In this document: positions 1-64,000 of the stretch, piece after piece
Layout of the letters: every line of letters begins with the position of its first letter
Numbering within the stretch: the stretch's first letter is position 1
Assembly (NCBI GenBank): GCA_949130485.1
Contig: OX422183.1
Location: 22,555,202-22,619,201 of the forward strand
Reading direction: 5' to 3'
Source of the DNA: Agelas oroides
Taxonomy: Eukaryota; Porifera; Demospongiae; Agelasida; Agelasidae
Length of the DNA stretch: 64,000 bases
The notes under the pieces: generated by a model
Database searches by the model: none
What the model saw: the letters and a program-made list of their open reading frames with translations, nothing else
Told to the model about the DNA's origin: nothing
Made by a program: the position numbers and the translations under genes

Positions 1-606
1 TCTCTTTCATTTACACATGGGGAGAACTTGGGAATGAGGCTAGTGAGTTATTTTTCTAAACGATTGTGCTGTCTCATGTACTGTCAGCTAGTGTATCCGG
101 CATGACCTACATCACCTACTTCAGGCAAACTAGTCAACGGAGGCATGAAACCACGGTGAGCACAAAAGGTGTGGTTATCTCCTTCAAGTACTTGTGCAGT
201 TAGTTACACATCACAAGGGACCACTCACTTCTAATCCACATCCATTTTACTCCATTTTGAATGCAGCAAGATGATATACCAATACCGTCAAATTTGTCAT
301 ACAGAGTTTGTCTTGTCTCTTTTCCAACCTATGACTTGATCATTAAACAGAAGGGGATTTGTGCATTATTTTCTAATTAATTTGAAGCTGCATGACAATG
401 GTTTGCAGAATCTCAATTATTTCCACCCTAGAACAGGAGTTAGTGGCCCTGACAATTAAAGCCTAAGGGGGATTATGTACATGGAGCACTTTTCTGGAAA
501 AAAAAAAATGAAAACAATTAAGGACTATGTTTATACTAGGGAGATTCATGTGAGGGAAATCTGAGTGTACTCTGCAAATATGTGCAGATTGAAGATCAGC
601 AGCCAT

Positions 607-1078
607 AAACATTGTGATTTGCTTTTCTGTCTTATTCTTTCGAGCAAAGTAACCGCACCCCAATATGCTCATAAATAAGAGGTTAGTGCTGCAGGTTTAC
701 CTTGGCTCAAACATTTAGAGTTCAGTGCTATACGTAGGTAAAAATGTTTGTTAGTAGACTTTAAGAAAACAAAGTTCACTGCTACTTAGCTACAAGACCT
801 GAAGTAGAAGGCTTTAGAGATCAGGATTTTGTGCTGCAAATTTACCTGAAGTTTAAAAGCCTTAGAGTTCAGTTTTGTGGCTTTTACCCTCAAGGGAGGA
901 GCCAGATATCAGTTTATCAATCGTAAATAGCAAGGCACGCCTTCACCTGCTTTATACTCGCGTGTAATATTAGCCCGAAGCACGATAGCGCGCTCAATAC
1001 ACATAGCAATGATTGTATACATAGGTATGTTGAACGCGTGACGTCAGAAACATTGTGATTTGCTTTTCTGTCTTATTC
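607..1078. repeat. 31-bp exact direct repeat pair
   Basis: The same 31 bases occur at 607–637 and 1048–1078, starting AAACATTGTGATTTGC. The DNA between them shows no gene. Base 1 to about 1459 otherwise holds no convincing coding region, and the first exon of the downstream vanin-like gene could not be located in it. Confidence 0.85.
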
Positions 1079-1123
1079 AACAGTAATTCCAGGCGGTTAT
1101 ATACACTATGTGCAGTTTATAGA

Positions 1124-1217
1124 TGTATGCCATGCACACAGTGCAAAAGTGCCGAGACGCAAAGACACTCTGTATGCCATGCACACAGTGCAAAAGTGCC
1201 GAGACGCAAAGACACTC
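1124..1217. repeat. 47-bp tandem duplication
   Basis: Bases 1124–1170 are repeated exactly at 1171–1217, starting TGTATGCCATGCACACAG. This is a recent tandem duplication just upstream of the vanin-like gene. Its open frame repeats a short peptide, but I see no sign that it is translated. Confidence 0.9.
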
Positions 1218-1459
1218 TCCACTTTCTAGCAGTCTGCAATGTATACTTCAAGAATATACGTAGTAGAGTTGGAGGCCACTACCAAGACATCATGAAAACA
1301 CTGGTTTTATGGTGTAGATCCAGAAATAGAATAGCTAGCTACATTGTAGTGTATAGTGCAAGTTCATTAGCCTGTAGACAGAATTTGTATTGTGAATACA
1401 TTTATGAGTCATTTTGTCACCACATGCAATAACAGTGATCTTACTGTTGTTCTGTCTAG

Positions 1460-2883
1460 GGAGACAAAATGCTACCCCAGATCCAACTTCATACGTTGCG
1501 AGCGTTGTTGAGTACTCTCCCTACAGTCCAAGCAATACCGTTGACAATGTGGAGCAGAATTTGCGGGCCATGCAACTACTAGTGGAGGCAGCTGCAAAAA
1601 ACGGAACTCAAATTGTTGTCTTCCCAGAATATGGGGTCATTGGTTTTCCATATGGCAACCGAAGTCAACTAAGTGAAAAATTGGAGCAGATTCCTGACAA
1701 CCCTCCATCTGGTGAGAGAATCATCCCCTGCAACAATTCAAGTTTTAGTAAATCACCGGTCTTTCAGAACCTCAGTTGTCTGGCACTTTCATACAACATT
1801 GTTCTTATTGTTAACACTGGAGATAAGCAGCCGTGCCCAACATCTACCATTCAGTGCCCATCTAGTGGTTTCTACCAGTACAACACTGACATAGCCTTCG
1901 ACAGTGATGGCGCTTACTTAGCAAAGTACCACAAAAAGCACCTTTATAAACAAGAAAATGAGATATACGACATTCCTCCACTTGAAGTTGTTTCATTTAC
2001 CACCAAGTTTGGGGTAACCTTTGGTATGTTCACATGCTTTGACATACTTTTTGATTCACCAGCAATGAACCTTGTTGACAATGGAGTGAAAAACTTTGTT
2101 TACACCACCTTTTGGGGTAGCCAGTTTCCAGACTTGGTTTCCATCGCTGTTCAACAGTCTTGGTCAATGTTAACATCAACCAATTTGATAGCTGCTAATA
2201 TCCACTGTCAGGCTATTGATAAACGTATCTGCACAGAAGTTCCTGCCACTGGGAGTGGTATCTACACCAGTGGCACTGTCCTCACTAACTATATAAGTGG
2301 GGATGTATTTCCATCTGGGTACGGTTTTATCAAGTCTTCTAAAGTTCCAGCTCAGCCCAAACAATCAATAGTTAACAGCCGGAAGGTGCTTACCTTTGGC
2401 CACAATGCTAGCATCCTAATGAAAAATGTCGCCAAGTATACAACTTATACTGAGCTTGATATCAACTCCAGCTCTGCCTCTGTTAACGACACCACTGGAA
2501 CAGTTGGTTGCTCAGTTGATTTCAAATTTAAAACCAAGGCAGGTGAAGAGAGGTATGCAATTGGAGCTGACCGCTATTTCGCTAATTATAGTAATACAGA
2601 TACACTTTGCATGGTGGCATTCTGCACGCTTGTGAAGTGTAATGAAAACGGCCAGTGTGGTGATACAGTTCAGCAAGCATCTTCAGTATTTCAGTACATT
2701 CATCTGACTGCTTCTTTCCCTGAGAATATCACGAGGATTTTCCCCCTCTCGTTAGGAAACCACTTCAGCCTTCTACATCCTCAGGACATGCACTTTGAGT
2801 CCAGTTCTCTTTCTTTGAACGGGGTTGATCAACCCATCTTGGCTGCTAGCTTATGGGGCGTTGATCGGTGTATCAGTGCATGA
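1460..2883 (+). CDS. Vanin/biotinidase-like amidohydrolase, main exon
   Basis: This is a nitrilase-superfamily enzyme of the pantetheinase (vanin)/biotinidase branch, which in animals cleaves pantetheine or biotin amides outside the cell. The Glu-Lys-Cys triad is visible: Glu in VVFPEYGVIGFP, Lys in KYHKKHLY, and Cys in GMFTCFDILFDSP. Other family blocks are LSCLALSYN, NTGDKQPC, GFYQYNTDIAF and TGSGIYTSG, and a C-terminal base domain follows. The roughly 475 codons compare with about 500 residues in vertebrate vanins. A pyrimidine-rich acceptor (TTCTGTCTAG) ends at 1459, and no in-frame ATG precedes the conserved start of the domain. The signal peptide must therefore lie on an upstream exon that I could not find. 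The stop is TGA at 2881–2883. Several N-X-S/T sites fit a secreted protein. Vanin versus biotinidase substrate cannot be decided here. Confidence 0.88.
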
Positions 2884-3170
2884 ATTATTTAATATACACA
2901 CACATTGAGAAGTGTAAACCTTTTAATCCCCCCTTACTTCAAACATTCACAGAACATCATGCTATGCATCAGTGCATGAATTGTTGTACGTCACACACAC
3001 CTAGCCCCTTTAAATTCCCTTTACTTGAAATTTCTGAAGAACAATATCTTATTGCAACATTATGTATCAGTGCATGAAGTATTTAATAAGTATGACACAC
3101 ACATGCATGCATACATAACTTGAAGTGTAAACCCCCTTTAATTACTTTTCCACAACATTGTACTGTGATC
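2871..3170. repeat. Three ~95-bp direct repeats after the vanin stop
   Basis: The motif TATCAGTGCATGAA or a close variant recurs near 2871, 2966 and 3064. Each copy is followed by similar ACACACAC and AAACCCCTTTAAT-like blocks, so a unit of about 95 bp is present roughly three times. The first unit overlaps the end of the vanin-like coding region, so the repeat probably lies in its 3' untranslated region. Confidence 0.7.
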
Positions 3171-4770
3171 TTTTGACAACATTAGGCTGTAAGTATATGC
3201 TTCCTAAATGATGTCATATTAGCATCATACCTATAGGAAAAAGGTGGTATGTACTGTTGGCACATACGTGAAGTTACCTTTGTAACCTGTTATGTTACAA
3301 TCTCACTCTTGTTTCTATAGTGACAAGTGGGTGTTATTTTCTACAATTATACTGATGGATAAATGGATAACCACTCAACTCCGCCCTCGGGGTTGGGTGG
3401 TTATCCATAAATCCCTGGCTACCAGCATACTAAAGAATGGTCAAAATAGATGCTGACGTTAATTAAATAGGCAAAGTTAGTTTTTACAGCTTACACTTGG
3501 GACTCAGAGGTACAAATGTGTTCATTGGTGGTACAGGTGCTTGCTTCATTTCCACTTTTATTGTAATTGTCTAAACTGCATGGTTTAGCTTGTAAGGTTA
3601 AAGTGCTGGAGTCTGGACTCAGATGTACAGAGACAATAAACTGCATCTAGAATAGGTCACATCAGAGTGGGAGGGATTGGAAGCGATGTGAGATTTTGGA
3701 CGGCAGACATAACCTGTACTTCTTATCAGAATATGGAAATGGAAGGCAGTTGGATGATGCAACCAGTTTCAAATAACGCGCTTGAAGTACCTTTTGTCAA
3801 CACATGTAGGTAAGATCAATCCGAAAAAGAGATAAATTGTGCATACAAGTTGTGCCGCACCATATCATATACAGTGAGTGCAGTCCAACCACAATGTAGC
3901 ATTTCGTTACACGACACGTTACATCACCATTTGCATAAGTGCAAATAACAGTCATGAAAATGGTGACAGAGAGTAAGGACATATTTTCTGCTACTCCAAC
4001 TGTGGAAATACTTCAGCTGAACTTTTCATGGAATGTGCACATACCTTGAATCAACCAAATGAACTAGCGCATCGATTTTTGCAAGCCATATATCAGTTCA
4101 AGAGCACCCTATGAGTGGACTTACATGTGGGAACCAGTTAGCTCAATTACATAATGTGTTTACAAGTTCCCGGAAGACAAGGTTCTGTTTCTGGTCAATA
4201 CTTTGATGGGTGTATTGGTGATACAACAAGAGACTTGAACCAATTTACTGATACAATATTGCTACAATAATTACCAATATAGTCTTGTAGGCCCGACTGA
4301 CACATGCATGTATGCCGGAGTGTGAGAGTATGGACTACCCAACTATCTCCAGAGAATACTATAGAGAAAAAAAAAAGGCCAACTTTATGTAAGTGCATGG
4401 ATGTTCATGACTCTACCTGGTGTATTTCTGTGGCTACACCTGACCACAGTGCTGAATGTGTGATCCAGCTGTAGCAAAAGCTCAGAGAGGAAGTTATGGT
4501 TTATTTCCCTAAAAATTGTAGTTAGAGACATTGACATAATAAACATCACGTTATACTTATGATGATCAAGCAAGCCCCACACCAGTGAATTAGGTATGCA
4601 TTGGCCATTCAAGTAAGCATATACCAATTAAAGAGTTTCAAAGCAGCAGCAACAAGTCTCAGAGGCACAGCCCACTCTGTCTAACTTAGGCAGTGATAAA
4701 TCTGATCATAAGAAAGATGAATGAGCAGAAAAGGCTACTGCTAGGTAGCAGCATTGGCATAAATGGGGAG
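3171..4770. other. Intergenic, no gene seen; one hairpin
   Basis: No supported coding region. A hairpin lies at 3364–3407, with arms TGGATAACCACTCAAC and GTTGGGTGGTTATCCA. The rest is unassigned AT-rich sequence. Confidence 0.5.
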
Positions 4771-4828
4771 GGTTGTCCAGTATTCCCATGCCATGGGATT
4801 TTGAGATTCCCTCTATATACTATGCCAT

Positions 4829-5155
4829 GGCCCCTAAACTGAACCTGGAGCTCAAAAAAAGGCTGAACACCAAGCAAGCAGTGAATAAACTGGACAATCC
4901 TATAAACGATTCCACAGAATCTGTGAACCTTGATCAGCTTCGTGAACCTTGGCTTGAAGACTTGCTACAGCCTACCCATAGTAGCTTCTGAGGTTTATAT
5001 TCCCACATGTGTTTGTATTCTTGCAACTTTACTATTAACTAGCAGTAGATTATCCAATAGTATGCTAACTGTTTGACAGCTAACATGTTTTTGTACCCAG
5101 TCATCACTAGAGGTTATTTGTGTGTTTTGTTAGTGATCATAATTTTTTTTCACCT
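4829..5155 (+). pseudogene. Tail-only fragment of the Pmp-like receptor family
   Basis: Bases 4829–4991 encode the family's C-terminal tail (start PKLNLELKK, end EPWLEDLLQPTHSSF, stop) with no membrane or repeat part upstream. The closest match in the window is the tail of the intact gene at 30.9–36.0 kb. The match continues about 160 bases past the stop (to about 5155, compare 35978–36135). It is therefore the 3' end of a lost or translocated copy, not a chance resemblance. It marks the left edge of the array. Confidence 0.85.
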
Positions 5156-5159
5156 TTTG

Positions 5160-6450
5160 GGGGCATGATTTGCTTGTGGGTGTGCTTTTAACAACAATAA
5201 CATTGCACTTTGGAGTGTAACACATCACTTAATTATATTATATATAGACTTTTCCTGCGAAGTAACTGTAGCATATTTTGTCACTCTGGAAGTATGTTTC
5301 ACTTCAATTGAGTATTTTGATACTATGTGTCAGTTAGGGATTCAGGTGCACTATGCACATGTAACAAAGATATGTAGACAGCACGTCATGTCTGGGCCCG
5401 TGGCTCACAAAACAAAAAAAAGAGAATTGTTCTCTCAGCAACTCCAACAATAGGAAACAGACAAAGAGAACTTTAGAACCTTTTATAGTTGGGCTCAGAA
5501 CCTTCAAATATTTTGTCATCATTAGGTGGGCAACAATGCAAGCAGCTGAAAGTCTTGATGCTATGTGTACATGGGTGCACATTCTGCTTTGATATGTCAT
5601 GTACTTGCTATCTACGGTATAGCTGGAAAATTTGACGGGGAATTACGTTTGGCGGTTTGGCCGTTGGGGTTGAAACCGCCAACGCGTAATGACGTAACAC
5701 GTAATGATGTAATGCATGCAGTAGCGTTCTTGGCCCCGTCCAGTGCCCCTCTACACAAGCATTATGCAAGAAGTGTAACAAATAATATCTCTAGATTACT
5801 CTTCATATACCGTACAATGATGATCATCATAAAATGTACCTTTAATAGTAGAGGTTTCTCTTCAGTAATTCATGTGACCTATCATTAAGTACAAACTGAG
5901 CTTTCTTTTTTAAATAGCTGCATAGCAATACGTAGTTCACTACTGCAGCAGCTGACATTCAGCATAGCCGCATGCATGGCTTGATAAAATTATGTTTGAA
6001 GCAATAACATTTGCACTTCAATGCACACTTTGTTACTTGTCGCCTCTTTTCTAGACCGCTCCCACCCAGCCATGTTACTCGAAATATGCAACGGGAAGCT
6101 GGGTGGGGATTGGGGAGTGAGGCTATGTCACTTTCACTGTGAATACCAGGCTACTAAAGTGGGTGTGAGTTACACAACAGTGTAAGCAGGATACATCTTG
6201 CAGTTGTGTGGCCTCCAACTGCAACTACACCTTATAGTCTTACAGTGCAATCGGCAGTGTACATTGAAGTGAAAACATTATTGCCATGAAACCTATGAAG
6301 CCATGCAGCTGGACACATGGTGTCACCTAGTACTGATAGCTAGCTACTTGGCCAAAACATGTCCTGCACAGTGGGTGACTTTGCACAACATCTAGGCCTG
6401 CCTTTCTTTAAATGGAAATTAGCTATGCGGAATTTATCACATAGTTATTC
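5160..6450. other. Intergenic upstream of receptor copy 1
   Basis: No supported gene. A hairpin near 6060–6107 has arms CCCACCCAGC and GCTGGGTGGG. A GC-richer patch at about 5610–5760 looks like a fragment of a dispersed repeat. The intron acceptor that other family members have before the ATG is weak here: an AG lies at the right distance but the pyrimidine tract is missing. Confidence 0.4.
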
Positions 6451-6452
6451 AC

Positions 6453-9400
6453 ATGATGGCTCACTCCACACCATTCATTGTTCTTGTGGCAGCACTGCTC
6501 ATTAACACTTTCTCCTACTGCTCTGCTGAGAATGTGTACTGTGTCATACCCGCTGCCACCTCATGCTCATCCTGCCCTCCCAATTCAACCCACTGTGCCA
6601 CACTCTCCAAGTATGCACAAGAAGCTGAAATGTATTTTACTTCCAACACCACTATGGTGTTCTTGCCAGGTAACCATGCTCTTGATAGGAATATCACAGT
6701 TCCCAATGTAGCCAGGCTGACCATGCATGGAGAGTCTTCCACAGGCAACAGAACAACAGTTGTTCACAGTGGGTCAGTTGGCTTCAGCTTCACAAATATG
6801 GTGGACTTCAACATTTATTCTTTAGCTTTTACCTGTTACAACAGGTACTGGAGTTATGGTAGTCAACCAGCTAGTAACTCTGCCCTGTTCTTGCAATTGA
6901 CACAAAATGTGAAACTAGTAAACTGTTTCTTCCATGACAACCTTGGCAATGGACTTGCAGTACATAACACAAGCATTACTTTGGAAGAGAAAAAGTTCAC
7001 ACATAACCAATGTGGATGTGAGTCATTCGGTTATGATTGTAAATTAGGGTGTGGTATTACTGCTCTCAACAGCAACCTGACATTTACTGGGAACACTACC
7101 TTCCATGAAAATAATGCTCTTTTGTATGATGGTACTGGCGCAATCTGGGCATCAGCAAGTTCACTAGACTTTAATGGAACAAACAACTTTATTGGTAACT
7201 CAGCAGCATGGTATGGTGGTGCAATCCATGCAGAAACAAACTCATCATTAAGTTTCAATGGTACTCAGTACTTTTCGTCATAACTCTGCATATGAGAGTG
7301 GTGCAATCTACACAGATGACATTCTTCGACTTACCTTCAATGGAACCAACAACTTCATCAACAACTCAGTAGACATGTATGGTGGTGCAATCCATGCAGA
7401 AACCAACTCATCATTGAGCTTCAATGGTTATGATGGTGGGGCAATTGATGCGTATAACAGTGTTGTGCTTACCTTCACTGGTACTAGCAGCTTCAGCAGC
7501 AACCTTGCAGTGCAAGGTGGAGCCATTACTGCATATTATTTACATCACATTGTTGTTTGATGGAAGTATTAACTTTGTTAACAATGGACATGATCCAGAT
7601 GAAGATAGATAGCCATGGAGGAGCTATAAATCTGTTTTTTGGTTCAACTTTCTCTATTACACATGACACAACTGTGTATTGGGAGAACAATTATGCACAT
7701 TTTGGAGGAGCCATCTCTGTCCGTAATATTAATACTGCACTCAAATTGCGAAATTTATACCCCTCCAAAAAATTTTTTTTTCAACTTCAAGGTCAGAATT
7801 TGTCCAACACTAGTGATCCCAATTTTGTTTTAAACAACAACTCTGCTGATGCCGCAGGAACTATATTGTTTGGTGGTACAATAGATAACTGCACAGTCAA
7901 TAGCCTGGACTCACATAACTCTAGTGAGGTGTTTAACAAGTTATTCCAATATGAAGCTGACAACACAACTTCAAGTGTTTCCTCTGACCCATTTCATGTA
8001 TGCCTCTGTGACCAAACTGTAGCAAGTCGAACAAGACACTATTAGTATATCCTGGTGAAACAGTTCAAGTTTCAGCGATCACTGTTGGTCAGAGAAATGG
8101 AATAGCTCTTGCACGGGTCAGAAGTCATGTAGGCAGAGGCACTAAACTTCTAAGTTCTCAATACATCCAGCAAACAAATAAAGCATGCACCACACTCAAT
8201 TACACTGTGTTTTCACAGCAAATTGTGTCACAGCTAGAATTATTTGCAGATGGCTCATGTTCAACATTCGGTGATAAATTTGTCCTTGAGTTGATCATGA
8301 TTTCAACCTGCCCACCTGGATTTATCCTAGAAAACAGTTCAGTATCATGCATCTGTGATCAAGCATTTCAAAAGTATACAAACAATTGTAATGGAATAGG
8401 GCAAATAACACGTAAATTTGATGACATGTTTTGGGTTGGTTATGATCAATCTCATGGACTAATTGTTCATCCAAACTGCCCCTTTCATTACTATGTCAAT
8501 CACACAGTGGTATTTTCCCTCAACAACACAGACATGCAGTGTGCACACAACACATCTCTTGTGTGGACGTTGTAAGGAAGGTTACAGTCTAGTACTTGGC
8601 ACTTCTCAGTGCGTAGACAACAACATGCAGTGTACCAACAACTGTCTTGCCTTCCTAATCATTTTTGCAGTGATGGGAGTAGCACTGGTCTTCTTGGTCC
8701 TTGTCTGCAAACTGACAGTGGCAACAGGAACACTCGGTGGCCTGGTGTTCTATGCCAATATAGTTGGAGCCCATCGCACCATCTTTCTACCAGGGGAATC
8801 TACTGATGCCTTCTCAGTCTTCATTGCATGGCTAAACCTTGACTTTGGTATTGAATCATGTTTCTATGAGGGGATGGATGCTTACACCAAAACATGGCTG
8901 CAGTTTATGTTTCCAGTATATATTTGGGTGCTAGTAGGACTCATGATTCTCATTAGCCATTTCTCGCAATCATTTGCAAGCCTGCTTGGTAGTATCTGTC
9001 TTGGCTACACTCATCCTCCTCTCATATGCAAAGGTCCTTCGTACATTCATTGCAGCAGTTTCCTTCATAGACCTCGAATATCACATCTCCTTCACTGGCC
9101 TTGACTATCAAGATCATTATAACAGAAGTGTTAGACGAATGTGGCTGTTTGATGCAAATGACTTATAGTGGCCTGGGTCAGTGGTGGGGTCTACAAGAAC
9201 TGGTGTCTAGATGCACTGGAAGGCTCCTTTGTTCTGAACTTGATCATCCTAGTTGGTGCCACTTACTATGTCAAATTCTCAGAAGGAAGTCAGCTTGCAG
9301 CTGGGTACACTTCAGCTGCCATAGCATTTGTTACATCCATTACAATCCTTGCCTACCACATCTTCCAGCAGTTGAGGCACACCAAGCTGTGGAAGAAGGT

Positions 9401-9548
9401 TCCTAAACTGAACCTGGAGTTGAACACACCAAAACCCAAGCAAGCAGTGAATAACCTAAACAATCCTACAAACGATCACACCGAATCTGCAAACCTTGAT
9501 CAGCTTCGTGAACCTTGGCTTGAAGACCTCCTACAGCCTACCCATAGC
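6453..9548 (+). pseudogene. Pmp-like receptor copy 1 (decayed)
   Basis: The reading begins MMAHSTPFIVLVAALLINT, a signal peptide. It continues through the family's N-terminal domain, several GGAI/FxxN repeats, the Cys-rich stalk (ICDQAFQKYTNNCN, CPFHYYVNH) and part of the membrane region. The family frame is broken at least five times, near 7270, 7545, 8030, 8560 and 8990. An internal deletion at about 9165 removes several membrane segments by joining WLFDAN to the later block VSGGVYKNWCLDALEGSF. The tail EPWLEDLLQPTHSS is kept. A functional full-length product is very unlikely. The nearest relative in the N-terminal part is the copy at 25.7 kb. Confidence 0.88.
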
Positions 9549-9903
9549 AGTGTGTCTAGATGCAATGGAAGGCTCCTTTGTTCTTAACTTGATCATATGC
9601 TAGTTGGTGCCACTTACCACGTCAAACTCTCCGGGGAAAATCAGCTTGCAGTGGAGTACACTTCTGTCTCCATGGCACTTGTAACTTTCATTGTCATCCT
9701 TGCTTACCACATCTTCCAGCAGTTGAGGCACACCAAGCTGTGGAAGAAGGTGCCTAAACTGAACATGAAGCTGACTGAACACCAAGCAAGCAGTGAACAA
9801 TCTGAAAACTCCAATAGATGATCTCACAGAATCTGTGAACCTTGATCAGCTTCGTGAACCTTGGCTTGAAGACTTGCTACAGCCCACCCACAGTGTTGTC
9901 TGA
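9549..9903 (+). pseudogene. Duplicated 3' end of a receptor copy
   Basis: Immediately after the tail of copy 1 the sequence jumps back to LDAMEGSFVLNL and repeats the last membrane segments and tail, ending at the stop near 9901–9903. The tail part is shifted out of the membrane-part frame after about 9775. It is a second 3' end placed in tandem, best explained by unequal crossing-over between array members. Confidence 0.85.
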
Positions 9904-11160
9904 ACTTCATATATATTCCTGTGTTTACAGTGTTGCAAATATTACGTTTTCTTGTGTACTATTTGTTAGCATCGTACTTTGTCACAATAGCTGAGGGTAG
10001 CTATGTTTCACTTCTTATAACTAGCTATGCTTGTAATGGTTTTTGTATCTATAAGTAACACATTAATATTATCCAACTCCAGTTTGCGACATTGTTTTTC
10101 ATTACTGTTGTAGCAACTGTGCAGCTAGACTATATATTCAAACCTCGCTGGCTTAAAACATTGTTTTTCTACATTGTTCTGTTCTCTATGGCAAAACAAG
10201 CATACAGAGAAGCAGTCCTTTTTGGTTAGTGAGCAGTCTCCTTGCGCATGCTCTGCCATTGCTGAAGGTACAGTAACAGCACCTCTGTTTGAAAGAGGGA
10301 GGGAGGGTAGCTAAAGCTATCTTCATCCTCAGTTAGAGTGTGCTGTCTGCTGGAATGCTTATGCTCACCTGAAATCAGCATGCTGTAGTATGTTTTTTTT
10401 TTGGCAGTAACATAAACGGGAAGCTACTATGAATGCTCTAAAAATCTGAGTATCAATCTTGCTAGCAGTACCGTTGGTGTAATTATGTACTGGCAACACT
10501 GTTCTACTTCGGAAAACACACTTTTACCATAAACAGCTACATTTTGTGCAGTTTTAATGTAATTTTGGCAAGTTTCAGGGTGAGAAACATTTTTTCTGCT
10601 ATCACCTCAATTGTGTGTGGTGATAGTTGTGTTGTTTACCCAGATGAAATATAACTGCTTTGGCTCCAGGCTTCTATGCATGAGAGCCTGGGAATGAGGC
10701 TAGATGATATATAGAATCGTAGATGAATACTCAAGCATATAATTATAGTGATTACATACCATATAATAGCCATCTTAATGCCTATCATGTTTAAAGTTCA
10801 TCCACAAATCCATCTGATTCATAAAGTTCATCAAGTCTAAATATATGCTTAGTTTGTATGCAATAAAAAATGCTATAGTAAATTATGTTTTGTCAAATAC
10901 AATTTTCATGCAGGACTCCAAAACACTCACTTTGTATACTTTCATTTGTGCTATCTGAACTGCATTATTATGAAAACACATAGCCCTGATTTTTAAGCAT
11001 ATCTTAGAACTTTATATAATCAGGACTTTATATAAGCACAATTCCCAGTACACAAGAAGAAAATCACTCATTCTAAGTTTAGACTGTTTTGCAAGAACAG
11101 CTATTTGCTGTATGCACTGGTGATCTGAATACTGACAGCAGATTGCTGTTGACTCATTTC
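9904..11160. other. Intergenic between receptor copies 1 and 2
   Basis: No gene seen. At 10684–10703 stands GAGCCTGGGAATGAGGCTAG, a terminus-like motif that recurs through the window as the end of inverted-repeat elements. From about 10915 the sequence begins to resemble the upstream regions of copies 3 and 5. Confidence 0.55.
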
Positions 11161-11199
11161 CTATTTTAAACTTGTAGAAAGATCTTCATCTTAGCTTGG

Positions 11200-11438
11200 T
11201 CTTTGAGTGTGTGTATACCAAGTGACAGTGTGGGGCACCACAGTAAAGGTATGTTATGTCATGTGCTATATCTAACTTGACTACTAATAATCCTCATACT
11301 TCAAGTGATAAAAGCTAAGATGTATGTTTGTCACACAGAAGCCCATGCATTTAGTCAGGCAGGATGTCCATGTACCTATATATATTTGAAGTAAAAACTT
11401 GGTATTAGTGGGACCATAAATCTTTTTTTTTTCTGTAG
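11200..11438 (+). other. 5' noncoding exon end and intron of receptor copy 2
   Basis: A conserved block (CCAAGTGACAGTGTGG) ends in CAGTAAAG|GTATGTTATG at 11248/11249. The intron runs 11249–11438 (190 bp) and ends TTTTTTTTCTGTAG. The coding ATG follows at 11448. Equivalent donors and acceptors stand upstream of the copies at 18.2 and 30.9 kb, which supports a shared two-exon 5' structure. Confidence 0.7.
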
Positions 11439-12464
11439 CCATTTCACATGATGGCTCAGTCTGCATCATTCATTGTTCTTGTGGCAGCACTGCTCATTAA
11501 CAATCTCGCCAACTGCTACCCTGAGAATGTGTACTGTGTCACACCCACTGCCACCTCATGTTCATCCTGCCCTCACAATTCAATTCACTGTACCACACTC
11601 TTTGAGTATGCACAAGTAGCTGAACTGTATTTTACCTCCAACACCATTATGGTGTTCTTGCCAGGTGAACATGTTCTTGATAAGAATATCACAGTTGACA
11701 ATGTAACCAGGCTGACCATGCGTGGAGGTTCTTCTTCAGACAACATAGCAACAGTTGTCCGCAATGGGTCAGTTGGCTTCAGCTTCACAAATATGGTGGA
11801 CTTTAACATTTATTCTTTAGCTTTTACCTCTTACAACACATCCTCAAGTTATGTTAGTCAGCCAGCTAGTAACTCTGCTCTATTTTTGCAATCAACACAA
11901 CATGCTAAACTAATCAACTGTTTCTTCCATGACAACCTTGGCACTGCACTTACAGTACATAACACCAACATTACTTTGTCAGGGAACAATGAGTTTACAC
12001 ATAACCAATGTGGATGTGATTCACTCAGGTGTAAACTAGGATGTGGTATTACTGCTCACAACAGCACCCTGATGTTTACAGGGAGCACTAACTTCCTCAA
12101 GAATAGGCGTAACAACTTTGGAGTTTTGTATCAAGTAGGTGCTGCAGCAATTTTGGCAGTAGCAAGCTCACTATATTTTACTGGAACTAACAACTTTTTT
12201 GACAATGTTAACTCAGCAACCGACACTTATGGTCGTACAATAGGAGCTGGTGGTGCATTCCACATAACAAACAATGCTATACTTACCCTCCATGGAAAGA
12301 ATAACTTCAACAACTCAGCAGGCTTTGGTGGTGCAATCTACACATTTTACCTTCAATGGAACCAACATGTTCACTGGCAACTCAGCAGTGTATGGAGGTG
12401 GTGCCATCTCTGCAAAAAGCAGAATCTCATTGACATTTTTTGGAACTAGTAATTTGTATAATTA

Positions 12465-12573
12465 ACAGCATGGTTTCGAGTGCAATTTGGGATTAATAGC
12501 ACGAGTGAATGGCTGTTAATTGCACGAGGCGAATATGGGAGTAAATGTATTGACACTAAATAAGTATATGATT
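12465..12573. mobile_element. Short insertion in receptor copy 2
   Basis: About 110 bases unrelated to the repeat domain (starting TAACAGCATGGTTTCGAG) separate two stretches of Pmp-like repeats. A TAA stands at both borders and might be a 3-bp target duplication. I see no clear terminal inverted repeats, so the class is unknown. Confidence 0.5.
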
Positions 12574-12638
12574 ACAGTAATAACTCAGCAGGAGTGAGTA
12601 GTGGAGCAATTTCTGCAGCATTCAAAGTTGTACTTACC

Positions 12639-12899
12639 TTCAATGGAGTCAACAACTTTATCAACAACTCAGCAGAACATTGTGATGGTGGTGCAATAAG
12701 AGCAGTGAGTAATGTTGTACTTACCTTCAATGGAGTCAACAACTTTATCAACAACTCAGCAGAACATTGTGATGGTGGTGCAATAAGAGCAGTGAGTAAT
12801 GTTGTACTTACCTTCAATGGAGTCAACAACTTTATCAACAACTCAGCAGAACATTGTGATGGTGGTGCAATAAGAGCAGTGAGTAATGTTGTACTTACC
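12639..12899 (+). repeat. Three exact 87-bp coding repeats
   Basis: A 29-codon unit (TTCAATGGAGTCAACAAC to ACTTACC) is present three times in a row without difference. It encodes FNGVNNFINNSA plus HCDGGAIRAVSNVVLT. Lack of divergence points to very recent amplification or gene conversion. Confidence 0.93.
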
Positions 12900-15598
12900 T
12901 TCAACGAAATCACCATCAACTTCATTTGCAACTCAGCATACAGTTATGGTGGTGCAATCTTCACAGCAAACAATATTTCATTGGGTATCACTGGAACTAG
13001 CAGCTTCAGCAGCAACTCTGCAATGCTAGGTGGAGCCATCTCTGTATACCGTAACAGCACACTGACATTCAATGGAAGTATTAGCTTCATTAACAATGGA
13101 AATCATGTGGATAAATTTAACATTGACAATGGAAATAGCTATGGAGGTGCACTGTATCTGTTTATTAGTTCAACTTTGCCCAACACAACTGTGCGTTGGG
13201 AGAGTAATCATGCAATCTTAGGAGGAGCCATCAATGTTGAAGATGTTAATGCCTTGATTTACTGCAATCAGATTATCAAATACATAACAAGAGAAGAATG
13301 TTTCATTCAACTCCCTGGCCAGAATCTGTCTAGTGGTCTTGACGTTCAACTTGTTTTCAAGAACAATTCTGCTGATGATGCAGGAAGTGTGTTATATGGT
13401 GGCACAATAGATAACTGCAATCTTACTGGTCTGAACACATATAACTCCGGTAAGGTATTTGACATGTTATTCCACAACAATGACACAAATTACAGAACAA
13501 TTTCGAAGATTTCGTCTGACCCATTTCACATATGCCTATGTAAAAACAACCTTCCAGATTGTGGTGAAACAAGGTATGGTCCTATTACTGCTTATCCAGG
13601 TGAAACATTTCAAGTTCCCGTGGTTGCAGTTGGACAAAGAAATGGAACAGTTTCTAGCACAGTGAGGGGCACAGTGAAAACCGATAGTATAACAGACTCC
13701 AAATCAGTTAACCTTTTAGATTATCAATACCTCCAACAAACACACAACGCTTGTACCAAACTCAACTACACTGTATTTTCACTGTCTTGGAAAGTTCAAA
13801 TACAGTTGCATCCAGAAGGTAGTCCATGTTTAAAAAATATTCAAGGATCGATTTTTTTGGTGGAATTAAACTTAAATCAGACTATCCACCTGGATTTGAA
13901 ATGTCTGATTCAGCAAGATCATGCATCTGTGAGCCAAGACTTGTACAATATACAAACCAATGCAATATAACCAATGGATTAGGGCAAATAACACGTGGGT
14001 CAAGCCAACACTTTTGGGTTGGGTATAACATTTCATCTCATGAACTAATTCTCCATTCACACTGCCCTTTTGACTACTGTGTTAATAATGCAAAGGTCTT
14101 TCCTGTCAACAATACCGACATTCAATGTGCACACAACAGGTCAGGGCTCTTGTGTGGACATCGTAAGGAGGGTTATAGTCTGGTACTAGGCACTAATCGA
14201 TGCAGAAAGTGCACAAACTTCCATCTTGTTTTGCTCATCCCTTTGACTTTGGTATTGAAACATGTTTCTACGATGGACTGAATGCTTATGGCAAAACATG
14301 GATGCAGTTTGTGTTCCCTGCATATCTTTGGCTCCTAGTAGGACTCATGATTCTTGTTAGCCATTTCTCACAAAGGTTTGCAAATCTGCTTGGCAGTAAC
14401 CCAGTTTCTGTCTTGGCAACACTCATCCTCCTCTCATATGCAAAGATCCTCCGCACATTGATCACTGCTGTTTATGTCTCCTACCTTGAATATCCAGCTA
14501 ATTATAGCAGAATGGTGTGGCTGTATGATGCAAACATTGACTATCTCAGTGGTGAACACATTCCACTCTTTCTAGTGGCAGTACTTGTCTTCCTCTTCCT
14601 CTTTCTTCCTTACACTCTCTTGCTTCTCTTTGGTCAGTGGCTGCAGGCTATGTCACACCTGAGGCTTTTCTCATGGGTTAACAGTACCAGGCTGAAAGCT
14701 TTCATGGATTCGTATCATGCTCCCTACAAAGCAAAACATCGTTACTGGTCTGGACTGCTACGTGTGCTTCGCTTTGTTCTTCTTCTTGTGTTTGCTTTGA
14801 ATCCTCAGCAAGACCCCAATATTAACCTCCTAGCAATTCTACTAGGAGCTGGGATTCTTCAACTGTGGGCCTGGGTCAGTGGTGGGGTCTACAAAAACTG
14901 GTGTCTAGATGCACTGGAAGGCTCCTTTGTTCTCAACTTGATCATGCTAGTTGGTGCCACTTACTATGTCAAATTCTCAGAAGGAAGTCAGCTTGCAGTT
15001 GGGTACACTTCAGCTTCCATAGCATTTGTTACATTCATTGGCATCCTTGCCTACCACATCTTCCAGCAGTTGAGGCATACCAAGCTGTGGAAGAAGGTGC
15101 CTAAACTGAACCTGGAGTTGAACACACCAAAACCCAAGCAAGCAGTGAATAACCTAAACAATCCTATAAACGATCCCACCGAATCTGTAAACCTTGATCA
15201 GCTTCGTGAACCTTGGCTTGAAGACCTCCTACAGCCCACCCATAGCAGTGTTTGAGTTGTTTTTATACACCCTTGTATTTGAATTCCTTGTGTGTGGACT
15301 AAGCTAACCTTTGAATCAGATGTTAATTTTTGTGGCCAGTTTTCACTGCAGGTCCCTTGTAACTTGTTATGTTTCATTTATGATTTTAGGAGTGAGTAAA
15401 ATTTAACATTGCTACATGTCAACTTCATGGTTATCTGAATGAAAACTATCATAGGCATACACTAAACCCCAAGTGTGTAAATTTTGACCCCAGGAAGCAA
15501 GTAATTTGGTGCACACACACACCATTATTACACCTGAAATTGCACCAATTTGTACATTTGCTTGATCCTGCCATCTTTGACCATTAGATGAACTCGTG

Positions 15599-15690
15599 GC
15601 CTGTCTACAATCACTGAACTGGACTGGTACACTGCACTGGTGGGCTGATATTAATTTTTTCTTTGCTCCCAAACAAGACTCACTCGCTGT
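15599..15690 (-). repeat. VNTR-bearing repeat element, degenerate copy
   Basis: This reads in the opposite direction to the larger copy at 15883–16300. One end is GGCCTGTCTACAATCACTG, then a few GGACTGG-type units, then a block like AAGACTCACTCGCTG. It is one of four or five copies of this family in the window. Confidence 0.6.
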
Positions 15691-15882
15691 ATATGACTAC
15701 CCTGCAGCTTCTTCCTCCATGGACAGTCATTAAAGTTACAGTTACAATACCAATTCTTTCATAGCAACAGCTACTTTGCCCATGCAGAATATGTTGAGTG
15801 AAGCTAGCTAGACTCCTATAGTGATTAGTTAAAAGTATTTGTCCAAATCAGTCAGTGCAAGGTTTTCAAGTTAGTATAGTAT

Positions 15883-16300
15883 ATCATGCACCCTTACAAG
15901 CAAATGAGTCACGGAGAATAGGAAAGTGATTTTTAGCACAAAAAAATGTCAGTCCACTAGTCCAGTCCACTTGTCCAGTCCACTAGTCCAGTCCACCAGT
16001 CCAGTCCACCAGTCCAGTCCACTCACTAGTCCAGTCCACCAGTCCAGTCCACCAGTCCAGTTCACCAGTCCAGTCCACTAGTCCAATCCACTAGTCCAGT
16101 CCACCAGTCCACCAGTTTAGTTCACCGGTCTAGTTCACCAGTCTAATCCACCAGTCCAGTCCACCAGTTCAGTCCACCAGTCCAGTCCACCAGTCCAGTC
16201 CACTAGTCCTGTCCAGTCCACTAGTTCAGTCCACTAGTCCAGTCCACCAGTCCAGTTCACTAGTCCAGTCCACCAGTCCAGTCAGGTGATTGTAGACGGC
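15883..16300 (+). repeat. VNTR-bearing repeat element with long CCAGTCCA array
   Basis: The element starts ATCATGCACCCTTACAAG, contains about 330 bp of tandem units built on GTCCAGTCCACCA/TAGT, and ends GGTGATTGTAGACGGC. The same start and end flank a much shorter array at 43943–44069, and reversed copies lie at 43316–43430 and 15599–15690. The tandem array is thus an internal part of a dispersed element. Confidence 0.75.
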
Positions 16301-16389
16301 TGAACCTGTGGTCATATTACCACTAAAGTAGCTCTTGAAATACCAGGTCAGGTAGAATAACTAGTAAAAATAATATCTCAGGCCCGTAG

Positions 16390-16640
16390 GAGCCACTACG
16401 GCCAGTACGGCCATGGCCGTACCGGTTTTTGTCGGCAATGTGAAGGACTCTGCTTTCATGTACAATGGTTTGCATTTCTCTGAAATGAAATTGGCATCTG
16501 AGAAGCCACCAGAAGCAGTCTTAGAAGGAGAAATTTTTCTGGGGGAGCATGCCCCCAGACCCCCCTACATTATGGCGTGCAAAGCACGTCATCCCTCATC
16601 CCTTATGCGAATTTGGCCGGACAGGTTTTTTCTTGCTTCC
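16390..16640. repeat. Dispersed GC-rich repeat
   Basis: This holds CTACGGCCAGTACGGCCATG and the block CTGGGGGAGCATGCCCCCAG. The stretch 16497–16551 is matched in reverse at about 37109–37168. The short open frame over it looks fortuitous. Confidence 0.55.
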
Positions 16641-16964
16641 TACAGCCCTGTATCTATACACCTAACCTTACAAAAACTGCATTTTGGGGGTTTTCTCGGT
16701 AATGACAATTGCTTGTACCCTGTGCAGGTAAGAATGCTTACATATGCATGAATTCTGAAGCTTATACTTTCGGCATCTGCATTCTAATGCGTAAGTTTTC
16801 CTGTGTAATATTGTTGTTCGGTTAGGCTATCATACTTTGTCATTAGAGCTGAAGGTGTGCTTAATAATACTGTGATAAAACTAGAGGTGCAAAAACAGTG
16901 TTTCAGTTTCTAACTTTTGCTATCTAGTAACATTCACTGAGATTCTTGCTTAAATATTGTAACA

Positions 16965-17150
16965 AGGTGTGGAGAAAGCTTCCTAAACTGATGCTTGACT
17001 GAAGACACCAAACACTAAAAAAGCTGTGCTTAATCATTTTAAAGATGATCCCAGCTATATTCAGAGTCCATGAACTTTGATCAGCTCTATAAATCTTTGC
17101 TTAATAATCTACCAGATTTTCTTGCCACAGTGTTTTCTGAGCTTTATATA
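16965..17150 (+). pseudogene. Degenerate tail relic of the receptor family
   Basis: The sequence GTGGAGAAAGCTTCCTAAAC through AACTTTGATCAGCTCTATAA aligns by eye with the family tail (KLWKKVPKLN … NLDQLREPW), with many substitutions and indels. It is older than the other tail fragments and marks a former copy between copies 2 and 3. Confidence 0.6.
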
Positions 17151-17667
17151 ACTCCTCAGTTATTACCACAAATATGCAATCTACTGAAGCTCTCTTGTGC
17201 ATATATTAGATTGTTACAGTATAAGTTTTGTATGTCACTGGAGCTAATGTTTCACTTGAGATGATTCTGATTACATGAGAACCTTTTACCAGATGTTCTT
17301 TGCTTGAGGTTCATCTGCACAGTAAAATCAAGTCTAAGCATAAACCAGACAACAGCCCATGTGATTATAAACTTCTTACCTAATATGAATGCTATGGTTA
17401 CCAAGACTAGCCATAGGTTTTGTCAAAACACCATTTAAAACAATCCCTCTATATACTTTCAGTTTTGCTAGCTGAAATGCAGTTAAGCATACACAGGCCA
17501 TTGTTCAATTGTGTATGTATTAGCCAAAGCACTAGAGTTATAAATACTGTAACACCTTCTCAAAAACATAAGTACACAAGTCTCAAGAGTCGTATGAAAA
17601 GTCACTTGTATTTGTTTGCTAGAAGACTTGCTACATGTGGCAACTCTGGTTCTTATATAGCAGGTTT

Positions 17668-17835
17668 ATTCCCACTTTGTCAATTCCCACTTCGTCAATT
17701 CCCATTTGGTCAACTTCCCACTTCGTCAATTCCCAATGGGAATTGACCAAATGGGAATTGACGAAGTGGGAAGTTGACCAAATGGGAATTGACGAAGTGG
17801 GAATTGACAAAGTGGGAATTGACGAAGTGGGAAGA
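17668..17835. repeat. Perfect 68-bp hairpin made of ~17-bp units
   Basis: Arms 17668–17735 and 17752–17819 are exact reverse complements around a 16-base loop. Each arm is itself a tandem run of GGGAATTGACGAAGT and variants (CAAAGT, CCAAAT). One further unit extends the right side. The structure interrupts the upstream region that copies 2, 3 and 5 share, so it was inserted or grew in the presumed promoter of copy 3. Confidence 0.93.
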
Positions 17836-17935
17836 TACCATAGGGAGGGCAGATGTCGACAGATTTCGTATCCTGTTACCACTATAATTGTCAGTTTCTA
17901 CTTTGCTAGCTAGATAGAGTGATAGAAATTGAGCA

Positions 17936-18234
17936 TGAGTGTGTATCAAGTGATAATGTGGACCACTGCACAGGTAGGTTATGTGATTATGTTTGATTTA
18001 CCTGCACAAGTGCAATACACAGCAGCAACATCCAATAATATCATTTAGCGTCTGCTGCACATATGTAGGTGAGGGGGGGCCTCCTGTACACACACATTCT
18101 GGACCTCCAGTATAACTTACTTAAACCACTGTGACATTGCTACTGCCTTTTTGAAATGTGTACTGTATAAATACGGTAATCTGATATCTTATGGGATCAC
18201 AATTATCTATAAAATAAACTACTTTTTTCTGCAG
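17936..18234 (+). other. 5' noncoding exon end and intron of receptor copy 3
   Basis: GTGTATCAAGTGATAATGTG and CACTGCACAG|GTAGGTTATG mark the donor at 17973/17974. The intron ends TTTTTTCTGCAG at 18234 and the coding ATG is at 18244. It is homologous to the 5' structures of copies 2 and 5. Confidence 0.68.
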
Positions 18235-19204
18235 TCATTTCACATGATGGCTCACTCCACCTTTACAGCATCCATTGTTCTTGTAACAGCACTGCTCATT
18301 AACAATCTCGCCAACTGCTACCCTGAGAATGTGTACTGTGTCACACCCACAGCCACCTCGTGCTCATCCTGCCCTCACAATTCAATTCACTGTGCCACAC
18401 TCTCTGAGTATGCACAAGTAGCTGAACCGTATTTTACCTCCAACACCACTATGGTGTTCTTGCCAGGTGACCACGTTCTTGATAGGACTATCACAGTTGC
18501 CAATGTAGCAAGGCTGACCATCCGTGGACAGTTTTCCTCAGACAATATGGCAACAGTTGTTCGCAATGGGTCAGTTAGGCCAGGCCTGAGTTTCACAAAT
18601 ATGGTGGACTTTAACATCTATTCTTTAGCTTTTACCTCTCACAACAGGTTCTGGAGTTATGGTAGTCATCCAGCTAGTGGCTCTGCCCTGATTTTGCAAT
18701 CGACACAAAATGCTAAACTAGTTAACTGTTCCTTCCATGACAACCTTGGTACTGCACTTACAACCAACATTACTCTGGAAGACAACAGTGAGTTTACACA
18801 TAACCAATGTGGATGTGAGTCCTTCAGGTGTAAATTAGGATGTGGTATCAATGCTCTCAACAGCAACCTGAAATTCACTGGAAACACTTCTTTCCATGAA
18901 AATATTGAGCATGGCGCAATTTGGGGATCAGCAAGTTCACTAGACTTTACTGGAACCACCAACTTCATTAGCAACTCAGCATTGCATGGTGGTGCAATCA
19001 GTGCAGAAACCAATTCATTGCTGAGTTTCAATGGCACCAGTGATTTTAGTCATAATTTAGCAGAATTTGGTAGAGGTGGTGCAATTTACACAGATGGTAG
19101 TGCTGTACTTACTTTCACTGGAACTAGCAACTTCACCAACAACTCAGCATCCTCTGGTGGTGCAGTCTATGGACGAAACAACACCTTACTGAGATTCATT
19201 GGAA

Positions 19205-19505
19205 CTATTTAACAAAATGCTACATAGAATTTGGAACCTTCCGTACTGCAGCCATAGAGGGCTGACACACAGGATAGCTTCAATGCAGAGTATATATAAC
19301 CTAGTGTCTCTCAGGAGTGCAAAGCTGCTACAAGCTGCAAAGTTGTGCCCTTCTGTATTAGTGCAGAGGGCTTTTTCTGTTGCTACATCTTTTCCCTTTT
19401 TAGGTGTTAATTGTTGTTGTTTTTTTTTGGTTTCAGGCATGTATTGTAACTCAGATAATGCTCTGGCTGGTCTAATCAGGGCGATTAGGAATGAGTTCAG
19501 GCCAT
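19205..19505 (+). mobile_element. LINE 3' coding fragment (inverted piece)
   Basis: This encodes a run typical of the C-terminus of CR1/jockey-like LINE proteins: FNKMLHRIWNLPYCSHRGL, MQSIYNLVSLRSAKLL. It reads plus, whereas the reverse transcriptase piece to the right reads minus. I take them to be parts of one insertion later split by inversion. Confidence 0.65.
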
Positions 19506-19849
19506 GAGTGAGTTTGCAACTATCTATTGCACCACCATATAATGCACTTCCTGCATCATCATCTGAGTTATTCATGAAAACAAGTTTGACATCCAGGCCA
19601 CTAAACAGATTCTGTCCTGGGAGTTGAAAGAAGCATTCCTCTCTTGGTATATATTGGGCCAAGAGCACATAAGAACGGGCAGCTTGAGTAAGAACACCCT
19701 GTCACATGCTTAGCAACAATGGCTTATGTGTCTACACCGCATGCACAGTACATGTTTCTATTTTAGTACAAGGCGGTAAATTCTGACCGGTTTCAAATTT
19801 TACGGAGTTACATGCTCTTACTCTTTCTTATGTGCTCTTGAATGGGCAA

Positions 19850-20525
19850 TTGGAGTGCAGAAAATGAAGAGGGTTTACATCAGAGATATAGATTGCTAGA
19901 AGGCAATTAGCATGTCTAATAAAATCTTTCTTTTTGTTCTCAATATCCTCAGAATCAGAGAGATCACATGACAGTGTGTCCTAGGTGAACAATAGCTGTG
20001 AAAGTTAGCTCTGTCCACAAAAGTCAAACCGTTCATCCACAACCACAGACTTATGTGAACAGAAGCAAATGAGTTGAGTTTTCCCTGCGTTAAATATCAA
20101 GTTTTTCTCAGAAACAAAATCTGAACAGACCTGAAGCATCCTTCTGAGCGCATGAGCAGAAGGTGCAATCAGAGCTAGATCATCTGTATAACAGAGACCA
20201 CCCACAAACATCCCTTCCCAGTGACAACCCACACCAAGCTTTTGCAAATGTAGAAATTAATCTATGTAAAACAGTAAACAGTATTGGGGATAAGACCCCT
20301 CCCTGCCAGACTCCGTTTGTCACGGAAAGGTGAAGATAGAATAGCTACCTTTCCACATGATCTCCAGATGCTGGTTGGTGTAGCTACCACTGCAGCAAAA
20401 ATCAAACAACAGGATTGGGAAGATTCCACTGACACAGAGTCTCAAACAGTTGGGCATGATCTACCACATCAAAGGCTTTGCTCATATCTAACAGAGCACA
20501 TAGAACCTTTGACCCGTGATGAATG
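19850..20525 (-). mobile_element. LINE reverse transcriptase fragment
   Basis: On the minus strand the sequence shows DMSKAFDVVDH near 20490, then GMFVGGLCYTDDLALIAPSA with the YxDD catalytic motif (here YTDD), then FNAGKTQLICF. This is the palm region of a non-LTR retrotransposon of the CR1/jockey-like kind. The intervening frame carries stops and shifts, so it is dead. It sits inside receptor copy 3. Confidence 0.82.
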
Positions 20526-20839
20526 TACCGAGATGATACAAGTTTCAGTAATCCATGCAAAAACAACCTTCCAAACTATAGCTATAATGGGTCTCGGTAT
20601 TACATTCCATATTCTGTGCACTGTGGCGAAACATTTCAAGTTTCTGTGGTTGCAGTTGGAGAAAAAGATGGAACAGTTTCTAGCACTGTGAGGAGTCCAG
20701 TGAGAACTAGTATAACAGACGTCCATCCAGTTACCCTAGATTATCAATATCTCCAAACAAACAACACTTGCACCAAACTCTACTACACTGTGTTTTCACT
20801 GTACTCCTAATGTACGTTGCATCCAGAAGGTAGCCCATG

Positions 20840-21075
20840 GGCGATTATTGTTGTCACTGAATACAAACCAGACTTGCCCATTTGGATTTGGATGGGCCTT
20901 TCCAACCACCTTTTTCAGATGGCTATGCCGTCCTTCCACATGATTGTTAGTCCTTATTGATTTGCTGTCAAAAACATTCCACAGTTGTAGACTAAAGTTT
21001 CCAATGAGCCATGTCTCTTCATAATAGCTATGTGATGAACTCTTCAACTCTGGGAAGTTTGGGTGCTTCAAACTT
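20840..21075 (-). mobile_element. MULE-type transposase C-terminal fragment
   Basis: On the minus strand the frame reads YYEETWLIGNFSLQLWNVFD followed by RTNNHVEGRHSHLKKVVG and KAHPNPN. The combination WNVFD … TNNHVEGxHxxLKxxVGxxHPN is characteristic of Mutator-like (MULE/FAR1-type) transposases. Only this segment is present and it abuts the truncated receptor copy 3. Confidence 0.68.
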
Positions 21076-21294
21076 CACTGCAGCTTGCTATGCCAGTCAT
21101 ACAAATCTCGGTGGCACAAATCCCAATGCTGCTGTCTTCCACACAAATGACAAACTCTTGAACACTGCCACTGATGTCATTGAGACTGATACGGAGGTGC
21201 TTTTGTGCGGAATATATCAGTTGCACTTTCTGTTTCTACTTATGAAGTTTGAAGTAGAGCTGCTGTGATGCAACACATTTGAAGCTCATTACAA

Positions 21295-21978
21295 AGTCAC
21301 AAAAAAGTTTGCCAAACGCAAACAAGCACATGTAGGGATGAAATCCTCAAAAACCAACCAAACAAGACGGGAACGACACCACAATACTTTTACACCATCC
21401 CTACATCTTGTGCCATTTTGCCAAAACTGTGTGTTTGTATTTGTTTTTTAGTTGTGTGTAGAAGAGGGTTGTCTTGTAGATGGAAGGGTGTGGCGTGGGT
21501 GTGTTGTGCATAGTCGGTAAGTGAGTATGTTGTGTTGTTGGTGGTTGCTACTGAGTGTAGCAGGTATGGTCCAAGTTGTGTGTAGAAGGTGTGGAGTGAG
21601 TGAGGAGTGGTGAGTGTGTGTGTTATGTTGGAATGTGCATTATGTTAAGTTTTATGCCTGTTTAGCATGATAGATATGGGTTGTCTTGTATACAGGTGGC
21701 TGTGAAGTGAGTAGTGGTAATTTTGTAATGCTTTGTGAAGGATGGGTTATTTTGTGAGATAGTTGAATGGAGTGAAGTACTATGTTTGTTTGTGGTTGGT
21801 GTGGGCTAATAAGTACAAATGTAGAGGGTTTTGTGTTGTGTACAGGTGGCAAAATGGCACAAGATGTAGGGATGGTGTAAAAAAGTATTGTGGTGTCGTT
21901 CCCGTCTTGTTTGGTTGGTTTTTGAGGATTTCATCCCTACATGTGCTTGTTTGCGTTTGGCAAACTTTTTTGTGACTT
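21295..21978. mobile_element. 684-bp element with ~127-bp terminal inverted repeats
   Basis: The left arm (about 21295–21423) and right arm (about 21847–21978) are near-identical reverse complements beginning AAGTCACAAAAAAGTTTGCC. The interior is strongly G/T-rich on the plus strand and has no recognisable coding region, so this is a non-autonomous DNA transposon. No target duplication was obvious. Confidence 0.82.
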
Positions 21979-23300
21979 GTTTCTGTTGTTTTTTTTTTGT
22001 TGTTGTGTAACCACACCCCAAGTGAAATGACTTGTTATGTAGTTTATTGTTGATGTTGATGGATTTCTGGAGGATGTTAGCTGTTTGCACTTATCCACTT
22101 GACAATGGAATCATGGGTGTAACTGTTGTCTAATTGGGTATGTGCATGTGTGTGTGAGTGGTTGTTCTAAGGCACTGTGGTATATACATGACTGTCTACC
22201 TGTTCTGTTGTATGACAGGGTTGTAACACTGTATGTTGTGTGTTGTCCAAGGAACAGTTTCTATAGCTGGTTATACATTGTGGGCAGGTGTGTGTAGGTT
22301 GTGTATGGTGGGTGGCAGGTACATAGGTCATAAAGAGGTAAGGCATAACTGTGGTAAAGGAACCCTTGGAGAGTAAGAGTGTTTTTCCGGGTTCTTCCAG
22401 TACTTGTTACGGGACGCTTGCCTTTTGCTTTCTTTGTTTCGCAGATAGTTCTGCTTATCCCGCGCCCGTTTCTTGTGGACGTTACGCATACTGCGTTCCT
22501 TGTCAAATCCAGCACAAGTACGTCAACTGCTGTATGAAAGTAGCAACATATGCAATCGTTTGGGAATCAATCGATCGTCAAGTTCTCTACGGAAGTAGAA
22601 TAACCGCAGCTGCATGCCAACTTCACGTGCTGTAGCTGTTGAACTTCTGTTGACGTAATCGCTATGAATATTCTATTCTAACAAAATGGCGTATAGCAGC
22701 AAGCATAAGCGTGGGGTTACCTGAGAATCGCCGATTAATTCGACTTCTTTCTTTGAGAACGATGAGTGGTGGGTACAATACCCAGTAATTTATGCTGATC
22801 TTTCGCGTTTGGATCGTTGTAATAGCTTCAGCCGTTGTCGTGCTATCGTGGTGAGCAAAAGAAGAAGAAGAAGAAGAAGAAGAAGTCAGAAGATAGACGA
22901 TTTGCCTTTTTTAGCGACTTGACTGTCAGGCACTTAGCGATGCTTTCCAGCAAATTTAACGATCCTGTTGCCCATGGAAGCACTCGATAATGTCTGATAT
23001 GGCTCATGGAGGCCGTTGACTTATCTAACGCGGACATTTCGAGCGTGTCATTTGTGCACTTTGAATGTGGCCGCCATTTTTTTTCGGGGTCATCCCTACA
23101 TATGGCGTACTACCGTACGCCATGATAAACCCCAAAAGTGGAAGTATGTCACTCGCATAGCTATTACGTCATAGGCCTAATTAGTTTTACAGTCATGTGA
23201 TGTTATCATTCGCGAAATCGGCAGATATGTATGACGTAATAATGTGGGAAGGTAGTATGGCTAATAGGCTACCGTATTTTTTTGTTTACCATCTATTGTA
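21979..23300. other. Gene-poor region with a microsatellite and a hairpin
   Basis: G/T-rich sequence continues to about 22350. A minus-strand frame at 22400–22515 (MLDLTRNAVCVTSTRNGRG) has the look of a transposon N-terminus, but I cannot name it. A GAA/AAG microsatellite lies at 22858–22886, and an ideal hairpin ATGGCGTA-CTACCG-TACGCCAT is near 23102–23123. Confidence 0.45.
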
Positions 23301-23313
23301 GTAACTAACGCTG

Positions 23314-23502
23314 TTGCTACAAACGTCAGGCGCCGTGCTACCTTATGCTTACTGTAGTCTTGTAGTCAACAGTACATTTTCTGTCGGTTCAAACTCAAAG
23401 ACACCTCTGTACCAAAACTATCGACCCAGCAGCCCCGCCCACTTTTTTGGACTACCGAACGCAACTACAAACACCTTTGTCCCCATATTGTGCAAGGGTA
23501 AG
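23314..23502 (+). other. Exon-like open stretch with a consensus donor
   Basis: An open frame in GC-richer DNA ends at TGCAAG|GTAAGTTTT near 23502, a good splice donor. The peptide (PYAYCSLVVNSTFSVG … FFGLPNATTNTFVPI) matches nothing I recognise. It could be an exon of an unseen gene or a transposon relic. Confidence 0.25.
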
Positions 23503-24502
23503 TTTTTTCAGTTAAATCGTAGTAGTAGAAGGCCGACTTCTTGAATGTCCATTGTCGGAATTAAGTAGGGTGTGGTAGCAAATACTTAGCTGTAAGTCAC
23601 TTGTATGAAGGCGTGGCTAGGCGACAGTCTGTAGCCTCTCTCCCCACCCATGCCTAGCTTTCCCCTCTCCTCAGCTCCCTCAATCCTCCCCTGAGGAGAA
23701 CAGGATGTACAACACGGTGATGTAATCGCAAAGGTTAAATGTGTGTGGAAATCAGCTTTTCATAGTCTAATAGGGGGATTTGAGGGCTGCACAAGCGTTG
23801 GTTCTGCAGGTGACTCCTGCTCAATGTTATATTACCAGGGATTTATGGCAGGTGTAGCCCAAGGACAATATTTGCTTACTAACAGCCATAAATCTCTGGC
23901 CACCTGTGCTATAACTCCACCTGATTGGTCCTTAGTTGTTATTACCGTAAACACATCTGTGCATGTGCAAGTGTTTACAGTAACTTCAATATTATTTGGA
24001 TATAAAAATTGTACTACAGTATGGCTATGTAGTGTAGTATAAACTGAAAATACATGGAGCGAGAGGTAATTATTTCCCATTGTAGCCCTCAGGGATGGAA
24101 AATATCACCCATCTGTTGTATAGACAATACTATATCACATTGGCGGTCAAGTGCTTATTAAGCGTGGAAGACAGTATTGATCTGCATGTTAGCATGTTGA
24201 TGTGACAGGGATATCAAGTTATTACAAAGTATGCTCACCTATTTTTGCTATAGTACATGTGGTTAGGCTACTATTTGTTGCAGATTAGTTTTCTCACCAG
24301 GGATTTTTCATAACGTTTATGAGCGGCCAATCCCATTATAACATTATTTGTTGAGCACAAAAGCTTTTAACGCCTGGACTTGAGAGGCTACACTCACTGT
24401 GAAAAAAAGCATGATATGCAATATCTCGGGTAAGCGCTCCACTGTTTTAGGAACGAAACATGTTTTTTGGTTGTTCTGAGTAGTTACAAGTTGACATGTT
24501 AA

Positions 24503-24738
24503 CCCTTGAACTGCAGATGTCGCATATTTGCGACACGCGCAGGCATGCACTAAGTGCAGCTGTCGTATTGTGCGACAAAGTACCCAAGTCACACTTACCG
24601 CAAGAAGGTTAGAAGCTTAGGGTAAACCCTGACTGTTTAGTACTAGTAACTCTAGGCCACACCTTTCCACTACATCACTTAATGAACAACTTCTGCATTA
24701 CTAAACCATAACTAATAAGTATTTCCGCATATCAAGGG
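24503..24738. mobile_element. piggyBac-like MITE with TTAA ends
   Basis: The element is flanked by TTAA at 24499–24502 and 24739–24742 and begins CCCTTGAA, with the matching inverted end TCAAGGG. TTAA target duplications with CCC-starting ends are the signature of the piggyBac superfamily. The interior contains the hairpin GTCGCATATTTGCGAC and no coding capacity. Confidence 0.65.
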
Positions 24739-24742
24739 TTAA

Positions 24743-25720
24743 TCAACAATATTGATACCTACACAGGATAAAGTACACAATAGTGGTGATAATGGCCAGA
24801 TAAGTGGGTACCAAAAAAGCAGGAAAGGGATGAGAAACTAATATGCAACAAATAGTGGCTTTATGCAGGGGCGGCAGAGCAGGTGAGGTGTGTGTGGGGG
24901 GGAAAAGAGAGGGGGTCATTGCCCCCCCTCCCAAAGTACACAATATGGTGACCTTGCCCTCCAAAGATGCTGTGTAATTGCTAAATGAAAGTAAATCAAA
25001 TACTTATTATACAAACATTGAAACTACGCAGGTCAAGCTTCACTTGCTGTATAATCAACTTCAAATATCCTGTGCAAGGGAAGAAAGTAGCAAATTATAG
25101 GTTTGGTTACTAGCTACATATGCATTGCTATCCTTTCCATACTCATTCAAGGAATGCAGCGCATGAATATATTTACTAGTGTTACAGAAGTATTGGCTCC
25201 CACTGAATCCTTCACCAGTAGTAGTTTCATAGAATTAACATAATCAAGAATTGCTAAAATTGACTGCCTAGTTTGGCCTATTTATGCTGCATGCCTGGGA
25301 CATGTTATGAAGCACTCTGACTTGAAAACACGACATTGTTTGTGTAAAGCAAAATGGTCTTCCCAAATGCTCTACTTATACTGAACCACCTCTCTGGTAA
25401 CAGAGCAGGGGATAGAAGGTATATAGATACAGTTTGATTCACAGCTAGGCTGAGTCTATTTGTTGCACCTTCTCTACATGTGAGTACCAAAGCATTGATC
25501 ATCTGATATACTTCTTGCTGCAGTGAACTGAAGTATCAGCAGCCATTTTGTATATACTATTAGACTCCATTAGAGGCTAACCAAAACATTTCTCCTTCTG
25601 TTGGGGAACACAAATTGTTAAGCCAGCCTAATGCATGAATTTAGTTTGGTTTGCAGGTGGTCTTCTGTAAATCATGAGACATCACATAAAGTGTAGTGTA
25701 CAAACCCCTTATTTTCTGCA
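24743..25720. other. Intergenic upstream of receptor copy 4
   Basis: No gene seen. A G-run/C-run hairpin lies near 24893–24932. The conserved noncoding exon found upstream of copies 2, 3 and 5 is not recognisable here. Only the acceptor (TTATTTTCTGCAG, ending 25721) is kept. Confidence 0.5.
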
Positions 25721-25730
25721 GCCACTTCAC

Positions 25731-28700
25731 ATGATGGCTCACTCCACACCATTCATTGTTCTTGTGGCAGCACTGCTCATTAACACCCCCTCCTACTGCT
25801 CTGCTGAGAATGTGTACTGTGTCACACCCACTGCTACCTCATGCTCATCATGCCCTCACAATTCAACCCACTGTGCCACACTCTCCAAGTATGCACAAGA
25901 AGCTGAAATGTATTTTACTTCCAACACCACTATGGTGTTCTTGTCAGGTAACCATGTTCTTGATAGGAATATCACAGTTGCCAATGTAGCCAGGCTGACC
26001 ATGCATGGAGAGTCTTCCTCAGGCAACATAGCAACAATTGTCCGCAATGGGTCAGTTGGCTTCAGCTTCACAAATATGGTGGACTTCAACATTTATTCTT
26101 TAGCATTTACCTCTCACAACAGGTCCTGGAGTTATGTTAGTCAGCCAGCTAGTAATTCTGCCCTGCTGTTGCAATCGACACAAAATGTGAAACTAGTTAA
26201 CTGTTTCTTTCATGACAACCTTGGCAATGGACTTACAGTACATAACACCAGCATTACTTTGGAAGAGAACAAGTTCACACATAACCAATGTGGATGTGAG
26301 TTATTCAGTGACAATTGCAAATTAGGGTGTGGTATCACTGCTCTCAACAGCAACCTGACATTTATTGGGAACACTACCTTCCATGAAAATAATGCTTCTT
26401 ACTATGATAGTACTGGAGCAATCTGGGCATCAGCAAGCTCACTAGACTTTAATGGAACAAACAGCTTCATTGACAACTCAGCAGAATATGGTAGTGGTGG
26501 TGCAATCCATGCAGAAACCAGCACATCATTAAGTTTTAATGGTACTAGCACTTTCAGTAATAACACTGCAGAATGGTACGGTGGTGCAATCTATGCAGAA
26601 AGTTACTCATCGTTAAGATTCCTTGGTATTAGTACTTTTAGTAGCAACACAGCAGGTTATGATGGTGGGGTAATTAATGTATATGACATCACTGTACTTA
26701 TCTTCAATGGAACTAGCAACTTCATCAACAACTCAGCAAACGGTGATGGTGGTGCAGTTAATGCATACGACGGTGTTGTACTTACCTTAACTGGCTCTAG
26801 CAGCTTCAGCAGCAACTCTGCAAAGCAAGGTGGAGCCATCACTGCGTATTATAACAGCACACTGTTGTTTGATGGAAGCATTAGCTTTGTTAACAATACA
26901 GGAGATAGTCATGGAGGTGCATTGTACCTGTACATTAGTTCAGCTTTCTCTATCTTGCCCCACACAACCGTGCATTGGGAGAACAATCATGCAAAATTAG
27001 GTGGAGCCATTTTTGTCTATGATGCTAACCCCCGAATTTACTGTAACAGATATGTATCAAAAGAAGAATGCTTCTTCCAGCTTCCTGGCCACAATCTGTC
27101 TCATGGTATAAAATCTATTGAGATGCAACTATTTTTCAAGAACAACTCTGCTGACGCTGCGGGAAGTGTGTTATATGGTGGTGCGATAGATAACTGCAAA
27201 CTCAATGGCCTGGAATCAAATAGCTCAGGTGAAGTGTTTGATATGTTAGCCCAATATGAAGCTGACAACACAACCTCAAGTATCTCCTCTGACCCATTTC
27301 ACATATGTCCATGTGAAAACAATAGTCCAAACTGCAGTAAGTCAATGAAGACATTATTAGTATATCCAGGTGAAACATATCAAGTTTCAGTGGTCACCGT
27401 TGGACAGAGAAATGGAACAGTTCCTGCAAATGTAACAAGTGTGGATAGATACATACTTCCATGTTCTCAAATTGTCCAACCAACAAATAGAGCATGCACC
27501 ACACTCACTTACACTGTGGATCCAAATCAGAAAGTGTCTTTAGAGTTGCACACAGAAAGCACATGTTCAGCACTCGTTCTTAAGTTGAATGGAACTCAGA
27601 GTTGCACAGGTAGTGCAAACAATTCATTGTCATGCATCTGTGATCAAGCACATAGAAAATATGGAATCGACCACTGCAGTCTTACAAATGGATCAGTAGA
27701 AATAACACGTGACTCTGAAGATACGTTCTGGGTTGGGTATAATCTATCTTACAGACCTGGTCTAACTGTGCATCCCTACTGCCCCTTTGACTACTGTATC
27801 AATCATAGAGTAAACATTACTCTTAACAATACTGACTCGCAGTGTGCACACAACAGAACAGGTATCTTGTGTGGTAGTTGTATAAACAAAGTTACAGTCT
27901 GGAACTGGGCACTTTTCAGTGCACAAAGTGCACAAATTACTATATTGCCTTACTTGTCCCTTTTGCACTGATGGGAGTAGCACTTGTCTTCTTGCTCCTT
28001 GTCTGCAAACTGACAGTGGCAACGGGAACAATCAGTGGCCTAGTGTTCTATGCCAATATTGTTGGAGAAATCCGCACCATCTTTCTACCAGTGAAATCTA
28101 CTGATGTATTATCAATCTTTATTGCATGGCTAAACCTTGACTTTGGCATTGAAACGTGTTTTTATGATGGAATGGACGCTTACAGCAAAACATGGCTGCA
28201 GTTTGTATTCCCTATATATCTTTGGGTACTGGTAGGACTAATGATTATAATTAGCCATCTCTCACCAAAGTTTGCAGATGTGTTAGGCAGCAACCCAGTT
28301 TCTGCCTTGGCAACACTCATCCTTCTCTCATATGCAAAGATCCTCCGCACATTGATTACTGCAGTTTCTTTCACCTACCTTGAATATCCAAAAATTGTAT
28401 GGTTGTATGATGCCAATATTGACTATTTTAGTAAAGAACGCATTCCACTCCTACTAGTCCCACTACTGGTCTTCTTCTTCCTCTTTCTTCCTTACACCCT
28501 CTTGCTTCTGTTTGGTCAGTGGCTGCAAGCCATATCACACCTGAGGCTTTTCTCATGGGTCAACAGACTAAAACCATTTATGGATTCATACCATGCTCCC
28601 TACAAAGCAAAACATCGCTACTGGCCTGGACTACTGCTTGTACTTCGCTTTGTTCTTCTTCTAGTGTTTGCTTTCAATCCTCAGCAAGACCCCAGTATTA

Positions 28701-29185
28701 ACCTCCTTACAATTCTACTAGGAGCTGGGATTCTTCAACTGTGGGCCTGGGTCAGTGGTGGGGTCTACAAGAACTGGTGTCTTGATGCACTGGAAGGCTC
28801 CTTTGTTCTCAACTTGATCATCCTAGTTGGTGCCACTTACCACGTCAAACTCACCTATGTAAAAGACCATGTCAAATTTGTAGAAAACGTGCTTACAGTC
28901 GGCTACACTTCTATCTCCATAGTACTTAGAACATTCATTGGCATCCTTGCCTACCACATCTTCCAGCAATTGAGGCATACCAAGCTGTGGAAGAAGGTGC
29001 CTAAACTGAACATGAAGCTGATGTTCAAGAAACTGAACACAAAACTGAACAAGAAACTGAACACAAAGCAAGCAGAAGAGAATATAAACAATCTTACAAA
29101 TGATACCACTGAGTCTGGAAGGTTTGATCAGCTTCGTGAACCACTGCTTGATGACCCACCACAGCCCACCCACAGTGTTGTATGA
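25731..29185 (+). CDS. Pmp-like receptor copy 4, near-complete with one frame break
   Basis: Start ATGATG at 25731, just after a TTTTCTGCAG acceptor (an upstream in-frame ATG at 25674 lies inside the intron). The first frame (25731–27971) encodes a signal peptide, the N-terminal domain, about ten GGAI/FxxN repeats and the Cys-rich stalk, then leaves the family frame at about 27890. The second frame (from about 27893 to 29185) encodes all membrane segments and the tail ending EPLLDDPPQPTHSVV. A single small indel in the stalk therefore separates the ectodomain from the membrane part. It may be a recent pseudogene, a sequencing error, or a source of secreted ectodomain. The tail carries an expanded MFKKLNTKLNKKLNTK motif not present in the other copies. 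Confidence 0.78.
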
Positions 29186-29608
29186 GCTTTATACCCTTGG
29201 GTTTGTATTATTAGCTAGCAGCTAACTTAATTACACTCTTGTTGCTAGAGGTAATTGCATGTTTTTCACATCTGTGTATATGTAGAGCTACATGAAGTTT
29301 ATACCTTTGGGTTTGTATTATCACTATTAGCTAGCAGCTAACTTAAGTTTTGCAGTTGCACTCTTGTTGCTAGAGGTAATTGCATGTTTTTCACATCTGT
29401 GTACATTTGTACATGTAAAGCTACATGAACTTCTGGACCTTGTGCTTTTATATAGCAACAATAGTTTGATTTTAGAAATCCAGGTTATCCTTCATGTAGG
29501 TCATCTTTCATACACAGACAGTATAAATGATTGTGTAAATAAAATTATGGCAGTCTGAATCTCGAACAAACGATCTCTCGGCCAAAGATTGTGCAGTTAC
29601 GTTATATG
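29186..29608. repeat. 3' flank of copy 4 with a ~105-bp tandem repeat
   Basis: The block TTTATACCCTTGGGTTTGTA through GTTTTTCACATCTGTGTA at about 29190–29280 is repeated at about 29298–29405 with small changes. It probably lies in the 3' untranslated region of copy 4. Confidence 0.7.
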
Positions 29609-29851
29609 AGGGTATTCGCAAACGAATAACCAAATTAATCTTTGAGTGCACACACTTCATAACTTTACGCAACATTTCGGTCCCATAGGCCCTTCTTCAG
29701 GCATACAATGCTGGACACTCTGTTGTCTGTTTTGTCCAGAGTGTCTAGCATTGTATGCCTGAAGAAGGTACTACAGGACCGAAACGTTGCATAAAGTTAT
29801 GAAGTTGTGTGCACCCAAAGATTGACTTGACTGTTCATTTGCGAATACCCT
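29609..29851. mobile_element. Foldback MITE
   Basis: The element begins AGGGTATTCGCAAACG and ends CATTTGCGAATACCCT, and is an imperfect inverted repeat across most of its length, with arms of about 115 bp. Shared internal blocks include GCCTGAAGAAGG and GACCGAAACGTTGC. No coding capacity. Confidence 0.82.
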
Positions 29852-30054
29852 TGTATACAGTAAATGTGTATATTAGAGTACATCCAGTGTCCAGTATCTT
29901 CTGAGCTGTATGGCTACTGCTGCTCATACAACAAATCTGTTAGTAATTGGAACTGCTTCATGTATACATCCACTAATTACAGCAATTGATTTCTCTAAGT
30001 AAGAGTAAGTCAGTTCCTTGAAAACGTCAGCCCATGTTTAATTATAGGTATAGA

Positions 30055-30900
30055 ATTATCAATACAAGCTACAGGTTTGTCTAAGCACTATTTAAACAAT
30101 ACCTCTGTATACTTTCAGTCTTGGTGACTGAATTGCATAGTTATGCATACACAGGCCATTGTTCTCAAGCATGTTTGTACATGTGCTACAATCATGTATA
30201 TCAACAAAAGCATTGAGGAAATAATAAAGTTATCAGTATTGTAAAGCCTTCACAAACAAAACAGACTACTTAGTAAACCCTATAAGAGCAATTTCCAATA
30301 CACAAGAGTCACACAAAAACAAGTATCTCATTTTTTTTAAAGTACAAACTGTTTGCCAGAACTGTGTTTTATTTTGCTGCATGTAGCTCTGGTTCCTGAT
30401 GGCAGATTGTTGACTTATTTTTTTCTATTTCCACTGTTTGCCAGTTGTCAGCTAGAGTGATATAGATAAGTGTGTATCAAGTGACAGTGTGAGCCACAGT
30501 TGGTAAAGGTATGTTATGTGATTGCAACTATACATGTACTGTATAGTGGAAATTTTCACATGGTATAAAACTTTTGCACAATAATTCACAAGGTCATGCA
30601 AATTTGGCATAAGAAAATTTAGTGTACATAAATATCAAATTTTGAGGAGGTAATTAACTATATATAAGCTGTAGTCTTCATAGATGTAAATCCATGAAAT
30701 TCTGTAACCCATCAGGCCTCAATGACATCATATCCCTGTGTGTAGATGTTAGGGGGAAACTACACAAGTATGTAAATTTCTTCCAAAGGCCGCACGCAAA
30801 ATTGCACGTACAAATTTCCTCATTTTCCAGTAATATGAAATGTCTGAAGTTATGGGATTTACAAAATTAATACTTATAAATAAAACCTCTTTTTCTGCAG
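30055..30900 (+). promoter_or_regulatory. Upstream region, noncoding exon and intron of receptor copy 5
   Basis: Bases 30055–30508 resemble 10915–11248 and 17400–17973 (shared blocks ACACAGGCCATTGTT and GTGTGTATCAAGTGACAGTG). The donor is GGTAAAG|GTATGTTATG at 30508/30509. The intron runs 30509–30900 (392 bp), ending CTTTTTCTGCAG. The coding ATG is at 30913, since the ATGATG of other copies is changed to AGGATG. The transcription start and core promoter cannot be placed from sequence alone. Confidence 0.65.
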
Positions 30901-30912
30901 TCATTCCACAGG

Positions 30913-33900
30913 ATGGCTCAGTCCACATCATTCACTGTTCTTGTGGCAGCACTGCTCATTAACACTCTCTCCTACTGCTCTGCTGACAGTGTGTACTGTG
31001 TCACACCCACTGTCGCCTCATGCTCATCCTGTCCTCACAATAACCACTGTGCCACACTCTCTGAGTATGCACAAGAAGCTGAAATGTATTTCACCTCCAA
31101 CACCACTATGGTGTTCTTGCCTGGTGACCATACTCTTGATAGAAGTGTCACAGTTGTCAATGTAGCCAGGCTGACCATGTGGGCTTCAAACAATATGGCA
31201 ACAATTGTTCGCAATGGGTCAGTTGGCTTCAGCTTCACAAATATGGTGGACTTCAACATTTATTTTTTAGCTTTTACCTCTTACAACAAGTCCTGGAGTT
31301 ATGGTAGTCATCCAGCTAGTAACTCTGCCCTGTTCTTGCAATCGATACAAAATGCTGAACTAGTTAACTGTTCTTTCCACGATAACATTGGCACTGCACT
31401 TGCAGTAAATAACACCAGTGTCACTCTGGTAGAGAACAAATTCATACATAACCAATGTGCATGCAGGTCATTCAGTGAGATGCATGAATTGGGATGTGGT
31501 ATTACTACTTTCAACAGCTACCTAACATTCACTGGAAACACTTCCTTCCTTAATATTACCCAAACAGCTTTTCACTCTTATGCCTATTGTGCTGGAGCAA
31601 TCTGGGCATCAGCAAGCTCACTACACTTCACCGGAACCAACAATTTCATTGACAACTCAGCAAATGGCATCAACAGTGTTGGTGCAATTTATGCACAAGC
31701 AAACACATTATTGAGTTTTAATGGCACTAGTAATTTTACTCATAACTCAGCAGAAGTGGGTGGTGTAATTGGCACAGCTGACAATGTTGCATTTACTTTC
31801 AATGGAACCAACGTCTTCTTCAACAACTCAGCAAGTGATAGTGGTGGTGCAATCTTTGCAGGTAGCAATATATTGTTGAATTTCATTGGTACTAATGAGT
31901 TTACTCATAACTCAGCAGAACACAAAGGTGGTGCAATCTTTGCAATAACCAACATTTCACTGACCTTCATTGGTACTAATAATTTCACTCATAACTCAGC
32001 TGGTATTGAAGGTGGTGCAATTGACACATTGGACAATGGTGTCCTTACCTTCAATGGAACCAACTACTTCATCAATAACTCAGCAAATAGTGGTGGTGCA
32101 ATCTTTGCAGTAACCAACACATCACTGATTTTCATTGGTACTAATAATTTTACTCATAACTCAGCAGGTATTGGTGGTGGTGCTGTTGTCACAGCTGAAA
32201 ATGTTGTAGTTACATTCAATGGAACCAACAACTTCACTAGCAACTCAGCAAGTGATAGTGGTGGTGCAATCTTTGCACTTAGCAACACATTGTTGAATTT
32301 CATTGGTACTAATGAGTTTAGTCATAATTCAGCAGAACAAGATGGTGGTGCAATTTCCACAGATAATGCAGTACTTACCTTCAATGGAACCAACTACTTC
32401 ATCAATAACTCAGCAGACGTTGGTGGTGCAATTTACACATTGGACAATGCAGTACTTACCTTCAATGGAACCAACTACTTCATCAATAACTCAGCAGAAT
32501 TTGGTGGTGCAATCTTTGCAGTAACCGACACATCACTGATTTTCATTGGTACTAATAATTTTACTCATAACTCAGCAGGTAATAAAGGTGGTGCTGTTGT
32601 CACAGCTAACAATAGTGCTCTTACCTTCAATGGAACCAACAACTTCATTAATAACTCAGCAAATAGTGGTGGTGCAATCTATGCAGTAACCAACACATCA
32701 CTGAATTTCATTGGTACTAATAATTTTACTCATAACTCAGCAGGTATTGGTGGTGCTGTTGTCACAGCTGGCAATGTTATAGTTACTTTCAATGGAACCA
32801 ACAACTTCACTAGCAACTCAGCAAGTGATAGTGGTGGTGCAATCTTAGCAGTTAGTAACACATTGTTGAATTTCATTGGTACTAATGAGTTTAGTCGGAA
32901 TTCAGCAGAACAAGATGGTGGTGCAATTGCCACATTGGACAATAGTGTTCTTACCTTCAATGGAACTAACTACCTCATCAATAACTCAGCAGACGTTGGT
33001 GGTGCAATTTACACATTGGACAATGGTGTTCTTACCTTCAGTGGAACCAACTACTTCATCAATAACTCAGCAGACTTTGGTGGTGCAATTGACACATTGG
33101 ACAATAGTGTTCTTACTTTCAATGGAACCAACTACTTCATCAATAACTCAGCAGACTTTGGTGGTGCAATTTACACATTGGACAATGGTGTTCTTACCTT
33201 CAATGGAACCAACTACTTCATCAATAACTCAGCAGACTTTGGTGGTGCAATTTACACATTGGACAATGCAGTACTTACCTTCAATGGAACCAACTACTTC
33301 ATCAATAACTCAGCAGACTTTGGTGGTGCAATTGACACATTGGACAATGGTGTCCTTACCTTCAATGGAACCAACTACTTCATCAATAACTCAGCAAATA
33401 GTGGTGGTGCAATCTTTGCAGTAACCGACACATCACTGATTTTCATTGGTACTAATAATTTTACTCATAACTCAGCAGGTATTGAAGGTGGTGCTGTTGT
33501 TACAGCCTACAATGGTGTTCTTATCTTCAATGGAACCAACAACTTCATCAATAACACAGCAAACAATGGTGGTGCAATCTTTGCAGTATTCCATGCATCA
33601 TCATGTTTCACTGGTACTAGCAGCTTCAGTAACAACTCTGCAATACAAGGTGGAGCCATCTCTGCAAATTCTAACATCACACTGACATTCAATGGAAATA
33701 TTAGCTTTGTAAACAATGGACACAATATAAGAGATAGCCATGGAGGTGCAATGCATCTGGCTATTGATTCAACTTTCTTTGTTTTGCCCCACACAATTAT
33801 GTGTTGGGAGAACAATCATGCAAACTTAGGAGGAGCCATCTATGTCCTTACTGCTATCCCCTTCATTCAATGCAATATGACTCAGATTGCCACATTTATA

Positions 33901-35979
33901 ACAAGAGAAAAATGTTTTTTTCAACTTCCCGGCCAGAATCTGTCTAGTGGCCTTGATGTCCAACTTGTTTTCAAGAACAACTCTGCTGATGCTGCAGGAA
34001 GTGTGTTATACGGGGGTGCAATAGATAACTGTGGCCTGGACGCAGATTACTCTGGCAAAGTGTTTGACAAGTTAGTACACTATGAAGCTGATAACACAGC
34101 TTCAAGCATTTCGTCTGACCCCTTTCGCATATGCCTGTGTAAGTTAAACGACCATCCAAATTGTAGCCAGTCATTGAAGACACTGTCAGCCTATCCAGGT
34201 GAAACATTTCAAGTTTCAGTGGTCACTGTTGGTCAGAGAAATGGAATAGTTCCTGCAGCAGTCAGAAGTAATGTGGACAAAGGCAGGCTTGCAAGTTCTC
34301 AATATATTCAACAGACAACAAAAATGTGCACCACACTCAACTACACTGTGTTTTCACAGGAGGATGTGTCTCTAGAGTTGTATCCTGAAGGTCCATGCTC
34401 AACATTCAGTGCAAAACTGTTTCTTAAGTTGAGTGTAAGTCAGAGCTGTCCACCTGGATTTAGTCTAGAAAACAGCTCATTGTCATGTGCCTGTGATCAA
34501 GTACTTCAAAAGTATACCAACAACTGCAATATAACAAATGGACAAGGGCAAATAGCACGTGAGTCTGATGACACATTTTGGGTTGGCTATGATCAATATC
34601 ACAGACTAAGTGTCCATCCATACTGCCCTTTTGATAACTGTGTCTCTCATGCTGTGAACTTTTCTCTCAACAATACAGACATGCAGTGTGCATACAACAA
34701 GTCAGGCCTTTTGTGTGGAGCTTGCAAGAATGAATATAGTTTGGTACTGGGCACTTCCCGTTGCAAACAGTGCACCAACTCTCATCTCTACCTGCTCATC
34801 CCTTTTGCACTGATGGGAATTGCACTGGTCTTCTTGCTCCTTGTCTGCAAATTGACAGTGGCAACAGGAACACTCAGTGGCCTAGTGTTCTATGCCAATA
34901 TTGTTGGAGTCAATCGTACTATCTTTCTACCAGTGGAATCATTATCAGTCTTTATTGCATGGCTAAACCTTGACTTTGGTATTGAAACATGTTTCTATAA
35001 CGGAATGGATGCTTATAGCAAAACATGGCTGCAGTTTGTATTCCCTGTATATATTTGGGTGCTAGTAGGACTCATGATACTTGTTAGCCACTTCTCACAA
35101 AGGTTTGCATACCTGCTAGGCAACAACCCAGTCTCTGTCTTGGCAACACTCATCCTCCTCTCGTATGCAAAGATCCTTCGCACATTGATTACTACAGTCT
35201 ATTTCACCCACCTGGAATATCCAACTTACAATAGGAGTGTGTGGTTCTATGATGCAAACATTGACTATATCGTTGGCAAGCACATCCCACTCTTTCTAGT
35301 GGCTGTGCTTGTTTTCTTCTTTCTCTTTCTTCCTTACACTCTGTTGCTTCTGTTTGGTCAGTGGTTGCAGGCCATATCACACCTGAGGCTCTTCTCATGG
35401 GTCAACAGTGCAAGGCTGAAACCATTCATGGATGCATACCATGCTCCCTACAAAGCAAAACATCGCTACTGGCCTGGACTGCTGCTTGTGCTTCGCTTTG
35501 TTCTTCTTCTAGTGTTTGCTCTGAATCCTCAGCAAGACCCAAATATTAATCTGTTAGCAATTCTAGTGGGAGCTGGGATTCTTCAACTGTGGGCCTGGGT
35601 CAGTGGTGGGGTCTACAAAAACTGGTGTCTAGATGCACTGGAAGGCTCATTTACCCTGAACTTGACCATACTAGGTGCTACCACTTACTATGTCAACCAC
35701 TCAGGAGGAAATCAGCTTGCAGTTGGGTACACCTCTGTCATCATAGCACTTGCAACATTCATTGGCATCCTTGCCTATCACATCTTCCAGCAATTGAGGC
35801 ACACCAAGCTGTGGAAGCTACCTAAATTGAACCTGGAGCTCAAAAAAAAGCTGAACACCAAGCAAGCAGTGAATAACCTGGACAATCCTCTAAACAATCC
35901 TACAGAATCTGTGAACCTTGATCAACTTCGTGAACCTTGGCTTGATGACCTGCTACAGCCCACCCACAGTAGCTTCTGA
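30913..35979 (+). CDS. Pmp-like repeat multi-pass membrane protein (intact copy 5)
   Basis: A 1,688-codon open frame in a single coding exon. Signal peptide (about 1–25); N-terminal domain with paired Cys (about 26–240); about 27 repeats of near 27 residues (about 250–940) with GGA[IV] and FxxN motifs as in chlamydial Pmp proteins, predicted to form a beta-helix; a domain with QLPGQNLSSG and LYGGAIDNC (to about 1050); a Cys-rich stalk (CPPGFSLENSSLSCACDQ, LLCGACKNEYSLVLGTSRC; about 1170–1290); about 8–9 hydrophobic segments (1290–1630) with DFGIETCFYNGMDAYSKTW and AWVSGGVYKNWCLDALEGSF; and a charged tail ending REPWLDDLLQPTHSSF. Nearly every repeat has two N-X-S/T sequons (NGT, NNS), which suggests a heavily glycosylated surface protein. 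Function is unknown; recognition or adhesion is an inference. This is the only fully open member of the array. Confidence 0.9.
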   Translation: MAQSTSFTVLVAALLINTLSYCSADSVYCVTPTVASCSSCPHNNHCATLSEYAQEAEMYFTSNTTMVFLPGDHTLDRSVTVVNVARLTMWASNNMATIVRNGSVGFSFTNMVDFNIYFLAFTSYNKSWSYGSHPASNSALFLQSIQNAELVNCSFHDNIGTALAVNNTSVTLVENKFIHNQCACRSFSEMHELGCGITTFNSYLTFTGNTSFLNITQTAFHSYAYCAGAIWASASSLHFTGTNNFIDNSANGINSVGAIYAQANTLLSFNGTSNFTHNSAEVGGVIGTADNVAFTFNGTNVFFNNSASDSGGAIFAGSNILLNFIGTNEFTHNSAEHKGGAIFAITNISLTFIGTNNFTHNSAGIEGGAIDTLDNGVLTFNGTNYFINNSANSGGAIFAVTNTSLIFIGTNNFTHNSAGIGGGAVVTAENVVVTFNGTNNFTSNSASDSGGAIFALSNTLLNFIGTNEFSHNSAEQDGGAISTDNAVLTFNGTNYFINNSADVGGAIYTLDNAVLTFNGTNYFINNSAEFGGAIFAVTDTSLIFIGTNNFTHNSAGNKGGAVVTANNSALTFNGTNNFINNSANSGGAIYAVTNTSLNFIGTNNFTHNSAGIGGAVVTAGNVIVTFNGTNNFTSNSASDSGGAILAVSNTLLNFIGTNEFSRNSAEQDGGAIATLDNSVLTFNGTNYLINNSADVGGAIYTLDNGVLTFSGTNYFINNSADFGGAIDTLDNSVLTFNGTNYFINNSADFGGAIYTLDNGVLTFNGTNYFINNSADFGGAIYTLDNAVLTFNGTNYFINNSADFGGAIDTLDNGVLTFNGTNYFINNSANSGGAIFAVTDTSLIFIGTNNFTHNSAGIEGGAVVTAYNGVLIFNGTNNFINNTANNGGAIFAVFHASSCFTGTSSFSNNSAIQGGAISANSNITLTFNGNISFVNNGHNIRDSHGGAMHLAIDSTFFVLPHTIMCWENNHANLGGAIYVLTAIPFIQCNMTQIATFITREKCFFQLPGQNLSSGLDVQLVFKNNSADAAGSVLYGGAIDNCGLDADYSGKVFDKLVHYEADNTASSISSDPFRICLCKLNDHPNCSQSLKTLSAYPGETFQVSVVTVGQRNGIVPAAVRSNVDKGRLASSQYIQQTTKMCTTLNYTVFSQEDVSLELYPEGPCSTFSAKLFLKLSVSQSCPPGFSLENSSLSCACDQVLQKYTNNCNITNGQGQIARESDDTFWVGYDQYHRLSVHPYCPFDNCVSHAVNFSLNNTDMQCAYNKSGLLCGACKNEYSLVLGTSRCKQCTNSHLYLLIPFALMGIALVFLLLVCKLTVATGTLSGLVFYANIVGVNRTIFLPVESLSVFIAWLNLDFGIETCFYNGMDAYSKTWLQFVFPVYIWVLVGLMILVSHFSQRFAYLLGNNPVSVLATLILLSYAKILRTLITTVYFTHLEYPTYNRSVWFYDANIDYIVGKHIPLFLVAVLVFFFLFLPYTLLLLFGQWLQAISHLRLFSWVNSARLKPFMDAYHAPYKAKHRYWPGLLLVLRFVLLLVFALNPQQDPNINLLAILVGAGILQLWAWVSGGVYKNWCLDALEGSFTLNLTILGATTYYVNHSGGNQLAVGYTSVIIALATFIGILAYHIFQQLRHTKLWKLPKLNLELKKKLNTKQAVNNLDNPLNNPTESVNLDQLREPWLDDLLQPTHSSF
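32917..33402 (+). repeat. Six consecutive 81-bp coding repeats in copy 5
   Basis: Six 27-codon units, each of the form GGAIxTLDNxVLTFNGTNYF plus INNSADF, differ at only a few positions. A larger block is also duplicated: about 32100–32350 and 32680–32935 carry the same order of repeat variants. The repeat domain has grown by both unit and block duplication. Confidence 0.92.
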
Positions 35980-36140
35980 GGTGTATATTCCTGTACGTGT
36001 TTGTATTCTTGCAACCTTACTGTTAACTAGCAGTAGATTATCCATTAGTATGCTAACTGTATAACAACTAACATGTTTTTGTACCCAGTCATCACTAGAG
36101 GTTAATTGTGTGTTTTGTTAGTGATCATAAATTATTTTTC
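35980..36140 (+). other. 3' flank of copy 5, shared with the 4.8-kb fragment
   Basis: After the stop, TTTGTATTCTTGCAAC through TTAGTGATCATAA matches 4990–5155 closely and in order. It is probably 3' untranslated sequence of this sub-branch of the family. Confidence 0.75.
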
Positions 36141-36269
36141 ACCGCATGCGTGCCATCGTGCATCCGCTAGGATACACCGAATTTCAAGTCCGTTGTCAGG
36201 CAGAACGAAGCGCAAATGTATTGCACAATCTCGAGATTGCGCAAGTTCTAAGATTGCGCGGAACATATG

Positions 36270-37025
36270 CAGTGGAGCCTCTCTTAACGGACCCTCCCAG
36301 AAGCGGACAACCTCCCTCGAACGGACAAACACAAAAGCATCGATTGATTTTAGCATGCTATTAATGCAAAACTAACCTCCGAGAAGCGACCGCCTCTCTG
36401 CTCCGGACAACGGACACTTATCAGCCCCCGACGTACCATAGCCAATACAAAATGACCTCCGAAAACGGACAGTGAAACCGATAGTTTTGTACATAATGCG
36501 GACGCTTGTCGACCGCTTTCGTAAGACTGTGCGCCACCGTCGCTGGATTCAATGACCAGGCATTATATTAGCACTGTTGCTCATCGTGCTAGCCTTTCTC
36601 GCCAGCGTGCAGCAACGGTGAGGTCCGAAAATGCGATCACATCGTGTTCAACAGCCCGCCGGGCACACATTACCACGCCTACCGGAAGTATACCGAATGC
36701 GGATACCTCAGTGCGGTGGTCCTTTCCACTGACACTATACTGGCACATTACAAATTAGGGAATGTAGAACATTGTGGGGCTCGGGTGAGCAAGTAATGCG
36801 CTCCAACACTGAACTATATGTAGCTAATGCTTTGGCAGTAAAGTATAGCTGAACACTGTCAATTAATACTATCAGAGCTGACTGTTATCATTACTAACCC
36901 CCATGAAACAAACATGTATTAGGGTGATACAATGAAAAAAAGACAAACCTCCGAGATAGGGACAACCTCTCTACAAGGGACAAAGGCCATTTCCCCAAAG
37001 CGTCCTTTACTCGGAGGTTCCACTG
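36270..37025. mobile_element. Non-autonomous DNA transposon with CAGTGGA ends
   Basis: The left end is CAGTGGAGCCTCTCTTAACG; the right end read inversely is CAGTGGAACCTCCGAGTAAA. Both ends carry repeated CGGACA/GGGACA-rich stretches. The interior has no recognisable transposase. Ends of this type suggest a Tc1/mariner-pogo-like element, but a TA target duplication is not clear. Confidence 0.6.
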
Positions 37026-37108
37026 TACAGGTTTTTTTCTAGAAATGTAGTTTGGGGTGGAAATTGGTTTTGTAGGGAGAGAAAATGTGAAAAATATCCA
37101 GCTGGCCG

Positions 37109-37790
37109 CTTAGCGGGGCATGCTCTCCCAGGAAAATGTTGGTGTCTGGGATCACATTTGGTGGCTTCTCAGACTCATTGTAGCGTTTCCAAACAAAAAA
37201 TAAACATTTGCAATGCAGAAAATTTAGAATTACTGGCTTAAAGAGCGGCCTTAGAGTAACTGAAAAATATGCATATTATATATACCTGTGCTACCTCAAG
37301 ATATGGCTTTTCAAAGTGAAACGCCGTCGTACTCATTGACTAAAAATAAAAATGCAAGCAAGAATTTTTCAAATAGATGTCCTTACCAGCAGAATTGGAA
37401 ACAGGAACCAAAGCACTTCAATTTGATGTGTATTGTGACGCTATTGATCAAAATTTCGACTGGTCCCATTCTCAAAAAATGCTACGCAAATTTTCAATTA
37501 TTAGCAAAATCTAAGCAAAAAAATTACAATACGGAATTACTGGCTTAAAGAGCAGACTCAGAGCAAGTGAGAAATATGCATATTGGCTGGATTACCTTAC
37601 AAGATATGGCTTTCCAAAGTTAAATGCTATACGTACCATTTTAATGTAAAAAGCGGTTAAAACGAAAATCAGGCCAGATTTTTTGAAATACACGTTCTCA
37701 CCAGCAGAACATGAAACAGGATCCAAAGCGCTTCAATTTGATGTGTGTTGTAAGGCTATTGATCAAAATTTCGACTGTGGTTGCGACCGC
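37109..37790. repeat. Dispersed repeats with a ~310-bp tandem duplication
   Basis: The stretch 37109–37168 matches 16497–16551 in reverse. Then about 37230–37465 is repeated at about 37540–37780 (shared blocks ATTACTGGCTTAAAGAGC and TTGATCAAAATTTCGACTG). Part of the same repeat appears inverted at 49547–49680. No gene seen from 35980 to 38490. Confidence 0.7.
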
Positions 37791-38492
37791 TACGCAATTT
37801 TGCGTTGGGCGCGTAAGGTGAAAGCCCGCATACGTCAATTTTGTACTAAATAAGACGGAATACGTCAATTTTGTACTAAATAATACGGAACATCCTCTGT
37901 CAACTGCAACGTGCATGCGCCATGCCACGCCCTTCATACTTAGTCATGAAGCCTGATCAACGTCAAGGAGGAAAAGGACGCCATCCCTCAGGTGATCTTT
38001 AACAATAAAGATTTCAACCAATAGCTGTGTGATTTCAGTGAAATGTACCCAGGTGAGCAAGAATGGGAAGCATTTGTCACAGTTCTGTTGTTTCCACTAC
38101 ACAATCTGCCAGGGACAATGATGATGATGCAAATATAGACTTTTCTAGCCAGCACGACGTTTCAGCAACCTGGAAACTCTCAGAGAAAATGGACCTAGAA
38201 GGAGTGAACTCAACCTACACAACAAACTACCCAATGCAGTACAGTTGAGACCTGAGAGACTGACAACTGAAAAGACTGAAACAGTTTTCCACCCAAGGCT
38301 GGAGAGGGGAAGCTATACAAATCCAATGACCGTGCAGTTATCCGAACATGCAACTACTAATAATGTTGTACTCAATATATCCTGACAATATTGTATTCAG
38401 CAGCACTAAAATTTATTTGTACAATTACAATAACACATTATGTAATGTGTTCTGGTATGTTTACCATACCAATCAAGTTAGTGATACGGTAA

Positions 38493-39462
38493 TTAATTTA
38501 GCAGTTGTATACATACACCATAGGGCCGAATGAAGTCGTCACGAGACTGCAACCAATATTCCCCAACTCTTGTCGTCTGTGCATCAACAATTTTCAAATT
38601 GGTAGGGCAAACTCGATTCTGAAACACAAGCTTGTACCAGGCGGAAAGCTTAGCATACTTTGCTGCAACTTGGATGGAAGGTGTGGAGTATATCCCACTG
38701 CCATACAGAAATCGTTTTCCTTGACCCAATCTGTACCCATCCTGGGCAATACTTCCACTTGCACTCTCTCCGGTGCCATGGTAAGACACCGGCCACTCGC
38801 CTTCAGAGGAATGAAATCTTAGGCCTCGCTCACCTAGCCACTTGTCATTTTCAAATCTGCCCAGGACTTTGATAGCGTACCTATTCCACCCGTAGGGTCG
38901 TTGATACTCATAACCTCCTCGGTAGTACTTCTTACCATCATCAACTTGCTTCGTAAAGTCATAGTCAAACTTGGGATCCATGAGTGAATCATCCACATAG
39001 TAAGTGGGCATTCCTCCTCCACGTAACCTCAGCACCAAGTGAATTGTAGCATCTTTTTGAATGTTATAATCGGAGAGGGTACGACTGTCTTCTAGCTGCA
39101 TGCCAGCAAAAATTAGTCTTTGCTGGTCTGGGGGAATTCCTTCCGGCATTTCTTGTATTTTCTCTTTCACATCTTCCACAGTGTCACCTGGTGAAACTCC
39201 AACAGTCAAAGTCTTCCCTAGCTGTCTGGGTCTTGATGTAGACATCAAAAGACGGTACGGAGCTGGTGTCTCTATCTCCAAATTTTCCGTACAAATGACT
39301 AACTTTAAAAAGCCGATCTATATCGAGTGGCTCGAAGCTTGCATTGTCTTTCTTCTCTTCCTTTTCCTTTCGGTACTCGTCATAGGTCAGGACAGTCAAT
39401 CCTAGTGAGGAGGTAAAGGCAGACGCTAACAGGTCACTCACGCCAACTGCAGCTGCCGCCAT
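38493..39462 (-). pseudogene. Ubiquitin–ADP-ribosyltransferase fusion, copy A
   Basis: Same architecture as the open copy at 45746–46717: extension starting [20 protein letters not shown], ubiquitin, PARP-like domain. Next to copy B it has a 4-bp insertion near 39215–39230, at the first strand of the ubiquitin, that breaks the frame. It also lacks 12 bp in frame after the AAKYA motif (B has NVFHHKGK there, A has KLSA). The rest (38493–39281) is open and starts with an internal ATG, so a shorter product is possible. Its ubiquitin ends LRLRGG; the residue at the K48 position is Met and K63 is kept. The H (YHGT), Y (GSGIYST) and E (GEYW) positions of the transferase are all present. Confidence 0.75.
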
Positions 39463-39924
39463 TGTTTAGTTACTAGAGTGTGGAAAAGACGGTAACGTCC
39501 ATAGACAATCATATGACGTTCGATAACGTCCGGTTTATGTGCGCATGTGCATGGCGGTTATACACTTCGAACAATATTTAATTTGTGGGTCTTCAGGTAC
39601 TACCGTAGATCAGTTCTCGTATTAATTTTATCTCATTGTAAGTTGTTACTTCAATACTAGTCTCCGCAGTTAGTTTTAAAATTAAACAAATTAACCCAAT
39701 ATTTGGTTTTAGTCGGTGATCAACCAATGTACAATAGAGCTGCCTCATCTTGAGAATGCCTTTGCTCACATGCATAATGCTCATACAATATATTACAGTT
39801 GAAAGTTACAGTTGAAAGTTTTACAGTCGCAGGCCTGAATACATAATATGGCTGCATGCTTACCGGTTAAAAAGCAAGTTTTACAATGTTTGACGGTATT
39901 TATCTCTTTTGTTTTTGCAAGAAA

Positions 39925-40295
39925 ACCTATTGCACATTCCAGGACCAAGCATATCGACATCAACTACCACCACAGAGGTTTTCAGGTTGCTTGTCAAACT
40001 GTACATCCAGTAAGTGCAAGTCCACTTATGTAAAATACCACTAATCCAATTTAACACTCTCCACCAAAGTCTGCTGTGTAACAATTTAATTAGTGTCTAG
40101 ATTAAATAAGTGGACTTTGCATATGGTGTTTATTGCATATGGCACTTGTGCAGTTTGACAAGCAACCTGAAAACCTGTAGCTATATTCGTGAAGCTGTGC
40201 AGGAAGGAACAATTGAATTACGTTACTACCCAACGAATGAGGTGATGGCCAACTTGTTAACAAACCATTGTGAAGGGGACACATTCATCTGATTG
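39925..40295 (+). mobile_element. Ty1/copia-type retrotransposon fossil (RNase H end)
   Basis: Two short stretches with the sense of the copia RNase H terminus are visible, HSRTKHIDINYHH and YIREAVQEGTIELRYYPTNE, separated by an inserted inverted-repeat element. Only this small part of the polyprotein is recognisable; no LTRs were found. It is broken and appears old. Confidence 0.72.
39976..40176. mobile_element. 201-bp MITE inserted in the copia fossil
   Basis: The ends are AGGTTTTCAGGTTGCTTGTC and its reverse complement, with arms of about 26 bp (continuing AAACTG). There is an inner AAGTCCACTTAT/ATAAGTGGACTT pair. It sits inside the copia-derived sequence and is therefore younger than it. 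Confidence 0.85.
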
Positions 40296-40299
40296 GAAA

Positions 40300-41017
40300 C
40301 ACTGTGAGTTCGCAAGCTGCAAATCTAGTGGGAGTGATGAATTGTAAAGGATGTGTAATTATGTACCTTGTGTCCACTTGTGAACTTGTTAGCAATATAG
40401 GCACGTTTTGTTTTTTCTTGTTCTAAATAGTCCTTAGTGTTACATATACTGATGCTGTTTATTTAGCTTTTAGTCAGTGCATAATTCTTGTCTATAAAGT
40501 TAAGGTTGAATTGCATGACAGATTCTGCAGGGCAACAGATAACATGTAGAAATTACAAATCCACACTCATACCGTAGTTGCTTTAATTATTGTGCCTATA
40601 TCCACCTACACTTGAAATGATGATTTCACGCTCTAAAAACAATACACCACCACCAGCACATAATATGGGATGTTCTAGGTTTGTACACAACTCCCACTCT
40701 CATTAACATACATGCCACCTGGACCCAAGCAATGAAGAACTGCAGTGAACTGTCTTCAGAATTTGAAGTTTGCTGCACTATCTATCCAAGTATCCCAACA
40801 CCTACTATAGCTCAGACATCACCCACCCAAATGCTAGTATCTCCATAGCAGACACAACAGTGACTACTTCTCTTCTTTAAGCTCTCGGGAGAGGAAAATG
40901 ATGTCAGCTGTTGCTGTTCAGCTTGTAACAACCTCTCTATCCGAACCAGGCTCAACTTCAACCTCATCTGTGTATCACAAGAAAGAAGTGTTTTGAAGCC
41001 CCTGCCAACACAATTGG
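40300..41017. other. Intergenic, nothing recognised
   Basis: AT-rich sequence without a supported gene, RNA or clear repeat. Confidence 0.4.
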
Positions 41018-41065
41018 GTGTCACTGCTTCTGAACTTGATACCACTGCTGGGTAGAGTCTCAGCA

Positions 41066-41215
41066 GAGGCAGCAAGATTGGTCACTCCAGTGTATGTGTG
41101 GCCAATAGCAATAATAGGCATTGTGGCAGCTATTGTAGCCATTGTATTGGCAATAGTCATCTTCTGGAAAACCAAGAGAAGCAAGTACACAATTCTCATA
41201 CCTAAGGACATGTAG
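41066..41215 (+). other. Exon-like piece with one membrane segment
   Basis: An open stretch after a possible acceptor (GTCTCAGCAG) encodes VTPVYVWPIAIIGIVAAIVA, continuing IVLAIVIF, then KTKRSK and a stop. This is a single membrane helix followed by a basic stop-transfer sequence, as in the last exons of a type I receptor. No ectodomain exon was recognised upstream. It may be an orphan exon. Confidence 0.3.
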
Positions 41216-42404
41216 ATCCACAGGCGTTTTTGATGCTACGTTTTGCTGTACGAGAGTATTATTTACATACTTGGATGACACAAGGACTATCAGTGATCCG
41301 GCCTTTGACACTGATGTTGCTTGCTGGGTCAAAGGAAGAGGAGGTGATCCAAATTGTGTCTCAGATTCACAGAACAGCATAAAATTATTACATAGGCCAG
41401 AGCAGAACTTGATGTGGCAGTAGATGATGCCAGACCAATGGTACACAGTAACCAAGGCTCCTCTTGGGCTGGTAGAAATAGTACAAAGCTCTAGATTAAA
41501 TGATCCATTAATTTATTCCTCTGGAGAGGACTGATCGAGAATTAACCACCAGGAGTTTAGTAGAGTGCTGTAGTGTCAGTAGCTGTGAGTAGTGCGTGAT
41601 GCCTGCTTGTGAAAGCAAGCTTGTGTCTAGAAGCAGCAGAAAGGCCACAGTGGCCAAGACTGTATTTGTTGAGTAGGCCCAGGTCTCGCGGCCGTATGCC
41701 TAGTCTAGTTGGTGACCGTGGCCAGGTGCTTCGAGTGCTGGGCTGGGCTTTAACTAGAATACGCAATTTATCGTTTGTGCTACAGTCTGACAGACAAGGG
41801 AGCTGAACGGTGGCTGTGTGTGGAACAGAGCCGTGAGTTGTTTAGCGACATAAGGGGGAGAGGTGGGGCTAGTAATGCTTGCTTCCACTCGTGAATGAGC
41901 CCCTCCCGTAGACAAGCTGTGAACTTTTCGAAATGTGCATTCATTTTGGTGCAGTCAAAGTTGTCCATTCCAAGAGTAGTGACAAACATGAGTCTAGCCT
42001 GACTTTGAGAGTAGCTTTGAACAAAAGCTGGCATAGATTGATTTGAGATACATTGGTGGTTGGGACGCTACCTACAGTGAGTGTGTAGATGCGTCCATCG
42101 AGTGGCAATTTTGGGTTCATGAATATATTAATGAGCTACTAAAACCCTTTTTAAAATTAGGCAAAGCAAGATTGCCCTAAACCAAACCCTAACCCTGAAA
42201 CTAGGAGTAACCCTGGTCCTGACTGTAACCCAAGTTTATGTTTTCGTTAACCTCCGCCGAGGGACGACCGTGCCACCTTAAGGCCTAAGTTAGTAACACC
42301 GAACGTAGAGAGACCTTTCCACATACAACTCCATGCAGTCAATAAGTCTTTTCTGTCATTTATGGACACGTGCCAATATAATATAATGCGTGTTTCCACT
42401 TCAG

Positions 42405-42640
42405 GTCAAAGTGCAACCAACTTGAATGTGGGTGTTGGGAGTGCTGTTGCAATCGTGTCCATTATCGTTGGGGCCCTATCCACTACTGCTGTAATCTACT
42501 GTGTTGCAGTGTTCAGGAGAAGAAACAGGAAGAACTCCGACAACAATTGTTCTAATGCGCCAAATCTGACCCCACCTTTCCCTCTCCACGTCTCAAGCAG
42601 CAGACAAAAAAAGAAGTGGAATAGGAGGAAGTGTCTGTAG
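42405..42640 (+). other. Exon-like piece with one membrane segment (second)
   Basis: After TTTCCACTTCAG (acceptor ending 42404) the frame encodes QSATNLNVGVGSAVAIVSII, then VGALSTTAVIYCVAVF and RRRNRK, with a stop at 42640. This is again one membrane helix with a basic flank and a short cytosolic tail. Ectodomain exons are not evident. Together with the similar piece at 41.1 kb it may be the remains of a receptor gene. Confidence 0.35.
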
Positions 42641-43315
42641 TGGTGGCTGGCGGTGACCATCATAGGATTGAGTTGAAAAACAATGTAGCTTATGGACCAG
42701 TACGACTGGCCTGAGTGACTCATTGTATATTAAAACAGAGTTGCAGGACTCAGTGTGTACAAAATGACAAGACTTTTTTTTGTGCAATCCTGTCATAGAT
42801 GTAAACTATCAAGCATTGAATACAAACTGATTTTTGCTGTCAGCCATCCTCTGCAACAACAGAGAAGGTATTTTAACAACAAACACAACACCTACAACTA
42901 TAAGAATTTCTTTAAGTAATGAGCTTCTTGGTAGTTTGTGAAAGCGGCATAATGGGCTATATTTATGAGACATCATATGATGTTCTCTTGGTAAGCTGGC
43001 ATATGAAGGTGTGAGACCCCCCATGTTCGGCAAAGCCCTCAATACTTAATACCATTGTAGTTTTGTTATTGCCACACTCTCCAGTGACTTGACAATAGTT
43101 GCTCAATACTGTCATGATGATGTACACACTGTGTTTGCCACACAGACATTAGGCATACCATAGTAAATTATTGAGAATTGTTGCTAACTTTAATTACAAA
43201 ACATCTGCCTGGGCATGTAGGAGTCAATGAACTTCTGTGGGATATCTAGGTATAATTGAGCAGTTTGTTCTTACTATGGAATTGGGAATATTGTGGTACA
43301 AGTTTTATTGGACAA

Positions 43316-43430
43316 GGCCGTCTACAATCACTGGACTGGACTAGTGGACTGGACTGGTGGACTGAACTGGCACTAAAAATCTTTTTTTTATTTTTTACAC
43401 TCTCCAATGAGACTTACTCGCCTATGGAGT
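43316..43430 (-). repeat. VNTR-bearing repeat element, short reversed copy
   Basis: It begins GGCCGTCTACAATCACTG, has a few GGACTGGACTAGT units, and ends near GAGACTTACTCGCC. It is a reversed copy of the element at 15883–16300. Confidence 0.7.
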
Positions 43431-43625
43431 TCTGTGGAACCCTGCAACCTTCTCTGTAGCTATACTGTGGTCCTGGAGCAAAAAAATTTTCTTGGCCTTC
43501 AGTATTGTAGTGAAGGTGTACCCAACATGTAATGGATTTCTCATCCCATATGTCATAGTGCTAAACAACCTGACTTCAGTCATCATTACACCATATTAGC
43601 ATAGTACAGCTACACTGCAATGCTC

Positions 43626-43690
43626 TAGTCTCGTTCCCAGGCACTCACTCGAAAAATCCAATTTTATGAACCAGCGCCTGGGAACCCAAT
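43626..43690. repeat. Foldback fragment with CTCGTTCCCAGGC ends
   Basis: CTAGTCTCGTTCCCAGGC is followed about 35 bases later by GCCTGGGAAC. It is a small relic of the CTAGCCTCG-ended inverted-repeat family seen at 10.7, 46.8, 50.5, 57.2 and 57.6–58.2 kb. Confidence 0.55.
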
Positions 43691-43942
43691 ACAATGTTTG
43701 TTCCTTTCTTTTACAAGCCAAGCCTCATCTACACTGCCAATCTCTGTTGCCAGGTGGTAAATTGCAAAACAACATAGGGTGCTGCTCCATCAAATCTTTG
43801 AATGCAACTTTCGCTTCCCCCCCTTCTACTGACAATTTTGAAGCCCAGGTTGTGCATTGGCTATTGTCATTGAAAAAAAAATTAGCATGGCATCAGATCA
43901 CTCCGTGCATAAAAGGTTGCATGTTTTGGGGTTAACATAATG

Positions 43943-44069
43943 CATCATGCACCCCTAGAGGCCAGTGAGTCTTGTTAGAAACCATACAAGTGATTTTTAG
44001 TGTCAGTCCACCAGTCCAGTCCACAAGTCCATGCAGTCCACTAGTCCAGTCCAGTGACTGTAGATGGCC
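43943..44069 (+). repeat. VNTR-bearing repeat element, short copy
   Basis: The start ATCATGCACCCCTAGAGG and end GTGACTGTAGATGGCC match the borders of the long copy at 15883–16300, with only a few GTCCAGTCCA units between. Confidence 0.75.
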
Positions 44070-44274
44070 ATTGGACAATTTGTTGCATGTATACAGGTTA
44101 TATATGCACCTATCTAGATGTTAAACTTGAAAACTGAAATACTGCAACATACAGGAGCTAGCTCAAGCTTTTTTTTTTACAACTCTAGTCAACATATAAG
44201 ATTGAGCATCCATATTTTTCTTGTGGAGGATAGACCATTCTGGTTCTTAACGCTTCAAGTACATTGATGTTTAT

Positions 44275-44400
44275 ACTGCTGTTTGCGTTGACCTTGAACC
44301 AAAAAGACCTGTAAAGAAGTTTACGACATAATTATATTCATGTGCACAGCTTTTTGGTTTACTTTTGGCAAGGACAACACACCCAACGTAAACATTCAAG
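44275..44400. repeat. MITE-like sequence related to 56345–56500
   Basis: It shares GTAAAGAAGTTTAC and CATAATTATATTCATRTGCA, then ACAGCTT, with an inverted repeat at 56345–56500. It probably belongs to the same short element family. Confidence 0.5.
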
Positions 44401-44777
44401 TTGCATCTTTCACTGTGCATGGTCATGAGGCATGCATTATGCAAACTCCGTAGATTGAGTAACGAAATAAAGTGTTTGAAGCATAAAAAAAGTATCTGTG
44501 TGTCCTCAGGAGCTTATGAACCTTATATGGTTCTAACCTACTCATGCTAATGGCTTTGAGGTTTACTACCACGACTACTATGGATTCTCAATACCTGCTG
44601 TGACAATAGCCACCGAGGTGCAAACATGCAGCCATGTTCGGAGGTGCTAATTTCGGCAGAGGGGATGGGACCAACCAATGTATGGTATTTTGACACCCAT
44701 GAGCGCCGCTACGCGCTGCTCATCAGCTCTTGGTGTCTCCTCCCATTGTGATCTTTATCTCCATGGATCAAATAAGA

Positions 44778-44985
44778 ATTGAAGGGCTGAGAAGCATAGT
44801 GGTCTAACCCAACATCACGTACTGGAAATTGCATGAATTGTGCAAATATGCAAAGAAAACGTACATACCATATGAACATGTGGTCAAAAATTTCAAATTC
44901 CTAAATGTTCAGCATCTATTCCCATGTCAGGGGGGGCTAACTCAACATTTGTGGGTTAGACCACTATGCTTCTCAGCCCTTCAAT
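44778..44985. mobile_element. Foldback MITE, ~33-bp arms
   Basis: Ends ATTGAAGGGCTGAGAAGCAT and its reverse complement; arms continue to AGTGGTCTAACCC. No coding capacity. Confidence 0.85.
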
Positions 44986-45329
44986 TGACGGTTGTTGCAT
45001 ATTACACAATGTACAACAGTATGGGTAGGCTGGAACAGTTTTCCACCCAAGGCTGGAGAGAGGAAGCTCTACAAAGGACCATGCAGTTATCCTAATAACT
45101 ACCTGTACTCGATGTATCCTGACAATATTGTATTCCGCAGCACTAATAATTATTATGTCTAACTCGCACGAATGTATGGGAGTCAATGGGAAAACGTTGG
45201 AGCTGTGCGTAAAACCGTTTCAGTACTACAACTCACACGAGAATCCGTATCAGGTACTACAATTCACGCGCACTGCATCTAAAATTATTATCACCATAGT
45301 ACCAAACTATACAAGAAAAAAAAAAAATA

Positions 45330-45514
45330 GGCAGCTGCCCACTTCATCTTACAACCACAATACACTGACGACCCTCAGAACATCTGTGAAGGAGTCATTA
45401 CAAATGCACTTCAAAGTTGCAGTAAGGAACTTTCATGTAACCAGATGAGGGAATCAAGGATGTTATGAGGGTTATCAGTGTATTGTGGTAGTAAGATGAA
45501 CTGGGCAGCTGTCC
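45330..45514. mobile_element. Foldback MITE inside the duplicated 3' flank of gene B
   Basis: Arms GGCAGCTGCCCACTTCATCT and its near reverse complement continue through CAATACACTGA. It lies in DNA (about 45126–45650) that separates two blocks which are adjacent at 38280–38490, so the insertion came after the duplication of the ubiquitin fusion gene. Confidence 0.75.
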
Positions 45515-45745
45515 CTTGGGTTGCCTTATGCAATTACTCTTCAATACCAAAGTAAAACTTTCATAACCACTGTTTCTTCAGCTTGTCTGCAACCAGGGTA
45601 ACCACTCTGTGGTTAAAACAACCAACTTGTTTTTGCAGTGATATATATATATATAAACAATACGATTATAATAACACATTATATATGCAATGTGTTCTGG
45701 TATGTTTAATTGTATCCATACCAATCAAGTTTGTGATACAGTAAC

Positions 45746-46717
45746 TTAATTTAGCAGTTGTATACATATACCATAGGGCCGAATGAAGTCGTCACGAGGC
45801 TGCAACCAATATTCCCCAACTCCTGTCGTCTGTGCATCAAGAATTTTCAAATTGCTAGGGCAAACTCGATTCTGAAACACAAGCTTGTACCACTTTCCTT
45901 TGTGGTGGAAAACATTGGCATACTTTGCTGCAACCTGGATGGATGGTGTAGAGTAAATCCCGCTGCCATAGAGAAACCGTTTTCCTTTACTCAATCTGTA
46001 CCCATCCTGGGCAATACTTCCACTTGCACTCACTCCAGTGCCATGGTAAGATACCGGCCACTCACCTTCAGAGGAATGAAATCTTAGGCCTCGCTCACCT
46101 AGCCACTTGTCATTTTCAAATCGGCCCAGGACTTTGATAGCGTACCTCTTCCACCCGTAGGGTCGTTGATACTCGTAACCTCCTCGGTAGTACTTCTCAC
46201 CATCATCAACTTGGTTTGTAAAGTCATAGTCAAACTTGGGATCCATGAGTGAATCATCCACATAGTAATTGAGCATTCCGCCTCCGCGTAACCTCAGCAC
46301 CAAGTGCATTGTACTCCCCCTTTGAATGTTGTAATCTGCGAGAGTTCGACCATCCTCCAGCTGTTTGCCAGCAAATATCAGTCTTTGCTGGTCTAGGGGA
46401 ATTCCTTCAATGTCTTGTATTTTCTCTTTCACTTCTTCCACTTTATCACTTCCTGCAACTTCAACAGTGAAAGTCTTTCCTGTCAGGGTCTTGATGTATA
46501 CGCCATTAGTAGACGGTAGAGTGTCTCTCTCTCCAAATTCTCCGTACAAATGACTAACTTTAAAAAGCCGATCAATATCGAGTGGCTCGAAGCTTGCATT
46601 GTCTTTCTTCTTTTTCTTTTCCTTTTGGTACTGGTCATAGGTCAGGACAGTCAATCCTAGTGAGGAGGTAAAGGCAGACGCTAACAGGTCACTCACGCCA
46701 ACTGCAGCTGCCGCCAT
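45746..46717 (-). CDS. Ubiquitin–ADP-ribosyltransferase fusion, copy B (open)
   Basis: 323 codons, no intron. Residues 1–70: extension ([20 protein letters not shown], Lys-rich stretch 31–39). Residues 71–146: ubiquitin fold with [20 protein letters not shown] and intact LRLRGG at 141–146; the L8, I44 and V70 equivalents and K48 are kept, K63 is Arg and K33 is Ile. Residues 147–323: a domain with SYHGT (His225), [14 protein letters not shown] (Tyr255) and [19 protein letters not shown] (Glu302). These match the spacing and context of the H-Y-E triad of PARP-type ADP-ribosyltransferases. Deubiquitinases normally cut after such a GG, so the enzyme part might be released from its ubiquitin, as in ubiquitin–ribosomal protein fusions; that is inference. 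Activity and substrates are unknown. The 5' leader is short and the ATG is the first in frame. Confidence 0.87.
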
Positions 46718-46773
46718 TGTTTAGTTACCAGAGTGTGGAAAAGGTCCAATCGCAGTGAATCGCCGAAAGTCTA

Positions 46774-46940
46774 GCCTCGTTCCCAGGCCCCCCCCCGTAC
46801 ATTACACGTAATCGGAACATTAGAGTATGCGGAATGGCTCACTGGAGTGATTTCCGTAAGCTTTGGTATGCAAGCTCAGCTGGAGTAATGCAAGCCCAGC
46901 TGGAGTAATGCAAGCCCAGCTGGAGTAATGCTAGCAACGG
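46774..46940. repeat. CTAGCCTCG terminus and 20-bp tandem repeat
   Basis: CTAGCCTCGTTCCCAGGC occurs at about 46777, followed by a C-run. At about 46866–46933 the 20-bp unit AATGCAAGCCCAGCTGGAGT is present about three and a half times. It lies just upstream of gene B's promoter side. Confidence 0.75.
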
Positions 46941-47008
46941 TCCAAGCGCGAAGTTTGTAGCATACTCAGAACGAAAGAGATGACCTGACAACTGGATTTG
47001 ACTGACAA

Positions 47009-47204
47009 TTGACATCTTTAGCAGTTTCTATTAACCAGCACCAGGACAGCCATTGCATACATTTAATTCAAGAAAGGAGAATAGTGTACTTAATCTTCAC
47101 ACACGTTTCTGTGTTCCAGTACAGTAAACGATGTAAACAGTGTGCCAAAGTAGATGCATGTGGGAATTGGAAAATGTACTGCTCTAGAAAAGGTAAGTTT
47201 ACAC
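47009..47204 (+). other. Exon-like open stretch, low support
   Basis: An open frame ends near CTAGAAAAG|GTAAGTTTAC, a consensus donor. It encodes RCKQCAKVDACGNWKMYCSR, a Cys-rich peptide. No partner exons recognised. Confidence 0.2.
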
Positions 47205-47219
47205 AGAAGTCCTGAAGTG

Positions 47220-49546
47220 TATTCTGTACACGACTCACTGAGTCTGTAAATACTGCTCAGCACTTCACGCGGGAAGTGCAGAAAATCAGCAGAGGCAGTA
47301 ATCCACTCAGATGTAGCTCAGGTAGCATCCAAATGTCACCATTGCAGCTCTAGCTTGGTGTCCAGGCCCATCTGAAAATTATGCAATGCACTCTGTAAGA
47401 ATAGTAATTATCAAAGTCCACACTGCTTATAATGAAAGAGAATAAACATGGAGGAAAGGGTCAACACTGCTTGAAATGTTCAAATGTAACATACAACCTG
47501 ACACAGAAAGGGGTGATAGCTAACCGGTGGCAGAAATACTAAATTTCATCGACAGTATAGTGGTGCATTTTTGTGTTAACATGGTATTTAGCTGCTTGTT
47601 CTTGTACCTACACTGGGCTTGTAGGCACACTGAGAAGGGATGAAGCTAAAAATTGTGATTGGTAACACATCACAATGACCTGGACCCAACACCGAGTTTT
47701 AGTCTTTGCCACATCTACTGTGCAGCCGGTGAAGTATCTCAACTAGATGTATCTCAAGCATCAGGCCCATCTCCATGTATAGCTAACCCTGGTCCTAACT
47801 GATGTCGGGATTGCCTTGTTGCCGGGCAAGTCTCTGGCACAAGTTGCTTTGTCTGGTTAACACTGTATAAGAAATGTAGCCCAGATACAGGACTGTGTGA
47901 TGGCAGACGAGGCCAAGGCTGTGTGCTCTGGGATCCGAAAAATGCCCACTCAATGAGGGCTGCAATATATGATGCTTATACATTGTCCAGAGAAGCAACA
48001 ATTGCAAACAGTGTCAGATTTGAAGTAGAGGACAGACGATGATGCTGAAAGAGTAGTCACAGGCCTCAATACATAATATTAAACATGGCTGCATGTGAGT
48101 CTCATTTGGTAGGACTACCTTGAATCGCGAATCGGGCCGATTCTGCTCATGAATAATTACTGAGGTCGGGTGACCATAATGGCTTGATTGAAATTCATTG
48201 GCTTGTTTACACTTCCCATGGCGGCAACCGGAATCAACAAGGGGGTGTGTCCCTTTCATGTGGCCTGCGGCCCTTTGTAGTGGTTTGGCAGCACTTTCAT
48301 GTGGCTGGGCGGAAATTTGAAGAAATCCTCCAACACTTAAAAAAAAAAAGAAGAAAAAAAAAGGAAAAAAAACACTATAAAGATTTTCTAGCTCGTTGAA
48401 TGTGATGGTATATAGGCAATTTGTGTGTGCAAAGCTTGCCTGAGTGGGCTTGAATGTTTGTGAGTGTGGTGGAAAGGCAGAGAGCCATCCTGGAAGACGG
48501 GTGTCATCACACAGTTGTCTGGCAAAGGTACTGTAGAAAGCTGACCTTTCAGGCTTGTAGGCACCGCCCAATTTTATACTAGCGGGAATATGTGTAACTT
48601 GGCTCCAATCTAGGGGCAATGACAGGGAGTAGGTTTGTGGGCATAACTCCCTGGCCTTGAGGTGAGCGGGAAAAAGCATACGTAGTTTCGTAGGGGGTGA
48701 GTTGAACTTTCTGAAACTGGGCTCAGTTTTAGTTGGTTTGAGTGGGGGTGTGTCGAATTTTTCTTGAAAGCCAGCATAACCAAAATTACTGCTTTTGAGG
48801 TCAAATGTGTGTTTTGGCCTGTAGCCTGGGATTGAAGTGGTCCCAGGACAAATCCATACATAAAGTTTTTACTTGTCTTGTGTGTGTGTTGATGATGTGG
48901 TCAGACTGGGGGTGGAGCCTTGGAGAGGGTGCAAATTTTTATTTTAGCTGAGGGATTAAAAATTGAGTTTTTTGGCATTATCAGGTAGAGAAAGCAGTTT
49001 GGTGCAAACTTTTTGCGAATCTTGTGTACACTTAGACATTACCCATCCGTTCGTCCACATGGCTCGGAGATTTGTGATTCAAGGTTGTCCTACCTTAAGA
49101 GATGCACAAACAAGAATGTGATGGTGAATGACCAGTGACTGGGTTGAAGGAAATTAGGTGGACAAGCCGTTACTGCCCTTCCTAGAGACTCAAGGCACTA
49201 AAGTGCAGATTATGACCATGCATGTTGGTGACTCCTTTCTGTAGGTTTGGGGACTCACTGGTAGCTACACTTAGACTCATTAGCCAAAACAAACGTCATT
49301 TTCATCATCAGAGTCATCCCCATAGCCAGCTCTTGAAAGGAACAAACTTTAAACACTACCATAATATGCACTGATACCACTGCTGTGAGCTGTTGTGCTC
49401 CAAAAAAGTCTAGGATATCATAGCACAGGACTCATTTAGATCCCCAGAAAATTTAAAACTGGATGAGGTGTTGTATGCACTTTATCTTTAAATGATGTTG
49501 TCTGGTGCCACCCTCTCCATTGAATTTTGTTTTAAAAAGTGGGTAC
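47220..49546. other. Gene-poor region
   Basis: No supported gene. A long A/G tract at about 48340–48373 could be the poly-A of a retroposed sequence. The minus-strand frame that crosses it encodes a Phe run and is not credible. Confidence 0.45.
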
Positions 49547-49680
49547 GGTACCATTTGACTTTGGAAAGCCATATCTTGGGGTAAAATATAGGTAACCCAG
49601 GCAATATGCATATCGTTCAATTGCTCTAAGGCTGGTCTTTAAGCCTGTATTACTCACATTTTTCAATTGCAAAATTTTGT
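49547..49680 (-). repeat. Inverted copy of the 37.5-kb repeat
   Basis: Read in reverse, it matches 37540–37640: GCTTAAAGA, ATATGCATATTG and AAGATATGGCTTTCCAAAG in the same order. Confidence 0.7.
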
Positions 49681-49692
49681 TTTTGTTTGGAC

Positions 49693-49987
49693 CAGTGGCG
49701 TAGCTACACCCGGGCATACCCGGGCCTGTGCCCATGTTAAATTCGCTGGTGCCCGGGTAAAAATAATGTAGAAAGCTACGGTCAAAGATCAGTTATTAGC
49801 GAAGCGAGCATACAGGTAAGTCTGAAGAATGGTATTTGTGGCCGAAAACGGCCTCAGAAGCGATCTCAGAGTGTATAATTTAAAAATTTTTCATGGCGGG
49901 TGTATGCCCCAGGTTATGCGAGTTACGCACGCGCTGAGTGTGCCCATGCTGTGCCCACGTAACTTGTTCATCCTGGCTACGCCACTG
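49693..49987. mobile_element. hAT-type MITE with exact 8-bp target duplication
   Basis: Ends CAGTGGCGTAGC and GCTACGCCACTG are flanked on both sides by GTTTGGAC (49685–49692 and 49988–49995). An 8-bp duplication with CAGTGG-type ends is diagnostic of the hAT superfamily. 295 bp, no coding capacity. Confidence 0.88.
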
Positions 49988-50006
49988 GTTTGGACTCGCT
50001 AATACT

Positions 50007-50465
50007 AGTTAGAAATGTCACCTTCCAGGAACCAGTAAACATGAATGATATATTGTGGGTGGCGTTCCGTCTTCATCTCCAAGTCTATTCACTATACCCC
50101 ACCACAAAGCACACCATAGTAGTTGTAAATTCATACTAGTCAGTGGAGTAGGAACCAATTTTGGATTGGGGGGGCCAAGGTGTATTGGGAGGGGTGGACC
50201 AAAACAACGTTATACAATAATCACCATCAGCAAAAAATATATATATAGTATAATATATACTATAACATGGAGCCTGATTATTGGGGGGGCCAGGCTAATG
50301 TATTCCGCTCCAAGTCGAGCGTCTCCCCCCCCCCCCCCCCCCCCCCCCCCGTTCCTATTCCACTGCTAGTTAGAAATGTCACCTTCCAGGAACCAGTAAA
50401 CATTAATGATATATCGTGGGTGGCATTCTGTCTTCATCTCCAAGTGTATTCATTGCACACCATAG
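50007..50465. repeat. Two outlying units of the ~130-bp satellite
   Basis: Units containing GTTAGAAATGTCACCTTCC and TCATCTCCAAGTCTATTCA stand at 50007–50140 and 50366–50465, separated by a MITE. They belong to the array at 52136–52720. Confidence 0.85.
50141..50365. mobile_element. MITE inserted in a satellite unit
   Basis: Ends CAGTGGAGTAGGAAC and GTTCCTATTCCACTG are flanked by CTAGT on both sides (5-bp duplication). It splits the satellite sequence TACTAGTTAGAAATG. The end motif CAGTGG resembles the neighbouring hAT-type element. It includes a C-run at about 50329–50350. Confidence 0.8.
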
Positions 50466-52135
50466 CCTCGTTCCCATGCCCGTTCGGAAAAGGGCCTAGC
50501 TGGTATCCACTGTTGGCGCGTGCGCTTAATTAGTGCGTAAAGCGCACATGAAATTGTGCAAGCAATAGCATGATGACGGTCGGCTTTTTATATGTTATAT
50601 CGCCGAAGAGGTGAGCGATGCTCTCCTAGCCCCTGGTCTAGGCATTCCGACCCCAGCGCTTATCGCTTGAACTGCGCTGTGGACGCAAGGTCATCTTCAT
50701 GTGGGTATTAGTAAAACCCGGAACGGAACGGAACGGAACGTAGCTAAGAGCAAGGTACGACCCTGCTTTCTGCTTTTTAGTACCACAAAAGCACTCTCCA
50801 AGGTGTTGTGTTTGGTTCTGCCCCTAGCGCTGCACGCATTTTACCGTATGCCCCTCTCCAGTAGCTCGTTTGTACCGCAGCGTCGCGCTTTTGACGTAGA
50901 GCCGGTAGAGGCATTTTGTGGCTTCTCTCTTGCAACGGCGTTTCCCTAGAAGGGGCATAGTTGCTGGCACTACTGTCTAAGACGATAGTAATCATATTGA
51001 GGGTAAGCTCGGTGCTGAGCACTGCACCACGGAGCTGTAGATTAACAGACGCTCGACTTGGAGCAGAAACGGTAGGAATATATTAGCGGATACAAGGCTT
51101 ATTTAAAAAAAATTTAAAGCTTACCTCGAGCAGTTGTAATTTACTGTGGATTCCAGCAGCAAAGCAAGTAGCAAGAGAACAGTTTAGCAGTTACTGAGTT
51201 AGTCGACGTACGCGTTTAGCTACCGGCGCGTGTCTGCGTTGCCTCACACTTGACTTCCTGCCCAGGATGCAGTCATTAAGTTTACAAACAACTTTCCTTC
51301 CTACCCATCGACGATTTTTGTAACTTATGGGGCACAGTATGAGTGCTACACACAGTTGGAACATAGACATTAGCAGTCACAAGACGGTGCGTAAATTTTT
51401 CTCAGGCGTTCCATTCCGTTCCGTTCCGGGTTTTACTAATACCCCTACAAATGTAAGCTATTATATATTTAACTTCGTAACACGAATTATAACTTGTCAA
51501 AACCCACAAGCAGCCAGCATAAATGGTTCATAGGTGCTTTTTTTGTTTTCGTGTTTTAGCGCCGTCGCTTCGCCTCGAAGTCTCAGGAAGGCATACAACA
51601 CGGCAGAATCCAGGCCTTGAACATGGCTACCTCCCATTCGTCTCACCCACTTTTGTGGCATTTCGTCTACTCATACTTCTTCTACTCCCATTTCGTCTAA
51701 GTAATACAACATTGTTTAAAAAGCAACAGTACAATATTATTTAAAATGCAACAGCTAGTGCAATATTGTCTAAAATGCAACAGTACAATACTTAAAAATC
51801 CATATATTGACTGACCCTTTGCTTTTCTCCTTTTCTTAAGTAGGCCCTATCTTTGCCAGATCAAAAGGCTAGGGTGTACTGTTACAGACCTTGAAACTAA
51901 ACATGCTTGTACCAGATTGGTCTCTACTGACATGTAAGAAAGGAGTAGACCAATAATTGGGAGTAGACAAATGGGAAGACACCTTGAACACAAATAGCCA
52001 TTGTCAGCAGTGTATGATGCAATATACGTAAAAATACACATACTTGACATCATGGCACACGGAGGTAACACAGTATTATCCGGTACTATCCGGAATACCT
52101 AGAATTAAGCGCTGCATGTGCTGGGGACGAGGCTA
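50461..52135. mobile_element. ~1.67-kb inverted-end insertion in the satellite
   Basis: The ends CATAGCCTCGTTCCCA and the reverse complement of TGGGGACGAGGCTATG border a stretch that separates satellite units. It holds a nested element at 50703–51447, minisatellite-like CAACAGTACAATATT repeats at about 51700–51790 and no recognised gene. The end motif is that of the CTAGCCTCG family. Whether it is one insertion or several is uncertain. Confidence 0.5.
50703..51447. mobile_element. Nested element with GGAAC-repeat termini
   Basis: The left end is GGGTATTAGTAAAACCCGGA followed by tandem GGAAC units. The right end is the reverse complement, including CCGGGTTTTACTAATACCC. Inverted ends of about 35 bp enclose about 700 bp without a clear coding frame. 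Confidence 0.8.
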
Positions 52136-52720
52136 TGTACCCCACCACAAAGCAGACCATAGTAGTTGTAAATTTCATACTAGTTAGAAATGTCACCTTC
52201 CAGGAACCAGTAAACATGAATGATATATTGTGGGTGGCATTCCGTCTTCATCTCCAAGTCTATTCACTATACCCCACTACAAAGCAGACCATAGTATATA
52301 TATTATAGTTGTAATTTCATACTAGTTAGAATGTCACCTTCCAGGAACCAGTAAACATGAATGATATATTGTGGGTGGCATTCCGTCTTCATCTCCAAGT
52401 CTATTCACTATACCCCACTACAAAGCAGACCATAGTATATATATTATAGTTGTAAATTCATACTAGTTAGAATGTCACCTTCCAGGAACCAGTAAACATG
52501 AATGATATATTGTGGGTGGCATTCTTCCTTTATCTCCAAGTCTATTCACTATACCCCACTACAAAGCAGACCATAGTATATATATTATAGTTGTAATTTC
52601 ATACTAGTTAGAATGTCACCTTCCAGGAACCAGTAAACATGAATGATATTATTGTGGGTGGCATTCCGTCTTCATCTCCAAGTCTATTCACTATACCCCA
52701 CTACAAAGTAAAATATGTAG
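52136..52720. repeat. Satellite-like array of ~130-bp units
   Basis: At least four units in tandem, each with ACTAGTTAGAA/ATGTCACC, CCAGGAACCAGTAAACATGA, ATGATATATTGTGGGTGGCA and CACTATACCCCACTACAAAG. Neighbours are nearly identical. Degraded units continue to about 53080, right up to the start of the membrane-protein gene. Confidence 0.93.
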
Positions 52721-53090
52721 CTACAACATATCCCACGCAATGCACCTTTCAGGAATCAATTGAACTTTTGTATTCTAAGACAGTTTTTCTGCTTTATCTG
52801 CAAGTCTATTCGCTATAACCCATCACAAAGTAGACTGTTACCCCTTACTGTTTCGTACTGGTTAGAAATGTCACTTTCAAGGAACCATAATTCAGTCAAT
52901 TCACTAGCTATAAAGAGTTGACTGCTAGTTTACAGGAATCTAAAAGAGCATGAATGAAATTCAGGCAGCATTCCATTCTGATTAGTTGAAAGCAAATTTA
53001 CTGGCTTCCAGGAATCCAGTGAGTATGAATGAAATTCCAGCACTATAAATGCAATGATGTTGAACAGAACTACACCATGATTTTAACAAT

Positions 53091-54266
53091 ATGAAGCCCA
53101 AGGAGATAGCTGAAACTACTTTCTCAGTTTTAAGCTGCTGCTGTGAGCCTGCCCAGGATTTTACTGACAGTGAGAGATGTGGTAAAGGAATAAATTTTTT
53201 TCTTCTGGTGGTGTCCCTTTGTTTTGGTATTGCTGATTCAGCTACAGATTGGATTGCTTGGGCAGCACTGAGAAGTGATAATTTTGGGTTGGTGCAGGCT
53301 CCTGATGCCTTGATATATCCATGGCTTGCTTGCACACTCATTGGCACAGTGCTACTGGTTCTATCCCTCATCAATGACGTTACTGACTTCTGCAGCTGCA
53401 GTTGGGGCAAATGTCAAAGGTGTGGTTGTAACTCTTTGACGTGTTCTGAATTCATGTCATTTTCAAACACAATACTCCAAGATTTGCCACTACTCACTCT
53501 GGCCTGTGCTTACATTACACTCAAAGAATTCTGTCTACCAGTAGATCCATCCATTGATGTACAAAAATGGAGAGCTATGCAAGCTGGTTTTCGAGAACTC
53601 TATATCAGTGGAGTTGTTACTACTGCAGCGATTATATACAGAACGTGCAGATCGTTTGGTCGACTATGTTACAGTTATGATCGCTGTTGTGGCCGTCCAT
53701 GTTGTTGTCCAACTCCACCAGATGATGAAAAACTATGTCCGAAAGAAACATGTGTACGGTATTGCTGTGTGATGCCATATTACTGCTCTCTTTTTTGGCA
53801 GATGATTTTAATTTTTATAGCACTAACACTAGTTGCCAGCTGTGCAGTCCTTCTGTCAAATTTACCTGGGGTATTTGGTGACATAACTACTGAGCACATT
53901 GGTAACCGAAATGATACTACTCCAATTACTAGAGATTGGACTATCAGTGGTGTGGGTATGCGTGCATCAATGCTAGTAAGAAATGGACACCTATCTGTTA
54001 CCCAAACATCTCATACAAATTTGTGTTGCTTAGCCTACTTAGAACTTCATCCAAAAGAAATTGTTTTCAACATAGCACGTATTAACAAGCAGCGTTCTGA
54101 CAGTGAATCCTGTGTCTGCAATCCTGATTCTACATGTGATCACTACTATGGCAATCTTCACATTGAGCCGGAGTTTGAAGCTGCAAAAGGTCGCTGTCCA
54201 CTTCAAACAAAAACTTTTCAACGAGACAGAAATCTTCATATAAACTGCTCCTGCACCTTTTCATAG
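53091..54266 (+). CDS. Multi-pass membrane protein, 391 residues, unknown function
   Basis: Single-exon frame from ATG at 53091 to the stop at 54264–54266. Hydrophobic segments: FFLLVVSLCFGIADSATDWI; WLACTLIGTVLLVLSLI; ILQDLPLLTLACAYITL; a weaker one, ISGVVTTAAIIY; and QMILIFIALTLVASCAVLLS. A Cys-rich loop (CCGRPCCCPTPPDDEKLC) precedes the last. The C-terminal 115 residues look extracellular, with Cys pairs and N-X-S/T sites (NDT, NCS). I do not recognise the family. The ADSATDW motif in the first segment and LQDLPLL in the third vaguely recall XK-related proteins, but that is weak. Satellite units run to within about 50 bases of the start codon. Confidence 0.7.
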   Translation: MKPKEIAETTFSVLSCCCEPAQDFTDSERCGKGINFFLLVVSLCFGIADSATDWIAWAALRSDNFGLVQAPDALIYPWLACTLIGTVLLVLSLINDVTDFCSCSWGKCQRCGCNSLTCSEFMSFSNTILQDLPLLTLACAYITLKEFCLPVDPSIDVQKWRAMQAGFRELYISGVVTTAAIIYRTCRSFGRLCYSYDRCCGRPCCCPTPPDDEKLCPKETCVRYCCVMPYYCSLFWQMILIFIALTLVASCAVLLSNLPGVFGDITTEHIGNRNDTTPITRDWTISGVGMRASMLVRNGHLSVTQTSHTNLCCLAYLELHPKEIVFNIARINKQRSDSESCVCNPDSTCDHYYGNLHIEPEFEAAKGRCPLQTKTFQRDRNLHINCSCTFS

Positions 54267-54862
54267 TGCTACTGAACACCATGCAGGTATAGTGTAATAT
54301 AACTAGTCTTTGATTGTACAGTGCAAAAGCTCAGTATTGAAATTTGCTGCAGTGTATAGAGCAGGTGGCATCATACTTCTCGATCAGTACTGTGTAGCTA
54401 CTAGATTATGATTAGTTACAGCAGAATACGTAGCTAGATTGCATTTGGCCCCTTCCAGCAAACTTGATTTAGTTGTTCATAGTTATGCATACTGTTGTTT
54501 TTATTATATCTTTCTGCATGGAGAGCTATTAAAAAACGAACATAATAAGTACATGGAGTATTTGTAAGTTACAAATATTTGGCCGAGACGTAAACAATTG
54601 TATATGAGTAAGTGCAGTAAGCATGCCGACTGCGAAGTGTAGAGTAAGTGACCAATAATTATTGTCGGACGGATCAATAGTCGGACGCTTGTTCCAAGCA
54701 AACGAAGTTTGTAGACCTACTTGTGTATGCAATTTGTTTCTGTATCGCTTCGCGATACTATGGGCTAACAAAATTAGCGTCCTGCAGTTTTCAGACGCTA
54801 CGATCTATTTTCGAACATTGCTTATACAGAAGGGGGGGAGGCTTTTCACCCTAGTCTCGTAC
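54267..54862. other. Downstream intergenic DNA
   Basis: No gene, RNA or clear repeat recognised before the inverted-repeat block that follows. Confidence 0.4.
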
Positions 54863-55115
54863 CCAGACCCCACCCACGAGGAGAGGTGACATCAGGCTGA
54901 TTCCTCAGGCTTCATTAAAAATTCACAGCTTACTGTATGCATAGTTGCGAACTGATAACTAATTTACGCGCCAAAAAGTGCTGTGTCATATATCATCGTG
55001 TTGAAGTAGTCAAGAATTTCCGGTGTTGCACTACAGATTGTGTTTTCTGCTACGTGATTGGCGGTTGCAAAATTGTCCGCCGAAAGCAATGAAGCCCGAG
55101 GGATCGGCCGGATGC

Positions 55116-55362
55116 AGAGGAGGTCGGACACGGTTGAACTTTACTAATTAAAAAGGCCGGGTCATCACTAATTGATGTTGGATATTGCAAGGTAGAAAGC
55201 TTTTTAGCTTTTTCTATGACTGGATTGGCTATGAATCTTGATTTAAAAACTGGGGTCCTGCTCGGTAAAGTCCTGAGAGCTAGTCTGTTGAGATACGAAA
55301 AATTAATTAGTGATGACCCCGCCTTTTTAATTAGTAAAGTTCAACCGTGTCCGACCTCCTCT
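55116..55362. mobile_element. Foldback element in the left arm of the large inverted repeat
   Basis: Arms of 58 bp (AGAGGAGGTCGGACACGGTT … GTCATCACTAATT) match with one mismatch. It lies in a larger insertion (about 54880–55365) that interrupts the left arm, because the right arm at about 58450–58475 runs straight through. Confidence 0.88.
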
Positions 55363-56344
55363 AGGGAATCTCGTTATGTACAGACTTGCTCATGAGAAAA
55401 AAATTACGGGTTTACCCCAAATTTAGATTTTAACCCTCTCCCTACCAGATTTAACTTAACCGAATTTCTGCCTACAAGCATGCATTCAGAGAGTATGCAG
55501 CACATCGAGGGAGAAGAGCACAAGTAAGCACGGTATCAGTATAGCAATAAGACTAGTCAGTATTGAATATCAGAAAAGGGATGCATTTCCGGCAGCTGTG
55601 TAGCTAGGGAGAAACAGACTGACATTTCAGAGCAGCCTCCAGCAGCACAGAAAAAAGCTTGACTCATATTTTCCATGAGCCTTGACTGGTCAACACTCTT
55701 GTGCTTGGTGCACAATTAGTAAACCTGCTGTGCAATGCTGTGGTGTGTGTTTTTCCGAGTATACTATTGTTTATGAACACGATAGAGTGGACAAAATATG
55801 AGTTGACTCTACATGGCAGCGTGTGCACATGCAGACATTTTGCATGTGGGATCAGGGCTCTCAGATTGATCTACTTGTTCACACTAAGTCTTGTCAAAGC
55901 TGTGCATGCATGCTATATAGCTGCCATGTTCGATGATAGAACAAAGAATCCAAAGGAGCAAGTTGAACACTGCCAGGAAGATACATAGTTTGAGGGGATA
56001 GTTATCTGTTAGCGTAACCACACACTACAAGCTCTGGGCAGGTAAGGCAAAGTGGTTACTGAAAAATACAATCATGCATTTATCGAAAAAGTGAATATCA
56101 GTCAAATGCAAGCTTTATCCAGCTTGGAGATGATAGCACAGGATTACGGATGGGATGCCTAACACTTGAAGTAACATGTATATACCTAGCCTCTCTTTGA
56201 TTATGCTGTCTTTTCCAGTGCTCAAAGAGAGGGATGCTAGGGGAAGGTTCATCTGTGCGCAGTGTGTCCTGAGTCATCTGGTGCTCTGAATTAAGGGGTG
56301 CTAGGGGAGAACTTATATGTAATCTCCGAGAAGGATGTCTGTAT

Positions 56345-56500
56345 TCACTGCTGTTTGCATTGACCTTGCAAAATACAAGCCAAAAAGCTGTGATATGAAT
56401 ATAATTATGTGGTTATTTTCCCATTTAGCCTGTAAAGAAGTTTACCACATAATTATATTCATATGCACAGCTTGTTTATATTTTGCAATGGTGGGGAAGT
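56345..56500. repeat. Inverted repeat in the spacer
   Basis: TTGCAAAATACAAGC and GATATGAATATAATTATGTG return in reverse as ACATAATTATATTCATATGC and TTTATATTTTGCAA. It is related to 44275–44400. Confidence 0.65.
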
Positions 56501-57167
56501 GTATCATAGTCTCCTACCCAGGCTCTCCTCACACCCTGAGCTTGCAGTGTGAGACTGGTTTCGTATACACGCAAGTGCGACAGTATAGAAATGAGAATCT
56601 TGCTTGATATGTAAACATAAGAACACAGCATTAACGGTGCAATCGAACTAGGTAAGGATTAGACATTGCAGAAGGTATGCATAATTTTAATACATGCATG
56701 CATAGTGAGGGTTCAATTTGAAGCTCTAAAGCATGCACAATTTCATAATTTCTGGATTACAGAACTGTAGGATAGGTGGGCTAATGTTTGATAGTGTATA
56801 CTTGAAATTCAACTCCAAACAGTCTTCTACCCGGGATTTAGCAAAAGAAATACTACATCTGTTCAAGCATCTATCCTCGGAAAAAGGGTTCTACTAGCAG
56901 ACAAGTCTGATAATCATGTATTATATCACATCGCTAGCCAAATTTGGCAACTGCTGCAGCATGGTATGGGTTCATAGGCAAGGCCAGTGGAAGGGCAAGT
57001 ATTTTAGTCTTTACTGTTCGGAGGAGGTGGCAAGGAAGTTACGCATTGTTTTACAATGTATTTTCGGGCGTGATTTTCTATCCCCGCGTAATACAGTAGC
57101 TTCGGGTGTCGAAAACTATCCCAGCGCCAGCATGTCTTGTTGCTCTGATGATCTGGCACAGTTGCTA

Positions 57168-57210
57168 CCTAGCCTCGTTCCCATCCTCCGCACCTGGGAA
57201 CGAGGCTAAG
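57168..57210. repeat. Short CTAGCCTCG hairpin
   Basis: CCTAGCCTCGTTCCCATCC and TGGGAACGAGGCTA face each other across about 10 bases. It is a minimal or solo version of the inverted-end family. Confidence 0.75.
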
Positions 57211-57585
57211 TTGCTACCCTGCTCAGACCTTTGAAGTCTGAGTTCCGAAAATATATCAGTCTGAGAATATATTTTTGCCTCTAGCATAGGAACATTACCA
57301 CATTGAACAGACGTAAAATAGCTTCATTTTTAAGCCTGATTTCATCACACAGCGTTGACAATTTCAACAAATTATGTTTGAGCCTTGGTGCATAGTTAGA
57401 TTGCAGTGTACAGCAACGTAGTGCTCAAATGCACACCACAGCATTGCACAGCAGGTTTACTAATTGTGCACCAAACACAAGAGTGTTGGCCAGTCAAGAC
57501 TCATGGATAGAAATAGAAAATATAATTCAAGCTTTTTTCAGGCTGTGCTGCTGGAGGCTGCTCTGAAATGTCAGTCTGTTTCCCA

Positions 57586-58211
57586 CTAGCCTCGTACCCA
57601 GGCTCTTGGTAGGCGGGGAGAGAAAGAGCCTGGTATCCACTGTTCGCGCATGCGCGTAATTATCCCCTGCTGAGCACGTGTTCAGGCAATAGTGGGAGGG
57701 GAACGCGTAATACGTATCCACGTGATTTATAGTGTGACGTAAATTTAGCAAGTATGCTAGTAGCGTGCAGCGAAGAACGAAACAACTACACTACAACTAG
57801 CACTACACCGCCCTGGCTCGCTATAAGTTCTTGCTAACTTACAATCTATGACAAACGGCAACACTTCGTATCACACAGACTTACCAGGCAGTAGTCGTAT
57901 AAAACGTCTTTCCCCCAGCAAACGTCCAAACTGGAAGCTACCTGTACTTCCTTGAGACTCATATCAGAAGTACCTAGCCGTGGGAGGGAGCTGGAGGGCG
58001 AAGAAGAACGAACGACCGAAAGACTTCCATCGTTAGTCAGAAAATTTGCGGACGATGTAGCGGTAAGTATACGTTATGAGGTCACGGTTTTACGGATATA
58101 ACACGATAGTTTCCGATTTCCCAAGATTTCTGGGAAATTAAGCGCGTGCGCAAACAGTGGATACCAGGCTCTTTCTTTCCCCGCCCACCGAGAGCCTGGG
58201 TACGAGGCTAG
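57586..58211. mobile_element. 626-bp foldback element in the right arm
   Basis: The ends CTAGCCTCGTACCCAGGCTC and its reverse complement continue through GGATACCAGGCTC and the GCGCATGCGC region (arms of about 70 bp). It interrupts the right arm of the large inverted repeat. The flanks TTCCC/TTCCC suggest a short target duplication of 5 bp or slightly more. Confidence 0.88.
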
Positions 58212-58489
58212 TTTCCCCCTAGCTACAAAGCTGCCAGAAATGCATACCTTTTCTGATATTCAATACTGACTAGTCTTATTGCTATACTGATACCGTGCTT
58301 ACTTGTGCTCTTCTCCCTTGATGTGCTGCATACTCTCTGAATGTATGCTTGTAGGCAGAAATTCGGTTAAGTTAAATCTGGTAGGGAGAGGGTTAAAATC
58401 TAAATTTGGGGTAAACCCGTAATTTTTTTCTCATGAGCAAGTCTGTACATAACGAGATTCGGTGGGGTCTGGGCGGATCACGTGATACC

Positions 58490-59400
58490 CATGCAGAATA
58501 CAGTTTGCACTTCAGCTCCTCTGTCTAGATGGCAATGCCAGTCATTCACAGCAGAGAGTATAGCCCCTGTTGTACATCTACCAGTCAAAAATCCCCACTG
58601 TTGGTCAGAAATCGATAAGAAATTGCACAGCTTCTCATATATGTGTTGCTCAAGTACCTTACTGATGATTGACAACAGAGAGATGGGTCGGTAGTTCCTG
58701 GGATTGGACTTATGTCCCTGTTTGTGGATTGGGACAATCAGGGAAGTCTTCCAGCTATCTGGGACTGTACCATTGGAAATCAACATGTTGCAAAGGCGTA
58801 TTACCAGTGGTGCAATAGCTAATGCTGTGTTCTTGAGTATTAGAGCTGAAATACTGCCTGGACCAGTAGACTTAGTAGTGTCCAAGTTGGAGAGCAGCCA
58901 TCTTCCAAGTATAGTAGAGCGACATGGCACCCTTCAAGAGGGACAGGAAGCACATCATCTTCAGACAAGGGTGTGACAGAAATAAAGTTCATTTCAAAGG
59001 TCGTACTTAGAAGATCTGCTTTAGCCTGAGGTGTTGCTGTTTGTAGTGTAGGGATACTAGAGCTATTCTTGCCAAAGTGCAATAAAACCTTCCAAAAGTG
59101 TTTACTACCTGGCTGGAGTCGCTGAAAGAACTTTCTTCTAGATGTTCTGAGGAGAAGTCACCTTATTCCTGGCATGTCTGTATTTCAGCAGGTAGTGTGG
59201 AAAAGTTTAGGATTTTCTGTAAAACATGTCCCTTTTCCTCATGAGTTGAATAATTGATTTTGACAGCCATGGGAGCTCAGTGTAGTTAAGGACTGGGTCC
59301 AGTAAATTTTCAGTACTCAGATCATTGATTTTCCATGCAGATTTCTTGGACAGTAATGTATTTATACCAGTCACTGGTGCACTGAATGAAATAATCATTC
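58490..59400 (-). mobile_element. LINE fragment (CR1/jockey-like), N-terminal RT half
   Basis: The minus strand shows LPWLSKSIIQLMRKRDMFYR at the 5' side, HFGKNSSSIPTLQTAT in the linker, then KSTGPGSISALILKNTA, WKTSLIVPIHKQGHKSNPRN and YRPISLLSIISKVLEQHIYE of the reverse transcriptase fingers. The frame shifts at least once. The catalytic YxDD half is missing, and the element ends where the large inverted repeat begins. It is a dead, truncated copy. Confidence 0.85.
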
Positions 59401-60620
59401 ATCACCTTCAATTTAATGTTGTTAATTTAATTAGCACATGTCACATGATGGACGGAGGGCCACCCAATACCACGCCCTCCAAGATACATTTTGCAAATTC
59501 CAACATATTTCCCAATGGCTAAAGGAGTTCATTGTATGTTACCATCTAACTTTTCATCGAGGTGCTTCTCGAAAGCTCATTCCTATCTATTTTTAGTCGC
59601 AATTCTTTGATTTTTGACCTCTGACAACACTCACATTTTTTGCCGTTTCTCAAAAACGAATGGGAGTATCAAAAAGCACCTCGGTAGATTCTAATGATTT
59701 ATGAAGACACTGCGAAAAGTTGAACTTGATGGTATATACGGCCCTGGGAAGAATGTTGGACAGTCACATCGTGACGAGCGAGCTAAGTTGTGCAGCCATT
59801 GCTGCCGTAAGTGTCGGAAGTCATGTGGAAATCATGCACTCCGATGTGGCGCTGAGTTCCCGGTAAACTTTAGAGCAACTGTTCTAAGTGTTATCTAGTG
59901 TTTGTTGGCAATGAAAAACTATTTCTTGGATGCAAGATCGGTATTTGAACTATTCTAGATTAATGTAAGCGCATTGAGACGTTCTGAGCCCGACTTACTG
60001 TCCATATCAAGGGATCCGAGGTTCCAGACTCTAAAATTGTCCACCTTTTTGACGTGTCTTGCCAGTTCACGCCATCGCAATCGTATATACGAAGGTGTCT
60101 AGTCCAAATCGCGGATATAAACTAGCATCACGGTGCTTTTCAGAACGGTAGAATCACGAAACTGCTAGGCCAGTAATAACGAAGCCACAAAGTGTAACCA
60201 CAAATTGGAAACCTATCACACGACAGCGTTTAATATTCTATCTGCACTTCTATGGTGCGACTACGGCGCGCGTAAACAAAAAGGAACCAGTCCTTAACTC
60301 CACTGAGAGGGTTCCTTCTCCTAGGGAGGGTTTTGGTGGGTATGCAATTCTCCATTGTGTCCAAGAACAGTCTTGTTCTAGGGGGGATAATATTCACCGA
60401 AGGGGGACATTATTCACTAGTGAATATTGTCCGGGGGGGTGGTGAATAATGTCCGGTGTCATAGGATATTTGGCATCCCCGGTTTTTTGTATCCCCGTAC
60501 ATAATATCCTAGGATATTACGTACCCCCGCACGAAATATCCTCAGGATATACGGTACCCCCAAATGTATCCCCTAGGAAATTTTGCATCCCGTTGCGGTA
60601 CGGACTAAATTGAACAAACG
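59401..60620. other. Gene-poor region with short inverted motifs
   Basis: At 60408–60450 the motif GTGAATATTGTCC and relatives recur in both orientations. At 60480–60600 ATCCC/GGATAT motifs repeat irregularly. The open frame at 59701–59898 contains a Cys-rich peptide of unknown meaning. Confidence 0.4.
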
Positions 60621-60754
60621 AAGAAGCTAGCCAATGAGAGTGAGCTTGCTGTGCCGTCTTTGAATCTTGACACCTTCGGTAGAAGTTTCTGGAAAGATGT
60701 CATCTGTATTTAAGGAGCTGTGTCGCCCGATAAACTCAAATTCAGCTCAGTATC

Positions 60755-62917
60755 ATGAGTCAGCTACCTACCATCATTTCGGAGCCCGAGTCAGCGGACG
60801 CTGACACTCAGGACAGCAAGGACGGAGGAGAGAAGGAAGCCGAAACGTATGATGTTTTTGAGTATCTGACTAAAGGATGCTACCCACAGGGTACATCAAA
60901 AGCTGACAAGAGCGTTCTTAGAAGAATGTTATTGTGTTGCTCAACTTGCTGTGTGTGACAGGTTGTGATGATTTCGGATACAAAATCATGTAGCTGCTTT
61001 CCTCTACAAAATGATTCTCCGTCATGGTTGTCCTGAAGAGATAGTTTCTGACCAAGGTCGTGAGTTTTGTAATCAGCTCATTGATCTCCTAGAACAGCTC
61101 ACTGGTTTCAAACACAAAATTACCAGTGCCTACCACCCACAGTCAAATGGCTTAGATGAGCGCTTAAATCAGACGCTGAAATCGAAGCTTCAACAGCTCG
61201 TTAATGAGCACATGGATGATTGGGATGAGCTTATCGACAACATTTTGTTTGCCTACCGATCTAGCCGACAAGACTCCACCAAGTGCACTCCTTTCCTCCT
61301 CATGTATGGTAGGGAGGCTCGTTTACCTATTCAGCTGACTCAAACAACATCAGAGCTTGACGAGGATGATTTTAAAGCAAAGGTAAAACGCATGGCAGAG
61401 CTCCGAGCGAAATTGCATTCAAATGCTCTAGCAAACATTGAAAAAGCCCAGGAGCGTCAAAAGAAACACTATGATGCAAAACACAACACAAACACGAAAC
61501 TGAAAGTCGGGGACAAGGTGCTTGTGAAAGACATGAAGAATGAGGGGAGGAAAGGTGGCAAGCTGGACCAGCTGTTTCCTGGGGGACCGTACACAATCGT
61601 TGAAGACTTGGGCAAAGGTTGCTACCGGTTGAAGGATGGGAAGGGAGATCTGAAGAAGACAGCAATCAACTGCCATAGACTGAAGCTTTGGCTAGACCCA
61701 GACGGGGTAGACTGAAGCCACAAAAGGTATGTATGCATGTATGTATGTATGTACGTACACGTGTTTGTCCAGATTAGTGTATTGACATGTATTGTACGTC
61801 TTTTTTGGATGCAGGACACAACTGACGACACCAAGCCTTCTGTTAATAACAGCAGAAAGCCAGGAAAGAGAACTGGTGGGTCAGGAAATCCACTTCCTCC
61901 AAAAAAAAAAGAGCAAAGGTAGGTTTTGATGCATGTATACATGTTGTGTTGGTAATGCATGTTAGTTGCCAAAGAAGTATTCTCTCTGACTTGTACGACC
62001 TGCAACTTTTCACACACAGACCTCTGAGCAACCTTGGGTGGCCGAGTTGAACCTCACAATGAGAGATAAAGCTGTCCTAGAAAGTCCTGATGGCATGCTG
62101 ACAGACAAGCACATGGATGCAGCGAGTAAACTTCTATCTGCTCAGTTCCCACACATGCAAGGCCTTCAGTCATCTTTGAGGTACCAAACTGCTGGTGGAC
62201 TCACTCCTATTACCTTTTCTGGTGGCTTTGTGCCTGAAGGTTTGTCACAAACTGTAATTGAGTACATATAACTAGTCAATCGTACACGATAATTATGCTC
62301 TAAATATTACTGTCTAAGTCCACATAGCTACTGTTCACATACATGGCTAACTATACACCAGTTTGACTTCTTCAGCTTTGCAGATACTGTTTGTGAGTGA
62401 ACGACATCACTGGATTCTGTCCAGCTTCCATGAGAATCACGTTAGCATATACGACAGTCTCTCCTCACTTCCCCTCACCACATCTGTGGAGCAGCAACTA
62501 CTCCAGGTTTATGGGGCAACAATGCCACATGGAAGCAATGGCCTCCTCATATCATCACTGCCAGTCCAGCAACAGCATGGGGAATGTGATTGTGGCCTGT
62601 TCGTGATCGCAACTGCACTTCACATCGCTGCTGGAAACAACATTGAGGAGGTTTCATTCGACCAGACAAAGATGCAAAACCACCTTGTGATGTGTTTCCA
62701 GATGAAAGTCCTCTCTCCTTTTCCACAGACAAAAAAGAAAGTCAAGCGAAGTATGCTTGCAAACATTCTCATTCCTGTGTACTGCCACTGTGGTAGACCA
62801 GGCTCTCTAGATGAGATGATTCAATGTGATGGTTGTGATACATGGTTTCATTTTCAGTGTGCGCACATTAAAAGAGCCACAGATAGTGATTGGTTTTGTT
62901 CCACTTGTGCTAAGTAG
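60755..62917 (+). mobile_element. Ginger-like DNA transposon remnant: integrase, Ulp1-like protease, PHD
   Basis: The parts, in order: an acidic N-terminal piece ending TYDVFEYLTKGCYPQGTSKA (60755–60958); a gypsy-type integrase region (61011–61715) with VSDQGREF and HPQSNGLDERLNQ of the DDE core and a C-terminal GPY/F motif (PGGPYTIVEDLGKGCYRLK); a basic linker (about 61815–61920); a short piece (about 62037–62240); and a last piece (about 62376–62917). The last piece has an Ulp1-type cysteine protease core (RHHWI, IYDSL, QQHGECDCGLFVIA) and a C4HC3 PHD finger (YCHCGRPGSLDE … WFCSTC). Ginger elements are known to combine such an integrase with Ulp1 and PHD domains. It looks incomplete; terminal repeats were not found. 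A host gene derived from such an element is the alternative. Confidence 0.72.
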
Positions 62918-63163
62918 ACATGCTGTTATTGTACTTGTACTAAGTAGACATGCTGTTAATACACTTGTAAGTAGATATGCACTTAAGCTTGTTTGATATT
63001 TTTCACATTCTTTTGGGGGGGGGGGGGGGGAGGGTGCGGTGAGCGCAAAGCACGAGGCGCATGAGGTTCAGATATTTAACATGCTCCAGACCTGACAGTC
63101 AGACCTTAACCTAAGTCAAAGTCAGAGAGATAAGTGAGAAATAAAGAGGGAAAAAAAGACAGT

Positions 63164-63236
63164 GACTCAGGGAGGGACTCGAACCCGTGACCTGGCAAAT
63201 GGCCTGCCATGCTCTAACCAACTGAGCTACAGAGTC
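63164..63236 (-). tRNA. tRNA-like sequence (probable pseudogene or SINE head)
   Basis: The minus strand folds as a 73-base cloverleaf: acceptor stem 6 of 7 pairs, D arm GCTC/GAGC, anticodon stem TGGCA/TGCCA, T arm with only three clear pairs. The A box TAGCTCAGTTGG and B box GGTTCGAGTCC both match the pol III consensus, and a run of seven T follows the 3' end. The anticodon loop GGCCATT would give CCA (Trp) but lacks U33, and there is no intron. It is more likely a tRNA-derived relic than a working gene. Confidence 0.5.
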
Positions 63237-64000
63237 ACTCGGCAACTCAGTGGCCGAGTTCGAGTACTTAAGGCTGAGCTGCCAGGGATCCAGCCGAAGC
63301 AGATACCAAGCTGGCATGTTCGATGCGGGGGATAGCCCATTGCTAGAAGTGCTTGGTAGAACAACTTCTAGCATTACAGATCACATCACACTTTACTCGA
63401 AAGAGGTTGAGTGAGTGTTGTCAGGAACAGTTATTAGTAGCTACATGTCTAAAACGTTCTCTCGGTACCATGATAGCCAAGGTACTTCCAAGATCCTGCA
63501 CTGTTTAAACAGATACAACCAGTGTCATACAATTTTGGTCCCCCCCCCCCCCCCCCCCCTTTTGGGGTTCACTGTACGCTCCATCAGTACATGTCAATGC
63601 CTGCTTTTCCGGTGTAAAAGTGTCAATGCATCATGGGAGGGACAGAGAAGGAAGTCTGATTTACATACAGCTACATTATTGCTTATGGCACGACTACTTA
63701 GGTCGTCAGTTTCGATGAGCCACATTATGATGAGAAAGTTGCAAAAGGGAGCGAAAGTTTTCCTAGCCTGTTGTTTCATTCAGTTATGACATGCATTGCA
63801 TATTTAATTTCATTTACATTTTTGTATTTCTACACTCATACCTACCTTACCAGGGTATAGGTACAAAACTTGGACTCTGGACTGGACTGTGGACTGGACT
63901 ATGGACTGCTGATGGACTCGATTTTGGACCCTATAGTGTTCTAGTTCTGCCATTTAAAGAACAAGACTATAATGCTGGATTGCCCAATGAGCTGGGGATT
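63237..64000. other. Right-end region, no gene seen
   Basis: A C-run lies at about 63540–63560. From about 63875 the GGACTGGACT repeat units of the VNTR element family appear again, with the end outside or just at the window edge. No supported coding region. Confidence 0.45.

What the first reader, a model, noticed from the sequence alone, without database searches (positions are those of the whole stretch)
45746..46717. Ubiquitin fused to a PARP-like ADP-ribosyltransferase with intact H-Y-E triad
Seen: a complete ubiquitin (LRLRGG at 141–146) placed between a 70-residue extension and a 177-residue domain with [12 protein letters not shown] and GEYW at spacings typical of PARP-type transferases. 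Known: ubiquitin fused to ribosomal proteins is cut after GG by deubiquitinases, and some PARP-family enzymes modify ubiquitin or act with E3 ligases. Inferred: this protein may deliver a transferase as a ubiquitin fusion, or act on its own ubiquitin. I recall similar C-terminal domains in other eukaryotes, but not a characterised function.
Basis: partly seen in the sequence, partly recalled or inferred. Interest (0 to 1): 0.78.

Follow-up and report, generated by a model that had tools for sequence, protein, structure and literature searches.

The report
Ubiquitin-fused PARP-like enzyme gene family
A eukaryotic genome carries a small gene family in which a diverged ubiquitin sits in front of a domain resembling the enzymes that attach ADP-ribose to proteins, so two protein-tagging systems meet in one polypeptide whose job has yet to be tested.

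Summary
On the minus strand, window 45746-46717 is one frame of 323 codons: a 70-residue extension, a ubiquitin domain (71-146, ending LRLRGG) and a 177-residue domain with H225, Y255 and E302. The same order occurs at 8 loci of this 259-Mb genome, the window gene included: 6 intact (one with two GT-AG introns) and 2 frameshifted, one of these in the window. The genome search with the C-terminal domain alone found no copy outside these 8. That domain is, by sequence, a divergent PARP-type ADP-ribosyltransferase; each line of evidence is weak or sub-threshold, but they agree. The fold could not be tested. The ubiquitin part is not ordinary: 57 of 74 residues match human ubiquitin in the window copy, 25 of 74 in the most diverged paralog, which lacks GG. 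In both tandem pairs it is more diverged, at silent sites too, than the parts beside it. I read it as a mono-ADP-ribosyltransferase with a built-in ubiquitin-like module, cleaved at most in some copies. The architecture looks new; its parts are known.

The parts
45746..46717 (-). gene in a single open frame, 323 codons plus stop: N-extension / ubiquitin / PARP-like ART
   Evidence: five of the six intact family members are single open frames
46508..46717 (-). N-terminal extension, residues 1-70, no known domain above threshold
   Evidence: only Pfam match E 0.016, below cut-off; recognisable in the paralogs: 27/62 identical to C2a, 27/62 to C2b, 15/55 to C6a, 21/69 to C6b
46280..46507 (-). ubiquitin domain, residues 71-146, ends LRLRGG
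   Evidence: PF00240 E 2.3e-28; 57 of 74 residues equal human ubiquitin; ten-residue blocks from 71 to 140 modelled with mean pLDDT 64-89
45749..46279 (-). PARP-like ADP-ribosyltransferase domain, residues 147-323
46043..46045 (-). H225 of YHGT (predicted NAD-binding His); H in 6 of 6 family sequences compared
45953..45955 (-). Y255 of GSGIYSTP; Y in 6 of 6
45812..45814 (-). E302 of GEYW; E in 5 of 6, Q in C6b
38493..39462 (-). second copy of the same gene in this window, broken by a frameshift (4-base length difference near codon 80); pieces open at 39184-39462 and 38493-39281
   Evidence: its segmental duplicate at C1:22667115-22668067 is broken at the same place and once more

Best explanation
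The gene encodes an intracellular NAD-dependent mono-ADP-ribosyltransferase of the H-Y-[EDQ] (PARP-like) clade that carries a ubiquitin-like module in cis. The module most likely works uncleaved, as a docking part that brings the transferase to ubiquitin-binding partners or substrates. In copies that keep LRLRGG, cleavage after Gly146 may additionally occur. The tandem copies diverge mainly in this middle module while the flanking extension and catalytic domain stay alike. Shown: gene, architecture, 8-locus family, conserved H and Y, constraint on the ART domain, the excess of divergence centred on ubiquitin in two tandem pairs. Inferred: activity, mono rather than poly transfer, docking role, location in the cell.
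For: Same three-part order at 8 of 8 loci found. PARP is the top relative in Pfam and in the PDB profile search and aligns in a profile-profile comparison, with negative controls. H and Y in 6 of 6 family sequences compared (five intact ones and the frameshifted copy), E in 5 of 6. ART under purifying selection: C2a/C2b dN/dS 0.16, p 4.4e-7; window copy/second copy 0.33, p 0.0026. Ubiquitin fold kept while the tail varies: LRLRGG in window copy, second copy and C2a; LKLTGG in C2b; VLVRGG in C6a; no GG in C6b. PF00240 still hits C6b at E 2.2e-11. So the fold is what the family keeps, not the cleavage tail.
Against: No usable structure model of the ART domain. All PARP matches are weak: below Pfam's cut-off where scores were seen, absent from the genome-wide PF00644 list at E 0.001, only E 0.18 for the single sequence in PDB, with a titin chain at E 0.012 close behind PARP10's 0.004; hhalign probability 13.9. 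The stretch aligned with PARPs covers about residues 222-287 and does not reach E302. The 47 residues from Y to E are few compared with PARPs (PARP spacing recalled). C6b has Q in place of E. In C2a the last 12 ubiquitin residues are almost intact (10 of 12) although only 32 of 62 of the rest match, which fits selection for cleavage in that copy. The C2a/C2b island of divergence is wider than ubiquitin (about codons 53-171). No expression or biochemical data.
Confidence: 0.45

Rival explanations
1. Cleavable ubiquitin fusion: deubiquitinases cut after Gly146, releasing the 177-residue transferase with an N-terminal Gly, so that ubiquitin acts as a folding or dosage partner as in ubiquitin-ribosomal protein fusions.
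For: LRLRGG followed by G (a cleavable junction by general knowledge) in the window copy, its 98% duplicate, the second copy and C2a. In C2a 10 of the last 12 ubiquitin residues are canonical against 32 of 62 of the rest.
Against: Tail altered in C2b and C6a and absent in C6b. The ubiquitin is preceded by an extension kept in the family. The ubiquitin is diverged (57 of 74), unlike the 11 normal polyubiquitin units on C15 of the same genome, which are 97-99% identical to human ubiquitin.
Confidence: 0.28
2. Self-directed or trans ubiquitin ADP-ribosylation: the transferase modifies ubiquitin, first its own fused one, for example at Arg42 or Thr66, the sites used by bacterial SidE and CteC.
For: Only 9 of 67 compared ubiquitin columns equal human ubiquitin in all 6 family sequences, and both Arg42 and Thr66 are among the 9 (1.6% if two columns were drawn at random). 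SidE/CteC/DTX chemistry: PMC11668277 section 5.
Against: Post hoc, and conserved ubiquitin-fold positions are expected among the nine. In 24 diverged ubiquitin units of the same genome that are not fused to this ART, Thr66 is kept in 23 of 24 and Arg42 in 15 of 24, so 6 of 6 is not significant for Arg42 (p 0.14).
Confidence: 0.12
3. Catalytically dead PARP-like pseudoenzyme: the domain binds NAD or ADP-ribose, or only protein, and the ubiquitin module recruits partners.
For: E replaced by Q in one of six family sequences; weak resemblance to PARP. TASOR, called a pseudo-PARP in a title listed, is a precedent.
Against: H, Y, GxG, YS and RPYG invariant in 6 of 6. Q at the third place is within the H-Y-[EDQ] clade definition (PMC9503650 passages).
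Confidence: 0.1
4. Artefact: a chance or assembly-made fusion.
For: The 74-kb repeat of the region could be an unresolved haplotype.
Against: Diverged copies at other places (the C2 pair, C6a, C6b) with the same order, and clean GT-AG introns in C6b.
Confidence: 0.02

Closest known systems
PARP/ARTD catalytic domain (PF00644), nearest PARP10 and PARP16
   Same: YHGT...GxGxY motif alignment; H and Y positions
   Different: Below Pfam's cut-off where scores were seen; short stretch between Y and E; N-terminal part not aligned to PARPs, with its own conserved RGG, RPxGW and EWPVSYHGT blocks
PARPs with ubiquitin-pathway domains (UBCc or UBA on PARP6/8-type; 'ubiquitin-related domains' in two Acanthamoeba clade-5 PARPs), PMC4245714 passages
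   Same: ADP-ribosylation and ubiquitin modules in one chain
   Different: There on clade 5 and 6 PARPs; here ubiquitin directly before a divergent ART, in a family with tandem copies
Ubiquitin-ribosomal protein fusions (eL40, eS31)
   Same: Ubiquitin ending GG followed by another protein (PDB matches of the ubiquitin part)
   Different: Extension before ubiquitin; ubiquitin diverged; tail not kept in all copies
Bacterial ubiquitin ADP-ribosyltransferases SidE and CteC (PMC11668277 section 5)
   Same: Link of ADP-ribosylation and ubiquitin
   Different: There the enzyme acts on host ubiquitin in trans; CteC is called ARTC-type there, and that SidE is of the R-S-E type is recalled; here H-Y-E and ubiquitin fused in cis

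Membership tests
Ubiquitin family (PF00240) | score above curated cut-off | tested here: met
   98.2 bits against 25.4; C2a 90.9, C6a 60.5, C6b 43.8 bits
Ubiquitin proper | C-terminal LRLRGG in all family members | tested here: not met
   altered in C2b and C6a, absent in C6b; present in window copy, second copy and C2a
PARP (PF00644) | score above curated cut-off | tested here: not met
   17.1 bits (whole) and 18.0 bits (domain) against 26.7 for the window protein; 15.1-19.3 for three paralogs; family not in the genome-wide list at E 0.001
PARP (PF00644) | profile-level relationship above background | tested here: met
   PARP10 E 0.004; own PARPs E 0.002 and 0.0031, the former with 0 of 200 shuffles as high, max 25.3 against 26.6. 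Weak: hhalign probability 13.9
H-Y-[EDQ] ART clade | H, Y and E/D/Q at the active site | tested here: met
   H 6/6, Y 6/6, E 5/6 and Q 1/6; third position assigned by motif, not by alignment; clade definition from PMC9503650 passages
H-Y-[EDQ] ART clade | ART fold with the triad together | tested here: inconclusive
   AlphaFold2 pLDDT 30.5 for the domain, below 50 over residues 142-323 of the full protein: no usable model
H-Y-[EDQ] ART clade | NAD-dependent transferase activity | not testable with these tools
   needs protein

The most novel reading that the evidence does not exclude
A eukaryotic enzyme family that ADP-ribosylates ubiquitin carried in its own chain (or uses it as a mimic to grab ubiquitin chains), with the ubiquitin module diverging faster than the catalytic part in tandem copies, as if the target or partner changes while the enzyme stays the same. 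As far as I know it would be the first H-Y-E transferase with a built-in ubiquitin substrate, and possibly an immune or conflict factor.
Probability: 0.1. Interest if true: 0.85.

Novelty: new variant of a known kind. Interest (0 to 1): 0.5.

Why it matters
ADP-ribosylation and ubiquitination cross-talk is known mostly through separate enzymes or pathogen effectors. A eukaryotic gene family that joins a ubiquitin to a PARP-like transferase gives a direct, small (323 aa), testable protein for asking whether ubiquitin serves such an enzyme as tether, substrate or removable cap. The ART domain scores below Pfam's PARP cut-off, so such proteins would escape standard PARP annotation. The ubiquitin-centred divergence in two separate tandem pairs is a second question.

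Tried and rejected
Relatives elsewhere: no relative in viral contigs (3 scans), genome contigs of bacteria and archaea (2 scans), phages or plasmids (tblastn), PHROGs; the contig scans rest on a few short peptide patterns, so they find close relatives only.

Module swap from polyubiquitin: rejected as the source of the divergence. Third-codon-position identity of window-copy against second-copy ubiquitin is 0.67 and of C2a against C2b 0.70. Against 11 polyubiquitin units of C15 it is 0.24-0.43 and against 7 other, diverged units 0.24-0.48 (these 18 were chosen from 37 units), so each pair's ubiquitins are sisters. Homogenised flanks (gene conversion) with an unconverted middle fit better, not proved.

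Locus L030 (a match covering residues 19-148) looks by eye like a plain ubiquitin-like gene. R42/T66 retention is only a lead. Fold search was not used because the models were worthless.

Literature: ten searches (some listings were capped, e.g. 10 of 72 papers and 10 of 51; one search found no paper). None of the listings or passages that I saw reports this fusion; most listed papers were not opened. The Aravind 2015 ART review was not held. Seen: passages of PMC7955679, PMC4245714, PMC3482391 and PMC9503650; outline and section 5 of PMC11668277; all others only as listings with the start of the abstract.

Full report
What is there. The minus strand of window 45746-46717 is a single frame of 323 codons. 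Residues 73-144 match PF00240 ubiquitin at E 2.3e-28. The ubiquitin is full-length but diverged: 57 of 74 compared residues equal human ubiquitin. It sits behind a 70-residue extension, so it has no free N-terminus.

A family, not an oddity. The window lies at C1:22555202-22619201 of a 259,295,671-base assembly in 141 contigs. Searching that genome with the ART domain alone, E up to 1, gave 10 matches, which fall on 8 loci: the window copy; its 98% duplicate about 74 kb away; a second copy in this window at 38493-39462 that is frameshifted; that copy's duplicate, broken at the same place and once more; a tandem pair C2a and C2b on contig 2; and C6a and C6b on contig 6. All 8 carry extension, ubiquitin and ART in this order, so this search found no copy of the ART domain without ubiquitin. 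Five of the six intact copies are single open frames. C6b has three exons joined by GT-AG introns, reads as 341 aa and lacks the terminal GG. The search scores only its best candidates and works exon by exon.

What the C-terminal domain is. Each of the 6 members scanned hits PF00644 PARP at E up to 1 (best 3e-4; the window protein 17-18 bits against a cut-off of 26.7), and 3 of 6 hit DUF3990 weakly (best 0.021). A search of the whole genome with PF00644 at E 0.001 listed 36 places, none of them in this family. A profile of the six finds PARP10 first among 177,635 PDB sequences, E 0.004; a titin chain at 0.012 shows how close to background that is, and the single sequence gives only PARP16 at 0.18. 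Against seven PARP domains from the same genome (A4; 7 of the 8 nearly full-length open ones that I translated, out of the 36 places) hhalign gives E 0.002, probability 13.9, aligning about residues 222-287 with H and Y in register; 0 of 200 column shuffles reach its score of 26.6 (highest 25.3), and the reversed alignment scores 13.4. Against the two-sequence A5 subset the E is 0.0031, probability 10.1. Three reversed sequences hit no Pfam family up to E 10 (letters checked). H, Y and the GxG, YS and RPYG positions are invariant in 6 of 6 sequences compared (five intact copies and the second copy); the E is Q in C6b. PMC9503650 defines an H-Y-[EDQ] clade (passages), so Q does not by itself exclude activity. 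Placing E302 as the third residue rests on its context (E-Y-W before a final stretch with RPYG), which to my eye resembles the E-L-V...IRPRYII end of two of the genome's PARPs; no profile alignment reached it.

What could not be shown. Two AlphaFold2 jobs with window sequences only gave mean pLDDT 30.5 for the ART domain and below 50 for residues 142-323 of the full protein; only the ubiquitin part was modelled (ten-residue blocks of 64-89).

Selection and the ubiquitin island. Between C2a and C2b the ART domain has dN/dS 0.16 (p 4.4e-7 by a Fisher test of rounded site counts, which treats sites as independent); between the window copy and the second copy 0.33 (p 0.0026). Between window copy and duplicate there are too few changes to say (p 0.15-0.17). 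In both tandem pairs the ubiquitin part is about three times or more as diverged at silent sites as the parts beside it: C2a/C2b dS 0.63 against 0.15 and 0.20 (p 1.3e-4); window/second copy 0.45 against 0.04 and 0.15 (p 4.3e-4). Nonsynonymous changes are in excess too (p 4.4e-12 and 8.8e-4). Amino-acid identity is 0.56 against 0.89 and 0.93, and 0.75 against 0.89 and 0.90. High dS argues against positive selection alone and for flanks homogenised by gene conversion with the middle left out. Third-position identity shows that each pair's ubiquitins are sisters and not new imports from polyubiquitin. In C2a/C2b the blastn homology runs almost exactly from start to stop codon, but in the window pair it extends into the 3' flank (45661-46743 and 45027-45154), as in an ordinary tandem duplication. 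The C2a/C2b island runs wider than ubiquitin, about codons 53-171; in the window pair it is closer to the ubiquitin edges, with one well-conserved stretch inside it and a second, shallower dip inside the ART domain. Within ubiquitin dN/dS is 0.32-0.43, so it is still constrained.

How it most likely works. Because the ubiquitin fold persists in every copy, including one with 25 of 74 residues and no GG, while the cleavage tail does not, I take the module to be mainly an integral docking part of a mono-ADP-ribosyltransferase. Cleavage remains likely enough for copies with LRLRGG to be the main rival, and C2a, with 10 of the last 12 residues canonical against 32 of 62 of the rest, is the best case for it. 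Action on ubiquitin itself is the boldest reading: two ubiquitin residues ADP-ribosylated by bacterial effectors, R42 and T66 (PMC11668277 section 5), are among only 9 of 67 columns kept in all six sequences, but 24 diverged ubiquitin units elsewhere in the genome keep T66 in 23 of 24 and R42 in 15 of 24, so this is a lead and no more.

Novelty. PARPs with ubiquitin-pathway domains are known (UBCc, UBA, and ubiquitin-related domains in two amoeba PARPs; PMC4245714 passages). In ten searches of the held library (listed in Tried and rejected) no listing or passage that I saw reports ubiquitin directly in front of a divergent H-Y-E transferase; the library lacks most subscription journals and most listed papers were not opened. 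I rate it a new variant of a known kind.

Noticed in passing
window 38493-39462 (-): Frameshifted second copy of the same ubiquitin-ART gene, 7 kb away; its segmental duplicate shares the break.
   Followed up: yes
window 6453-9587, 11448-15255, 18151-19212, 25674-29185, 30913-35979 (+): By eye a tandem family of long frames; the longest (1688 aa) matches the Chlamydia polymorphic-membrane-protein repeat (PF02415, E 5.1e-36) and is followed by what looks like a multi-pass membrane part. Odd in a eukaryote.
   Followed up: partly
window 1414-2883 (+): Single-frame vanin/biotinidase-like carbon-nitrogen hydrolase (PF00795 and PF19018).
   Followed up: no
L023, L024, L026 (C1:30.50 Mb), L028, L029 (C1:30.58 Mb), L025 (C11): Long arrays of diverged head-to-tail ubiquitin units (open frames up to 1804 aa), many with altered tails such as HPPGG or RLLGG, beside normal polyubiquitin on C15.
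   Followed up: partly
window 62363-62917 (+), 61011-61715 (+), 58478-58930 (-): Likely mobile-element remnants: PHD finger with a Ulp1-protease match, integrase core (below cut-off), reverse transcriptase (below cut-off).
   Followed up: no
G000:C1 22.593-22.676 Mb: About 74-kb duplication holding both ubiquitin-ART copies; real tandem duplication or unresolved haplotype not decided.
   Followed up: partly
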